Source: Bacteroidota bacterium (GTDB taxonomy: Bacteria; Bacteroidota; Bacteroidia; Bacteroidales; Prolixibacteraceae). Taken from it: 52,615 bases of DNA. This document shows, piece after piece, positions 1 through 52,615 of this stretch. The position numbers and the translations under genes were made by a program. Every line of letters begins with the position of its first letter. Position 1 is the stretch's first letter. The DNA lies in NCBI GenBank assembly GCA_023251435.1, contig JAHEYU010000040.1:1-52615 (forward strand), in the 5' to 3' direction. The notes beneath the pieces are model-generated. The model was given only the letters and a program-made list of their open reading frames with translations. It searched no databases and was not told where the DNA came from.

Positions 1-574
1 ACCAGAATGCAACCAGCCACAAGTATCCAAGGGCACCGATCACAACGAAGGTAATCTGCAAGCCGAAAGTTACACCCAGCCAGGCAATTAAAGGTGGTGC
101 CACGATGGCTCCAACAGCAGCACCGCTGTTGAAAATTCCAGAGGCGGTTGAACGTTCTTCGGGCGGAAACCACTCCCCGGTGAGTTTAATGGCCGCCGGC
201 CAGTTACCTGCTTCGCCCAAACCCAGCAAAAACCTGAAAATTCCAAAGTGCAAAGGAAGCATCGCTATGGCATGCAACAATCCGGCAGTGGTCCAGAATG
301 CCATACACAAGGCGTAACCCAATTTGGTTCCAAGGCGGTCGATGACAAATCCGGAAAAGGCATTCGAAATCATGTAAGCTACAAAAAATGCCGTGGCAAT
401 ATATCCGAAGGCATCATCAGGAATCATATCATGCAACGGACCTTTGGCAGTTAGATAGTTGAACGACAGCCGGTGAAGGTAGTTCAGTACAGTTGCCACA
501 AAGGCAAAGCTGATCATCACCCACCGCATTTTGCTTAGGCGTTGCTCGGGAGTAGTCAGGTCGGTTGTGTTCAT
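1..574 (-). CDS. MFS permease, hexuronate (ExuT/ACS) type, partial
   Basis: Inner-membrane major facilitator permease, probably proton-driven import of a hexuronate or similar acidic sugar. I translated it from the minus strand: the ATG at 574-572 opens MNTTDLTTPEQRLSKMRW, and the frame stays open to the window edge, giving about 191 residues (roughly the first half of a normal 420-440 residue protein). Several hydrophobic segments are visible. The stretch GLGEAGNWPAA near residues 117-127, followed by EWFPPEERSTASGIFNSG, is characteristic of the anion:cation symporter branch that includes ExuT and GudP. The start overlaps the stop of the upstream GH29 gene in a TAATG arrangement, so the two are probably translationally coupled. 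Substrate is inferred from family and from the GH88 and lyase genes nearby. The C-terminal half lies outside the window. Confidence 0.88.
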   Translation of the reverse strand, partial: MNTTDLTTPEQRLSKMRWVMISFAFVATVLNYLHRLSFNYLTAKGPLHDMIPDDAFGYIATAFFVAYMISNAFSGFVIDRLGTKLGYALCMAFWTTAGLLHAIAMLPLHFGIFRFLLGLGEAGNWPAAIKLTGEWFPPEERSTASGIFNSGAAVGAIVAPPLIAWLGVTFGLQITFVVIGALGYLWLVAFW

Positions 575-2145
575 TAGTTCTCTATTTTAAAAGAATAAGC
601 CAGTCGTAAATCTTCAGGAACAGCATTCAGCAAGCTTTCCGGAGTCTTGATGACTAGTTCTCCGGCAGCATTTTGTTCCCATTCGAGGGGAGTGTCGTTG
701 CCAAGCAGGTAAATTTTTGCTCCTTTTTCAGGGTTCACAGTTTTCAGAACCAGTTGTTCTCCCGGCCATACGAAGCAATGCGCATAAATGGTTTTGTCAT
801 CTTTCGAACGTGTGAACCGGATGCTGTCGCCTTCCTTCCACGAACTGGCATCGCGCGCCCGGGTGGCATAAACGCCCTCGCCGTTCACCTTCAGCCAGCT
901 ACCGGTTTGTCGAAGCTGACGTTCGGCTTCCGGATGAAACGTTCCGTTTCCATCGGGTCCAACGCCCACCATAAAATTCCCGCCTTTGGCTGCGCAATCG
1001 AGAATATTTTCTACGATCCATTTGGCACCTTTGTGCTCAGCAGAATCCTTTTCATACGAAAAGAACCTGCCCAACGGGTAAATCACGAACCACGGAACAT
1101 TGGTATTTTCCTTGTCGCCAGGAACAAAACCTTCGGGTGTATAATAATCGCCGTAGTTGCCAATGCCTCGTGCGCGGAACATCACGTCGGGCTGAATTTT
1201 GCGCAGTTCGAGCATCGTTTCGCGCAATTTGGGCCAGATGGTCGGACCAAACCACATATCCAGACAAATCATATCGATTTTACCGTAATTGGTAAGCAGT
1301 TCCACCAATTGATCGCGGTGACGTTTCATCATCCGGTCGATTTCTTCAGGACTTGCATCCGGAGTCCTAACCGAACCAACATCGCCCCAATGCGTTTGAT
1401 CCTGAGGTTTCAAATCCGGACCTCTTACGGTTAACGAATCGGACGACGGAACCTGCAAGGGATGCCACACATAAGGTCTGAAATCGGCGTCGTACCAGTC
1501 GGGATGAGAAAAATACAGGTCGATTTTGATGTCCTTTTTGCGGGCGGCATCTGTTAGCTCCTTCACTACATCGCGTTTAAAAGGTGTTTCCATGATGCTG
1601 TAAGCCAGGTCGCAATCTTCGATAACCGGCCCTCCTGATGCAGAATAATTCACACGACGTTTTACCCGCGTTTTGGTATCGAACATCGAAAAACCTTCGT
1701 GATGTTTGGTTGTGAAGGCAAACATTTTCATTCCGGCATCAGCAAACAGGTTCATCCATTGGTCGGCATTAAAGCCCTGCGGATTCCAGGTTTTGTATAA
1801 TTCGTTGTAAGCCTGCTTTTCGGCATGAGGTATCTTCAGGTAAGGCCACGACTCCTTGGATTGCTGGGTGATGGAATACAATCCCCAGTGAATGCGGACA
1901 CCAAACTTCATGTCGTTGAAATCTTCGTAAGCTTTACGCGATGCCCAGCGGTATTCGGGAACCGGGACATCTTCGATGTAGCCGCTGGTATGCCCATAAT
2001 TCCGGTCGGTTTTGGGCAACATGTGCTGCGTGGGGTCTGACGAAAAATTATCGACCGGCTGTTTGGGCTGGCAGGCGAATAAAAACGCGGTAACCGTCGA
2101 AATGCCGATCACCAGGCGATAAAATGATTTTGGGCGATGTTCCAT
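574..2145 (-). CDS. GH29 alpha-L-fucosidase, lipoprotein (copy 1)
   Basis: Retaining exo-alpha-L-fucosidase of family GH29, 523 residues. The N-terminus carries a lipobox ending at Cys25 (AFLFAC), so it is probably anchored in a membrane facing the periplasm or surface. Family signatures are clear: HWGLYS near residues 86-91, TKHHEGFSMFDTK, and YGKIDMICLDMWFGP, in which Asp296 sits where the GH29 nucleophile is expected. RARGIGNYGDYYTPE follows, matching the second half of the barrel. The C-terminal part is a small beta-sandwich. It is a tandem paralogue of the next gene upstream in the operon (2164-3795), with about 18 bases between them. GH29 enzymes act on fucose and sometimes on L-galactose-like substrates; linkage specificity cannot be read here. 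Confidence 0.93.
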   Translation of the reverse strand: MEHRPKSFYRLVIGISTVTAFLFACQPKQPVDNFSSDPTQHMLPKTDRNYGHTSGYIEDVPVPEYRWASRKAYEDFNDMKFGVRIHWGLYSITQQSKESWPYLKIPHAEKQAYNELYKTWNPQGFNADQWMNLFADAGMKMFAFTTKHHEGFSMFDTKTRVKRRVNYSASGGPVIEDCDLAYSIMETPFKRDVVKELTDAARKKDIKIDLYFSHPDWYDADFRPYVWHPLQVPSSDSLTVRGPDLKPQDQTHWGDVGSVRTPDASPEEIDRMMKRHRDQLVELLTNYGKIDMICLDMWFGPTIWPKLRETMLELRKIQPDVMFRARGIGNYGDYYTPEGFVPGDKENTNVPWFVIYPLGRFFSYEKDSAEHKGAKWIVENILDCAAKGGNFMVGVGPDGNGTFHPEAERQLRQTGSWLKVNGEGVYATRARDASSWKEGDSIRFTRSKDDKTIYAHCFVWPGEQLVLKTVNPEKGAKIYLLGNDTPLEWEQNAAGELVIKTPESLLNAVPEDLRLAYSFKIEN

Positions 2146-2163
2146 TGTATTTATATTTAAAAC

Positions 2164-3795
2164 CTACACTTCAATCGAAAAACTGAAAGCGATCTGTTCT
2201 TCTGCCGGAATACTATTTTTCAAGCTTTCCGGAGTACTGATGACCAGTCCGTTTGCACCATTCGCCCATTCCAGGGCAACATTTTCGAGCCCCAGCAAGA
2301 TGATTTTGGCGTCCTTTTTGGCAGTTACAGTTTTCAATACCAACTCTTTACCGGGCCATTCAAAGCAATGAGCAAAAACAAGCTGATGGTCTTTCGAGCG
2401 GGTTAACCGCACATTTTCGCCTTCCTTCCAGTTTTCGCCTTCGCGGGCACGGGTGGCATAAATTCCCTTACCATTATTTTTGAGCCAGCCACCTACCTGC
2501 CTCAACTGACGGACGGCCTCGGGAGCAAAACGCCCATTTTCATCGGGACCGATCCCCACCATAAAATTGCCGCCTTTTGCCGCCGAGTCGATGATATTTT
2601 GCACGATCCATTTGGCGCCTTTGTGCCTTTCGGGATCAGGATCGTAGGAAAACGATTTTCCGAGCGGGTAAATGACGAACCAGGGGACGTCGGAATTTTC
2701 TTTGCTTTCAGGAACAAATCGTTCGGGAGTAAAATAATCGCCGTAATTGCCAATTCCGCGAGCCCTGAACATGACATTGGGCTGTATCTTCCGCAGCTCA
2801 ATCAGGGTTTGGCGCAATTGTGGCCAAACACGCGGCCCCAGCCAAATATCGAGACAAATCATGTCGATGTTGCCGTAGTTGGTAAGCAGCTCTTTTAATT
2901 GTGCCCGATGACGCTCTATCATTTGAGTCTCCTCTTCGGGCGTTGGATCGGGAACAATCACCAGGTAATCTTTCAACCGTTCCTTCGTGCGGTCAAATTC
3001 AGTTTCCGGTTCGCCGGCGCTTTGCGATTTGCACCACTCTGCGCTCGATGGAATTTGCAGCGGATGATAGCCATACGGCCTGAAATTGCAGTCGTACCAA
3101 TCGGAATGCGAGAAATACAAGTCTTTCTTAATTCCGTATTTATCGGCGGCCTGGCACAGTTCTTTCACCACATCGCGCTTGAACGGCGTTTCCATGATGC
3201 TGTATGCCAGATCGCAATCTTCGATTTTTGGTCCGCCGGGCGCAGTCCAGTTGGGGCGTTTCTTCACCCGTGTTTTGGTGTCGAACATCGAAAAACCTTC
3301 GTGGTGTTTGGTGGTGAACGCGAACATTTTCAGTCCACATTCCTTGAACAAACTCATCCATTCTTCGGCATTGAAACCCGTTGGATCCCAGTTTTTGTAT
3401 AATTGCTGATATTCCTGACGCTTTTCAAAGTTGATATCGGGTTCGCGGTTTCCGAGGAAAGGCCACGACTCTCCCTCCAAATGCCAGATTGAATAAAGTC
3501 CCCAGTGAATACGAACACCGTATTTCATATCCAGAAATGCTTCGTAAGCTTCGTCGGAAGCCCATGAATATTCCGAAACAGGAACCTCCTCCACATAACT
3601 TCGGTGCCGCATGTAATCGCGGTCAGATTCGGGCAGTTTATGCGAATAGTTGGTAAGTTTACGCTCAACTACCGATTGCGGCAACTGGATTTGTTCGCCC
3701 GGAGTTGCCAATACAAGGCCTTTGGCCAGTTCTGCACCCAGCAAAGTTCCGGCTGCCACACCAAAACTATGGAGTAAAAATTTTCGTCTATTCAT
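2164..3795 (-). CDS. GH29 alpha-L-fucosidase with Tat-like signal (copy 2)
   Basis: Second GH29 fucosidase, 543 residues, closely similar to the downstream copy along its whole length. The start is MNRRKFLLHSFGVAAG, a twin-arginine-like signal (NRRKFL) with no lipobox, so it is probably soluble in the periplasm, unlike the lipoprotein copy. The nucleophile position is Asp316 in NIDMICLDIWLGP, and the supporting motifs HWGLYSI, TKHHEGFSMFDTK and GNYGDYFTPE are intact. Relative to copy 1 it has extra residues around 240-275 (a charged loop near ESQ/ETEFDRTKERLKDY). Two differently located copies side by side suggest recent duplication followed by a split by compartment or linkage. A long structured repeat element separates it from the preceding gene of the operon. 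Confidence 0.93.
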   Translation of the reverse strand: MNRRKFLLHSFGVAAGTLLGAELAKGLVLATPGEQIQLPQSVVERKLTNYSHKLPESDRDYMRHRSYVEEVPVSEYSWASDEAYEAFLDMKYGVRIHWGLYSIWHLEGESWPFLGNREPDINFEKRQEYQQLYKNWDPTGFNAEEWMSLFKECGLKMFAFTTKHHEGFSMFDTKTRVKKRPNWTAPGGPKIEDCDLAYSIMETPFKRDVVKELCQAADKYGIKKDLYFSHSDWYDCNFRPYGYHPLQIPSSAEWCKSQSAGEPETEFDRTKERLKDYLVIVPDPTPEEETQMIERHRAQLKELLTNYGNIDMICLDIWLGPRVWPQLRQTLIELRKIQPNVMFRARGIGNYGDYFTPERFVPESKENSDVPWFVIYPLGKSFSYDPDPERHKGAKWIVQNIIDSAAKGGNFMVGIGPDENGRFAPEAVRQLRQVGGWLKNNGKGIYATRAREGENWKEGENVRLTRSKDHQLVFAHCFEWPGKELVLKTVTAKKDAKIILLGLENVALEWANGANGLVISTPESLKNSIPAEEQIAFSFSIEV

Positions 3796-3835
3796 GGGTT
3801 AGTGATTATCTACAATTATTTGGATGCGTTTTTCT

Positions 3836-4149
3836 GGCCTGAAAGGCCAACATATGATAGCCCAGGGTAAAGTTTCGGGAGGAACGATCCGAAACGACGC
3901 CCTGGGTAAAGGGCACAGAAGTTGAAAACCGTCCGCGAGGATTCGATGAGAAAAGCAAATCATTATTTTCGGACGGAACTGAACGGCATTTTGACCCACA
4001 AAAAAGAAATGATCGATTTCGTCCGAGTGAAGGAATTCTCTTTGATCAACCTTTTCACGCGGACGATTTTTAAATCCATTCACCAACCCAGGGCGGCTCC
4101 CGGTTTCACCGTGATTGCCCTGGGCTAGAATATGTCGTCCTTTCAGGAC
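3836..4149. repeat. 314-bp inverted-repeat element (MITE-like or structured repeat)
   Basis: The gap between the GH29 and Gfo/Idh genes is almost filled by one palindromic element. The first 33 bases (3836-3868) and the last 33 (4117-4149) are imperfect inverted copies; both contain CCTGAAAGG, ACATAT and TAGCCCAGGG. Inside are nested smaller palindromes: CCCAGGG...CCCTGGG around GTTTCGG...CCGAAAC at 3861-3907, CCGTCCGCG near 3931 pairing with CGCGGACG near 4055, TCGGACG near 3974 pairing with CGTCCGA near 4019, and a CCCAGGG...CCCTGGG hairpin at 4087-4124. A 126-codon open frame on the minus strand lies over it but looks like a by-product of the repeat. No transposase is present. Similar palindromes based on CCCAGGGC recur, as I recall, in Bacteroidota and Planctomycetes intergenic DNA. 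Confidence 0.75.
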
Positions 4150-4203
4150 TAAAAATTGAAATTCATTCATCTCATCCAATAAAGAAATGCTCCATTTATA
4201 TTT

Positions 4204-5331
4204 TCAGGTACACCGTCCGTCAAAATCGTTCCTGTCACTTTCTGCTTCCAGCGGAAATTTTACCGGCTGGTTATCGCGCGTGGAGCGGTAAATAGCGGTA
4301 AAAAGCTCCACGGTGACACGCCCGTCTTCTCCTGAAACCAATGGCTGACGGTTGTTCTGTATGGCATCGGCAAAATCTTCGTTTTGCAATTTCATGTAAT
4401 ATTCCATCGCATTGATGGAGTTAAAAAAATCGGAATCCTGCTGTTTCCAATCACTAAGCAGGTTTTCTTCGCCGGGCACCGTCCACAAATCGTTTACCGG
4501 GGGTTCAGCAATCGACGACATTCCGGCAATGAACATGGCACCACCGTCGGTTTGTACACCCATCGAAGCGCCATTGCTGCCATGGACATGCACTTTGCCA
4601 TAAATTCCCGGCTTTTGCGAATTGCTGACAACGATGTTTCCGAGAGCGCCATTCTTAAATTTCACAATAGCCACCGCTGTGTCTTCCACCTCAATATACG
4701 GATGGTTCAGATTTCGCCAAACTCCGTACACTTCTTCGATGGGCCCCATCAACCACTGAAAAATATCCAACTGATGCGGAGCCTGATTGACCATCACTCC
4801 CCCGCCCTCCATGTTCCAGGTGCCGCGCCACTCGTCACTGTCGTAATATGCTTTATCGCGCCAGCCAAGCATCTGAATAGTTCCCAGTGCCGGACTGCCG
4901 ATTTTTCCATCGTCGATGGCTTTGCGCAAACGTTGCACCGGCGCGTAAAACCGCCGCTGGCTGACCACGCCAAGTTTTACCCTGTTTTCTTTGCAGGCCT
5001 GAATCATGGCATCGCAATCCTGAAGCGAGGAGGCCAGCGGTTTTTCGACCAGGCAATTTGCTCCGGACCGGGCCGCTTTGATCACGGCATCGGCATGAAA
5101 CGGGTGCGGCGTACACACCACCACCGACTCAACACCGGCTTCTTTGATCATTTTTTCGATGTCGTCGAAAGCCAGAATTCCATATTTATCAGCAAATTCC
5201 TGTGCTTTTTCGAGCGAACGGCTGTAAATGGCAGTCAACTCGGTATTATTTCCCTGCTGAAGAGCCGCAGCATGAAGGTGCGACACTTTTCCGCAGCCAA
5301 TGATGGCCGTTTTTATTTTTCGTTGGATCAT
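4204..5331 (-). CDS. Gfo/Idh/MocA family oxidoreductase
   Basis: NAD(P)-dependent sugar or inositol dehydrogenase of the Gfo/Idh/MocA family, 375 residues, with no signal peptide, so cytoplasmic. The N-terminal Rossmann fold shows IIGCGKVSHLH (residues 10-20) and VVCTPHPFHADAV. The conserved EKP, whose lysine contributes to catalysis, is at 96-98. The C-terminal domain has GGGVMVNQAPHQLD, the usual substrate-side motif with His and Asp. It starts 4 bases after the stop of the zinc-type dehydrogenase (5336-6367), so the two are almost certainly co-translated and probably act on the same released sugar or its keto derivative. The substrate is not readable. Members of this family in PULs also include glycosidase-like and racemase-like enzymes. 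Confidence 0.9.
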   Translation of the reverse strand: MIQRKIKTAIIGCGKVSHLHAAALQQGNNTELTAIYSRSLEKAQEFADKYGILAFDDIEKMIKEAGVESVVVCTPHPFHADAVIKAARSGANCLVEKPLASSLQDCDAMIQACKENRVKLGVVSQRRFYAPVQRLRKAIDDGKIGSPALGTIQMLGWRDKAYYDSDEWRGTWNMEGGGVMVNQAPHQLDIFQWLMGPIEEVYGVWRNLNHPYIEVEDTAVAIVKFKNGALGNIVVSNSQKPGIYGKVHVHGSNGASMGVQTDGGAMFIAGMSSIAEPPVNDLWTVPGEENLLSDWKQQDSDFFNSINAMEYYMKLQNEDFADAIQNNRQPLVSGEDGRVTVELFTAIYRSTRDNQPVKFPLEAESDRNDFDGRCT

Positions 5332-5335
5332 GCGA

Positions 5336-6367
5336 TCAGGGTTTTAAGATTACTTTCATCAGGCCTTTTTCGTGGTTGTACAGGCGGTTGAACCAGTCGG
5401 CGCCTTCGTCCAGCGGCGCAACGGCGCTGGTCAGGGCATCCATTTCAATCTGCCCGCGACTGATTAATCCAAGGGCAGGTTCATATTCACCGCAAATGGC
5501 GCAGCTTCCCTGCAATTTCAACTGGCGGGTAACCACCTGCTGAAGCGGCAACTCCACATTGGCCGACACATTTCCGACCAGCGTAATCTGTGCCCCTTTT
5601 CGCACCGATGCAATTAAAGTTTTCAGCACCGGGGTGATGCCCACCACTTCGAAACCGATGTCGGCGCCACGGCCATTGGTCAGTTTTTTAACTTCTTCGG
5701 AAATGTTAGCCTCATCGGCTTTGAACGCATGGGTGGCTCCCAGTTTCAGAGCCAAATCCAGTCGGTCCTGATCGAGGTCGAAGGTGATGATCTGTCCGCA
5801 ACCAGCCAGTTTCAGGAGTTGAATCACGAAAAGAGCGATCATCCCGGCACCACCAACGACCACAGTGTCGTTCACCGAGATTTCGGTCAGGTTAATGGCA
5901 TGAAGGGCCACGGCAACCGGCTCCACCATAGCAGCATTTTCGAAGCTCACATTTTCGGGCAGGCGGTACAAAATGTGCTGCGGAACGGCCACAAATTCGG
6001 CAAAAGCGCCTTCGCGTTTAAACTCCGGACACGAAACGCCCATCACCATGCGGTTGTCGCTCAAATTGTACATTCCCCGGCGCGAATACCAGTCGTCGAG
6101 GCGGTAAATGGTGGAGTCGAACGTTACGCGGTCGCCGGTTTGCCAGTCGTTCACATCAGCGCCCACCGATTCAATCACTCCGGAAGCTTCGTGCCCCATG
6201 ATGATTGGCGGAATGCGGCGGCCAGTGCTGCCGTCCATGCCGTGAACATCGCTTCCACAAATGCCAACGGCTTTTACGCGCACCAAAACCTCGTCGGGTT
6301 GAATAGCCGGAACAGGCACATCGAGGATTTCAAATTTTTTGTATTCGGTTAATACCAGTGCTTTCAT
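5336..6367 (-). CDS. Medium-chain zinc-type alcohol/sugar dehydrogenase
   Basis: Medium-chain dehydrogenase of the alcohol, sorbitol or galactitol-phosphate dehydrogenase type, 343 residues, cytoplasmic. Catalytic-zinc ligands are present: Cys37 in VGICGSD, and His59-Glu60 in GHEASG. The cofactor domain has VVVGGAGMIALFVIQL and an acidic residue after the next strand (TFDLD), favouring NAD. Residues 89, 92, 95 and 103, exactly where the four structural-zinc cysteines normally sit, are Arg, Asp, Ser and Ser. The second zinc is therefore lost, as in sorbitol dehydrogenases. Paired with the Gfo/Idh gene. It may oxidise fucose, a uronate-derived alditol or another released sugar; no closer call is justified. 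Confidence 0.9.
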   Translation of the reverse strand: MKALVLTEYKKFEILDVPVPAIQPDEVLVRVKAVGICGSDVHGMDGSTGRRIPPIIMGHEASGVIESVGADVNDWQTGDRVTFDSTIYRLDDWYSRRGMYNLSDNRMVMGVSCPEFKREGAFAEFVAVPQHILYRLPENVSFENAAMVEPVAVALHAINLTEISVNDTVVVGGAGMIALFVIQLLKLAGCGQIITFDLDQDRLDLALKLGATHAFKADEANISEEVKKLTNGRGADIGFEVVGITPVLKTLIASVRKGAQITLVGNVSANVELPLQQVVTRQLKLQGSCAICGEYEPALGLISRGQIEMDALTSAVAPLDEGADWFNRLYNHEKGLMKVILKP

Positions 6368-6403
6368 AGTTATAGTTGTTTTTTTACAAGTTTAATACAT
6401 GTT

Positions 6404-6576
6404 GAACCCACTTCGGGGTTCTCAAAACACTTTATTTTTCTACCCCCGGTGAAGCCGGGGGTTATTCAGATTAAACCACCTTCGTGGTTTTAAAAATCCT
6501 GAAGGGATTTAATTTGAATAACCACGGGTGTCAACCCGTGGAGAATACGAAAATACTCACCAACCCTATAAGGGTT
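6404..6576. repeat. Cluster of six short palindromes
   Basis: The 226-base gap between the aldo/keto reductase and the dehydrogenase contains six small hairpins in a row. They are GAACCC/GGGTTC at 6404-6421, CCCCCGG/CCGGGGG at 6443-6461, AAACCACC/GTGGTTT at 6474-6490, AAATCC/GGGATTT around 6494-6510, CCACGGGT/ACCCGTGG at 6522-6541 and AACCC/GGGTT at 6562-6576. Loops alternate between TTCG-like and GAAG-like sequences, so neighbouring units look like the same motif in opposite orientation. This resembles REP-type clusters. It could act as a transcript stabiliser or attenuator inside operon A. Confidence 0.75.
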
Positions 6577-6593
6577 GAACCCTTAATGAGTAT

Positions 6594-7643
6594 TTATACT
6601 GTCCTGTCATTTCCTGCGCTTTCGTAATAGTCGAAGTGGTTGCCGAGTTCTTTTTTCAGCTTGTTGGTCACTTCGTTCAGTTCCTGAATGATTTCAGGAG
6701 TAACCGGAGCGTCGAGCGCCTTTACGTTTTCCTCGAGTTGTTTCACATTCCGCGCGCCAACCAATGCACAGGTTACGCCCGACTGAATGGCCCACTGTGC
6801 AGCCAGTTCCGACATTTTGATGCCGTATTTTCTGGAAATCGCTTCAATTCCGTTCAGGGCTTCAGCGGTTTCCTGCTCAAAACCAGACTCTCCGTGACGG
6901 CATTTGGGCGTTCCGGAACTATTGAAATGTCTTGTCCGGCGCTGCCATTCCGGAACATCAGCAAGCGAGGCATATTTGCCGGTCAGGATTCCTTGAAGCA
7001 AAGTCATGTAGCCAATCACCCCCATACCGTTTTGGGTGCAATACGGCAATGTATCGTATTCAACAGCGCGGCAAAGCAGATTGTAGGGCAGCTCGTTCAC
7101 CGCCACCTGAACTGTTGCCGGAACATCATCCTTCAGGCGTTTATAACTGAAATTACTTAAACCGATATACCTTATTTTCCCTGATTTCTGAAGCTGCTGC
7201 ATGGCTTCGAAAGCCTCGTGGATGGTTGGCGGATTATTAATTATTGCTTCTTCGCTGGTAAAGTGGCGGATGGAATGCGGATGAATCGGCCAGTGAATCA
7301 TGTAAATGTCAATGTAATCCGTCTGAAGGCGCTTCAGCGAATCTTCGCAATGTTTCACCAGGGTTTTGGCATAGGCATTCGATGGTGAAACCTTGCTGCC
7401 AATAATCAACTGATCGCGCGGGATGCCTTTGATGGCCTCGCCCAGCGACGATTCGCTCCGTCCTTCGTTGTACACTTCGGCGGTGTCGAAATAATTGATA
7501 CCGTGCGCCACCGAGGCATGAACAACCGCCGTAGCGTCGCTCTGGTCCTGGGCTCCCCAGTAATCGCCGCCACCAAAGGCCCAGCAACCGGTGCCAATGG
7601 CCGAAAGTTGAAGATCAGTGTTTTGAATGGTTCTGTATTGCAT
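6594..7643 (-). CDS. Aldo/keto reductase
   Basis: NADP-dependent aldo/keto reductase, 349 residues, cytoplasmic. I place the start at the ATG 7643-7641 (MQYRTIQNTDLQLSAIGTG) rather than at the longer open frame beginning at 7760, because the longer frame would overlap the upstream gene by more than 100 bases and its extra residues do not look like protein. The catalytic tetrad is complete: Asp53 and Tyr58 in FDTAEVYNEG, Lys84 in IGSKVS and His117 in YMIHWP. A 4-base gap from the preceding gene indicates cotranscription. In this setting it probably reduces or oxidises a released monosaccharide such as fucose, galactose or a uronate product. The family is broad, so specificity is open. Confidence 0.92.
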   Translation of the reverse strand: MQYRTIQNTDLQLSAIGTGCWAFGGGDYWGAQDQSDATAVVHASVAHGINYFDTAEVYNEGRSESSLGEAIKGIPRDQLIIGSKVSPSNAYAKTLVKHCEDSLKRLQTDYIDIYMIHWPIHPHSIRHFTSEEAIINNPPTIHEAFEAMQQLQKSGKIRYIGLSNFSYKRLKDDVPATVQVAVNELPYNLLCRAVEYDTLPYCTQNGMGVIGYMTLLQGILTGKYASLADVPEWQRRTRHFNSSGTPKCRHGESGFEQETAEALNGIEAISRKYGIKMSELAAQWAIQSGVTCALVGARNVKQLEENVKALDAPVTPEIIQELNEVTNKLKKELGNHFDYYESAGNDRTV

Positions 7644-7647
7644 ATAG

Positions 7648-8406
7648 CTATTTACGAGGTTTCCATTTTGGGTTCTTTGTGGCTTCGTAAATTCTGAAAT
7701 TACGAAGTTCATGCTTGCAGGTTCCGACACCAAGGTAAATTGAATTCTTAGGAATGCCAAATTTCTCGTGAGTACCGTAAACCGTTACGCCATTGCAGGT
7801 TGCCCTTGCGTAGTTGCCGACTAATTCGAGACGGAGTGTGTACCATTTGCCTGGTTTGAACGTCGCCATCAGCGTATCGACGGTAGTAATGACGCCGGGT
7901 TTCCATTCGTCGTGTTCGAGTACCATGCCCAAAGCACGCGATTTACTGTCGGAATTGGCCCAGACCGAAGCTGCATAAGCACGGGGATTTAGCTCCGGAT
8001 TGGTAGGTGAAATGCGACATGCTGCCCATTTCCCTTCTTCCTTGTGGAAGCGAAAATCGAGTTCAATCACTGCATCAGTAAACAAACCACTGTAAACCAA
8101 TACGGGCATGTGTCCGGTTTCATAAACGCTTTCTACTCCTTCTTTGGTCTGTTTCCAGTTGGCATGTGCTGTCTTCACTTTCCAGCCATCTTTTACAACC
8201 TTAAAATCTTTGGTATATTCCATCGGAGTTTTAAAGTCATCTTCAAACAGTAGCTTGCCTTTAACAGCCATTGGTTTGTTCCCGTATTTACCCGATTTCT
8301 GCGATTCTATAGCAGCAGATTCAGTTTCATTTTGAGGAAATCCCATGCTTATGAATGGGAAAATGATCAGTAACAAAAGTGGAAGAATTGCAGTTAGTTT
8401 CTTCAT
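7648..8406 (-). CDS. Secreted DUF1080-like / concanavalin-fold protein
   Basis: 252-residue exported protein with a typical signal peptide (MKKLTAILPLLLLIIFPFISMG). The mature part has the pattern of a single jelly roll: GKLLFEDDF near residue 50, IELDFRFH, a central VLEHDEWKPGV, WYTLRLELVGNYARATCNGV and a closing LRNFRIYEA. This is how DUF1080 (3-keto-glucoside hydrolase-like) and laminin-G-type domains usually read. A catalytic or carbohydrate-binding role are both possible; I see no decisive active-site motif. It lies between the PL7-like gene and the aldo/keto reductase, with gaps of about 10 and 4 bases, so it belongs to operon A. Confidence 0.75.
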   Translation of the reverse strand: MKKLTAILPLLLLIIFPFISMGFPQNETESAAIESQKSGKYGNKPMAVKGKLLFEDDFKTPMEYTKDFKVVKDGWKVKTAHANWKQTKEGVESVYETGHMPVLVYSGLFTDAVIELDFRFHKEEGKWAACRISPTNPELNPRAYAASVWANSDSKSRALGMVLEHDEWKPGVITTVDTLMATFKPGKWYTLRLELVGNYARATCNGVTVYGTHEKFGIPKNSIYLGVGTCKHELRNFRIYEATKNPKWKPRK

Positions 8407-8416
8407 TGTGAATTAT

Positions 8417-9151
8417 TTAGTTTTGAGGTTCTTTTCCATCTTTATAATGCCTGACTTTTCTCCATTTCACGACGGCTTCAGGAGTAAAAAGAGTGCCATA
8501 ACAGCCGTATTTGTGGTAGTTTTTTCCACCGTAGTTAATGGGTTTTTCATCGTCGGCAAACTCAATGACCTTTTTATTGTCGATGTACACGATGATTTTG
8601 TTACCCACATCTTCCTGAAGGTGAATCACATTAACTTTTATTTCCTTTCCATAACAGTTGGTTATCACTTTGGGAGTTCCGGAAATTATACGGTTTGCAA
8701 TACCGATTTCGCCCCCGTTGGTGGCATAACCACGCATCATCATCTGGGTAGCACCCTCATCGCTTCCCCAAATCTGGAAAAGGCTTTCATCGTTCAATGG
8801 AGGGAAAAAAGTTACATAACCTTCAAACTGACGTGAGCCTTCGCCATAATCGTTGTACAAACGAATTTCGGAACGGTTGGCTCGCTTATCGTGCAACTTG
8901 AACGTTTCGGTGTCGGTTGTTGAATCATAATGGTAACTCGAAGCGGGAGTTGATTCACCGACTTCAGCATCGGCTTTCCAATCGAAACTGTACATGCCTT
9001 TCGAACTTCCCTTGTAGTTAAAATCTACCAAATGAATTTTCCGTTTTGGTTGATCTTCGACCCATCCTTCGCCAATTTGAGCGAATAAGTTCGATGAAAT
9101 AACTAATCCTAAGCCCAAAATGGCTAATTGAGTTTTGTAATTCTTTCCCAT
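8417..9151 (-). CDS. PL7-like jelly-roll polysaccharide lyase candidate
   Basis: 244-residue exported protein (signal peptide ends near NLFAQ, residue 25). The fold signals are those of beta-jelly-roll lyases such as PL7, PL13 and PL20: RSEIR at 93-97 corresponds to the RSELR strand of alginate lyase 2. QIWG at 126-129 stands where QIH is usual, and YHKYGCYGT at 212-220 parallels the YFKAGxYxQ strand carrying the catalytic tyrosine (Tyr218 here). The usual histidine partner is thus replaced by Trp128. It may be a divergent lyase for a uronate-containing chain, or a binding protein. The adjacent GH88, which removes unsaturated uronates made by lyases, supports the lyase reading. Confidence 0.65.
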   Translation of the reverse strand: MGKNYKTQLAILGLGLVISSNLFAQIGEGWVEDQPKRKIHLVDFNYKGSSKGMYSFDWKADAEVGESTPASSYHYDSTTDTETFKLHDKRANRSEIRLYNDYGEGSRQFEGYVTFFPPLNDESLFQIWGSDEGATQMMMRGYATNGGEIGIANRIISGTPKVITNCYGKEIKVNVIHLQEDVGNKIIVYIDNKKVIEFADDEKPINYGGKNYHKYGCYGTLFTPEAVVKWRKVRHYKDGKEPQN

Positions 9152-9168
9152 TTATCTCTTGTTAATCT

Positions 9169-10182
9169 TTATTTCTTTTCTCCCTTCGAAACCGATTTGC
9201 CGGGATAATATCCCGCAACCGGATGGGCAACGATTACACCCTTGTCGTCGTTGGTTTTGCAAGCCAAAAAGTAAGCCTGAACCAGCCCGTTTTCGTCAAC
9301 ATACACAAATGGCCGCTCCACGCGGTTGAAGGTTTCCGAAGTGCCATCGTCGTACACAATCGATTTATCGCTGACGGGTTCTTTCGTCAGCAGTTGATAG
9401 TTGATTCCGTCTTTGGAATAGTACTGAACGCACACTTTATTTTTCCCGGTGGCTTTTCCGGCAAAGTCGGTACAAATCACATTGTACTGATTGTTGGCCC
9501 ACCAAATGGTTGGGTCCTCAATTTCGTAATTGTTCGGAAACAGATTGACCATTTCCGGAGCAACTGCGGTGTAAGGTCCTTTGAAACCGGGAGCTGTTGC
9601 AGCCCGTGCGGTACGAACATCTTTGCCGCCAATTTTTACCGACAGGCGACCAAAAACATATACACTGCCATCGGGACGAATCAAAGGTGCGGGATTGCTG
9701 AAGCTCATCATTTTTTCAGAGCGGGTCCACGGACCTGTTATTGAAGTAGCTTCGGCATAACCAATTTCGTTGGCGGTGGAAATGTAGTATAGAATGAATT
9801 TATCGCCCGATTTCAGGATTTTTACATTGTGTACGCGCTCGCCGTCCCAATGGCCTTCACGTTTTTCCAAAACTACTTCCTGAAAAGTATAAGGTCCGAG
9901 CAAATCTTTTGAAGTAGCGCGAATGCATTTTGAGTGGCCGGTCCATCCGGCAATTCCATATTGTACGGGCCATGCAGAAGCAAATAGGTGGTAGGTGTCA
10001 CCAACTTTTATTACCGATGGACACCATAAAAAATAGTCATCCATTTTAAAACCACCGTTCTTTTTGGCTGGCTGAATAAAGTTTTTCATGCTTTCGAAAG
10101 GCGGATTCTGGGCCCAAATTACTAATGATGAAAACAGCATCGTAAGTAATAAAAGCAGGGTAATTGGTTTGGATAGGTTCAT
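9169..10182 (-). CDS. Exported five-bladed propeller hydrolase (GH43/GH117-like)
   Basis: 337 residues starting at the ATG 10182-10180 (MNLSKPITLL, signal peptide to about VIWAQ, residue 25). The open frame extends 20 codons further upstream but would overlap the GH28 gene, so I reject that start. The body shows repeating blade signatures of the GH43/GH32/GH117/GH130 superfamily: DYFLWCPSVIKVGDTYHLFAS, GPYTFQEVVL, GDKFILYYIS, GPWTRSEK, NPAPLIRPDGSVYVFGR, and YEIEDPTIWWANNQYNVICTD. The EDPTIW segment is where such enzymes carry a catalytic acid. The exact family is not certain from reading alone. Likely an exo-acting enzyme trimming oligosaccharides in the periplasm, in line with GH28 and GH88 immediately upstream in the operon. 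Confidence 0.75.
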   Translation of the reverse strand: MNLSKPITLLLLLTMLFSSLVIWAQNPPFESMKNFIQPAKKNGGFKMDDYFLWCPSVIKVGDTYHLFASAWPVQYGIAGWTGHSKCIRATSKDLLGPYTFQEVVLEKREGHWDGERVHNVKILKSGDKFILYYISTANEIGYAEATSITGPWTRSEKMMSFSNPAPLIRPDGSVYVFGRLSVKIGGKDVRTARAATAPGFKGPYTAVAPEMVNLFPNNYEIEDPTIWWANNQYNVICTDFAGKATGKNKVCVQYYSKDGINYQLLTKEPVSDKSIVYDDGTSETFNRVERPFVYVDENGLVQAYFLACKTNDDKGVIVAHPVAGYYPGKSVSKGEKK

Positions 10183-10186
10183 GTTT

Positions 10187-11734
10187 TTAATTTTCAAGTT
10201 CTTTTTCAATTCCTGAAATACGGTTCTGTTTGACAATGACATTGCAACTTTTTGCGCCCTCCACTTTCACAAAAGCGCTTGCTGCTCCTTCGGCTTTGAT
10301 GCCTTTTACTACAGCGCCCGCAACATCTTCGAACCGAATAACCGACTCGCTTCCTGAACTTACCGGAATCCGGCTGTTGCTGATTTCGATGTTCTTTCCG
10401 TCCTGAACGATAAAGGCAGGACGCACATCAGAATTGGCCAAAGTCAGGCTGATTTTTTTCAGTTTCAGGTCCTCAATATGTCTGGCCCAGATTCCGTAGG
10501 CAGGAATAGTTGGGCCAAATGCCCTAACTTCGGGATATTCAGCTACCGCTTCCGGGACTTCGTGGTGCGAATTTTCAAGTGTACCACCGCCGGGCAGACT
10601 GATTTCAATATTTTCGAGCGTCAGATTTTTGATGGGGTGTCCGGGGACGCCCGTAATCAGCACTCCGGTGGGTGGGTTCAACTGGGTTTCGGCGGCAGAT
10701 CTGGCTTTCACGTTGCGAATGGTCACATTTTCGATGACACCTGTTTCCTGTTTGGTGTCCGAGTCCCGGCGGAAAACATTCAGGCGCGAACCCAGGCGAA
10801 GCAATATCGGCGTGCGGACATTGTCCATCACCACATCCGAAATTTCCACATTCCGGATTTGGGCGCCGTCCACCGAGTTGATTTTGATGCCTCCATTGTT
10901 GGTATCGTAAATGTAAACGTCGGATATCTTGATGTTCTCGAACGGCGCCATCGACTCGGTCCCGAATTTGATTCCGGCGTGATTGCTGGTAAGTCGCATA
11001 CCTTTTACAACAATGTTTTTGCAGGACATTTTGCTCCAGGTAGTTTTAAAGCAAAGGGCATCATCGCCGGTGTCCACCTCGCAATTGGTAATTTTCACAT
11101 CTTGCGAGCAATCGATATCGAAACCGTCGTTGTTACCCAATCCGCGACTGTTGATATAAACATCTTCGATGTTGATGTTCCGGGAGGCAAAAAAATGGGT
11201 GGTCCAGGCTGTGGAATTGATCAGGCGGACACCTTTCACCACGACCCCATTGCAACGAACAATCCGTAACAAAAAAGGCCGTTTGCCCCGACCTCCCGAT
11301 TCCAGCACTTCTTTTCCACGGCCATTGATGGTACCTTTGCCAATGATGCCAACGTTTTTGGCATCTACCGCTCCGATAAAACAATAGCCCATTGGAGCGC
11401 CATTACCCGTCCGAAACGGATCGACCAACTGGTAATCGGCAATGTCTGTACTGCCCATCAATTCGACATTCTCGCCAAGCGAAAGCGTTACGCCATCTTT
11501 AATCAGGATGGTTCCTGAAACGAATTTTCCTTCCGGAAAAAAGACCGTGCCACCCCCTTTGGCGCTGCAATCGTCGATAAGCTTTTGGATGGCGGTAGTA
11601 TTGACCGTGTGACCATCGGCTACCACTCCAAAATCCAGCACATTGTAAATTTTCGGACCGGCGGTCAGTGTCGTCTGGCTGACGAAAAGGAAGCCAGCAA
11701 AAAGAAGTTTGAGAAAACAGAATTTTCTATTCAT
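10187..11734 (-). CDS. GH28 polygalacturonase-type beta-helix hydrolase
   Basis: Inverting glycosidase of family GH28, 515 residues from the chosen ATG at 11734-11732 (MNRKFCFLKLLFAGFLFVSQ, signal peptide). An in-frame ATG at 11749 is nearly as good; earlier ones overlap GH88. The N-terminal YNVLDFGVVADGHTVNTTAIQKLID is the pectate-lyase-3/GH28 opening. Active-site motifs are recognisable: NNDGFDID with Asp203, TGDDALCFK with Asp224-Asp225, and SNHAGIKFG with His252 and Lys256. These match the NTD, DD, GHG and RIK positions of the family, with the GHG histidine shifted to NHAG. Characterised GH28 enzymes release galacturonate, rhamnogalacturonan or xylogalacturonan units, so it implies an alpha-linked uronic acid in the substrate. 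Confidence 0.88.
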   Translation of the reverse strand: MNRKFCFLKLLFAGFLFVSQTTLTAGPKIYNVLDFGVVADGHTVNTTAIQKLIDDCSAKGGGTVFFPEGKFVSGTILIKDGVTLSLGENVELMGSTDIADYQLVDPFRTGNGAPMGYCFIGAVDAKNVGIIGKGTINGRGKEVLESGGRGKRPFLLRIVRCNGVVVKGVRLINSTAWTTHFFASRNINIEDVYINSRGLGNNDGFDIDCSQDVKITNCEVDTGDDALCFKTTWSKMSCKNIVVKGMRLTSNHAGIKFGTESMAPFENIKISDVYIYDTNNGGIKINSVDGAQIRNVEISDVVMDNVRTPILLRLGSRLNVFRRDSDTKQETGVIENVTIRNVKARSAAETQLNPPTGVLITGVPGHPIKNLTLENIEISLPGGGTLENSHHEVPEAVAEYPEVRAFGPTIPAYGIWARHIEDLKLKKISLTLANSDVRPAFIVQDGKNIEISNSRIPVSSGSESVIRFEDVAGAVVKGIKAEGAASAFVKVEGAKSCNVIVKQNRISGIEKELEN

Positions 11735-11750
11735 TTTAAGGATTGTCATT

Positions 11751-12965
11751 TTACAATTTTGCGAAAACAACGGGTTTTCCTTCGTGTAACTTTTCGGCAC
11801 GCAGCAAAGCTTCAAGATAATAATAATCAGCATAAATCAACGGCACATCCACTTCTTTGTTTGAGGGTTTGGATCCGGTGCTGTGCAACAAAAGGAAACC
11901 ACGGGCATCGCCTTTTTTTGCCCGGTAATCTTGGGTCAACTTTTCAACAATTATATTTGCACTTTCAATGTATCTGTCTTTATTCTCTGAATAAGTGCTA
12001 AGTTCGTAAAGAGCAGAGCTAATTATAGCCGCGGCAGAAACGTCTCTTGGCTCATTGGGAATTTCGGGGGCATCAAAATCCCAGTAAGGAATTAAATCCT
12101 TCGGAAGTCGTGGGTGATTGAGAATAAATGAGGCAATATTTTCAGCCTGTTTCAGATAATTTGTGTCTTTTGTTTCGCGGTAGCAAAATGTGTAACCATA
12201 AAGTGCCCAGGCTTCCCCGCGCGACCAGGTTGACTCGTCACTATACCCCTGGTGTGTTTTCTTTTTCAGCACCTGACCAGTTATCGAATCGTAATCAACC
12301 ACATGATAAGTTCCAAAATCGGGCCTGAAATGGTTTTTCATAGTGGCATTGGCATGTGAAACGGCAATTTCGTAGAAAGAAGGATCTCCGGTCAGACGCG
12401 ATGCGGCAAACAACAACTCCAGGTTCATCATGTTGTCGATAATCACCGGGTGCGCATATTTGTCGCGACTGTGATCCCACGAAAGAATACATCCGGTTGC
12501 AGGATTAAATCTTTTTGACAGGGAATGTGCTGTTTCTATAATTACTTCCCGGTAATGTTTATCGTTGGTAAGACGGAATCCGTTGCCAAAACTGCAATAG
12601 ATTTTAAATCCCACATCATGTGTTGTTGTATTAAGTTTTTCAGGTTCAATATTCAGGGTAAATTCTTTTGCGCTGTTCAGCCATTCTGCTTTTCCTGTAT
12701 TTTCGTATAAAAACCACAAAATGCCTGGAAAAAAACCGCTGGTCCAGTCGCGCGAGGCAACCAGTTCCAGATTTCCATCATAGTCGAGGGTACGGGGTGA
12801 TACAAGCAAAAGATTTTTGTCATCTTCTTTCACTTCTTTTATTTCCTTCAAAAGATGCGAAACCTGATCCTCTGCATCATGCGACACCTTATCGATGAGA
12901 CAGTCGTTGGAACACGAAAAAGGCAATGCCATCAGGCTAATTAGTATTACTTTTTTGAAATTCAT
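11751..12965 (-). CDS. GH88 unsaturated glucuronyl hydrolase, lipoprotein
   Basis: Family GH88 enzyme, 404 residues, which hydrates and thereby removes 4,5-unsaturated uronic acid caps left by polysaccharide lyases. A lipobox ends at Cys18 (LPFSC), so it is likely a periplasmic lipoprotein. The two catalytic aspartates are in place: Asp117 in THDVGF and Asp177 in VIIDNMMNLELL, 60 residues apart as in Bacillus UGL (Asp88 and Asp149). RDWTSGFFPGILW and STWSRGEAWALYGY are the usual family stretches. It is the first gene of operon A, just downstream of a putative operator and a -7 box 29 bases before its ATG. It fits lyase-type depolymerisation by the heparinase II/III and jelly-roll proteins of the locus. 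Confidence 0.93.
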   Translation of the reverse strand: MNFKKVILISLMALPFSCSNDCLIDKVSHDAEDQVSHLLKEIKEVKEDDKNLLLVSPRTLDYDGNLELVASRDWTSGFFPGILWFLYENTGKAEWLNSAKEFTLNIEPEKLNTTTHDVGFKIYCSFGNGFRLTNDKHYREVIIETAHSLSKRFNPATGCILSWDHSRDKYAHPVIIDNMMNLELLFAASRLTGDPSFYEIAVSHANATMKNHFRPDFGTYHVVDYDSITGQVLKKKTHQGYSDESTWSRGEAWALYGYTFCYRETKDTNYLKQAENIASFILNHPRLPKDLIPYWDFDAPEIPNEPRDVSAAAIISSALYELSTYSENKDRYIESANIIVEKLTQDYRAKKGDARGFLLLHSTGSKPSNKEVDVPLIYADYYYLEALLRAEKLHEGKPVVFAKL

Positions 12966-12993
12966 TTTCTTGATTTTTTCGAAATTCTTTTAA

Positions 12994-13001
12994 CAAATAT
13001 C
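12994..13001 (-). promoter_or_regulatory. Putative -7 box for operon A
   Basis: Read on the minus strand this is GATATTTG, one mismatch from the Bacteroidetes TAnnTTTG box. It lies 29 bases before the GH88 start and exactly 66 bases from the shared ACTCATGTTGCA element, the same spacing as in the two receptor promoters. There is no convincing -33 TTG, which suits an activator-dependent promoter. Confidence 0.5.
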
Positions 13002-13066
13002 TCTATTATAATCTGCCTGACTTTTCAAATTTGGCCCAATAAATATTAATAATGTAGCTTATTGCC

Positions 13067-13087
13067 ACTCATGTTGCATACTGCAAC
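13067..13087. promoter_or_regulatory. Putative regulator operator, GH88/regulator intergenic region
   Basis: The 12-mer ACTCATGTTGCA at 13067-13078 is found again upstream of the two TonB-dependent receptor genes at 31210 and 43331. Here it runs into a perfect 6-3-6 palindrome, GTTGCATACTGCAAC (13073-13087). The site lies about 102 bases before GH88 and 93 bases before the divergently transcribed regulator gene, so it could control operon A and also autoregulate the regulator. Assignment to the hybrid regulator is inference from proximity. Confidence 0.6.
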
Positions 13088-13170
13088 GTAATTGACAGCT
13101 TAAAATGAGAAAAGAACGGCTATAAATAAATCCATTTTCTTATTTTTCAGTCGTTGAAAAACATACCGAC

Positions 13171-16100
13171 ATGAAGCACCTTATCATTATTTTTTTTCTG
13201 CTGTTTTCTGTCCTTTCGCATTTAGTGAATGGACAGGAACCCGATTATATATTTCAAAGCATTTCTCCTCCTGAAGGATTTACCTATGGTTCGATTGCAA
13301 ATATCGCCGAAGATGCTCACGGATTCATCTGGTTTGGAACCGAGCACGGGCTTTACCGCTACAATACCCGAAAAGTTGAATTATTTATTTTTCAGCAAGA
13401 TGATCCCAACTCTATTCCAAGTGACAATATTCAAGAAATACTAAAAGACAGCCGCGGCATTTTATGGATTGGCACCAACGGGGGCCTTTGTTATTTCGAC
13501 GAAACGAAACAACATTTTGTAAGGCTAAATTATAAGGACATTGAGAAAAAAGGATTGAGTGAAGAAATTCTTCAACTTCTGGAAAATAGCGCCGGTGAAC
13601 TTTTTTCGCTTCACGAGTCTCATATTTGCCGGGTAAGTCACAACGACAGTACTTTTCGCGCCCTGCCCCTGGAGCTACCTGTAAAAGGCGATTACCCAAC
13701 ATTCGCCGTTTTCGACGATACCGACCAAATGTGGGTGGGAACACAAAGAGGGTATGTATTTAAAAGTGAGCCTCCCTACCAGGATTTTCAACTTTTCGGA
13801 CATCACCGCCCCGACAGGGTTCAGTACATCTGTATGGATAATAATACGTTTTGGATTGGATATGAACTTAAAGGAGTTGATCATGTAAACGAAAACGGTT
13901 TGGTTATTCATCATTACGACCAAATGAACGAAAATGACACCAAACTCCCGCACAACCGCATCAGGAAAATTATTAAAGACAACGAAAACCGCATTTGGAT
14001 CGGGACCATTGATGGATTGGCTGTGGTGGTAAAAAATAAGGTTCAGCGAATCAACAAAGATTATTACAACAATCTCCCACACAACAGTATTCATTCGATT
14101 TTTATCGATTCCCGAAACGGGATGTGGCTTGGCACCTGGTCGGGGGGACTGGCCTACAAGAACAATTACGACAACCGTTTTTTGCATTTCAACCGGAATC
14201 CAGACCACAACTCCCTTAGCAGCAATGTTGTAAGTTCGTTTGCTGAAGAAAAAGACGGAACAATCTGGGTATCTACCGAAGAAGGAGGAATCAACCATTT
14301 CGACCGGAAGAACAAAACGTTTACAGCATACAACCTGAAAGGCACCGTTAGCGGAACAGCCAATATTAAATGCTTGAGCATTGATTATAAAGAGAGATTG
14401 TGGATAGGAACCTATTCGGGCGGTTTATGGAATTTCGACCGTAAAAGCAAAACCTTTAAGAATTATGCCATTTTTAAAAATGAGGTTATCAGTGTTTACG
14501 ATATTGCTCCTGAAGGCAACGGACTCTGGCTGGGAACTTACGGAACCGGTTTATTCTTTTACGATCCGGAGACCAACAAACTTGAAGATTACCTGTCGGT
14601 TGAAACCGATCCCTATTCATTGTCTTCCAACCAGATCAGGTCGCTGTTGGTCGACTCGTATGGTGGTTTGTGGGTAGGGACTCAGCATGGCCTGAATTAC
14701 AAAACCAAGGGAAACAATCAATTTGCAAGGTACTTTTACAATAGCCGGGAAGGCAAACGAATAAGCAACAATCAGGTTTTCGAGCTATTCGAGGATTCGT
14801 CGGGCAAGATATGGATTGGAACGGGAGGCGGGGGAGTTGATATCTACGACCCGAAAACCTCTACTTTTTCGAATATGTCACCCAAAAACGGGCTGGCCGG
14901 ATACAATGTTTACGGTATCCTTGAAGATCATTCCGGGAATATCTGGTTGAGCACCGAAAAAGGTTTATCGTGCTATGCTCCCAAAGCAGGTACTTTCAGA
15001 AATTATTTTAAAGAAGACGGGCTGCAAGGCAACCAGTTTAGCCCCGGAGCCGCTTATTGGTGCAGCAATGGCGATTTTTTGTTTGGCGGCCCAAACGGGT
15101 TTAACCTGTTCAATCCTGAAAACATCACAAAAAATCCGCTTTCACCTAAAGTGCTGATTACCGAGCTGGAGATCAACAATGTCCGTATCAATCCGGATGA
15201 CCCTCAAAGCCCTGTGAAAAATTGTGTCAGCACGTTAAGCGAAATAAAACTCCCTCATGGGCAAAATTCACTCACTTTCGGTTTTGTGGCCAATAATTTC
15301 ATTCAGCCAACCAAAAACCAATTCAAATACCGATTGGTAAATTATCAAAACGACTGGATTGATAACGGGAATGAAGGGAAAGCAACTTTTACAAAAATTC
15401 CGTCAGGTAAATACATTCTCGAAATTTTGGGGAGCAACAACGACGGAGTTTGGAACGACACCCCCACCCAGCTGAAAATCTACATTCGCTACCCCTTCTG
15501 GCGATCGACGTTTGCCTACGTTTTTTACTTTGCTATTTTATTAACGGGTCTTTGGCTTTTGCGCCGAGAGTTCCTAATCCGCCAACGCCTTCGAAATGAA
15601 GTGCTTTTAGAACGGGTACAACGCGAAAACGAAGAAAATCTCCACCAGATGAAACTTCAGATTTTCACGAATATTTCACATGAATTTAGAACTCCTTTGG
15701 CACTCATTCTCTCTCCATTGGAGCATGTACTTGCGAAAAAAGATTACGATGAAGATACCAGCGATCACCTCACGATGATTCAGCGCAATGCCCACCGGTT
15801 GATGAGGCTAATTAACCAGATTATTGATTTCCGTAAATTTGAACTGAACAAGGTGGAATACTATCCGGTACGCACCGATCTGGTTAAGCTCTGTTTCAAC
15901 ATTTGCAATTATTTTGAGGTACACGCACGCGACAAATCCATCTCATTTCAAATAGAATCGGCATTCAAAAAATATGAGTTGGAAATTGATCAGGATAAAC
16001 TGGATAAGGTTATTTTTAATCTTCTTTCGAATGCATTTAAATACACACCCGATAGCGGCACAATAAAAGTGGTGATCGAAGAAACCGAACTACCCCCATC

Positions 16101-17229
16101 TGGTCTAACCGCATTTTCAACCAATCCGAATCTGACAGGACAGGCAATAGCCATACGAATTAGTGATAACGGACCAGGAATTTCGACCGAAGAAGTTCCA
16201 CAAATATTTGAACGTTTTTACAGGGGAACACTTGGCAAAAACCAGGGGACAGGAATAGGACTGCACCTTTGCCGCGAATATACCCGCCTGCACGAGGGTG
16301 CAATTACAGTTAATTCTGCTCTTGGTGAAGGCTCCGTTTTTTCAGTTGTACTGCCTTGCAAAAAAGGGTGCGATGCAACAGTTGCGAAAGAAAAATTACT
16401 TAAAAGCTGGGAAAACTCACACAAACCGTTACCGGAGTCACAACCGACAGAACCTGTTGAAAAACAAAACAATGCCATTCTGATTGTTGAAGACAATACA
16501 GATATGCAAAAACAAATCAGAAATTTACTTGCAGATGAGTATAAAGTGTTGTTGGCTTCCAACGGTGTACAAGGCCTTGAAATGGCCAGAGATCTTTATC
16601 CCGACCTGGTGATTTCGGACGTTATGATGCCTGAAATGGATGGTTTTGAGCTCTGCAAACATTTAAAAGACGACCTGCAAACCAGCCATATTCCGGTTAT
16701 ACTACTTACAGCCCTTTCGGAAACCGATAAGCGGATTGATGGCCTGGAAACCGGCGCCGATGCCTATCTGGTTAAACCTTTCGAAAATAAATTATTACGT
16801 GCACAAATCAGTAATTTGCTCACTTCCAGAAAAAGGCTTCAGCAATCGTTCAAAGAATCGGAAGAAAAATGGGCTGATGATTCAAATCTAATGCATCAGG
16901 ATAAAAAACTTGTTGAGCGAGCCATTCATGTGGTTGAAAAACATCTGCTAAACCCTAATTTTTCGGTCGAGCAACTTGCTGATGAACTGGGAGTGAGCCG
17001 TAGCACACTGCACCGTAAAATGCGTGTTCTGACCAATCAGTCGGCCACCGAATTTGTTCGCTATGTCAGAATGAAAAAAGCAATAAAACTGATGAAAGAA
17101 GGAAATTTTAACATAGACGAAATTGGTTATGCCGTTGGTTTTAATTCGCATTCGTACTTTACCCAGTGCTTCAAGAAACAATTTGGGATGACGCCTTCTG
17201 AATATATTCAGGAACAAAAAGCGAAATGA
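13171..17229 (+). CDS. Hybrid two-component system regulator (HTCS)
   Basis: One-protein sensor and transcription factor, 1352 residues, which usually senses an oligosaccharide in the periplasm and activates the neighbouring PUL. A signal peptide (residues 1-21) precedes two beta-propellers with about 11 visible Reg_prop repeats (for example IWFGTEHGLYRY, LWIGTNGGLCYF, LWLGTYGTGLFFY, IWIGTGGGGVDIY). A Y_Y_Y domain is around 700-770, and one membrane span around 779-797. Then follow HisKA with NISHEFRTP (phospho-acceptor His837), HATPase with NLLSNAFKYT, ISDNGPGI and GTGIGLHL, a receiver domain with acceptor Asp1150 in ISDVMMPEMDG, and an AraC helix-turn-helix from about 1257 to 1350. All catalytic boxes are intact. 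It is the only regulator in the window and sits between operons A and C. Confidence 0.97.
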   Translation: MKHLIIIFFLLFSVLSHLVNGQEPDYIFQSISPPEGFTYGSIANIAEDAHGFIWFGTEHGLYRYNTRKVELFIFQQDDPNSIPSDNIQEILKDSRGILWIGTNGGLCYFDETKQHFVRLNYKDIEKKGLSEEILQLLENSAGELFSLHESHICRVSHNDSTFRALPLELPVKGDYPTFAVFDDTDQMWVGTQRGYVFKSEPPYQDFQLFGHHRPDRVQYICMDNNTFWIGYELKGVDHVNENGLVIHHYDQMNENDTKLPHNRIRKIIKDNENRIWIGTIDGLAVVVKNKVQRINKDYYNNLPHNSIHSIFIDSRNGMWLGTWSGGLAYKNNYDNRFLHFNRNPDHNSLSSNVVSSFAEEKDGTIWVSTEEGGINHFDRKNKTFTAYNLKGTVSGTANIKCLSIDYKERLWIGTYSGGLWNFDRKSKTFKNYAIFKNEVISVYDIAPEGNGLWLGTYGTGLFFYDPETNKLEDYLSVETDPYSLSSNQIRSLLVDSYGGLWVGTQHGLNYKTKGNNQFARYFYNSREGKRISNNQVFELFEDSSGKIWIGTGGGGVDIYDPKTSTFSNMSPKNGLAGYNVYGILEDHSGNIWLSTEKGLSCYAPKAGTFRNYFKEDGLQGNQFSPGAAYWCSNGDFLFGGPNGFNLFNPENITKNPLSPKVLITELEINNVRINPDDPQSPVKNCVSTLSEIKLPHGQNSLTFGFVANNFIQPTKNQFKYRLVNYQNDWIDNGNEGKATFTKIPSGKYILEILGSNNDGVWNDTPTQLKIYIRYPFWRSTFAYVFYFAILLTGLWLLRREFLIRQRLRNEVLLERVQRENEENLHQMKLQIFTNISHEFRTPLALILSPLEHVLAKKDYDEDTSDHLTMIQRNAHRLMRLINQIIDFRKFELNKVEYYPVRTDLVKLCFNICNYFEVHARDKSISFQIESAFKKYELEIDQDKLDKVIFNLLSNAFKYTPDSGTIKVVIEETELPPSGLTAFSTNPNLTGQAIAIRISDNGPGISTEEVPQIFERFYRGTLGKNQGTGIGLHLCREYTRLHEGAITVNSALGEGSVFSVVLPCKKGCDATVAKEKLLKSWENSHKPLPESQPTEPVEKQNNAILIVEDNTDMQKQIRNLLADEYKVLLASNGVQGLEMARDLYPDLVISDVMMPEMDGFELCKHLKDDLQTSHIPVILLTALSETDKRIDGLETGADAYLVKPFENKLLRAQISNLLTSRKRLQQSFKESEEKWADDSNLMHQDKKLVERAIHVVEKHLLNPNFSVEQLADELGVSRSTLHRKMRVLTNQSATEFVRYVRMKKAIKLMKEGNFNIDEIGYAVGFNSHSYFTQCFKKQFGMTPSEYIQEQKAK

Positions 17230-17234
17230 TATAA

Positions 17235-17250
17235 ATTTAAATTTTTAAAT
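17235..17250. terminator. Possible bidirectional AT-rich hairpin
   Basis: Only 20 bases separate the stop codons of the converging regulator and GH95 genes. They hold ATTTAAA-TT-TTTAAAT, a 7-base AT-only stem that touches the GH95 stop codon. It could end transcription weakly from both sides, but the stem has no GC and the call is tentative. Confidence 0.3.
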
Positions 17251-19745
17251 TATTCACTCACCAATTCATAGCTTTTCCCCGCTTCGGTTTTCAGATCGTA
17301 CACCACTGATGTCCGAATTTTCACCTCGTTTAATTTTGCCGAAGGCGATACAATGGGGTCTTTAACTGCCGGGGTTTTGTAAAACGGATTAGGATTATCG
17401 CCGGTAGCTGATGCCAGTTCGCCTTTGCTTTGCAGGATGACCTTATCATGCACCCTGATCCGACAGTTTCCGCCCAGATTTGATTTGACGGTAAGCTTGG
17501 TGATCTTTTGATTTTTCCATTGAATATCCACTTCAAAACCGCCCCGAGCTTTAAGTCCTGAAACACTGCCCGAGTTCAAATTATCGGGCAGAGCAGGCAA
17601 AATATGAAGAGTGCCATCGTGGCTTTGCACAAGCATTTCGGCAATTCCGGCAGTACAGCCAAAGTTCCCGTCGATCTGGAATGGCGGACAGGCATCGAAC
17701 ATGTTCACATAAGTGCCGCCGCCTTTTATAAGTGTCTCACCGTTTTCTTCCACAAGCCGTAACTGATCTTTGAGGAGTTTATAGGCGTGGTTGCCATCCA
17801 GAAAGCGCGCCCAGAAACACACTTTCCAGCCCATCGACCAGCCGGTGCCCAGGTCGCCACGAAACAACAAGGATGTTCGGGCTGCATCGAACAGTTCAGG
17901 TGTGCGATAGGGCGAAATCTGATTGGCCGGATACAGTCCGTACAGATGAGACACGTGCCGGTGCTTGTCATCGGGCCGGTCGAAATCGTGCATCCACTCC
18001 TGAAGCTGGCCGTGTTTACCAATTTGCATAGGGGCCAGCCGGTTTTTTGCAACTTTCAGACTATCAGCAAAACCAGCATCGGTACCAAGGAGTCTGGCAA
18101 CCTCAATGGTTTTGGTAAAAAGGTCGAACACCAATTGATTGTCCATGGTAGTTCCGGCAGCAATCGAATTCCGCTTTCCTTCGATATAGGTATTTTCAGG
18201 CGAATTTGAAGGCGAAACCACCAACCATCCGTTTTTCGGTTCTTCCTGCAAAACATCGAGAAAAAAACGGCTCGAACCTTTTAGCGACGGATAATACTCC
18301 TTCAGGAAATTCTGATCGCCGGTAAATTGGTAATGATCCCACAAATGCTGGCTCAACCAGGCACCGCCCATCGGCCACATGCCGGCATAAGCATGATCGA
18401 CCGGACCTGTAATCCGCCAAATATCGGTATTGTGATGGGTTACCCATCCTTTTGCACCATACATCAACCGGGCAGTTTCCTGGCCTGTTTCCGAAAGGTC
18501 TTTAATCATTCGGAACAAAGGATCGTGCAATTCGCTAAGATTGGTAACCTCGGCAGGCCAATAATTCATTTCGGTATTGATGTTGATCGTGTACTTGCTA
18601 TCCCAAGCGGGGAAAGGCTTATCGTTCCAAATCCCCTGCAAATTGGCGGGTTGCGTTCCCTTTCGGGAACTGGAAATCAACAGGTAACGTCCAAACTGAA
18701 AATAGAGCGCAACCAGTTGCGGGTCGTTGGATTGGGCAAATTCGGCAATGCGAACATTGGTTGTTTTATAAATTGAATTGGTTATTCCCAAATCGAGTTT
18801 TACCCTGTCGAAATACTTTCGATAATCGGTAATGTGAGCGTTTCGTAATTCATCAAATTTCTTTTTCGAAGCGCCGTTTAAAAAGGCCTTTGCTTTGTTT
18901 TCAGGATTTTCGCTTAAATCGCGGTAGTTTTTAAAATTTGTAGCCATCGAAATAAAGATCGTAGCCGAATCAGCGTTTTTAACCACCAGCGAAGTATCGG
19001 TAACCGATGTTTTTCCTCCTGAAGCCACTGCCTTCACAATTGACATAAATTTTACAGCTCCCTTCACTCCTTCGTGATCGGAACTCATTCCTGTTAAAAC
19101 CAATTCGCCACCGCTGATTTTTGAATCGAATTTGAGCGGGCTATCCATGAAAGCATTGAAGCTGATTTTTCCTGGTTTGCTGGCAGTAAGACGAACAACA
19201 ATTACCTGATCCGGAAAAGACGAAAATATCTCGCGTTTGAATTTCACACCATCCACTTCGTAAAGTACATTGGCCGTGGCCTTTTCGAGGTTGAGATCAC
19301 GGTAGTATTGCTTTGGGTTTTCGTGCCCCGGGAATTGCAGGTAAAGGTTGCCTAAAGGTTGATAAGCCATTCCGCTGTTTCTTTTTGGCTTCAGGTGAAC
19401 ATCGGCATAAGCCTGCGCTTCAACAAATTTCTCTTCGAACAGCAATTTGCGCACCTGTTCAATCCCAGCACCCGATTCTTCGGTGATATTACTGTTGGGC
19501 CCGCCTGAATAAATGGTTTCCTCGTTCAATTGCAAACGTTCCTGCGCCGGATTACCAAATACCATTGCTCCCAAACGGCCATTTCCGATCGGCAAAGCCT
19601 CGTTCCAGTTAAAAGCCGGTTTGGCATACCAAAGCTTCATACTCTTAAAATCTTTGTCGTTTCCCCAATTAGCGGCAAACGAACTTGATGCGAAAAAGGC
19701 GGCCAGCACAACAACCAGAATCGGGCTAATTGTTTTTGTTTTCAT
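17250..19745 (-). CDS. GH95 alpha-L-fucosidase/galactosidase
   Basis: Inverting exo-enzyme of family GH95, 831 residues, the normal full length. Signal peptide MKTKTISPILVVVLAAFFASSSFA. The order is N-terminal beta-domain (LWYAKPAFNWNEALPIGNGRLGAM, residues 38-61), then the (alpha/alpha)6 barrel. Active-site residues agree with Bifidobacterium AfcA: Asn388 and Asn390 in NINTEMNYWP, catalytic acid Glu517 in SPSNSPEN, and Asp692 in PFQIDGNFG. GH95 enzymes remove alpha-1,2-fucose or alpha-L-galactose. It is the last gene of operon C, 11 bases after the SGNH gene, and convergent with the regulator. A second, divergent GH95 occurs at the far end of the window. Confidence 0.95.
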   Translation of the reverse strand: MKTKTISPILVVVLAAFFASSSFAANWGNDKDFKSMKLWYAKPAFNWNEALPIGNGRLGAMVFGNPAQERLQLNEETIYSGGPNSNITEESGAGIEQVRKLLFEEKFVEAQAYADVHLKPKRNSGMAYQPLGNLYLQFPGHENPKQYYRDLNLEKATANVLYEVDGVKFKREIFSSFPDQVIVVRLTASKPGKISFNAFMDSPLKFDSKISGGELVLTGMSSDHEGVKGAVKFMSIVKAVASGGKTSVTDTSLVVKNADSATIFISMATNFKNYRDLSENPENKAKAFLNGASKKKFDELRNAHITDYRKYFDRVKLDLGITNSIYKTTNVRIAEFAQSNDPQLVALYFQFGRYLLISSSRKGTQPANLQGIWNDKPFPAWDSKYTININTEMNYWPAEVTNLSELHDPLFRMIKDLSETGQETARLMYGAKGWVTHHNTDIWRITGPVDHAYAGMWPMGGAWLSQHLWDHYQFTGDQNFLKEYYPSLKGSSRFFLDVLQEEPKNGWLVVSPSNSPENTYIEGKRNSIAAGTTMDNQLVFDLFTKTIEVARLLGTDAGFADSLKVAKNRLAPMQIGKHGQLQEWMHDFDRPDDKHRHVSHLYGLYPANQISPYRTPELFDAARTSLLFRGDLGTGWSMGWKVCFWARFLDGNHAYKLLKDQLRLVEENGETLIKGGGTYVNMFDACPPFQIDGNFGCTAGIAEMLVQSHDGTLHILPALPDNLNSGSVSGLKARGGFEVDIQWKNQKITKLTVKSNLGGNCRIRVHDKVILQSKGELASATGDNPNPFYKTPAVKDPIVSPSAKLNEVKIRTSVVYDLKTEAGKSYELVSE

Positions 19746-19756
19746 TCAATTCAGAT

Positions 19757-20404
19757 TTAATTACCAAGTGATTTTTTGATTGCTTTTATAACCTGATTGG
19801 CAAGCAGTTCGTACCCTTCCGGAGTGTAATGCACATTTCCGGGTTTTGAATTTTGCGGATGAATAGCATGCGAGGCGGTAAATAAATCAATGACTTCAAT
19901 TCCATTTTTCTTCATCACTTCCAGCGCAACGGCATTGTATTTTGCCGGATCTTCTACCTTTCTGCCAGCCGAATTCTCCGGAACCACTGTGGTTGTTACA
20001 AAAAGGAGTGTGGCAGTGGTTTCCCGCAATTTAGCAACAATGGTTTCTAAATTCGTTCTGTATTCTTCCAACGAAACTGAAATTTTTCCGTTCACAACAT
20101 CATATTTATTCTCCATATCTTTATGCACCAGATCGTGCAAACCGAAGTTAAAAAGAATGATGTCCCACTGCCTGTTATCCAACCATTTTTCAATATTTTC
20201 AACGCCCCTGACTGTAGAACCGCCATTGCCGGGATTATGGGCTACAATGATGTCGGGAGCCAAAGCTTTTTCCACAAACGGCGTATAGCCAATTGATATG
20301 GAATCGCCGATGATGAGCACATTTTTTACTTTGTTTTCTTTTGCCGCTATGCAGATCAGGCAAAAGGCTAAAATTCCTATTAGTTTAAATTGCGTTGGAT
20401 TCAT
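19757..20404 (-). CDS. SGNH/GDSL-type esterase, exported
   Basis: 215-residue SGNH hydrolase, probably removing O-acetyl or similar esters from the glycan. A hydrophobic N-terminus (FKLIGILAFCLICIA) marks export. Block I is NVLIIGDSISIGY with the nucleophile Ser in GDS (about residue 36), block II is NPGNGGSTV with the oxyanion glycine, and block III is FNFGLHDL. Block V is PGNVHYTPEGY with the catalytic His; the usual Asp three positions before it is not obvious, the segment reading PGNVH. It sits just upstream of GH95 and downstream of a 300-base gap holding a repeat, so it may be transcribed either with operon C or from its own promoter. Confidence 0.85.
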   Translation of the reverse strand: MNPTQFKLIGILAFCLICIAAKENKVKNVLIIGDSISIGYTPFVEKALAPDIIVAHNPGNGGSTVRGVENIEKWLDNRQWDIILFNFGLHDLVHKDMENKYDVVNGKISVSLEEYRTNLETIVAKLRETTATLLFVTTTVVPENSAGRKVEDPAKYNAVALEVMKKNGIEVIDLFTASHAIHPQNSKPGNVHYTPEGYELLANQVIKAIKKSLGN

Positions 20405-20486
20405 GTTATTTTTTCAGATTTAAAATTGACCTAAGTAATGAGAACAATTTAGATGTCGTATAATTGAATTTAAACGATTAAAAATG

Positions 20487-20662
20487 GAACGCGGATTTCC
20501 GCTGATATAGCGGATTTAAAACGGATTTTTATTCCGACAAGTCGGAATGATTTTCAGATATTTATGTTCTTATCATTCATGCTTGCATGAATATAAATCA
20601 GTCTTCAATCCGTTTAAATAGTTTTCAGCGTTTATCCGCTTAATCCGGGGGAATCCGCGTTC
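20487..20662. repeat. 176-bp inverted-repeat element
   Basis: The 299-base gap between SGNH and sulfatase genes carries an element whose ends read GAACGCGGATT and AATCCGCGTTC. The arms continue as imperfect inverted copies (AGCGGAT, AAACGGATT). The centre has two perfect small hairpins, ATTCCGACAAGTCGGAAT at 20531-20548 and ATTCATGCTTGCATGAAT at 20575-20592. No reading frame is present. It is a different family from the repeats at 3836 and 6404. Nothing else is seen in this gap. Confidence 0.75.
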
Positions 20663-20703
20663 TATTCTTTTTCTGATATACAATATTTTATTTGTCCAAT
20701 TAC

Positions 20704-22308
20704 TTATTTCTCCTGTGATTTTAAAAAACCGAGCATTTTGCTGTGCATATCTTTCGTGACCGCGGCATATTCTTTTTCATCGACCACATTGACCGTTTCA
20801 TCAGGGTCTTTCTCGTAGTCATACAATTCGCTGGCAACAATCAAATTTTTGCTGAAAGGTTGATTGCTCCTAAAATTGTTCTTCAGCCAGACGGTATAAC
20901 GGTACTGGGTCGTCCGAATCGAATATCCCATGAATTGCCCATCTGACCAGCCCAATCGTTCGGTATCCAGCTTATTGCGGGTGCGCGGATACTGACTGAC
21001 AGCAAAGTCTTTTACCGAAGCTTTTGGATCTTTCATCATTGGAACAAGGCTTTTTCCATCTAAATGGCTGGGGATAGAAGTTCTCGTCAAATCGCAAAGC
21101 GTCGGGAAAATATCAATAAATTCGGAAGGTGATTTCGTTTTCGAAGGTTTTATTCCGGGAGCTGAAATTAGCAGCGGTGCATGAGTTGCCTGCTCAAAAT
21201 TGGTGTGTTTGCACCACAGGTTGTGGTCGCCCAAATGCCAGCCGTGGTCGCCCCAAAGCACGATGATTGTATTGTTCGATAAACCAAGCGAATCGAGTGC
21301 ATTTAAAAGAATTCCGATCTGTGCATCGGTATAAGAAGTTGCTGCATAATACCCATGAATCAGTTCTTTCTGTTTTTCAACCGGTAAATCAAGTCCGGCC
21401 TTTTGATCCGAAAAAGATGAAATTGGTGGAATGTCGGAATAGGAATACAGCTCGGCAGCTGTATGATAAGCCATATCGGGTCCGTTTTTGGCTTTTTGCT
21501 GAAAAGAGGCCAATGGCATTTTATCACGCTGATACAAATCCCAGTACTTTTTGGGTGCTACAAACGGCAGATGTGGCTTACTGAAACCCACTGCGAAGAA
21601 AAAAGGCTTAGCATCTTTAGATAGCCTGGATAAAATGTCTCTGGCGTGTAAAGCGTTGGCGCCGTCGTTGTAGGCGTTATCGGGAACATCAATACACTCA
21701 ACCGACGGTTTGATATACTTCCCTACGTAATCATTCAGGTCTTTCCCTTTTAATCCTTTGGCTTCTGCTTCAGCGGTATATTTTCTGACCAACGCCTTCG
21801 TTTCAGGCAATTGAAACTGACCTTCAGGCTTACCTGTTTTTGCTGAAATGTATTTATCCGATTTACGGTAATAAGGAACACTCCATGAAGGCTGATCCAA
21901 CTCATCGTCAACACAACGCGGATCGTAAATTTTTCCGATGCCTTGTGTGGAATAGCCTTGGCTGATAAAGTATTGAGGCAGACTTAAAATTGTTGGATTT
22001 ATATCCCGCATCCGGGTTTTCAGGTCCCATACTTTGGTATAATCAGGTCGCATTCCTGTCATCAAACTGGCACGTGTTGGTCCGCAAACCGCCTGCTGAC
22101 AGTGATTTTGCAGGAAAACAGTTCCTCTGGCGGCGAGCTTGTCAATGTTAGGAGTTTTAACGAGCTTGTTCCCGTAACAACCTAAAATGGGTTTCAAATC
22201 GTCAACTGCAATAAACAGTACATTCATTTTTTTATCCTGGGCAGTAAGTTGCGTCAGGCTAAATCCAAGTTGAGCAGCAATTCCGAGTGATGCTATTAGT
22301 CTATTCAT
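20704..22308 (-). CDS. S1-family sulfatase (iduronate-2-sulfatase-like)
   Basis: Formylglycine-dependent sulfatase, 534 residues, exported (short signal ending near LTAQ, residue 24). The active-site cysteine is Cys75 in VCGPTRAS, matching C-x-P-x-R, the substrate of the anaerobic or aerobic maturase. Metal ligands Asp36-Asp37 in FIAVDDLKP are present, as are GIGKIYDP and the later WGDHGWHLGDH motif. Overall layout is like iduronate-2-sulfatases. It overlaps the upstream heparinase-type gene by 4 bases (ATGA), so the two are translationally coupled and probably act on the same sulfated uronic-acid chain. No maturase gene lies in the window. Confidence 0.94.
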   Translation of the reverse strand: MNRLIASLGIAAQLGFSLTQLTAQDKKMNVLFIAVDDLKPILGCYGNKLVKTPNIDKLAARGTVFLQNHCQQAVCGPTRASLMTGMRPDYTKVWDLKTRMRDINPTILSLPQYFISQGYSTQGIGKIYDPRCVDDELDQPSWSVPYYRKSDKYISAKTGKPEGQFQLPETKALVRKYTAEAEAKGLKGKDLNDYVGKYIKPSVECIDVPDNAYNDGANALHARDILSRLSKDAKPFFFAVGFSKPHLPFVAPKKYWDLYQRDKMPLASFQQKAKNGPDMAYHTAAELYSYSDIPPISSFSDQKAGLDLPVEKQKELIHGYYAATSYTDAQIGILLNALDSLGLSNNTIIVLWGDHGWHLGDHNLWCKHTNFEQATHAPLLISAPGIKPSKTKSPSEFIDIFPTLCDLTRTSIPSHLDGKSLVPMMKDPKASVKDFAVSQYPRTRNKLDTERLGWSDGQFMGYSIRTTQYRYTVWLKNNFRSNQPFSKNLIVASELYDYEKDPDETVNVVDEKEYAAVTKDMHSKMLGFLKSQEK

Positions 22309-24323
22309 TTTGTTATTCGATTTACTTTATTTTCAGAAATTTCATATTTTACCACTTTTCCGTTGAGCTGACAGGTCAGTTGTTGGGTTCCACCGACTTC
22401 TTTAAGTTCAACCTTTGATTTTTGTTCATTAAACGGAATGAAAACAGTTCCGATAAAGTTATCACCAGATTTGGCTTTGGCAACAATACTGAAGTAATTA
22501 TGCCAGTCAGAAGCTTCACTAACCCGTAACGAAATTTTCGGCAATCGCCCGGTTTTCAGTTGGGTGGTCACATTGCCAACCGAAATCATATCCATTTTTG
22601 AATTGCCTGACTGAAGTAATACCTGCTGGTTTTTAACCGCAAAATCAACTCCAGGCTGAAACCGAACTTCGATCTCAGCATCTTTGGCACAGTTTACCTT
22701 ATCGAAAACGATGGTGAAATTGTTCTCTTTGTCCAATATGATCCAGCGGTTCCACTGTTTCAGTTCTTTGCCCGGATAAGCATTTGTCGGATCCATTTTT
22801 ACGTAATCCCAGCTTTTGTTGGTTTCAAAATCCACTACCTTCCCGCCAATTCCTTCTTTCCACGGTTGATCTTTGTATTTTGCTTCTGCTTGTTCCTCGC
22901 CATTTACCATCACCACATTGTGCCCTTTGCTCGATGCTTTAGGGTATTCCCAGCGCATTTCGCCAAAGTATTTTTCATCATATCCGGCTCCTTTCAGTTC
23001 GCCAATAAAATAGTGCCCCATCCAGCTAAGATTAAAAGTTCCGCAATCCAGGTGACCGTGATGCGGATCATCATTCATGCCTGCTTTACAAACAATCGTA
23101 ATATTTTCAGGCTGAAAGTTTTTTCGCATTGCTGCCCAGTCTATACCTTTAAAGTGCACTGAAAATTCATCGGGTTGTTTCGCCTCCACCTGGGGTACCG
23201 GCCAAATCAGATCGTATATTCCACCATCCGATTGGATAAAATTCTGGCGATACCATGCTGCGTCAGTCGAACCAGTTTCAGCAACCAGCTTGTTAATCAA
23301 AGAGCTGTTACCAACTGCTTCTCCCTGACTGTCGCCAAATCCGGCTGTTAAACCGAATAAGGCAAAATCGCAGGGATGTGAACGGATTTTTTCGTGCCTG
23401 AATAAATTTACTTTTCCTGAAGTTGCACGTTTCAGCGCTTCCATAAAATACGTGCTGTGCTCCATTTGCATGCTCCAATATCCGCGTCCTTCCTGCCATC
23501 CACCATTTTCGCCATAGTTTTCGAAAAGATTCCAGACTCCTTCGTACGATCGGGCTACAACGTCGGTCAAATGAGGATCTTCGTTCAGAAGGGCAAGCGC
23601 TGCCATACCAAGAGCAGAATGACATACGGCTGACCAGTTGCATTTATAGGCTGTTGCCCACCAGTGGTACTCGTAATTTCCACGAACCAGTGTTATGGCT
23701 TTTTCGAGTAAAGCGCCGCGAATCCGGTCGCGCTGGTATCTGGACATAGCCGGATACAGCCAGTCGTAAACAATTGAAAGGCCACGGGCATACTGACTGC
23801 TTGTAATATCGTATGAAAAAACAACCTGATCGTCTTTCACGTTGTATGGCCAAACGCGCGAATAAATAATTTCGAAGTAATGGGCCCGGTTGATCCACGA
23901 ATCGAGATAGCAAAGTTTTTCAGCGTATTCGAAAGCCTTTTCAGCATAGGTTTTATCGCCGGTCATTTGGTACAGAAAAGCCAGTGTCAATGCTCCTTCA
24001 ACATGCCAATTCATGTATTTCCGGTACTCATCAACCCCGTAAAACCGGGTATGAATGTTTTTCTCCGGAATTTTCATATCCATGGGGGCATTCAGGTATC
24101 GGCTTCCTTCCCAACGAATTTTCTCATACAATTCGGCATCGGCCTGTACCGTTTTAATCCGGTTGAGCATGGTTTGCTTTTCAGCTTCGTCAAAAAGTAA
24201 ATACGGATGCGTGCGCTTAGCCTTTGAAATATCTTTTGTTTCAGCAACAAAATCGGGTTGAGCGAATAGTTCTGCTCCGGTAATCAGGATGAATAACAGA
24301 AAGATAAAATATTTTTTCAGCAT
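22305..24323 (-). CDS. Heparinase II/III-type polysaccharide lyase
   Basis: 672-residue exported protein with the (alpha/alpha)-toroid plus beta-sandwich layout of PL12, PL15, PL17 and PL21 lyases. Signal peptide MLKKYFIFLLFILITGAELFAQ. The toroid shows HYWWATAYKCNWSAVCHSALGMAALALL around residues 210-245, including the Asn/Trp-Ser-x-Val-Cys segment typical of the group. The Hepar_II_III domain begins with DDPHHGHLDCGTFNLSWMGHYFIGELKG, with His421, His422 and His424 as candidate metal or catalytic residues. It would cleave a uronic-acid polysaccharide by elimination, giving the unsaturated ends that GH88 removes. PL family and substrate need comparison. Coupled to the sulfatase by an ATGA overlap. 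Confidence 0.85.
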   Translation of the reverse strand: MLKKYFIFLLFILITGAELFAQPDFVAETKDISKAKRTHPYLLFDEAEKQTMLNRIKTVQADAELYEKIRWEGSRYLNAPMDMKIPEKNIHTRFYGVDEYRKYMNWHVEGALTLAFLYQMTGDKTYAEKAFEYAEKLCYLDSWINRAHYFEIIYSRVWPYNVKDDQVVFSYDITSSQYARGLSIVYDWLYPAMSRYQRDRIRGALLEKAITLVRGNYEYHWWATAYKCNWSAVCHSALGMAALALLNEDPHLTDVVARSYEGVWNLFENYGENGGWQEGRGYWSMQMEHSTYFMEALKRATSGKVNLFRHEKIRSHPCDFALFGLTAGFGDSQGEAVGNSSLINKLVAETGSTDAAWYRQNFIQSDGGIYDLIWPVPQVEAKQPDEFSVHFKGIDWAAMRKNFQPENITIVCKAGMNDDPHHGHLDCGTFNLSWMGHYFIGELKGAGYDEKYFGEMRWEYPKASSKGHNVVMVNGEEQAEAKYKDQPWKEGIGGKVVDFETNKSWDYVKMDPTNAYPGKELKQWNRWIILDKENNFTIVFDKVNCAKDAEIEVRFQPGVDFAVKNQQVLLQSGNSKMDMISVGNVTTQLKTGRLPKISLRVSEASDWHNYFSIVAKAKSGDNFIGTVFIPFNEQKSKVELKEVGGTQQLTCQLNGKVVKYEISENKVNRITK

Positions 24324-24356
24324 TTGGTTTAGGTTTAGTAGTTGTTTGGGTTTAGA

Positions 24357-25331
24357 TTATCTGGCTTGACTGATCATTTTCAGCAAATCCTTCAGATCGG
24401 TTTTCTTATCAATTGGATAGGAATAATCCATCAAAAACCAATTCTCGGTAAATGAAACTTCGCCTCCGGGAGCGATGGATTCCATCGGACCAATGGGCTC
24501 AATTTCGCAGCGCTCTTCCTTGAAATAATATACCGACGCCGTTCCGGCAGCCATTTCGCCATAAATCCGGTTGGGATAAACCGGATATGTTTTTAGATAA
24601 AGCTGATTGTCTTTTGTGATATAGGCCAGCCAACCATCGGCACCATCGGTCATAAATTTGGGAAGTTTCACAGGGCCGCTTATTTCCAGAATTCTGTCGT
24701 GCACAACTACATTCTCTTCATTTTCAGGATTGAAATTAATGATTGCCCCGGGACCATAGGTAATGTATCCCTTTGGATAGCGGCTTTTTAGATGAAGTGG
24801 GGTGAGCGAAATGCCACCTCCTTTTACAAATGTGCGGCTCCAATGGCAATAGGTTTTTACCTCTTTCGACCAGTTACGAATAATCTGGGTGCATTCCAGT
24901 TTCGAACCGTTTTCTGCCAATTTAAATCGTCGGATCAGCTGAACTCCGGTTGCAGTATCTTCCTGACTAATCATCTCGGCCTGGCGTGGGCCAGTTATTT
25001 TTCCAGTCCATTTTCCCATGAACAAAGCCGGATGAGGGGGAACTGTTTTTTCGGGGCCAATATCAAAGCGCCCAGCCGGAGGATGAATGTACACGCCCTT
25101 TTCATAGATTTTCCCATCGAATAAAGGATTCATAAAAAGCACATTCTTGCCGTGCAATTCGTATTTCAACACCCTGCCACCCAGATTCGGTTCCAGAACA
25201 ACGCGGGTGGTTGAGTTAGAAAGTTCGATGCAATTGGGATATCCGTTTTCAGAAATGATGCGTGTGCCATCAAGTTGAGAATAAGCCCAAAGCGGACAAA
25301 CGCAAATAAATGCAAAGACGATTTTCTTCAT
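24357..25331 (-). CDS. DUF4380-like, aldose-epimerase-fold secreted protein
   Basis: 324-residue exported protein (signal to about AYSQ, residue 19). The opening of the mature chain, IELSNSTTRVVLEPNLGGRVLKYELHGKNVLF, and the later ECTQIIRNWSKEVKTYCHWSRTF are characteristic of DUF4380, a galactose-mutarotase-like beta-sandwich. No function is established for the family as far as I know. It may be a mutarotase, a carbohydrate-binding protein or a new enzyme. Its place one gene before the heparinase-type lyase in operon C, with a 33-base gap, suggests it handles lyase products or the intact chain. Confidence 0.75.
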   Translation of the reverse strand: MKKIVFAFICVCPLWAYSQLDGTRIISENGYPNCIELSNSTTRVVLEPNLGGRVLKYELHGKNVLFMNPLFDGKIYEKGVYIHPPAGRFDIGPEKTVPPHPALFMGKWTGKITGPRQAEMISQEDTATGVQLIRRFKLAENGSKLECTQIIRNWSKEVKTYCHWSRTFVKGGGISLTPLHLKSRYPKGYITYGPGAIINFNPENEENVVVHDRILEISGPVKLPKFMTDGADGWLAYITKDNQLYLKTYPVYPNRIYGEMAAGTASVYYFKEERCEIEPIGPMESIAPGGEVSFTENWFLMDYSYPIDKKTDLKDLLKMISQAR

Positions 25332-25363
25332 TGGTCTAATTATTTTTATCGATTTCCGAAAAT

Positions 25364-25483
25364 TTACCTAACGTCATAAAAAGTCATTCAATTGTCATTT
25401 GGTGGTCATTAAGTTGTCTTCAAATTACAACTGAATGACAATGAATGACCACAATTGACTGATGAAAAATACCAAATAGGTAA
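25364..25483. repeat. 120-bp imperfect inverted repeat
   Basis: The 164-base gap between the DUF4380-like and deacetylase-like genes is mostly an imperfect palindrome. TTACCTA at 25364-25370 pairs with TAGGTAA at 25477-25483. Inner arms rich in GTCATTCAATTG and GGTGGTCATT pair with GAATGACCACAATTGAC, around a short AT loop near 25420. It differs in sequence from the other repeats in the window. It may be a mobile repeat or a transcript-processing hairpin. Confidence 0.6.
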
Positions 25484-25495
25484 GTTAACGGACAA

Positions 25496-26242
25496 TCATA
25501 TATTTTTTTGACTCTGGTAATATTCAAAAGGCAATACAAATTCACATCCTTCCGAGATCAGAAAATCAGCGATTTTTTTGAACTGCTCAATCCTTTCCGG
25601 TGACCACATATTTGGATGCCCTTGCAAAACCATATAATCGGTATATTTCCCTTTTAATTTGGTGTAATTCGCCATGAAAAAGCTGAATTCAGGATTTCCG
25701 GTGCCATTTTCCATATTTACCCGATTATCGAGATACAGGATACCATTCGGAAGGACTGGTTTCTGGCTGGCAAGCATAAATACCTTGTAATTTGGATTTC
25801 CGGAAATGACCTTATTGGTAACCGAATCGCTTGCATTGTAAGGCGTTCCAAAGGTATGCATCTGAATTCCCAACAACTTTCTTATCTGCTTGTCGGCCAG
25901 TTCAAAATGCAGTTTTTGATCTTCATAGGTTGAATCCTTGAACTCTGTTTTAGAGTGATCCAGGCCATGGTGCCAGATTTCGATCAATTTTTCGCCTTTC
26001 AGATTGGTTGCCCGCAGATAGGGTTTTAAGGTTTTCAAAGCGGTACGATCGTTTCTGTCGGCAATAATTCCAAGTCCGGCTTTAAGTTGCTTTTGCACCA
26101 GATAATCCATGGTGGGCGCAAAGCCACACACTCCATTTTTGACAGATAGATCATCCAGTTTAAGAATGATTTTCGGGGCGGCAAAAGAGAATGCTGAAAG
26201 CATCAAACCCAGGCAGGTTATCCAAATTGTTTTCGTCTTCAT
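25496..26242 (-). CDS. Polysaccharide deacetylase-like (CE4-fold) protein
   Basis: 248-residue exported protein (signal MKTKTIWITCLGLMLSAFSFA). The mature chain opens with KIILKLDDL, the equivalent of the CE4 metal-binding Asp-Asp motif. It then has EIWHHGLDHS, resembling the H-x3-H metal motif (His and His around residues 91-95), and HTFGTPYNASD, resembling the third motif. This points to a metal-dependent deacetylase or a related NodB-fold enzyme. The motifs are looser than in chitin deacetylases, so another NodB-fold activity is possible. Flanked by repeat-bearing or empty gaps of 164 and 185 bases, but in line with operon C. Confidence 0.7.
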   Translation of the reverse strand: MKTKTIWITCLGLMLSAFSFAAPKIILKLDDLSVKNGVCGFAPTMDYLVQKQLKAGLGIIADRNDRTALKTLKPYLRATNLKGEKLIEIWHHGLDHSKTEFKDSTYEDQKLHFELADKQIRKLLGIQMHTFGTPYNASDSVTNKVISGNPNYKVFMLASQKPVLPNGILYLDNRVNMENGTGNPEFSFFMANYTKLKGKYTDYMVLQGHPNMWSPERIEQFKKIADFLISEGCEFVLPFEYYQSQKNI

Positions 26243-26427
26243 TTTTATTATTTCCTCTTTTTGAAATTCAGCTATTGCGTTTATACCTGAATGGCAGAAA
26301 GGTAATTATTTCAAGTTTATTGATGTGCCAGGATTAAAAAGAAAATCAAAAATTCCGACTTAACCCCGCCAGCCAATTATCAGCCTTTGGGGCAAGTCAG
26401 AATACCTAATCAAACTTAAACTAAAGT
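26243..26427. other. Intergenic, weak hairpin only
   Basis: This 185-base gap contains no open frame of note. A short imperfect stem GACTT-ACCCC...GGGG-AAGTC near 26355-26398 may be a weak terminator or repeat remnant behind the T9SS protein gene. Confidence 0.3.
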
Positions 26428-28044
26428 TTAATTCTTCATTATTTTCTTCACTATCCGTCCGTTAGCTCCTGAAACAGAAACAACGTAAAGACCTTTAGCT
26501 AGTTCTGCTCCCTGATCATTGTTTCCATTCCAGCGGATGTTGTAATCACCAACTTTCTGTTCGGCATTTACCAGTGTTTTTATTTTTTGACCCACTGAAT
26601 TATAGATGCTGACTTCCACCTTTTGAGGCTGTGACAGCGAATAATAAATAGTTGTAAAATCGCTAAACGGATTTGGATAATTCTGCCTGATTTCAAGTCC
26701 TTCAATGGCATCAAAAGGAATTAAAGCACTTTTATTCAAATTAGCGCCCTGCAACCATTGCGATTTCAAGGTAGGCCATGCATTCATGTCACCCAGCGGA
26801 TAACCGTTATCTCCACCTTTGTATGATTTTGAGGCTGTTGAATAGGTTACATCCCATTCGTAAGGATAAATTTCGGAGAAGTTATTGGGGAAAACAGATG
26901 CTTTTGGATGTGTTACCCAATAGGTTAAAAAGTTGTAAAGATTTAGCCATGATGAAGTATTTTTGAATACCAATTCTTCGCGAAAATAAGCTTGTGGCAA
27001 TCCTGCACCGACAAATTTTTTAATGGCGTTGTTGATCGGCCTCGGATCTGCAATCGAGTCTTTTTCTGGTGTCAGGTTGAAAAAGTCAACAAATTTCTGG
27101 TCATGATAAATGTTATTATTCCTCATTTCAACCACAGCCGATGTAAGTTTCGACGAAAGGCTATCGTGCGTAATCACACAAAATCCTTTATCGGGTTGCA
27201 ACTGTTCTGCTCTCCAACGAGTGGTTAAACGGTCTCCGTAAGTTAATGGATTCGAGAAAATGTTGTTGGTGATGACCGCGTGTTTTGTTTTGCCCAATTG
27301 CAAACAACCGTGATAACCCTGAACATTTACAATTGTATTGTGATCGAATTTAACGTAGTTGATTACAGGAGCCATGTTTCGCATCACCCGGTCGGTTAAA
27401 TTATAGATGGTATTGTTCTGAAAAACAATGGTATCTACAGTCGCGGTGGTTCTGATGTCGAGGGCACGCCCATTTCCTCCAACCGAAATATGGTGTCCCG
27501 AATTGCCCAGAATACAATCAGTCATATACAATTTAACACCATCCACCTGAATGGTGAATAAAGCACCACGATCGCTTAAAATGCGGCAACCGCGAACAAT
27601 TGCCCGGTAGTTTTTTCCATACATATTCAGAAACCGATTTCCAAGAGTTCCGTTTGAATGGCGTCCGTCGAATTCAATATTCTCCAATGTAAGGTTCAAG
27701 CGAGCCGTGATCATAGCAGCCGAACTTCCGGCGCTGTTTAAGGTGTGAAAAACAATGGGCAACGGCCCAGTCCCGGCTTCGGCCCTGATGTGTAAATCGT
27801 AGTCGAGGCTGTTAATCGTTGAAGTTGCCAGATAAACCTGTCCGCGTTTCAACTCATAAATAACGTTTTTATTGGTGGCACGATTAGGTGCATCGGCATT
27901 TATCGCATTAAATATCTGATCGTAAACCAGCGGCTGGCCAGGGGTAATCCCCGGAATTTGAACGACACGTTTTTGCGCGTTGGCTAACTGAATGACGGCA
28001 AGAAAAGCAGTCAGAAGAAATAGCTTTATATATGTTGTTTTCAT
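26428..28044 (-). CDS. T9SS-exported right-handed beta-helix protein (DUF5123/PL6-like)
   Basis: 538-residue protein with a signal peptide (to about NAQ, residue 23), a parallel beta-helix body and a C-terminal type A sorting domain for the type IX secretion system. The sorting domain runs from about residue 455: it begins with RQNYPNPFSDFTTIYYSL and ends with LAKGLYVVSVSGANGRIVKKIMKN. The helix shows repeated turns such as LTLENIEFDG, AIVRGCRIL, YMTDCILGNSG, TIVFQNNTIYN, VKFDHNTIVNV and AVITNNIFSNP, like DUF5123 and chondroitinase-B-type proteins. The only T9SS cargo in the window, it is probably on the cell surface. It lies 36 bases after the orphan TonB receptor, so it may capture or cut the polymer for it. 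Confidence 0.85.
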   Translation of the reverse strand: MKTTYIKLFLLTAFLAVIQLANAQKRVVQIPGITPGQPLVYDQIFNAINADAPNRATNKNVIYELKRGQVYLATSTINSLDYDLHIRAEAGTGPLPIVFHTLNSAGSSAAMITARLNLTLENIEFDGRHSNGTLGNRFLNMYGKNYRAIVRGCRILSDRGALFTIQVDGVKLYMTDCILGNSGHHISVGGNGRALDIRTTATVDTIVFQNNTIYNLTDRVMRNMAPVINYVKFDHNTIVNVQGYHGCLQLGKTKHAVITNNIFSNPLTYGDRLTTRWRAEQLQPDKGFCVITHDSLSSKLTSAVVEMRNNNIYHDQKFVDFFNLTPEKDSIADPRPINNAIKKFVGAGLPQAYFREELVFKNTSSWLNLYNFLTYWVTHPKASVFPNNFSEIYPYEWDVTYSTASKSYKGGDNGYPLGDMNAWPTLKSQWLQGANLNKSALIPFDAIEGLEIRQNYPNPFSDFTTIYYSLSQPQKVEVSIYNSVGQKIKTLVNAEQKVGDYNIRWNGNNDQGAELAKGLYVVSVSGANGRIVKKIMKN

Positions 28045-28080
28045 ATCTGATGTTTTATGAAAGTGTAAAAGAATAAATGA

Positions 28081-31017
28081 TTACTGCAAATTAATCTGAA
28101 TACCAAAATCAGCAGTTAGACCATACATGTTGCGGTAGGTCGGGAAATCAGAAGTATATCTATACCCCTTTTCAGTTGCGTTGGTAATATTGTTCAGATT
28201 TAATAACAGGCTGATATACTTGTTTATTCTCTGCTTAGCAGTTAAATCGAACCTTAAATGGGCATCGGTATAAGTGTAATAACCTTCCTGATCTGTATTC
28301 GGATTGATACTAGTCAGCCTGGTTCCCTGATAACTCATTGAAACACGGGTTGAGAATCCTTTGTGATCGTAGCCTAACCATGTGTTTGAGGTAAAATCAA
28401 CCTGTGATGGCATCCGGCTTTCGGTTTTCTGAAAATAAGATTTGGTGAAATCAACCGCCAATGTTGGACGAACATCTTTGTACATTACAATATCTTCAAT
28501 TTTCTTCCATACCAGATAATAAGTTCCTGACCATAGTCGGGTAAAGTTAAAACCTAAAGCAAAACGGTTAAACGGACTTGGCAGAAAGTTAAAGTGGGTA
28601 TTGTATTCAAATTCCAAACCGCGTACATAAGAATCATCGAGATTGATGTAATCCTCACTCAAATCGAACGATTGTGGAGGTAATCCGTTTTTAACTGCAT
28701 CTTCAGGAGTAAGTGTACCCCTGATATTGTAGAACATGTTGTCTATTTGTTTCATGTACCCTCCAAAAGAAAGCAAACCAAATTCACCCGTATAAATGGT
28801 TACTGAAGCATCGTAATTCCATGCTGTTGCATGTTTCAAATCGGGATTGGCTTTTTTAACATTGAAACTTCCGGCGTCGTATCTGAAACGAGGTACAATC
28901 CACATGTAGTTGGGTCGCGATAAGGTTCTTGCGGCCGACATTCGGATGTCCATCCATTTGGTTGGTTTAATTTTTAAATGAGCGCTAGGCAGCCACTCTC
29001 CGTATTTTTGGGTAGCAGTATCGGCTTCAATGTATCCGTTCGCGCCCCTTGCACCGTTAATTGATGAGTAGATTCCATGATACGTATTGTTCGAATATTC
29101 GTAACGAATACCCGGAATAAACGTAATCAGATCGGCATAATTCAGTTTTAACATGGCGTAACCGGCCGATACGGTTTCGTAGCTGTCATAGTTATTTTCG
29201 GCGTCGCCCAAATCGGGCAAATATTCCGAAAGGTGGTAAGTCTTCCACCATTTAATTTGACTTTCAGGAATGTATGGGAATAAATTGTAATCGCCTCCCA
29301 GGATTGGAACGTTCCTCTGCTCGGTAAAGTTCGACATTTCAATAATTCGCGAAGCTGTTACGGCTAAATCAGGTCTCGGATCGTTTTTATTGGCCAAATC
29401 GGTTAAAGTTGGTTTTAAAGAGTACTGCTGATCGGATAACCTGATGCCGTGACGCCGACGGTCTTCGGTCTGGTATTTCCCCCCAAACTTTAAATATCCG
29501 GCAATTTTATCACCCCATTTCACAGGCACTTCAATATCCAGTTTGGCCATGTAATTGGTTTGCTTCAGGGTATCAGGCCTCCAGGCCGACTCATTCAGGA
29601 ATGACAGTGTGTCTTTTATTTGATTTACGCTATTAAATGCTAAGTTATCAGCATAGTATTTCGGATCGGCAATATTTTGGCCCGCCGTACCTGGTAATAA
29701 TCCATTGGGATTTCCCAACATAAATTGCACCCACATATCGTATGGATTATAACCGTTGGTTTGGACGCGGGTTAAACTCCAGTCCACTTTCATTTTATTC
29801 AAATTCAAATTTCCGCCCAAAGAGCTGTTTAATGACGCTGTTCTGTTGTCGGTTGAAGTAGCATCGTGCAGCAATTGACCATTTCTGTTGATATTTTTAG
29901 ATAAGGTGTAGGTTTCGCGCGGCGAGGAGTTGAACATGTTTGTCAGGTAAATGCCACCACGGTCAAACTGGTAATCAATTAATGCCAGCCCACCTAGACG
30001 TTTGGTGATTTGCTTCCTTTCGGTAAACGTAATTTCCGAAATAAAAAATTCTTCAGCAATCTCGGCATTTGGGTTAAAATAGCCGATGTCTAAACCCTGA
30101 GCACTGCGATCGGTTTGTTCGTAGTTGGCCTGAGCCATTATACCCAGTTTGTTATTCAGAAAACGGGATGAATAATCCCAGGAACCTTTGTAATTATTCA
30201 GTTTCTGGTACAAATCGTTGTAACCGCCATATAGCCTGAATTGATTTTTGGTCCGTTCCGGCGCTTTGGCAATCACCAGATTGATCGACCCGGCAATAGC
30301 GTCAGCATCCATATCTGCTGTTGGCGATTTAAAGACCTCAATTCCCGAAAGCATTTCAGGAGAAATATTACTTAAATCGACAGAGCGATCTCCGCTTACA
30401 CCCATATCAGTGCCCGGTTGTTGCACTCCATTAATGCTTACGCTGGCGAATTTAGGATCCAATCCGCGAAGTACAACTTTCGATCCTTCGCCGTTGCTTC
30501 GAACCAGCGAAACCCCGGGAAGACGGCCAATGGCTTCAGCGGCATTTACATCGGGTAACTCCCGAATAGCATCTTTCGATACAACGTTCACCAGCGCGTT
30601 CGAATTCAGTTGCTGGTTAATGGCAGCGTTCTGTCCCATACGCTGGCTGCTCACCACCACCTCGCCAAGTGCAATAAATGGCTGGTCGAGACTAGCCTGT
30701 ACCTTTTTCTTTTCACCTTCTTTTAAGGTCACCTGAACGTCCTGCGTGGTGTAACCAGTGTAAGAAATCTGAATGGTATAATCTCCGGGTTGTAGGTTAC
30801 CAAACCTGAATCCCCCATCCATATCGGTAATCATTCCGATTACAGTACCCTTAATTGCTACCGAGGCGAACGGCAGCGTTTCATTGGTAGATTTGTCTTT
30901 TACAACTCCTGAAATTTCGCAAGGAGTTGCTTTTTGCGCAAGGACAATATTTTGTCCCCCGATAGCGGTCAGGAAAATCAGGACAGCTAAACTGAACATC
31001 CATCTTAAATACTTCAT
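28081..31017 (-). CDS. TonB-dependent receptor without a SusD partner
   Basis: 978-residue outer-membrane receptor. After a signal peptide (to about VLAQK) comes a carboxypeptidase-regulatory-like domain (CEISGVVKDKSTNETLPFASVAIKG, about residues 32-110). Then a plug (ELPDVNAAEAIGRLPGVSLVRSNGEGSKVVLRGL), and a 22-strand barrel with TLSRPNYMWIVPRFRYD and a final NMYGLTADFGIQINLQ, whose last aromatic-rich strand fits BamA targeting. It is of the FecA/CirA or TonB-Xanth-Caul type rather than SusC, and no susD follows. It heads operon C behind a promoter nearly identical to that of SusC, so it probably imports a different size class of the same glycan. Confidence 0.93.
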   Translation of the reverse strand: MKYLRWMFSLAVLIFLTAIGGQNIVLAQKATPCEISGVVKDKSTNETLPFASVAIKGTVIGMITDMDGGFRFGNLQPGDYTIQISYTGYTTQDVQVTLKEGEKKKVQASLDQPFIALGEVVVSSQRMGQNAAINQQLNSNALVNVVSKDAIRELPDVNAAEAIGRLPGVSLVRSNGEGSKVVLRGLDPKFASVSINGVQQPGTDMGVSGDRSVDLSNISPEMLSGIEVFKSPTADMDADAIAGSINLVIAKAPERTKNQFRLYGGYNDLYQKLNNYKGSWDYSSRFLNNKLGIMAQANYEQTDRSAQGLDIGYFNPNAEIAEEFFISEITFTERKQITKRLGGLALIDYQFDRGGIYLTNMFNSSPRETYTLSKNINRNGQLLHDATSTDNRTASLNSSLGGNLNLNKMKVDWSLTRVQTNGYNPYDMWVQFMLGNPNGLLPGTAGQNIADPKYYADNLAFNSVNQIKDTLSFLNESAWRPDTLKQTNYMAKLDIEVPVKWGDKIAGYLKFGGKYQTEDRRRHGIRLSDQQYSLKPTLTDLANKNDPRPDLAVTASRIIEMSNFTEQRNVPILGGDYNLFPYIPESQIKWWKTYHLSEYLPDLGDAENNYDSYETVSAGYAMLKLNYADLITFIPGIRYEYSNNTYHGIYSSINGARGANGYIEADTATQKYGEWLPSAHLKIKPTKWMDIRMSAARTLSRPNYMWIVPRFRYDAGSFNVKKANPDLKHATAWNYDASVTIYTGEFGLLSFGGYMKQIDNMFYNIRGTLTPEDAVKNGLPPQSFDLSEDYINLDDSYVRGLEFEYNTHFNFLPSPFNRFALGFNFTRLWSGTYYLVWKKIEDIVMYKDVRPTLAVDFTKSYFQKTESRMPSQVDFTSNTWLGYDHKGFSTRVSMSYQGTRLTSINPNTDQEGYYTYTDAHLRFDLTAKQRINKYISLLLNLNNITNATEKGYRYTSDFPTYRNMYGLTADFGIQINLQ

Positions 31018-31136
31018 AAATTTAGTTTTAGTTTTTAATGTTGGAATTGAGATATAATTAATCAGAAAACTATTGCGAAACAGTATTTATCTGGTTACTA
31101 AAGGTCAAATAACTCTAATTTGTGAAACTGCGATTC

Positions 31137-31144
31137 CAAATTTA
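31137..31144 (-). promoter_or_regulatory. Putative -7 box of the orphan receptor
   Basis: On the minus strand this reads TAAATTTG, a full match to TAnnTTTG, 120 bases before the receptor ATG and 66 bases downstream of the ACTCATGTTGCA element. The region just before it (CTGAAAATAAATG, CGGGGC) is conserved with the SusC promoter. Confidence 0.6.
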
Positions 31145-31209
31145 CCGAATTGCCCCGCCATTTATTTTCAGGAATGTTGCTCATTATATGATTTTTGTGC
31201 CACTCTATG

Positions 31210-31237
31210 ACTCATGTTGCACAATGAGACAAATGAC
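31210..31237. promoter_or_regulatory. Putative operator upstream of the orphan receptor
   Basis: ACTCATGTTGCA at 31210-31221 is followed by TGAGACAAATGACC. The SusC site reads TTGACACAAACGACC after the same 12-mer. A partial direct repeat, ACTCTATG then ACTCATG, precedes it. Direct repeats are usual for AraC-type sites of HTCS proteins, but binding is not shown. Confidence 0.6.
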
Positions 31238-31240
31238 CTC

Positions 31241-31273
31241 CATCCTTCTTAAATACTTCAAAATTTAGTTTTA
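31241..31273 (-). pseudogene. Remnant of a receptor gene start
   Basis: This 33-base stretch repeats the sequence at 30997-31030, which covers the first codons and ribosome-binding region of the TonB receptor (MKYLRWM), with one substitution and one lost base. The lost base destroys the ATG. It lies in the same orientation on the far side of the operator, directly after the GH43 stop. It looks like the leftover 5' end of a deleted or rearranged receptor copy. Confidence 0.6.
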
Positions 31274-31291
31274 ATCAGAGGATAAAACAGT

Positions 31292-33004
31292 TCAATCAAC
31301 GTATTCAAACCAATCAAAATCAACATGATTATTGCTGGGTTCACCATTAGCCGAAGCATACATCCCAATAAAAGTACCTGTAAAGCGGCCTGCTCCCGGC
31401 ATTCCCAGAAAGCTGCCATCCAATTTATTTTCCAACACGTTCCAGTCTTTCCCATTCGCCGAATAACTAAAGGTGTAAAAAACGTCCACCGTTGAAATTT
31501 TCAAATAAATTGAACCGGAATTGACAGACCGTTTGGCTATCTGGTCATCTTCCGATTTTGCACTTCTTCGCTGAATCAGTCTTAAAACCGTTCGTCCTGT
31601 CTCATTTCCCAATGTGAACCTGAAATAATTGTCTTTGTCGCGTTCAACAACTAATCCGGCTTCTTCATTGTCCGATTCAGGAACAAACTCCATCTTTATT
31701 GTTGCAGAACAATTAGGGCTTTCTTGTCTTCGCCCGATAAACGATGGATTTACGATTTCCGAAATCATTTCAGGACGTAATTGCAAACGTAAAAATCCTT
31801 TTCTTTCGGTTAATGACCACCATTTAGATAGGGGTGTTCGAATGAAAGTCCAGCACGGATTTAAAGTTCTATCATTAAACTCGTCTGGCGCAGTTTCTGA
31901 CTTCCATTTTTTATCTTTCAGATCTGGTCTTTCAAAAAACAATTCTCCGCGCCCTGTATTTCCAGTGGGATTAACAACAGGCCACGCGCCAGACCAGTCG
32001 ATCGGTGATAAGAAGGTTTCCCGACCCAAAATGTGTATATCGCCACCATAAGGTCTTCGGGCAAGGTAAACCATCCACCATTCCCCCTTTTGTGTTTGCA
32101 CCAGATCGGCATGTCCGGTCGAGGTAATGGGATGGGTTGTGGGCAGGTCACGGTGGGTGAGAATTGGATTGGCCGGGTTCATTTCATACGGGCCAAAAAT
32201 ATGTTCGCTTCGCCACACTGAAACGGCATGGTTTTGAAATGTGCCACCATGCCCTGCCACGAGGTAATATTTTCCTTCCTTTTTATACAGGTGGGGTGCT
32301 TCAAAAAAATCAACACCTTCTTTTATTCCTCCGTCAATATTTCCTTTTTGATAAAAATCGCTGCCATCTAAAATATCCACCTTTTTGCCTGTCAGCTTCA
32401 TGTTCTTCAGATCAAACTCCTGAAGCCAGAGGTTGCGGTGATTATTCCATTTTTTTGGTTGAGGCGAATAATTACCCTGATAATAAACTTTTCCGTCATC
32501 GTCAAAGAAAAGAGAAGGGTCAATCCCCTGTGCTTCCGGTAACCAGACTGGTTCAGACCACGGGCCGGCAGGATTTTTGGCTGTGACGATAAAATTGCCC
32601 GCAGGTTTCCCAACCGGCACTCCGGTTAGGGTTGAAATGATATAATAAATTCCTTCATGGTAGCGCAGTGTTGGCGCAAAGACTCCTCTTGTACAATCAA
32701 CATTGCTGAGATTTAATTGAGACAGACCATCAAGTGCATGCCCAATCATCTTCCAGTTGACCAGATCTTTACTTTGGTAAATCGGAATTCCAGGAAAATA
32801 TTCACTGGAACTTGTTGCCAGATAGTAGTTGCTGCCAACACGGCAAATACTTGGATCGGCATTATACCCCCTAATTATCGGATTGACTGCCTGTTTTTCA
32901 TTTTCCTTTGTTAAACCGGTCTGGATATTCAGCAGGGTTACAGAAAGTATTAAAATGAAGATAAACAGTCCTTTACAGATAAGATATTTAATCAGATTTT
33001 TCAT
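31292..33004 (-). CDS. GH43 glycosidase with C-terminal jelly roll
   Basis: 570-residue exported GH43 enzyme (beta-xylosidase or alpha-L-arabinofuranosidase type). A hydrophobic signal segment is at residues 13-28. The propeller has all three catalytic acids: Asp50 in YNADPSI, Asp162 in GIDPSLFFDD and Glu235 in DFFEAPHLYK. From about residue 350 a beta-sandwich of the GH43_C2/DUF1349 kind follows (LNPCWTFIRTP, LRLQLRPE, FTFSYSANGKDWNVLE, FTGTFIGMYASANG). It implies xylose, arabinose or a similar pentose in the substrate. It is the third gene after the SusCD terminator, 18 bases behind the GH127-like gene. Confidence 0.92.
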   Translation of the reverse strand: MKNLIKYLICKGLFIFILILSVTLLNIQTGLTKENEKQAVNPIIRGYNADPSICRVGSNYYLATSSSEYFPGIPIYQSKDLVNWKMIGHALDGLSQLNLSNVDCTRGVFAPTLRYHEGIYYIISTLTGVPVGKPAGNFIVTAKNPAGPWSEPVWLPEAQGIDPSLFFDDDGKVYYQGNYSPQPKKWNNHRNLWLQEFDLKNMKLTGKKVDILDGSDFYQKGNIDGGIKEGVDFFEAPHLYKKEGKYYLVAGHGGTFQNHAVSVWRSEHIFGPYEMNPANPILTHRDLPTTHPITSTGHADLVQTQKGEWWMVYLARRPYGGDIHILGRETFLSPIDWSGAWPVVNPTGNTGRGELFFERPDLKDKKWKSETAPDEFNDRTLNPCWTFIRTPLSKWWSLTERKGFLRLQLRPEMISEIVNPSFIGRRQESPNCSATIKMEFVPESDNEEAGLVVERDKDNYFRFTLGNETGRTVLRLIQRRSAKSEDDQIAKRSVNSGSIYLKISTVDVFYTFSYSANGKDWNVLENKLDGSFLGMPGAGRFTGTFIGMYASANGEPSNNHVDFDWFEYVD

Positions 33005-33022
33005 ATATGAAGCAGATTTTTA

Positions 33023-35047
33023 TCACTGATTTAATCTAATCAATGGAAACTCTGAAATTCTTAATGTGGTGCAACCATAAGGAATTAAGGTAATTTCTTC
33101 TGGTTCATCTGGTTTAAATTGGTTTACTGGACTATACTTTGACGTTATAGGCAATGGTCCGGCTGAGCCATTGTAAATTGTCCAGAAGGGTATTCTGACG
33201 CCTTTTGATTTGATTTCAACCGGACAATTTTCAGGATTCCATGGATACGTTCCCGGAGAGATACTCTTTTTAATCACTGTGTAATTCTCTTCCATATTAT
33301 CCAACGATGCTTCAATCAGGGCATAATTCCAGGGAGTTGCAGGTTCTACTTCGAAATAAAATGGACCGTATTTATCGTTGTTAACCTTTTTCTTCCAGTT
33401 TTCCCCAATCTTCAAGGCAAAAGTTAACGGACCACGTTCGATTGCCACAGAATTTAAATACCAACGACTTGTTTTGAGTTTCATAGGGAGTATTAATTCC
33501 ACAACATCGTCATTTTTCCATTCCCTGTTAATACGCACTATTTGATTGCCTTTATAATCATCCCAGAGTAGGCAATTTATATTTACCGAAGCTTTTTCGC
33601 ACCAGGCAGGTATCCTCAAATGAAAAGGGAACTTTACAGGATTAGCCATTTTAAAAGTAAACCGGATTGATTCATCAAACGGATAATTTGTTTCTTCATT
33701 TACCTGTATTTCATTACCACCTGCAACTTTTACTTTAGCCGTTGATGGGGCGTAAATCAGCGCAGCAATTCCTTCATCAGCTGAAGCATACCAAAGATTC
33801 TGAGTAAATTTAGGCCAGCCCTGATGCATATTGGCAGTACAACATGGATAACCGGTTAATTCCCCAAAAACAATTTCTGTTCCCTCATAAGCGGTGCCGA
33901 AGTTATGCGGAGTTCGGGTAATCATAACCTGGTTGGCTTGCTGGTAATACTGACGGCTGTCGTAATTATCGGTTGTCTGCGTAGGTAATGCATTATAAGC
34001 CACTTTTTCAATCAGGTCAGCAAAAGTTACGTCGCCTGAAATTGGTAAAATGGTTTCCATCGAGAACATCATTTCAACTGCGGTGCATAGTTCAGAACCC
34101 TGAGTTGGATTACTGCTGTGCATCATTTCATCGGCTCCAAACAATCCATGCGGCATACCGTAAAATTGATTTAAGTCGGCAATACCACTGTGAACAGCAT
34201 CAATATGTTTTGAGTGTTTATTTTGCTGGTAATAAACGACAGGTTCTTTTATTCCTTGTGCCAAATTTACACAATGATAACTGCGATGTTTCAGAAGATC
34301 TCTGTTTAAAAATGCTTCTGTCCAGTTTTCTGTTTGAAAGTGAATCAACTCGGCAAGGTTGAGCAAAAATTTTTCATCTGTATGGTTGTATAGCCAGTAA
34401 ACAATTGCCAGGTTATCACCACCACGAAATTTCCCCCAGTTGGTCCAATTGTTTAAGGGGCGCTGTGGAAGTTCCCGAAGTTGATATTGGAAATAGTTCA
34501 ACATGAATTTGATGACTCGTTCGTCACTGGTTGCAGAATAATATTGTTGCAAAACCTTTAGCATAACCATTTTGGGCCACCAGTCTTCAGCATTATTCCT
34601 TTGCAGACCTGGTTCATCAGGAAAATTCTTATCGGGTCCGAAATATCCGTTTGGTTTTTGACTTTGAAGAGTCCATTCTATCCAGGGTTTTGTTTTTTCA
34701 ATCAAATCTTTGTCATTCATGATATATGCCAATGGAAGCAGCCCGTCAATCCAGTATGGGCCGCGTTCCCAAACATCACCATCGCCACCCAGCCAGCCAT
34801 TTCGTTTTCCCATTACCTCCCCGTAAATAACATCAAGGTTTCCAGTCATTCCGTTTTTCTGACTGATAAGCTGCACTTTAAGCCATCCTTCAGGTTTGAC
34901 AGCTCCCAGGGGAAGTTCTAAAAAAGGTTTCCGGCTAAGCGGTTCCCGATTATTCAGGTAAATACTTAAGGAATTCAAATTATCCTGAGCAAAAAGCTGA
35001 ACGATAAAGGGGAGATAAATTAAAACGGAAATCAGAATTTTTTTCAT
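33023..35047 (-). CDS. GH127-like (DUF1680) beta-L-arabinofuranosidase family enzyme
   Basis: 674-residue exported (alpha/alpha)6-barrel enzyme (signal to about LFAQ, residue 21). The zinc-thiolate site of GH127 is recognisable: Glu319 and Cys321 in GSELC, and Cys402-Cys403 in GYPCCTANM, in the spacing seen in HypBA1, where the first cysteine of the pair is the nucleophile. Glu307 in GADEMM is a candidate acid/base. C-terminal beta-domains follow (FHLRIPAWCEKASVNIN, WYLNSVAIERGPLTFAL). Related GH127, GH146 and DUF1680 families act on beta-L-arabinofuranosides and other sugars, so the sugar is not certain. About 65 bases after the beta-helix gene. Confidence 0.85.
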   Translation of the reverse strand: MKKILISVLIYLPFIVQLFAQDNLNSLSIYLNNREPLSRKPFLELPLGAVKPEGWLKVQLISQKNGMTGNLDVIYGEVMGKRNGWLGGDGDVWERGPYWIDGLLPLAYIMNDKDLIEKTKPWIEWTLQSQKPNGYFGPDKNFPDEPGLQRNNAEDWWPKMVMLKVLQQYYSATSDERVIKFMLNYFQYQLRELPQRPLNNWTNWGKFRGGDNLAIVYWLYNHTDEKFLLNLAELIHFQTENWTEAFLNRDLLKHRSYHCVNLAQGIKEPVVYYQQNKHSKHIDAVHSGIADLNQFYGMPHGLFGADEMMHSSNPTQGSELCTAVEMMFSMETILPISGDVTFADLIEKVAYNALPTQTTDNYDSRQYYQQANQVMITRTPHNFGTAYEGTEIVFGELTGYPCCTANMHQGWPKFTQNLWYASADEGIAALIYAPSTAKVKVAGGNEIQVNEETNYPFDESIRFTFKMANPVKFPFHLRIPAWCEKASVNINCLLWDDYKGNQIVRINREWKNDDVVELILPMKLKTSRWYLNSVAIERGPLTFALKIGENWKKKVNNDKYGPFYFEVEPATPWNYALIEASLDNMEENYTVIKKSISPGTYPWNPENCPVEIKSKGVRIPFWTIYNGSAGPLPITSKYSPVNQFKPDEPEEITLIPYGCTTLRISEFPLIRLNQ

Positions 35048-35113
35048 TGCTTTTAGTATTAGCCAAAGATTAATACCTGATCAAAATACTATTGGGTTAG
35101 TCGGTTTGTTTTT

Positions 35114-36646
35114 TTATCGTTTCATCAATTCCTGATAGTTCTCCCCCATCCTGGCTTTTAGTTGGATATCATAAAGCGATTCAGGAACAATACCAGGTTG
35201 GTTCAATCCTTCCCATTCGCCATCGGGACGGTCGTTGAAATGGCCGGGATATTTCCCGCCAATCAGGCCGATACAATAGTTTTTGCCACTTACCCAAGGC
35301 GATTGCACCGCAGTTTTTGGTGAACGGCAATTCCACACCACCTGGGTTACTCCAGCCCAACCATGTCCCGAGCCCATTTGACCTCGATCCTGAATATTGA
35401 TCTGGCCATCGGTGTCAACCTGGTCGTACAATGTTCCGCAGCTCCAACGGTGGTGCGGACCAATATCGGCATGGGTATTTCTGGCTTTACAATTGGTAAA
35501 TACGTTGGGACCAAGCACTCTTCCACCAGTCACAAAATCGTGACGGCCTTCGGTTGCATAGCAGTTTTTAAACAGGTTAAGCTGCCCGTTACAGTTGAAT
35601 GAGTAGCGCCTTCCGCCGGTAATTTGCGATTTGGCATCGAGGCTCTGTGAATCGAAAACCGAAATATTGCGCGACCCACCGTCGATGTTAACGCAGCCTT
35701 GCCCAAAATAACGCGAAACCACATTTCTCGCCCAACCCTGGTCCACTTTCGAAAAGTTGATAGCAGTCCAGCCGTGGTTTTCATCGGTTTCACCTTGGTA
35801 GGTCGATTCCATCGAAAGGTTTTCGATGCCGCAATTTTTGATCCTTCCTTTGAAGGTATATTTCAAGAGGTAACCGCCACCATATTTTTTGTCCATTTGC
35901 ATCATCACCGGATTATCGAGATAAACCTTGTTACCATAAATACCGGTAACTATTCGCTCGAAAAACAAATGATAGCCCGTAGCCTCCCATTGTTTTGTTC
36001 CGGGGCGTTCCACAATCTGGTCCATTTTCAGGTCGTGTATCCAGTTATCGGTTGCAGGGCGGTAGAGTAAAACCGAATCGCCAACGGTAAAGCGGGAAGC
36101 ATCCTCCAATTCAATGTATTTTCTTCCGACCGGCACGTAATTTTCAGCTATGGCAGTCTTTGTTTTTTCCATCTGTGCCATACGCCCGTTGCCGCTAAAC
36201 CTGAATAAATCGAGTTTTTCGGTAGCAGTTTCCTTAATCAAAGTGCCACCATCGCCAGCTCCTTCTCCACGAATTACTATTCCGGAATGATTTATATTAA
36301 TGCTGCCATTTACGCTGTAGGTTCCCTTTTTCAGCAGAACAGCGCCCCTATAACCATCTTTGCCGATCGGACGGGTTGCCAATTTATCGATGGCATTCTG
36401 GATATTCAGGCGGTTATCGCCCGAAACAGGCTCAACAACCACTATAACCGGTACTTCCGGAATATCGCGTTCGCCCGATGCATAGCCCACTTTACTGAAA
36501 TCGGGAATCGTATTTCCATTCTGATCAGGTGTGTAAATCAGTTTATTTCCATTCTGGAGAGAAACGTGTTTCGATTGCCACTCTTGCCGGGCAAATGCGT
36601 TCATTAGGAGAAAATGAAAGCCAATAAAAAGAAGTACTTTTTTCAT
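35114..36646 (-). CDS. Right-handed beta-helix protein, putative lyase/hydrolase (copy 1)
   Basis: 510-residue exported protein (signal to about NAFA, residue 19). The layout is pectate-lyase-3-like: DNRLNIQNAIDKLA and GYRGAVLLKKGTYSVNGSININHSGIVIRGEG (about 80-140), a small inserted domain, then coils of the helix. Near the C-terminus it has HHRWSCGTLYDQ and RGQMGSGHGWAGVTQVVWNC. The same pair of motifs occurs in the 43517-45103 protein, so conserved Arg-Trp and Gly-His-Gly-Trp residues probably form the active site. I know of no characterised member. It begins the segment after the SusCD terminator and may have its own promoter. Confidence 0.8.
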   Translation of the reverse strand: MKKVLLFIGFHFLLMNAFARQEWQSKHVSLQNGNKLIYTPDQNGNTIPDFSKVGYASGERDIPEVPVIVVVEPVSGDNRLNIQNAIDKLATRPIGKDGYRGAVLLKKGTYSVNGSININHSGIVIRGEGAGDGGTLIKETATEKLDLFRFSGNGRMAQMEKTKTAIAENYVPVGRKYIELEDASRFTVGDSVLLYRPATDNWIHDLKMDQIVERPGTKQWEATGYHLFFERIVTGIYGNKVYLDNPVMMQMDKKYGGGYLLKYTFKGRIKNCGIENLSMESTYQGETDENHGWTAINFSKVDQGWARNVVSRYFGQGCVNIDGGSRNISVFDSQSLDAKSQITGGRRYSFNCNGQLNLFKNCYATEGRHDFVTGGRVLGPNVFTNCKARNTHADIGPHHRWSCGTLYDQVDTDGQINIQDRGQMGSGHGWAGVTQVVWNCRSPKTAVQSPWVSGKNYCIGLIGGKYPGHFNDRPDGEWEGLNQPGIVPESLYDIQLKARMGENYQELMKR

Positions 36647-36688
36647 TCGTTGTATGTTAGGAATGTGAATTTAGGTATTAATTTTTAA

Positions 36689-36701
36689 ACCCGTAGGGTT
36701 A
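36689..36701. repeat. Short GC-capped hairpin in the promoter region
   Basis: AACCC-GTA-GGGTT, a perfect 5-base stem in an otherwise AT-rich gap between the beta-helix gene and the SusCD terminator. It resembles one unit of the palindrome cluster at 6562-6576 and may be a solitary copy. Confidence 0.4.
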
Positions 36702-36743
36702 GAATTATTTTGTATAAATGAATTGAAATTTACATTGAACCAA

Positions 36744-36791
36744 TGAGGCTGCATCGAGCGTCCCTGATCAGGATCATTCAATGCAGCCTCA
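36744..36791 (-). terminator. Hairpin after the SusCD lipoprotein cluster
   Basis: TGAGGCTGCAT and ATGCAGCCTCA form a perfect 11-base stem around a 26-base loop that itself contains CCTGATCAGG. It lies 25 bases after the stop of the last lipoprotein gene. There is no U-run, so it may be a Rho-type end or an mRNA-stabilising hairpin that sets susCD expression above that of the downstream enzymes. Confidence 0.6.
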
Positions 36792-36815
36792 ATACCGGGA
36801 AATGTAAAACCTGGA

Positions 36816-37808
36816 TTAATCCAAGGTTAGTGCAATATTATCCATGTAAAAGTTTGTTTGTTCGTAAACTTCAACCCAAACCGATTTCAGGTTCAACTTA
36901 TCGGGAATGGTGTTGGCAGTCCTCCAGTTTTTTATAGCATCCGATTCTATAACTGAAATGCCATCAAGCTTGATAATGATTTTGAAATCTTTGTCAACGG
37001 AAATGTTGATGGGTCTCATTCCCTTTTTGTCAGCAGTTTTGGCCCCGTCAGTGAATACAAATTCCGGTTTTCTTCCCGATACAATAGTTGTCCATGTTGA
37101 GGTTGAAAATACAGAACTAAATACTTCGTAACTCAACAGGTAATTGTTGGCAGTTCCTGTTGAAGTTGGCCATATTTCGAGGCGAATTTCGCGGACGTAT
37201 TGTTTTACCTTTGAGCCATCACGACGTATTGGTTTATTGATTTGCATGCGATAATACATCGAGCTGGTAGCATTCTTGTATTTATCTCTCCATGCCATAT
37301 CGGCCTTAAAGGTGAACGGATTAAACAAAGCAGTATCGCCAAATTCTCTCCGGAAAGAGCCTCTGGTATTCGCCCTGCTGCCAACCAGAAGAACTTCACC
37401 GTTTGGATAAGTGGCGGTAAAGTTGCTCAACGAGAAATTGGTTGAAGCAACGCTAAATTTATCGAAGAAATAATCGCCCACAATCATTTTGGTTGAGCGT
37501 GCATCCGATTCACCATTGCACTCTACCTTACAAGTAACGGAGTATTCGCCCGCTTTACGAGGGGCAACCCAAACATTCTGGAAAAGGTTTTTTGGACCGG
37601 AAAAGGTTCCTCCATCGCACTCCCAGGTGTATTTGGCATCTTTCAGGTCACCTACTTCAGCAGCCACCCAAACCTGAATTTTCTGTCCCTGGAAAAATTC
37701 ATTTCCAACTTTCGAGACTGAATCAATTCGAACAAATGCATCCTCTTTCTGGCACCCTGCAAGGAAAAGGACAGCGAGCATGACAAATAAATATTGTATT
37801 TTTTTCAT
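36816..37808 (-). CDS. Surface glycan-binding-type lipoprotein (SusE/F position)
   Basis: 330-residue lipoprotein with lipobox Cys19 (LFLAGC). I use the ATG at 37808 because it has an AAAGAG sequence 6 bases before it; the ATG at 37814 adds two residues. Residues about 30-115 form a PKD or Ig-like domain (YTWECDGGTFSGPKN, GEYSVTCKV), followed by a jelly-roll domain of about 200 residues (VYEQTNFYMDNIALTLD at the end). Position after susC, susD and the fasciclin gene is that of a surface glycan-binding protein. I found no direct similarity to a characterised one. It probably holds the polymer at the SusCD transporter. Confidence 0.75.
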   Translation of the reverse strand: MKKIQYLFVMLAVLFLAGCQKEDAFVRIDSVSKVGNEFFQGQKIQVWVAAEVGDLKDAKYTWECDGGTFSGPKNLFQNVWVAPRKAGEYSVTCKVECNGESDARSTKMIVGDYFFDKFSVASTNFSLSNFTATYPNGEVLLVGSRANTRGSFRREFGDTALFNPFTFKADMAWRDKYKNATSSMYYRMQINKPIRRDGSKVKQYVREIRLEIWPTSTGTANNYLLSYEVFSSVFSTSTWTTIVSGRKPEFVFTDGAKTADKKGMRPINISVDKDFKIIIKLDGISVIESDAIKNWRTANTIPDKLNLKSVWVEVYEQTNFYMDNIALTLD

Positions 37809-37835
37809 AATCATCTCTTTATATTGTTACTGGCA

Positions 37836-38552
37836 TTAATTAAGTCCTATGACCAACTTAGTTGGCGGAATAATAAAGTCGTCGAGTACATGAATCACCC
37901 CATTGGTGCAATCGATTCCACCTGTTCTAGGTGCCAAATCGGTTTTGCGCGATCCGGTGAATCCATTGATGCGCAATGCGGCATTACGGTCATTTATCAG
38001 ATAGATATTAACCTTGGTTGTATCTCCTGCGTTTTTATAGGCTACGCTTTCATAAAATGTTAAGAAAGCTTTTGCATTGCGATAAGTCACCTCTTCTTTT
38101 AAGATATGGTACAAAAGAAAATCTTTCACCTGCTGAACCGGATAAACATTCCAACTATCAGGAGTCAGAAATTGAGGTCCCTTTGTGGCGTCAGCCGGAT
38201 TGTAAGCCGGGTTTAGGACTTTATTGCATGCAAAATAGCTACCCATAACAGCCGGAGGTGTAGGAAAATAGGTTTCGTCAGACAAAGCCCTGTTAGTAAG
38301 AAAAAGGAATGTACGTCTGGGTTGTTTATATTCTTCGGTAAGGCCGGCATAATTTACCGCTTCTATCATGCTTGAAAACAAATCAGCCCTTGATTCCATA
38401 AACTCCATGGCATTCATGTCAATTTTCGAATCGCGCAGCGAAGCGTCATATTCAAAGTCTTTTTGTAAATCCAATCCTGCCAGTTGGCATCCTGAAAAAA
38501 TAACCAGGGTGATGCTGACAAATATGATTTGGAAAAATATTTTTCGTTTCAT
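37836..38552 (-). CDS. Fasciclin-domain lipoprotein
   Basis: 238-residue lipoprotein (lipobox Cys22, IFSGC) from the ATG at 38552; an ATG two codons earlier is possible. The body matches a single FAS1 domain: residues around 45-75 are MESRADLFSSMIEAVNYAGL, and it ends with the typical CTNGVIHVLDDFIIPP. The gene lies between susD and the glycan-binding lipoprotein, with 12 and 27-base gaps. Fasciclin lipoproteins beside SusCD pairs are seen in marine-type Bacteroidota PULs and are thought to bind glycan or stabilise the complex; the function here is inferred from position. Confidence 0.82.
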   Translation of the reverse strand: MKRKIFFQIIFVSITLVIFSGCQLAGLDLQKDFEYDASLRDSKIDMNAMEFMESRADLFSSMIEAVNYAGLTEEYKQPRRTFLFLTNRALSDETYFPTPPAVMGSYFACNKVLNPAYNPADATKGPQFLTPDSWNVYPVQQVKDFLLYHILKEEVTYRNAKAFLTFYESVAYKNAGDTTKVNIYLINDRNAALRINGFTGSRKTDLAPRTGGIDCTNGVIHVLDDFIIPPTKLVIGLN

Positions 38553-38564
38553 ATTCATTTTGTT

Positions 38565-40076
38565 TTAGTTTTGGGTGTAAGGTTCATTTTGTTTGATTAT
38601 GGGATTCCCCTCAAAAGCTGAAGAATGAAGCGGGAATAATATTCTACGGGCATCGCCGAAACCTTCTGCAATTCCGCGTTCCTTAAGAATAGGATCCATG
38701 ATCTGAACTACTCTATCGGTTCGGATTAAATCGAACCAGCGTTTACCCTCGCCCCACAATTCAAGCTGTCGTTCAATCAAAATGGCATTTTCAAGACTTA
38801 TCTCATTCGGAGTATTTGTTGCTGTGAGTAAACGGTTATATCCCATTCTGGTCCTGATGGAATTCACGATAGCCATAGCATCGGTTCTCCTTCCAACTTT
38901 ATTCAAGGCTTCGGCCCTAAGCAACATGATGTCAGAATAACGATAAATCGGAATATGTACCTGACATTCATTATTTGGCGGATAAACAAAACCTCCTACA
39001 TAATTATAAGTCGTGTTTAGTTTTCCGGGATCCCACGGTGCAAATTTACTCGACAACTGAGTATTATTTAAGTTATATGCCTCATACGACACTTTAACTT
39101 TGCCTCCGCGGTAAAATAATTCCAGTGTGTCAATCATATTCCATTTACGCGCATCGGTTACTCTCGATACAAGCGTATCCCATATAGGTTGTCTCAATTT
39201 ATAATTGGGAGTGTTACTTCCTGAACCGTAAAAAGATGCTAAACCGTTACCTCCACCATCCTGAAGATAATCCCAGTACATATTAAAAATGCTTTCGGTC
39301 GAAGTAGCAGGTGAAACAAAGATGTTCTTCCAATCAGTAATTTTGGCCACCAACGAATATTTTTTCATCGCAATCAACTGATCAGAAGAGATAATGGCTT
39401 TGTCGTATTCTTTGAACCACATATGAACATCAGTTTGCAAAGCAAGTACAGATCCGCGATTTAAAAGATAGATGGAAGGAGTATTGGAATCGAAATTTGT
39501 CAAAGCATTGTTTATATCGCTTAAAATTTGAGCTTTAACAAGATCAACACTACTTCTGTCATTAAACTTAACTTGTCCGTCAAGTGCTTCATACGGTTCG
39601 GTAATTAACGGAACGGGACCCCAAACCCTGATCGCATAGAAATACATCAATGCCCTCATGGCATAGGCCTGACCCAATTGCACGGCAATTTGAGGGGCAG
39701 ACACATCGGGAATAGTTGGAATATACTTAATGGCAAAGTTAGCGCTCGAAATAGTGCGGTACAGGTTATTCCAGTTAGACTCGGTCATACTCGCGTTAAG
39801 TGTATTGGTCAAAAATTGTAATTGTGCAGTACCAGTCCCAGCCACTTGTTGATTATCTGACCGGACTTCTCCCCACAAGAAATAGTTGCGCCCCAGGGTC
39901 AATTGTAACCCATCGTACATTGCAGCAATCCAAATATCTGCATCTTTGGGAGTTTTCCAGAACTTATCGCGCGAAAGCTGCGATTCCGGCTGTTTATCGA
40001 GAAAACTTTCGCAACCCGAAAACAGGAAGCTACTCAATAATAAAACAGCGATTAAAGAATAATATATCTTTTTCAT
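38565..40076 (-). CDS. SusD/RagB family outer-membrane lipoprotein
   Basis: 503 residues from the ATG at 40076; two extra codons upstream begin with TTG and are unlikely. Lipobox Cys22 (LFSGC) is followed by the usual ESFLDKQPESQLS opening of SusD proteins. TPR-type helices are visible (WNNLYRTISSANFAIKYI, AQLGQAYAMRALMYFYAIRVWGPVPLI). The C-terminal half has RYSDIMLLRAEALNKVGR and ERQLELWGEGKRWFDLIR, all family hallmarks. It forms the lid of the SusC transporter and binds the incoming oligosaccharide. The start is 12 bases after the susC stop. Confidence 0.96.
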   Translation of the reverse strand: MKKIYYSLIAVLLLSSFLFSGCESFLDKQPESQLSRDKFWKTPKDADIWIAAMYDGLQLTLGRNYFLWGEVRSDNQQVAGTGTAQLQFLTNTLNASMTESNWNNLYRTISSANFAIKYIPTIPDVSAPQIAVQLGQAYAMRALMYFYAIRVWGPVPLITEPYEALDGQVKFNDRSSVDLVKAQILSDINNALTNFDSNTPSIYLLNRGSVLALQTDVHMWFKEYDKAIISSDQLIAMKKYSLVAKITDWKNIFVSPATSTESIFNMYWDYLQDGGGNGLASFYGSGSNTPNYKLRQPIWDTLVSRVTDARKWNMIDTLELFYRGGKVKVSYEAYNLNNTQLSSKFAPWDPGKLNTTYNYVGGFVYPPNNECQVHIPIYRYSDIMLLRAEALNKVGRRTDAMAIVNSIRTRMGYNRLLTATNTPNEISLENAILIERQLELWGEGKRWFDLIRTDRVVQIMDPILKERGIAEGFGDARRILFPLHSSAFEGNPIIKQNEPYTQN

Positions 40077-40088
40077 TTTCAATTTATT

Positions 40089-43000
40089 TTAGAAGTTTAA
40101 ATTGAGACCAAGACCCATTTCTTTTTTTCTAGGGTACGATCCAGCGTCTCTACCTGGGGTTAATACTCCTCCGCCAATTTCAGGGTCAAATCCGGTGTAA
40201 TTTGTCCAGGTGACCAGGTTATTAGCGTATATGTATGCTGTTAAACCTTTCACGTACAATTTCTGGGCAATAGCGTCATTGAGTTGATAGGACAAACGAA
40301 TATTGCGAAGCCGGATGAACGAACCATTCTCAAGAAACTCGCTGCTTAACTCGCGTGAAGTGTTTTGGACTGTCCCTCTCTGGGCATTTGGCACATCTGT
40401 TATGTGTCCTGGAAACCTCCATGCATTGTATATTTCGTAAGGCTGAGGTGTCACATTGGATGTTGCATAGGTAGTTAAACCATATTTTGCCTGGTTATAA
40501 ACCATATTTCCCCAATTGGCATAAAACGAGAACGAAAAGGTGAATCGTTTATAATTCATTGTATTATTCCAACCTCCAAACCAGTCGGGTAAACCTTGAC
40601 CTAAAACCTGCCGATCTTTGTCATCGATCTGATCGTTATCATCAGTGTTATCCCAGATCATATCGCCAGCTTGAAAAACCGCAGAACCAACTTTTAGCGG
40701 AGAAACCGGATTTGAAGTCGCATCCCATCCAAAGTCTTTGCCATCAGGATATGTATAACCCTTCAATATGGGTTTCCCGTTTTCCTGAATAATAACATTT
40801 CCCATGTTATCGCGTTCGAAAACCGGATTTAAACGGGTTTTATAATCACTGGTATAAGCATTCGATTCATTGTATTCGTAAACTCCCAGCGCTTTGTAAC
40901 CGTAAAATTGACCAACTGGCTGCCCTTTTGCGACCAGCCATGCGCTACTTTGCACGTAGTCATTTCCGGCCAATTCAAGTATTTCATTCTTGTTGATGGA
41001 AAAATTAACTGAAGTCTGCCATGAGAAATTCTTTGTCTGAACCGGATATCCGGATAAATTGATTTCAAGTCCACTATTCTCAATGGAACCCAAATTCACC
41101 TTGGCAGTCCTAAAACCTAATTCGGAAGGCATTAACGAATTGTACAACAAGCCTTCCGTGGTTTTGATATAATAATCGGCATTTACGGTCATTCTCCCGT
41201 CAAAAAGGCTCAAATCCAGTCCTAAATTTGTCTGTGATGTCTGTTCCCATTTTAGATCGGGGTTTCCAAAAGAATCTGAAGTATTAACTCCGGATACTCC
41301 ATTATAATAGTATGATCCAAAGGTATACAGGTTCATCGATTCGTAATTGCCAATGTTCTGGTTTCCTGTAATACCCCAGCTTGCCCTGAATTTGGCATCT
41401 TTGAGATAAGCTTTTGACCAATCCATAAACTTTTCGTCGGAGATACGCCATCCGATTGATGCTGATGGGAAAGTACCCCATCGATTGTTTGTAAAACGGG
41501 ATGAACCATCGCGACGGATATTCGAATTAAAAAGATATTTTCCTTTATAGCTGTAACTTAGGCGACCAAAAAATCCAACCATTGAATGGGACGTTGCCGA
41601 TGTGGTTGTTTCCAAAAGATCCAATGCCTGAATTGAATTAATGGTTGTTACATCTTCTGATACATAATTTGAGCCGGCAAAATTCATGCTTTCATCATAC
41701 CAATCTTCGGCAATCGTTCCAAATACAGCAGAAACAGCATGATCGTTAAAATCTCTGGCGTAAGATAAATAGGCCTCTCCGGCAATATTTGTGTTAAAAT
41801 CAGTTTCATCTCCACCATCTGCAATCTGAGGATTTGTTGTTGTCAAAAGCGCGGAGTTGAAGAAATTTCTACGGCCCAGCATAAAATTACCGTTTACGCT
41901 GGTCTGTAATTTCAGGTACTTATTAAACTTGTATTCCAGCATTTCATAAATACCTACATTAAATATCTTGTTGTCATTTTTCCGGTAATACGCTTCAGCG
42001 ATTGGATTTTTACGCCCTGCAATATCAAAGGCATAATTTCCGTCAGGAAAAAACAAAATGAAATGAGGGGGACGTTGCATTGCCTGTTGAATTACTCTAC
42101 CCTCATTTATTTTATTGGTGTTTTGATAAGAGAAAGTTACACGTGATGTGAATTTCAGTTTATCGGTTGCCTGATAATCCATGTTAATACGACCACTAAA
42201 CCGTTTATTGAAACTATTCAGCACAATACCAGTTTCATCTAAAATACCCAGACTACTGAAATACTTTAATTTATCTGATCCACCGCTTGCACTAACATCC
42301 ATTTGCTGACGCTTTGCAACCTGAGTAATCAAATCCTGATAATCGTTATTTGCATTTGTAGCCAATCCAAGTGAGTCATTGGCACTTGTATAGATATCCA
42401 GTTGTGTCCGGCGTTCAAACAATCTTCGTTCATAGGCATTGGCTTGAGGAACTTTCCGGGAAAGAAAATTCCAGCTCTGTAAATACCTTACATCAATTTT
42501 AGGCTTACCAGCTTCTCCTGTTTTTGTGGTAATAATAATTACCCCATTGGCTGAACGTGATCCATAAATTGCAGCAGATGCAGCATCTTTAAGAATCTCC
42601 ATCGATTTAATATCGTTTGGATTAATTGAACTGATATCACTCAATGGCACACCATCAACAACATAAAGCGGATTTACCCCACTTTCAAAGGTTGATGTTC
42701 CTCTTATTCGGATCGTGTTTTCATCACCGGGGGCACCTGAATTACTGACGACCAGAACACCAGGAGCCTCGCCCTGCAAAACATCGTAAACATTTACAGC
42801 CTGACGTTTTTCAATCATTTTTTCGTCCACCGAAGTAATGGCGCCGGTTACATCGCGTTTACGCTGTGTTCCGTAACCAACCACAACTACTTCTTCAACA
42901 CCAATGACATCGGGCTGCAAGGTCAAATTAACGGTGGTTCTGTTGTTGATCTGGACTTCTTCTTGTTTCATCCCAATGTAACTGAATACAAGAACTTTGG

Positions 43001-43217
43001 CTTTTTCGTCAACACTAATAGTGTACTTGCCATTCACATCGGTAATAACGCCCTGTGTGGTACCTTTAACAGTTACAGCAACCCCGGGCAAGGACTCACC
43101 GACATTGTCGGATACGACCCCGGATATGATTTTCCCCTGTGCCATTACATTCAGAACAATGAAAAAGCACAATGCGGCAACCATGGATAATTTTCTAATT
43201 ACAGATTTTTTTTTCAT
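40089..43217 (-). CDS. SusC/RagA family TonB-dependent oligosaccharide transporter
   Basis: 1042-residue outer-membrane importer, the size of a normal SusC. Signal peptide to about MAQG, then a carboxypeptidase-D-like domain (KIISGVVSDNVGESLPGVAVTVKG, about 29-105). A TonB box-like stretch (VEEVVVVGYGTQ) leads into the plug with VTGAITSVDEKMIEK, GVLVVSNSGAPGDENTIRIRGTSTF and the family signature LKDAASAAIYGSRSANGVIIITTK. A 22-strand barrel ends in LGLNLNF. It is the first gene of operon D and is controlled by a promoter almost identical to that of the orphan receptor. Works with the SusD gene just downstream. Confidence 0.97.
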   Translation of the reverse strand: MKKKSVIRKLSMVAALCFFIVLNVMAQGKIISGVVSDNVGESLPGVAVTVKGTTQGVITDVNGKYTISVDEKAKVLVFSYIGMKQEEVQINNRTTVNLTLQPDVIGVEEVVVVGYGTQRKRDVTGAITSVDEKMIEKRQAVNVYDVLQGEAPGVLVVSNSGAPGDENTIRIRGTSTFESGVNPLYVVDGVPLSDISSINPNDIKSMEILKDAASAAIYGSRSANGVIIITTKTGEAGKPKIDVRYLQSWNFLSRKVPQANAYERRLFERRTQLDIYTSANDSLGLATNANNDYQDLITQVAKRQQMDVSASGGSDKLKYFSSLGILDETGIVLNSFNKRFSGRINMDYQATDKLKFTSRVTFSYQNTNKINEGRVIQQAMQRPPHFILFFPDGNYAFDIAGRKNPIAEAYYRKNDNKIFNVGIYEMLEYKFNKYLKLQTSVNGNFMLGRRNFFNSALLTTTNPQIADGGDETDFNTNIAGEAYLSYARDFNDHAVSAVFGTIAEDWYDESMNFAGSNYVSEDVTTINSIQALDLLETTTSATSHSMVGFFGRLSYSYKGKYLFNSNIRRDGSSRFTNNRWGTFPSASIGWRISDEKFMDWSKAYLKDAKFRASWGITGNQNIGNYESMNLYTFGSYYYNGVSGVNTSDSFGNPDLKWEQTSQTNLGLDLSLFDGRMTVNADYYIKTTEGLLYNSLMPSELGFRTAKVNLGSIENSGLEINLSGYPVQTKNFSWQTSVNFSINKNEILELAGNDYVQSSAWLVAKGQPVGQFYGYKALGVYEYNESNAYTSDYKTRLNPVFERDNMGNVIIQENGKPILKGYTYPDGKDFGWDATSNPVSPLKVGSAVFQAGDMIWDNTDDNDQIDDKDRQVLGQGLPDWFGGWNNTMNYKRFTFSFSFYANWGNMVYNQAKYGLTTYATSNVTPQPYEIYNAWRFPGHITDVPNAQRGTVQNTSRELSSEFLENGSFIRLRNIRLSYQLNDAIAQKLYVKGLTAYIYANNLVTWTNYTGFDPEIGGGVLTPGRDAGSYPRKKEMGLGLNLNF

Positions 43218-43257
43218 GCTTCAGTTTTTAATTAGCAATCACTAGTTTTTATAATTT

Positions 43258-43265
43258 CAAATTTA
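43258..43265 (-). promoter_or_regulatory. Putative -7 box of susC
   Basis: Minus-strand TAAATTTG, a full TAnnTTTG match 41 bases before the susC ATG and 66 bases from the operator 12-mer. The nearest upstream TTG is about 27 bases away, too far for a standard -33 element, which suggests activator dependence. Confidence 0.6.
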
Positions 43266-43330
43266 CCGGATAGCCCCGACATTTATTTTCAGCAATGTTT
43301 CTCTTTTTATGATTTTTGTGCCACACTATA

Positions 43331-43358
43331 ACTCATGTTGCATGTTGACACAAACGAC
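43331..43358. promoter_or_regulatory. Putative operator between susC and operon E
   Basis: ACTCATGTTGCA at 43331-43342, followed by TTGACACAAACGACC. It is the third copy of the shared element. The 299-base region is divergent, so the site could also act on the plus-strand genes from 43517. Confidence 0.6.
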
Positions 43359-43449
43359 CATCATAGTATACAGAATCAGTATCAAGAATTTGTTGGAGCA
43401 ATCAATAAAAAGACCAGATGACGTCTTTTTACAAGAATAAGCCACAAAA

Positions 43450-43478
43450 TTGAAAGGGAATAGCTACATATATGTTTA
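43450..43478 (+). promoter_or_regulatory. Candidate promoter of operon E
   Basis: TTG at 43450-43452 and TATGTTTA at 43471-43478 are separated by 18 bases, close to the Bacteroidetes TTTG-N19-TAnnTTTG arrangement, with one mismatch in the -7 box. It lies 38 bases before the beta-helix start. Confidence 0.45.
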
Positions 43479-43516
43479 TTTTTACAATAGTTAGTTACCT
43501 GTTATAACTCGAAAAT

Positions 43517-45103
43517 ATGAAAAATACGAAATCTATTCCGTTCCTTGTCCTGGTAGTTTTACTGTCCGGTACATGCTTATTTTCATCGGCACAAAAAAAC
43601 GATTCAAACCCAGGAGCACAAAGCGAATGGGTTTACAAGGGGACAGACGGAAAATTGAAGTACAAAACAACTCACACAGGAGATCGGGTTATGGATTTTT
43701 CGCACGCCGGGTACATGGGTGGCGGTGTGGCACTTCCGGTAGTTGAGGTAAAAAAAAGCGTTAAGCCTTCTGGTGGTGCCGATGACACAGAGCTTATTCA
43801 GTCGGCTGTTAATGAAGTTGCAGCGTTGCCTTTAAAGAATGGTTTTCGGGGAGCAGTACTTCTGGAACCGGGTGTCTTCACATGTTCCGGGGCTATTAGC
43901 ATTTCGGCTGATGGTGTGGTATTACGTGGAAGCCGCATAAACAAAACAACACTAAAAATAACCGGGGATAGGCATACGGCCATAGTTATTGGGAAAAGAA
44001 GGAACGCTCAAACAGCAACTGAAGTCAGGAATGATTTCAAGGCTGCTGAAACCTACCTATCCGACAAGTATGTTCCATCCGGAGCCGTCTCATTTAGGAT
44101 AGCCGATACAAAAGGACTTGCAGTGGGCGATTTGATTGAAATCAGAAAACCAGTAACAAAAGCATGGGTTCATTATATGGAGATGGACAATCTGGTTCGC
44201 GACGGCAAACCACAAACCTGGATCCGCGAAGGTTCAACCATTAATACACGTCGCACTATCGCCAAAATTGAAGGCAATAAAATTACGCTCGAAGTGCCTG
44301 TTTCTGACTCTTTCGATTCGGAATATGCGGAACCAACCGGGACGGTAGTAGCCAAAATACAACCCAACAATTTGGTTTCGCAATGCGGAGTCGAAAATCT
44401 TCACATTCAGGCTCCACCAATGCAAACCAGTCATGAACAGGCACTCTATTCAGCTTTGCGGATAAGTGGACAGGACTGCTGGGCTAAAAACTTACTGATT
44501 GAAGAAACGATGAACAGCGTTGGGACCTCTGGCAGTCGGATTACGTTGGAAGAAGTAGCAATCACCCGAACAGTTCCCAATGTGGGAGCCTCAAAACCTG
44601 CAGAGTTCGCGCCTAATGCCGGACAAATTTTAATGAACCGATGTTCGAGCAAAGGAGACAACATCTGGCATGTAGGTACCGGTGCCGGAATAGCCGGGCC
44701 AATTGTGATGCTCAACTGTACATTTGTCGGGAATGGACACATCGAAGGACATCAGCGGTGGACAACCGGAATTCTGGCTGATAATTGCGTAATTCCCGAC
44801 GGAGGAATTGATTTTAAAAATCGCGGATCAATGGGTTCCGGACACGGTTGGGGCTCTGCATGGTCGGTAGCATGGAATTGCACCGCAAAAAGCTATGTGA
44901 TACAGCAACCGCCGGGTACAACCAACTGGCGGATTGGATGTATTGGAACCAACCTTCCCACTGCGCGGCCTTTCGATAAATCACCAACTTTACCTTTGGG
45001 TATTACCGATTCGCCTGATGCGAAGGTTAAGCCTGCAAGCCTTTACCTGACGCAACTTGAAGAACGTTTGGGAAAACAGGCGCTTAAAAATATCGGATAC
45101 TAG
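43517..45103 (+). CDS. Right-handed beta-helix protein, putative lyase/hydrolase (copy 2)
   Basis: 528-residue exported protein (signal to about LFSSAQ, residue 26), paralogous to the 35114-36646 product. Shared features, in order: a DFSHAGYMGGG opening (DFSKVGYASGE in copy 1), NGFRGAVLLEPGVFTCSGAISISADGVVLRGS, a small domain around KYVPSGAVSFRIADTKGLAVGDLIEI, helix coils, then HQRWTTGILADN and NRGSMGSGHGWGSAWSVAWNC. The conserved motifs make an enzyme likely, but I know of no tested member. First gene of operon E; its stop codon TAG is directly followed by the sulfatase ATG. Confidence 0.8.
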   Translation: MKNTKSIPFLVLVVLLSGTCLFSSAQKNDSNPGAQSEWVYKGTDGKLKYKTTHTGDRVMDFSHAGYMGGGVALPVVEVKKSVKPSGGADDTELIQSAVNEVAALPLKNGFRGAVLLEPGVFTCSGAISISADGVVLRGSRINKTTLKITGDRHTAIVIGKRRNAQTATEVRNDFKAAETYLSDKYVPSGAVSFRIADTKGLAVGDLIEIRKPVTKAWVHYMEMDNLVRDGKPQTWIREGSTINTRRTIAKIEGNKITLEVPVSDSFDSEYAEPTGTVVAKIQPNNLVSQCGVENLHIQAPPMQTSHEQALYSALRISGQDCWAKNLLIEETMNSVGTSGSRITLEEVAITRTVPNVGASKPAEFAPNAGQILMNRCSSKGDNIWHVGTGAGIAGPIVMLNCTFVGNGHIEGHQRWTTGILADNCVIPDGGIDFKNRGSMGSGHGWGSAWSVAWNCTAKSYVIQQPPGTTNWRIGCIGTNLPTARPFDKSPTLPLGITDSPDAKVKPASLYLTQLEERLGKQALKNIGY

Positions 45104-46567
45104 ATGAAAGCAATTAAAAATAAAACCATCTTGGGAATTGCCCTCTCATTGGCAGGAGGCAGTACTCTTCTATCGCAAACTAAGCCCAATGTGCTTTTTG
45201 TAATGACCGACCAGCAAACTTATACCATGATGAGCTGTATGGGAAATAAGTGGCTAAGTACACCAAATATGGACAAGATTGCCCAAAAAGGTTACCGGTT
45301 TGAAAAAACCTATGTTTCAAATCCGGTTTGCATGCCTTCACGGTTTTCGCTGCTTACGGGCCATTATGCTTCCGAAGTGGGCGTCAAGGAGAATACAAGC
45401 AATTACAATAAGGCCAAAGTGAGTGAAATTGTTTCGAAAGATGCTTTGGGAGTTATTTTTAGGAATGCCGGTTATGAAACTTTATATTCGGGCAAAACAC
45501 ATCTTTACGGAACAAAGGATGTTTCGGAATATGGATTTAAAATAAACAATACCGACCCTTATGACGGGCCAGCAATTTATGCGGAGAAAGTACTTGCCGA
45601 AATGGGAAAAACCAGACAGGATAAACCATTTCTATTGTTTCTTTCGTTCCTGAATCCTCACGATATTTGTTACAAGGCGGGAATGGACAAACGTTATCCT
45701 GAAAATCTTTCGGAAGCCAATGTTCGTGAAACAGCCCGCATTCTCGCTATGCAAAAAACTTTGAAACCGGAAGAATATCACAGACAAATTCCACCGCGAT
45801 CAACAAATCCTACCCCGATAAATGGAGAACTGCCTGACATGGTCTCTATGGATGTTTTCCCAAGGACATGGAACAATGATCAGTTGGATTTATATAACTG
45901 GATGTATCACCGATTAACTGAAAGTGTTGACATTCAGATTGGTAGAGTACTAACTGCTTTGGAAAAATCAGGTCTGGAAGAAAATACCATCATCGTTTTC
46001 ACTTCCGATCACGGTGATATGAATGGATCGCATGGTCTGATCCTAAAGAATGTGATGTTCGAAGAATGCCAGCGTGTGCCATTTATTTTTGCAGGCAAAG
46101 GGATTAAACCCAATTATACTGATCATTCAACTCTGGTGTGCAATGGAATTGACTTCATCCCGACTATTTGCGATTTGGTTGGAATTAAAACGCCGGAAAG
46201 ACTTCCAGGCATTTCACTCAAGCCGTTTCTGACCGGTCAGGAACAAAAACCGGATAGAAAATACATTTTCACTGAAGATTATAACGGCTATCAGATTAAC
46301 GATGGAAGATATAAATATACCATTTATGAATTGCCCGGATACCCTGAAATGCTGACTGATTTGCAAACCAACCCCGGCGAAACCATAAACTATTCCAGTG
46401 ATTCGGCATACAGGGAACTTAAAACTATGCTAAAAAAAGAGCTGATGGCCAATTTGTCAAAAAGAGGACTGACCCCACTTCCACAGGACAGAACTATTGA
46501 AAATATCAGGAAATTGGAAAATGCAAAAAACGCAAAAAATAAGTCAAAAGTTAGGGCAGAAGAATAA
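45104..46567 (+). CDS. S1-family sulfatase (second)
   Basis: 487-residue formylglycine sulfatase, exported (signal to about STLLSQ). The active-site Cys76 is in NPVCMPSRFSLLTG, matching C-x-P-S-R. Asp36 in FVMTDQQTY and the later FTSDHGDMNGSHGL and GIDFIPTICDLVG motifs are intact. It belongs to a different subfamily from the 20704 sulfatase, closer to TDQQ-type enzymes. Together they suggest at least two sulfate positions in the glycan. Start immediately follows the beta-helix stop, so the two are probably coupled. The lysine-rich, repetitive C-terminal tail (NAKNAKNKSK) looks disordered. Confidence 0.94.
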   Translation: MKAIKNKTILGIALSLAGGSTLLSQTKPNVLFVMTDQQTYTMMSCMGNKWLSTPNMDKIAQKGYRFEKTYVSNPVCMPSRFSLLTGHYASEVGVKENTSNYNKAKVSEIVSKDALGVIFRNAGYETLYSGKTHLYGTKDVSEYGFKINNTDPYDGPAIYAEKVLAEMGKTRQDKPFLLFLSFLNPHDICYKAGMDKRYPENLSEANVRETARILAMQKTLKPEEYHRQIPPRSTNPTPINGELPDMVSMDVFPRTWNNDQLDLYNWMYHRLTESVDIQIGRVLTALEKSGLEENTIIVFTSDHGDMNGSHGLILKNVMFEECQRVPFIFAGKGIKPNYTDHSTLVCNGIDFIPTICDLVGIKTPERLPGISLKPFLTGQEQKPDRKYIFTEDYNGYQINDGRYKYTIYELPGYPEMLTDLQTNPGETINYSSDSAYRELKTMLKKELMANLSKRGLTPLPQDRTIENIRKLENAKNAKNKSKVRAEE

Positions 46568-46583
46568 TAAAAAATCAATTCAT

Positions 46584-48581
46584 ATGTCTGGAATGAAACG
46601 AATTAACCTAATCCTGTTTGTAATTATTTTCTTCTCTTTAACCGTTCAGGCCCAAAGAGATATTATCCGGTGGGATCTTGCCGGTGACGGCGGAATTTCA
46701 TGGGTCGTTAAGACCAATGATGTACATACCGACCACATTGAAATGAGTGGCAAACAGATTTCGGCTATTGTAAGCTATGGCCTGAATGCTGAAAAAGAAT
46801 TGGTGCTGAAGAAGAAATTAATCTTTCCGATGCTTCGGAAGTTACCAAACAAAACAGGCTCGCATCTCTCACTCGAATTTGATCAGCAAAATCAACCCGT
46901 GATATTGGTGAATGGAACCGAAATGCAGGAAACTCCGGTCCGTTTTCACCACAAGGGACTTCTGACCATTGAAAGCCTTTCCAATACACCGGTTACGCTT
47001 ACCAAACTGCTTTTCCCTTCAGTTGATAAGGCTGCTTACCTCGAAATCTACCGGTTGAAGAATACTTCGGCGTCATCGGTGTCAGTTGAAATTCAGCATG
47101 ATGTACCCGATGTCCATACCAAAGCGGAAGAAGGAATTTACGGTGAATACCTGATACGTGTTGAAGCTACCAAAAAGGGAAATTTTACAATCAGCCCCGG
47201 CGGTGATTTCGAATTTGCCATGATTTATTCAGCGCGCAAGGTTCATGAAGAAAAATACGCCTTTTCAGCAGCCTATGAACTGGCCAGACGCATCGAAATG
47301 ATATCCGGAATTTTAGACAAACTGGTACTTGAAACACCAAACGATACCATCAACCGTGAATTTGCCTTTGCAAAAATCAGGGGAACCGAAAGTATTTACG
47401 ATACCAAAGGCGGGCTGATGCACGGACCGGGCGGCGGCGCCTATTATGCTGCTATCTGGGCCAATGATCAGGCAGAGTATATCAATCCGTTTTTCCCTTT
47501 CCTTGGAAATATAAACGGCAACGAATCGGTGCTGAATTCTTTCCGCCATTTTGCCCGGTTTATGAATCCGGAATACAAACCCATACCGAGTTCCATTATT
47601 TCTGAAGGGGTCGGAACCTGGCACGGTGCCAAAGACCGGGGAGATATGGCCATGATTGCCTACGGCGCATCTCGCTTCGCACTTGCTTATGGTGATAAAA
47701 ATGCGGCTTTTGAACTTTGGCCACTGATTGAGTGGTGCCTCCAATACCTGGAAAGGAAGAAATCGCCCGAAGGGGTTATTTTCTCCGATTCAGATGAATT
47801 GGAAAACCGTTTCGAAAACGGCGATTACAACCTGGCAACCAATTCGCTGGCGTACGGAGGTTTGGTCAGCGCTTCGTATCTGGCTGCTGAATTGGGAAAA
47901 ACAGAAGCTGCAAACCGCTACCGGAACCGGGCAGCTGAACTCCGGAAAGCCATTGAAAAACACTTTGGCGCCACTGTTCAGGGATTCGATACTTACCAGT
48001 ATTACCAGGGAAACACAAAACTTCGCGCCTGGATTTGTTATCCGCTGAACATGGGAATTTTCGACCGGAAAGATGAAACCATGAAAGCTCTTTTTTCTGA
48101 TTTCCTGTGGACAGGCAACGGTATTCTCTCTGAATCGGGCACAAAAACATTCTGGGACAGGTCAACTTTGCATGCGTTCAAAGGACTTTTTGCTGCAGGA
48201 GCTACCAACCAGACAATGAACTATTTCGAATATTATTCGGCCAAAAGGCTGCTGGGCGATCATGTTCCATACCCGGTCGAAGCCTGGCCCGAAGGAAATC
48301 AGCGTCATCTTTCGGCCGAATCAGGGTTGTATTGCCGGGTGGTTACCGAAGGCCTGTTTGGCATCGAGCCTACCGGGTTCCGGAGTTTTACAATGAAACC
48401 CAGGCTTCCTGAAGGATGGAATTTTATGAGATTAAAAAATATCCGGGCTTTTCAATCCGACTTTGACATTGAAGTTCATCGTAAAGGAAAAAAGATCAAG
48501 GTCTTAATCCTGCAGGATGGTCAGAAAACCATTGAAACAAACTGGGATCAGATATCGGAATTGAATGTTAAACTTAATTAA
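46584..48581 (+). CDS. (alpha/alpha)6-barrel glycosidase-like exported protein
   Basis: 665 residues from the ATG at 46584 (MSGMKRINLILFVIIFFSLTVQAQ, a signal peptide). The open frame begins 29 codons earlier inside the sulfatase gene, and I reject that start. The N-terminal 230 residues are beta-rich; from about 260 the pattern is a six-hairpin toroid as in GH78, GH63 or GH116: IRGTESIYDTKGG, YYAAIWANDQAEYINPFFPFLG, EGVGTWHGAKDRGDMAMIAYGA, DYNLATNSLAYGGLVSASYLA and YPVEAWPEGNQRHLSAES. Acidic residues in WANDQAEY and EAWPEGNQ are catalytic candidates. I cannot place it in a named family. Probably an exo-acting glycosidase of operon E. Confidence 0.75.
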   Translation: MSGMKRINLILFVIIFFSLTVQAQRDIIRWDLAGDGGISWVVKTNDVHTDHIEMSGKQISAIVSYGLNAEKELVLKKKLIFPMLRKLPNKTGSHLSLEFDQQNQPVILVNGTEMQETPVRFHHKGLLTIESLSNTPVTLTKLLFPSVDKAAYLEIYRLKNTSASSVSVEIQHDVPDVHTKAEEGIYGEYLIRVEATKKGNFTISPGGDFEFAMIYSARKVHEEKYAFSAAYELARRIEMISGILDKLVLETPNDTINREFAFAKIRGTESIYDTKGGLMHGPGGGAYYAAIWANDQAEYINPFFPFLGNINGNESVLNSFRHFARFMNPEYKPIPSSIISEGVGTWHGAKDRGDMAMIAYGASRFALAYGDKNAAFELWPLIEWCLQYLERKKSPEGVIFSDSDELENRFENGDYNLATNSLAYGGLVSASYLAAELGKTEAANRYRNRAAELRKAIEKHFGATVQGFDTYQYYQGNTKLRAWICYPLNMGIFDRKDETMKALFSDFLWTGNGILSESGTKTFWDRSTLHAFKGLFAAGATNQTMNYFEYYSAKRLLGDHVPYPVEAWPEGNQRHLSAESGLYCRVVTEGLFGIEPTGFRSFTMKPRLPEGWNFMRLKNIRAFQSDFDIEVHRKGKKIKVLILQDGQKTIETNWDQISELNVKLN

Positions 48582-48589
48582 ACCAACCA

Positions 48590-50458
48590 ATGAGAACTAG
48601 TACATTAAGTGTGTTCGTGATGGTGGTGGCGCTTTTTACAAGTTCCTTTTCCACCGCTAAAAGTATCAAAGTATCCTCGCCTGATGGTCGGATTGTTGCC
48701 ACACTGATGGTTGACAAAGAGCTTGGCACACTTACCTACAAAGTCAGAAGCGGGGACCGCGAAATCATCAGGGAAAGCCCTGTCGGCATCAATACCGGCA
48801 AGGGCGATTTCCGAAGTGGAATGAAGCTGGAGGCTAAGTCAGTCCGGGTGATAGATGAAACGTACAAGCTTCCGCAGGGCAAAGTATCAACCTATCTCAA
48901 CCATGCCAGAGAACAACGGTTGCAATTCAGTAAAGAGGGCCAAAAGCCCGAAGTTTTGTTCCGTGTTTACAACGATGGCATCGCGTTCAGGTTTGTTATC
49001 CCCGGCGAAGGGGAAATCCGGATTATTGAGGAAAGCAGCGCCATCAATCTGGCCGGCGAAAACTTCACCTATTACGGACAGAATCACCCGAACAGGTATG
49101 GATACGAAAGTGCACTCGGACCAATTGACGGCGAACGTATGTCGAACGCCGTACTGGCGCACCTGAAAGATAAGGATCATTTTGTATTGATGGCCCAGGC
49201 GGCCACGAACGGACAGTATGTTCAGTGTCATTTTCAACGCACCGGCTCCTCTTTCCGTTACAGTTTCCCGATTGACCAGGTCCGGATCGGTCCGGTGGTG
49301 GCCCGGCTTCCCTTCCAATCGCCCTGGAGAGCTGTGGTAATTTCACCGAAAAATCCGTCGCGTATTGTTGAAACATACCTTTTGGAAAACCTGAATCCTC
49401 CATCCGATCCCGCTTATTTGAATACTGACGGGACCTTGAAAGACTGGATCAGGCCAGGACGTGTGATGTGGGATTTCATTGCCAAAGACGGGGATAAACC
49501 ACGAATGTGGATTGATGCAGTAGCGGAAATGGGCTGGGAATACTACATGGCCGATGCTGGGTTTGCAAGGAAGTGGGGAGGAAATGACACTGTTCCTGAA
49601 GTAGTTAAATATGCTGATTCAAAAAAAGTGAATGTCATTGGCTGGGCGCATACACGCGAATTTGATACCCGTGAGAAAGCGGATTCAACAATGGGTCGTT
49701 ATGCAGATTGGGGACTGAAGGGTGCAAAAATTGATTTCTTTGATCAGAATACGCTCAGCGAAAATCCAAAAGACTGGAAAGATTACCAGGATACCCAACA
49801 GAGTTTAAAAATGAGGGACTGGATTTTTGAGTTAGGCATCCAAAACTCATTTTTACTTGAACTTCATGGAAATACCATCCCCACCGGGGAAAGAAGGCAA
49901 TACCCCAATTTGATGACCCTTGAAGGCGTTGATGGAATGGAAAGAAGAACCAAACCCGCGTCAAACGACCTGACCATTCCATACACCAGAAACGTGATGG
50001 GACCAGTCAGTTATACGATTGTCCATTTCGAACGCTCACCCGGAACACATGCATATCAAATGGCGATGTCGATTGTTTATGAGGCCGGATTAATGATTTA
50101 TGCCGAGCATGGTAAGAAGCTTCTTGAATGGCCTGGCAGAGAAATGATCAAAGATGTTCCATCCAATTGGGATGAAATCAGGTTTATCGACGGAATGCCG
50201 GCTAGCCACATCATCATTGCACGTCGCAAAGGGCAGGACTGGTTTATCGGCGGAATGACCGATGCAGCGCGCACAGCCAACATTCCACTTGACTTTCTTG
50301 GAGATGGAAAGGAATACAATGCCCTTATATTCATGGATGAAACCCATACCACCATGCTAAAAGAAACACAGATGGTAAATAAGGCTACCAATCTGTCATT
50401 AAATATGCTGGAAAGAGGGGGTTTTGCTGTTCGCCTCAGTCCGAAGAACGGTAAATAA
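48590..50458 (+). CDS. GH97 glycosidase, probably retaining alpha-galactosidase type
   Basis: 622-residue exported GH97 enzyme (signal to about STAKS). Order: beta-super-sandwich (about 25-270, with ITFRVYND-like VLFRVYNDGIAFRF), TIM barrel (DWIRPGRVMWDF onward) and a C-terminal beta-domain. The barrel has KIDFFDQN with Asp382 where retaining members such as BtGal97b carry the nucleophile, and NLMTLEGVDGMERR with Glu445 as the likely acid/base, rather than the inverting SusB arrangement. This favours an alpha-galactosidase-like activity (or beta-L-arabinopyranosidase, known in the same subgroup). It starts 8 bases after the preceding stop, in operon E. Confidence 0.9.
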   Translation: MRTSTLSVFVMVVALFTSSFSTAKSIKVSSPDGRIVATLMVDKELGTLTYKVRSGDREIIRESPVGINTGKGDFRSGMKLEAKSVRVIDETYKLPQGKVSTYLNHAREQRLQFSKEGQKPEVLFRVYNDGIAFRFVIPGEGEIRIIEESSAINLAGENFTYYGQNHPNRYGYESALGPIDGERMSNAVLAHLKDKDHFVLMAQAATNGQYVQCHFQRTGSSFRYSFPIDQVRIGPVVARLPFQSPWRAVVISPKNPSRIVETYLLENLNPPSDPAYLNTDGTLKDWIRPGRVMWDFIAKDGDKPRMWIDAVAEMGWEYYMADAGFARKWGGNDTVPEVVKYADSKKVNVIGWAHTREFDTREKADSTMGRYADWGLKGAKIDFFDQNTLSENPKDWKDYQDTQQSLKMRDWIFELGIQNSFLLELHGNTIPTGERRQYPNLMTLEGVDGMERRTKPASNDLTIPYTRNVMGPVSYTIVHFERSPGTHAYQMAMSIVYEAGLMIYAEHGKKLLEWPGREMIKDVPSNWDEIRFIDGMPASHIIIARRKGQDWFIGGMTDAARTANIPLDFLGDGKEYNALIFMDETHTTMLKETQMVNKATNLSLNMLERGGFAVRLSPKNGK

Positions 50459-50511
50459 TTTACACTGCGATTACATAAAACAATCAGTTCTGTATATTAA
50501 CTAAATAAAGT

Positions 50512-52615
50512 ATGAAGACCAAAAACACGCGCAAAAGAGTTTACATTTTACTGATAAGCCTAGCTGCAATAGCTTTATCCTGTCAGCCTGAACAAAATAA
50601 ACAGCCGCTTGAACTGTGGTATGACCAACCGGCAAAAGTTTGGGAAGAAGCCCTTCCGCTTGGAAACGGAACCACAGGGGCAATGATCTACGGAGGGATC
50701 AACAGTGAACAGTTTTCCCTGAACGACCACACGCTGTGGGCAGGCTATCCCAATGCGGGTAATAAAGAAAAAGGCCCCGAAATTCTTCCCAAAGTACGCG
50801 AAGCCATTTTTGCCGGCGACTACGAAAAAGCAGCCTCCTTGTGGAAAGGCATGCACGGTCCCTATTCGGCCCGCTACCTCCCTTTGGGCGACCTTTTCCT
50901 GAATTTTGATTTTAAAGATACTTTGGTGGATGCTTATTCGCGCAAACTCGACCTGCGAAATGCACTTTCAACCGTTGGGTTAACATCAAATGGCGTTGAC
51001 TATCTTCGCGAATCGTTTATCAGTTTTCCCGATCAGGTGATGGCTGTAAAACTGTCAGCTTCCGAAAAAGGGAAAATTTCGTTTGATGCATTGTTGTCGT
51101 CTCAACTACATTATTCGGTTAAGTTAAAAGAACCGGGTTACCTCATTCTGAAAGGCAAAGCCCCGAAACACGTGGCACACCGAAATACCGAACCGCAGCA
51201 GGTCTTTTATGACGAGGACGGTGGCGAGGGAATGACCTTCGAAATTCACCTGAAGCTGATTGCAAAAGGTGGAGAACTCGTTTCTTCAGAAAATTCGGTT
51301 GCCGTTAAAAAAGCCGATGAAGTGGTGATTTTAATGACCGAAGCAACCAGTTTTAATGGGTTCGACAAATCGCCCGGACTGGAAGGTAAAAACCCGGAAG
51401 AAATTGCCAGTGCAAAAATGGAATCCGCCTCTGCCCTATCCTGGGACGAATTACAGGATCGCCATCTTCAGGATTACCAAAACTTGTTTGGCCGCGTTGA
51501 GCTGGATCTCGGCCCGCAGCAAACCCAACTTCCGACCGATGAGCGAATGATGCAGTATAATAATGGAGTGGTTGACAATGGCCTTGTTGCCCTCTATTTT
51601 CAATATGGCCGTTACCTGATGATCGCCTCATCGCGCCCCGGAACGCCGCCATCCAATTTGCAGGGAATCTGGAACAATCATGTTCAACCGCCGTGGGGAA
51701 GCAATTATACCATCAACATCAACACACAAATGAACTACTGGCCCGCCGAGGTGACCAACCTTTCGGAATGCCACGAGCCGCTGTTCGATTTTATCGAAGA
51801 TTTGTCGGTGAACGGAGCGAAAACTGCCAAAGTTAACTACGGAATACAATCGGGCTGGACCGCCCATCACAACTCCGACATCTGGGCCAAAACATCGCCC
51901 ACGGGTGGCGAAGACTGGGATCCGAGAGGAGCTCCGAGATGGTCGGCATGGCCATTGGGTGGTGCCTGGTTTTGCCAGCACCTTTGGGAACATTACCAGT
52001 ACACCGGCGACCGTGTTTTTCTCGAACAAAAAGCCTGGCCACTGATGAAAGGCGCTGCCGAATTTATGCTGAACTGGATGCTTGAGGATAAAAATGGAAT
52101 GTTGGTTACCAATCCCGCCACTTCGCCCGAGAACGTATTTAAAATCGATGGCAAAACCTACGAAATTTCGATGGCCTCCACGATGGACATGTCTATTATC
52201 CGCGAACTGTTTACATCCTGTTTGCAGGCATCCCGCGAATTGGATACCGATAAAGAATTGGCTGAACGGATTGAACAGGCGCTTCCAAATCTCTACCCGT
52301 TCCATATTGGTCAGCACGGCCAGTTGCAGGAATGGTTCAACGATGTTGACGATCCGAAAGATTCTCACCGGCACATTTCCCACCTTTTCAGTTTGTACCC
52401 CGGTAACCAGATCACTCCTGAATTTACGCCCGAACTTGCCAAAGCCGCCAAACAAACGCTCATTCACCGTGGCGATGTGAGTACAGGTTGGTCGATGGCC
52501 TGGAAAGTGAACTGGTGGGCGCGTTTGAAAGATGGCGACCATGCCCTGAAAATACTGAAAGACGGACTGAAATACATCGGCTCAAAAACAGAAGTGATGG
52601 GCGGCGGAGGTTCAT
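50512..52615 (+). CDS. GH95 alpha-L-fucosidase/galactosidase, lipoprotein, partial (second)
   Basis: Open from the ATG at 50512 (MKTKNTRKRVYILLISLAAIALSC) to the window end, about 701 residues, lacking the C-terminal 80-130. The lipobox suggests membrane anchoring, unlike the secreted GH95 at 17250. LWYDQPAKVWEEALPLGNGTTGAMIYGG is the N-terminal hallmark. Active-site Asn402 and Asn404 in NINTQMNYWP and catalytic acid Glu540 in ATSPEN are present; the final Asp region is beyond the edge. Sequence is clearly divergent from the first GH95, so the two probably remove differently linked or different 6-deoxy sugars. 53 bases after GH97, same strand. Confidence 0.93.
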   Translation, partial: MKTKNTRKRVYILLISLAAIALSCQPEQNKQPLELWYDQPAKVWEEALPLGNGTTGAMIYGGINSEQFSLNDHTLWAGYPNAGNKEKGPEILPKVREAIFAGDYEKAASLWKGMHGPYSARYLPLGDLFLNFDFKDTLVDAYSRKLDLRNALSTVGLTSNGVDYLRESFISFPDQVMAVKLSASEKGKISFDALLSSQLHYSVKLKEPGYLILKGKAPKHVAHRNTEPQQVFYDEDGGEGMTFEIHLKLIAKGGELVSSENSVAVKKADEVVILMTEATSFNGFDKSPGLEGKNPEEIASAKMESASALSWDELQDRHLQDYQNLFGRVELDLGPQQTQLPTDERMMQYNNGVVDNGLVALYFQYGRYLMIASSRPGTPPSNLQGIWNNHVQPPWGSNYTININTQMNYWPAEVTNLSECHEPLFDFIEDLSVNGAKTAKVNYGIQSGWTAHHNSDIWAKTSPTGGEDWDPRGAPRWSAWPLGGAWFCQHLWEHYQYTGDRVFLEQKAWPLMKGAAEFMLNWMLEDKNGMLVTNPATSPENVFKIDGKTYEISMASTMDMSIIRELFTSCLQASRELDTDKELAERIEQALPNLYPFHIGQHGQLQEWFNDVDDPKDSHRHISHLFSLYPGNQITPEFTPELAKAAKQTLIHRGDVSTGWSMAWKVNWWARLKDGDHALKILKDGLKYIGSKTEVMGGGGS

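Follow-up and report, generated by a model that had tools for sequence, protein, structure and literature searches.

Among the polysaccharide regulators of Bacteroidota, hybrid two-component regulators (HTCSs) form a major class. In class II activation by members of the AraC family, such as AraC and MelR, tandem monomer sites lie ~21 bp apart, and the proximal site coincides with the upstream promoter element. Promoters of the sigma-ABfr type carry a -7 box with the consensus letters TAnnTTTG and a -33 TTTG element at a characteristic spacing. A -33 element is described for sigma-ABfr promoters of Bacteroides in the available part of one report (PMC7366714). For Bacteroides thetaiotaomicron, the available part of the work of Ravcheev et al. 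(2013; PMC3878776) presents HTCS motifs predicted as direct repeats with an average spacing of 21 bp, i.e., the 21-bp direct repeat is already known; such motifs were predicted for only 16 of the 36 HTCSs of this organism. An S/CHIP motif in the receiver domain has been tied, in the accessible text of another paper, to DNA binding that is held off until phosphorylation (PMC11253607).

The window analyzed here, i.e., the whole stretch of 52,615 nt from a member of the Prolixibacteraceae, encodes an HTCS that combines in one chain a periplasmic propeller sensor, HisKA, HATPase, and receiver domains, and an AraC-type DNA-binding domain. Its HisKA region carries the sequence ISHEFRTP, and its receiver domain carries a SHIP motif at residue 1172. 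A preliminary description of the window had considered this protein the sole regulator of the locus and, consistently, it is the only one with a match to a DNA-binding domain (E up to 1e-5) among the 32 ORFs that were searched in Pfam; the mechanically derived list comprises 67 ORFs of ≥100 aa.

The same description had proposed that one motif, the 12-mer ACTCATGTTGCA, serves three operons at a fixed promoter distance under control of the adjacent HTCS. Over the whole window, its + strand copies at 13067, 31210, and 43331 were confirmed, and each of them lies in the gap that precedes the first gene of a minus-strand operon, i.e., a GH88 gene, a gene for a TonB-dependent receptor without adjacent SusD, and a susC gene, as claimed. 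In 100 shuffles of the window, the 12-mer occurred 0.02 times on average and never three times. A genome-wide scan, set as a test beforehand, found exactly these three copies in 148 contigs (5,729,331 bp), all inside the window, so the motif is not common elsewhere; the 12-mer written backwards has no copy in the whole 5.73-Mb genome.

The distance of 66 bp from each copy to a -7-like box is exact at all three sites, but positions 13001, 31144, and 43265, which had been taken for the last bases of the boxes, are their 5' bases in the direction of transcription. The boxes at 31144 and 43265 (TAAATTTG in both cases) match TAnnTTTG perfectly, whereas the one at 13001 (GATATTTG) matches in five of the six fixed positions only. 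Since 1,193 of 40,000 shuffles contained a box as good as the latter at +77/+78, the box at 13001 carries little weight by itself; perfect boxes appeared at +77/+78 in 64-92 per 40,000 shuffles of the window gaps. Furthermore, the regions upstream of the TonB-receptor and susC genes are identical in 91 of 108 positions (84%) across array and promoter and dissimilar outside. The equal spacing at 31210 and 43331 thus represents one event, and two of the three spacings are real but not independent. The spacing at 13067 agrees independently with these two, and the other half-sites described below back this.

Sequence comparison shows that the 12-mer represents half-site A in an array of four (Table 1). 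The half-sites have the form TGnnACA followed by an AT-rich tail. Along the direction of transcription, C, which is inverted, and A stand head to head with a 3-bp gap, B follows 19 bp after A, and D another 21 bp after B; in the window arrays, D starts 37 bp before the -7 box. The D-to-box distance is probably the mechanistically meaningful one, of which the 66 bp emphasized earlier would be a consequence.

The array was recovered with a matrix built from 21 A, B, and D units of the HTCS-GH88 gaps of seven relatives, which contained no window DNA. At all three sites, the top three of 110 same-strand offsets (-30 to +79) were 0, +19, and +40, the fourth-best scores being -0.96 (13067), -0.58 (31210), and -2.19 (43331). 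The best opposite-strand offset was that of C at all three sites, with scores of 9.7, 5.8, and 5.1 and runners-up of 2.0, 5.3, and 3.2, respectively. Half-site A is the top-scoring half-site in the window, and single-site p values against all window positions ranged from 0.00003 to 0.0035. The summed scores of B, D, and C amounted to 20.6 (13067), 19.5 (31210), and 19.1 (43331), and none of 40,000 Markov shuffles of each gap reached the corresponding sum. These results bear on the idea that a promoter piece was copied between 31210 and 43331, as their resemblance within sharp limits indeed suggests, and that the third match arose by chance, without a common regulator. The score at 13067 and the recurrence of the same geometry in relatives argue against it and render it exceedingly improbable.

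Two other sequence elements were considered and rejected. TGANACAAANGACC, which is present without mismatch only at 31225 and 43346 within the window, is no separate second motif, as half-site C lies within it. In an alignment made by eye that assumed a 32-bp deletion, CAAATTTG at 13033-13026 appeared as the counterpart of the -7 box; it was discarded because the matrix places it inside half-site D, while the box at 13001 is in register.

Table 1. Genes, half-sites, and boxes of the window, and array matches with scores above 15 outside the window and the training set
Feature	Sequence	Position	Strand	Remarks
GH88		11751-12965	-	Operon head downstream of array 1
HTCS, 1352 aa		13171-17229	+	Propeller repeats, Y_Y_Y, HisKA, HATPase, receiver, AraC-type DNA-binding domain (Pfam)
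TonB-dependent receptor without adjacent SusD		28081-31017	-	Operon head downstream of array 2
SusC		40089-43217	-	Operon head downstream of array 3
Array 1, half-site C	TGCAACGTAATT	13082-13093	+	Score 9.69, p = 0.0002; best opposite-strand offset; inverted to A
Array 1, half-site A	TGCAACATGAGT	13067-13078	-	First-noted 12-mer; exact match, matrix
Array 1, half-site B, +19	AGCTACATTATT	13048-13059	-	Score 5.46, p = 0.001
Array 1, half-site D, +40	TGGGCCAAATTT	13027-13038	-	Score 5.46, p = 0.001
Array 1, -7-like box, +77	GATATTTG	12994-13001	-	5/6 fixed positions; proposed promoter of GH88 operon
Array 2, half-site C	TGAGACAAATGA	31225-31236	+	Score 5.84, p = 0.0009
Array 2, half-site A		31210-31221	-	Exact 12-mer, matrix
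Array 2, half-site B, +19	TGGCACAAAAATCAT	31188-31202	-	Score 10.6, p = 0.0001
Array 2, half-site D, +40	AGCAACATTCCT	31170-31181	-	Weak; score 3.0, p = 0.0035; third-best of 110 same-strand offsets, fourth -0.6
Array 2, -7 box, +77	TAAATTTG	31137-31144	-	Proposed promoter of TonB-receptor operon
Array 3, half-site C	TGACACAAACGA	43346-43357	+	Score 5.06, p = 0.0012
Array 3, half-site A		43331-43342	-	Exact 12-mer, matrix
Array 3, half-site B, +19	TGGCACAAAAATCAT	43309-43323	-	Score 10.6, p = 0.0001
Array 3, half-site D, +40	AGAAACATTGCT	43291-43302	-	Weak; score 3.4, p = 0.0029; third-best of 110 same-strand offsets, fourth -2.2
Array 3, -7 box, +77	TAAATTTG	43258-43265	-	Proposed promoter of SusC-SusD operon
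Array match in G067		51277		Score 53.9; HTCS gene itself next, near contig end
Array match in G162		39076		Score 39.2
Array match in G017		88511		Score 27.0; heads operon of ~820-aa protein, GH88, SusC; nearest HTCS gene end ~12 kb
Array match in G076		3706350		Score 26.0; heads operon of 810-aa protein, GH88, SusC-sized ORF; nearest HTCS gene end ~15 kb
Array match in G163		15041		Score 25.9
Array match in G015		70067		Score 22.4; heads GH95
Array match in G015		27572		Score 19.7; heads operon of ~820-aa protein, GH88, SusC; nearest HTCS gene end ~38 kb
Array match in G112:C483		8362		Score 15.4

HTCS homologs share 58% (G015), 51% (G017), and, in other genera of the family, 34-50% of their residues with the window protein (E up to 1e-230); with the window's own genome included, 33 of 140 family genomes contain a match. 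The seven relatives used for training (G029, G065, G114, G116, G113, G066, and G110) have a divergent GH88 gene and, read toward this gene, their gaps contain the inverted C, A, B at 19 bp, and D 21 bp further, with TGnnACA repeated. Several genera are represented among the relatives that have this geometry between their divergently oriented GH88 and HTCS genes, and the 21-bp B-D direct repeat is common to all three window arrays and the seven training relatives. In all seven, D is also followed at 37 or 38 bp by a perfect TAnnTTTG, a count that is no test, since these relatives were chosen by eye for the pattern and the script was anchored on the box.

An array scan of 20 stretches (848,667 bp) gave scores of 41.4, 40.2, and 39.0 for the window arrays and of 56 to 67 for the seven training arrays, whilst the peak values were 10.2 in 100 shuffles (five per stretch) and 12.9 in reversed sequences. 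Eight matches scored above 15 outside the window and the training set (Table 1), and six of these are followed by GH88 and/or SusC. Since those at G015 27572, G017 88511, and G076 3706350 head operons 12-38 kb away from the nearest end of the HTCS gene, the sites mark operons of the locus and not just the HTCS gene. The best array in G117:C199 scored 9.8, i.e., below the maximum of the reversed control. No array above 15 was detected in G002:C14, G034:C1, G078:C12, and G112:C473 (maxima 1.2 to 3.5) despite their HTCS homologs; the G002 contig starts within its HTCS gene, so that the operator lies off the contig.

Whole-array alignment with MAFFT displaced the -7 boxes, since the C/A gap and the D-to-box distance each vary by one base, and profile models were therefore built on the gapless A-D core. 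A sequence-only profile, R1, was made from 14 such cores, three of them from the window, and a second one, R2, from eight relatives without window DNA. In the own genome, R1 found only the three arrays (E 1.9e-11, 5.5e-10, and 6.0e-7), which are part of the model; the next-best match was a 25-base piece with E 0.10. R2 recovered 43331 (E 3.1e-6) and 31210 (E 2.6e-4), with the next match at 0.65, and missed 13067 in this genome-wide search. Over the 140 family genomes, R1 gave matches with E up to 0.05 in 44 cases and with E <1e-3 in 21, of which 14 are training rows of the model. Of these 21 strongest matches, 17 share a contig with a homolog of the window HTCS; for the other four (G067:C6, G163:C47, G027, and G085), no full HTCS homolog was found on the DNA compared.

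Eleven untrained R1 matches, some of them picked for adjoining an HTCS, were inspected for the -7 box, which is not part of the model. Seven have a perfect TAnnTTTG at +77/+78, and six of these seven sit between a GH88 gene and an HTCS homolog with 35-39% identity, two of the six (G096 and G097) being near-identical sequences. The remaining four (L232, L238, L239, and L240) have no perfect box at +77/+78 and an imperfect one or none at +74 to +82. The variant GAnnTTTG recurs at or near the -7 place, i.e., as GAACTTTG in L232, 79 bp after A, and in the GH88 promoter of the window, and may be a weak form of the -7 box that HTCS promoters tolerate. By eye, L239 (~7439) and L240 (~6107) contain three direct TGnnACA repeats with 20-21 bp spacing and without a good TAnnTTTG, possibly the sites of another AraC-type regulator with a different promoter. 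In the window as a whole, TAnnTTTG is rarer than expected (33 occurrences versus 48 on average in shuffles, 98 of 100 of which reach 33 or more), perhaps reflecting avoidance inside genes.

A -33 TTTG element is unclear by eye in the three upstream regions of the window, and half-site D overlaps its expected place; with its tail, D would span about -37 to -21 relative to the start of the -7 box. Whether HTCS loci in general share such a geometry was addressed in a lag test of 169 TAnnTTTG boxes in 336 gene-upstream regions of 80 HTCS contigs among the matches listed, nearly all from Bacteroidota; their HTCSs are at most 37% identical to that of the window among the matches listed, and the set served for a group test only. 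Among lags of 14-30, the best was 21 with the best anchor at -37 (z 5.1), which corresponds to a direct repeat of 21 bp with its proximal unit beginning 37 bp upstream of the box, and lags outside 20-22 did not exceed z 2.0 among the matches listed. Upstream of SusC-sized genes, 6 of 20 boxes passed the threshold for the lag-21 repeat versus 0-2 at other lags, and upstream of other genes 10 of 149 versus 0-6; in the 20-box subset, the anchor -33 (z 4.4) peaked just above -37 (z 4.3), all again among the matches listed. In a second, smaller set of 37 HTCS loci with 72 upstream regions and 38 boxes, there was no peak at lag 21 (z 0.7), the best lag being 48 (z 2.8). The two-site rule of 37-38 bp may, as far as these sequences indicate, be general, and the four-site array seems restricted to the clade of this HTCS.

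These data are relevant to the question whether only the B-D repeat activates, with C and A as accessory sites that control, e.g., the divergent HTCS gene. The published HTCS motif is, in the part of the source available, a two-site direct repeat (PMC3878776), and the B-D repeat alone gives the group signal in the HTCS loci of the lag test, among the matches listed. However, the C/A geometry is maintained at promoters that do not adjoin the HTCS gene, i.e., at 31210 and 43331 and in the three operon-heading arrays of G015, G017, and G076 mentioned above, although half-site A of the G017 array is weak (0.3). Also, A is the best half-site in the window. We therefore regard a purely accessory role of C and A as unlikely.

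Further indications come from the recognition helices of the HTCSs. G112:C483 encodes a SusC and a SusD with 79% identity to the window proteins, whereas the identity of its HTCS is only 45%. The half-sites in this relative are TGACGGATAA (C), TGACCGATAA (A), TGACCTATTT (B), and, weak, AGCATGATAA (D), at the same offsets as in the window and with a box, TAAATTTG, at +77; G117 resembles G112 in its half-sites and has the box TATTTTTG at +77. In both relatives, the first recognition helix is STSSLYRK and half-sites A, C, and B are of the TGACCGATAA type. The helix SRS(S/T)LHRK, found in the window and in G015, G017, G076, G065, G114, G116, G113, G066, and G067, pairs with TGnnACA half-sites; the helices of G029 and G110 lie off their contigs. 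With the HTCS of G112 as query, G002 was the only further member retrieved for the STSSLYRK group. The helix of G163, SRTSLYRK, is mixed and accompanied by half-sites resembling TGAATCA; thus, the exchange of His for Tyr does not by itself switch the site, and the helix code is more complex than an H/Y switch. The covariation suggests that the half-site follows the recognition helix, and is only suggestive as there are two such operators only.

It deserves mention that the array might be bound by a different regulator encoded elsewhere, such as an AraC protein or a further HTCS, as the genome encodes at least nine further HTCS-like proteins (among 10 candidates scored) and AraC domains share recognition helices. 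Yet, orthologs of the window HTCS lie next to the array or on the same contig in 17 of the 21 strongest profile matches, training rows included, and the half-site is changed in both relatives with a changed recognition helix, which makes such a regulator very unlikely. Since C, A, and B change together in G112 and G117, one protein should bind all of them, and C and A are read as HTCS half-sites. This also disfavors the notion that the C/A pair is the site of a Crp-like global sugar regulator (BT4338/Cur). Its palindrome TATGTTnTAnAACATA, as given in the available part of PMC3878776, has ATGTT/AACAT-like arms as in C/A, but the gap between the arms is 4 bp versus 9-10 bp in C/A; a Crp-like occupant of C/A is hardly credible.

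Altogether, the preferred reading, which we consider highly probable on sequence grounds, is that the arrays are the operator of the HTCS at 13171 and that this protein activates the GH88, TonB-receptor, and SusC operons. The core of the preliminary proposal, i.e., one motif at a fixed promoter spacing in front of three operons next to the HTCS, is supported by the footprints in relatives and the array searches, with the amendment that the 12-mer is one of four half-sites. In the mechanism that we infer, the HTCS would sense a glycan fragment in the periplasm, become phosphorylated on its receiver domain, and then bind the arrays, probably as two dimers, one on C and A and one on B and D. The monomer on D would overlie the -33 region and contact RNA polymerase, and the three operons would be switched on together. 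An activator in contact with RNA polymerase would be consistent with the D-to-box distance, which is fixed to within one base. Conversely, given that D directly adjoins the promoter, the polymerase might be blocked by the HTCS or a different protein at this half-site, and one repressing HTCS, BT2391, is cited in the accessible text of PMC11253607. According to the same text, BT2391 deviates from the consensus, whereas the window HTCS retains SHIP, and a role of the sites in repression appears highly improbable.

The TonB-receptor operon would run from 31017 down to 17250 and the SusC-SusD operon from 43217 down to 31292. A 72%-identical counterpart of the former is present in G029, where the array scan found no array above 8 in front of it. 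The simplest reading of this and of the similarity between the two window promoters is that a copied promoter module recruited the TonB-receptor operon. A plus-strand operon divergent from susC (43517-50458) encodes a 528-aa protein, a sulfatase, a protein with a weak rhamnosidase-like match, and a GH97; the array scan revealed no array above 8 reading toward it, and there is no perfect TAnnTTTG on the plus strand between 43343 and 43517. The protein encoded at 26428-28044, after the TonB receptor where SusD is usual, contains FlgD-like Ig and Por secretion C-terminal domains and is conserved in G029 (67%). The proteins encoded at 35114-36646 and 43517-45103 are paralogs with 30% identity, conserved in G015 (71 and 48%, respectively); they have no Pfam match at E up to 1e-5 and are candidate enzymes of the locus.

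A broader proposal combines a Bacteroidota-wide HTCS spacing rule, i.e., a proximal half-site 37-38 bp upstream of TAnnTTTG and a direct-repeat partner 21 bp further up, with a clade-specific four-site version and a helix, SRxxLHRK or STSSLYRK, that predicts TGnnACA or TGACCGA, respectively; the arguments for and against this combination are about evenly balanced. If it is true, HTCS regulons would be readable from sequence alone. With a rigid operator-promoter layout, searches become possible independently of expression data, the operons within a large locus can be assigned to sensors by prediction, and specific bases are singled out for mutation. The genes under control of a sensor may thus be readable from DNA and, judging from the covariation of helix and half-site, prediction of operators from the protein sequence may be feasible.

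Neither a four-site or inverted HTCS operator nor a fixed -7 distance was found in the available portions of PMC3878776, PMC11253607, PMC5061871, PMC12125979, PMC6874557, PMC7366714, and PMC10994844. In the available part of PMC3878776, there is no mention of an inverted HTCS site or of a promoter distance: "inverted repeat" does not occur, and the three places with "palindrom" concern other regulators. Thus, as far as the literature was searched, C and A as an inverted pair, the step of 19 bp between A and B, the constant distance of 37-38 bp to the -7 box, and the link between helix and half-site are new, although the spacing may show in the alignment supplement of PMC3878776. The locus resembles class II activation by AraC and MelR in its tandem sites ~21 bp apart, the proximal of which occupies the place of the upstream promoter element, and differs from it in its sigma-ABfr-type -7/-33 promoter, its membrane-bound hybrid kinase, and its extra inverted pair. 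It shares a -7 element, here matching TAnnTTTG, with the sigma-ABfr promoter of Bacteroides (PMC7366714), but instead of a -33 element evident by eye it has half-site D. The closest known systems are the HTCS operators of B. thetaiotaomicron which, in the part of the source available (PMC3878776), likewise belong to AraC-type HTCSs, consist of a direct repeat of ~21 bp, corresponding to B-D here, and lie upstream of the SusC/SusD and enzyme operons of their own locus. The window operator, with four half-sites where the published kind has two, is a variant of these, to which it adds the inverted C/A pair, an A-B step of 19 bp, and a constant D-to-box distance of 37-38 bp.
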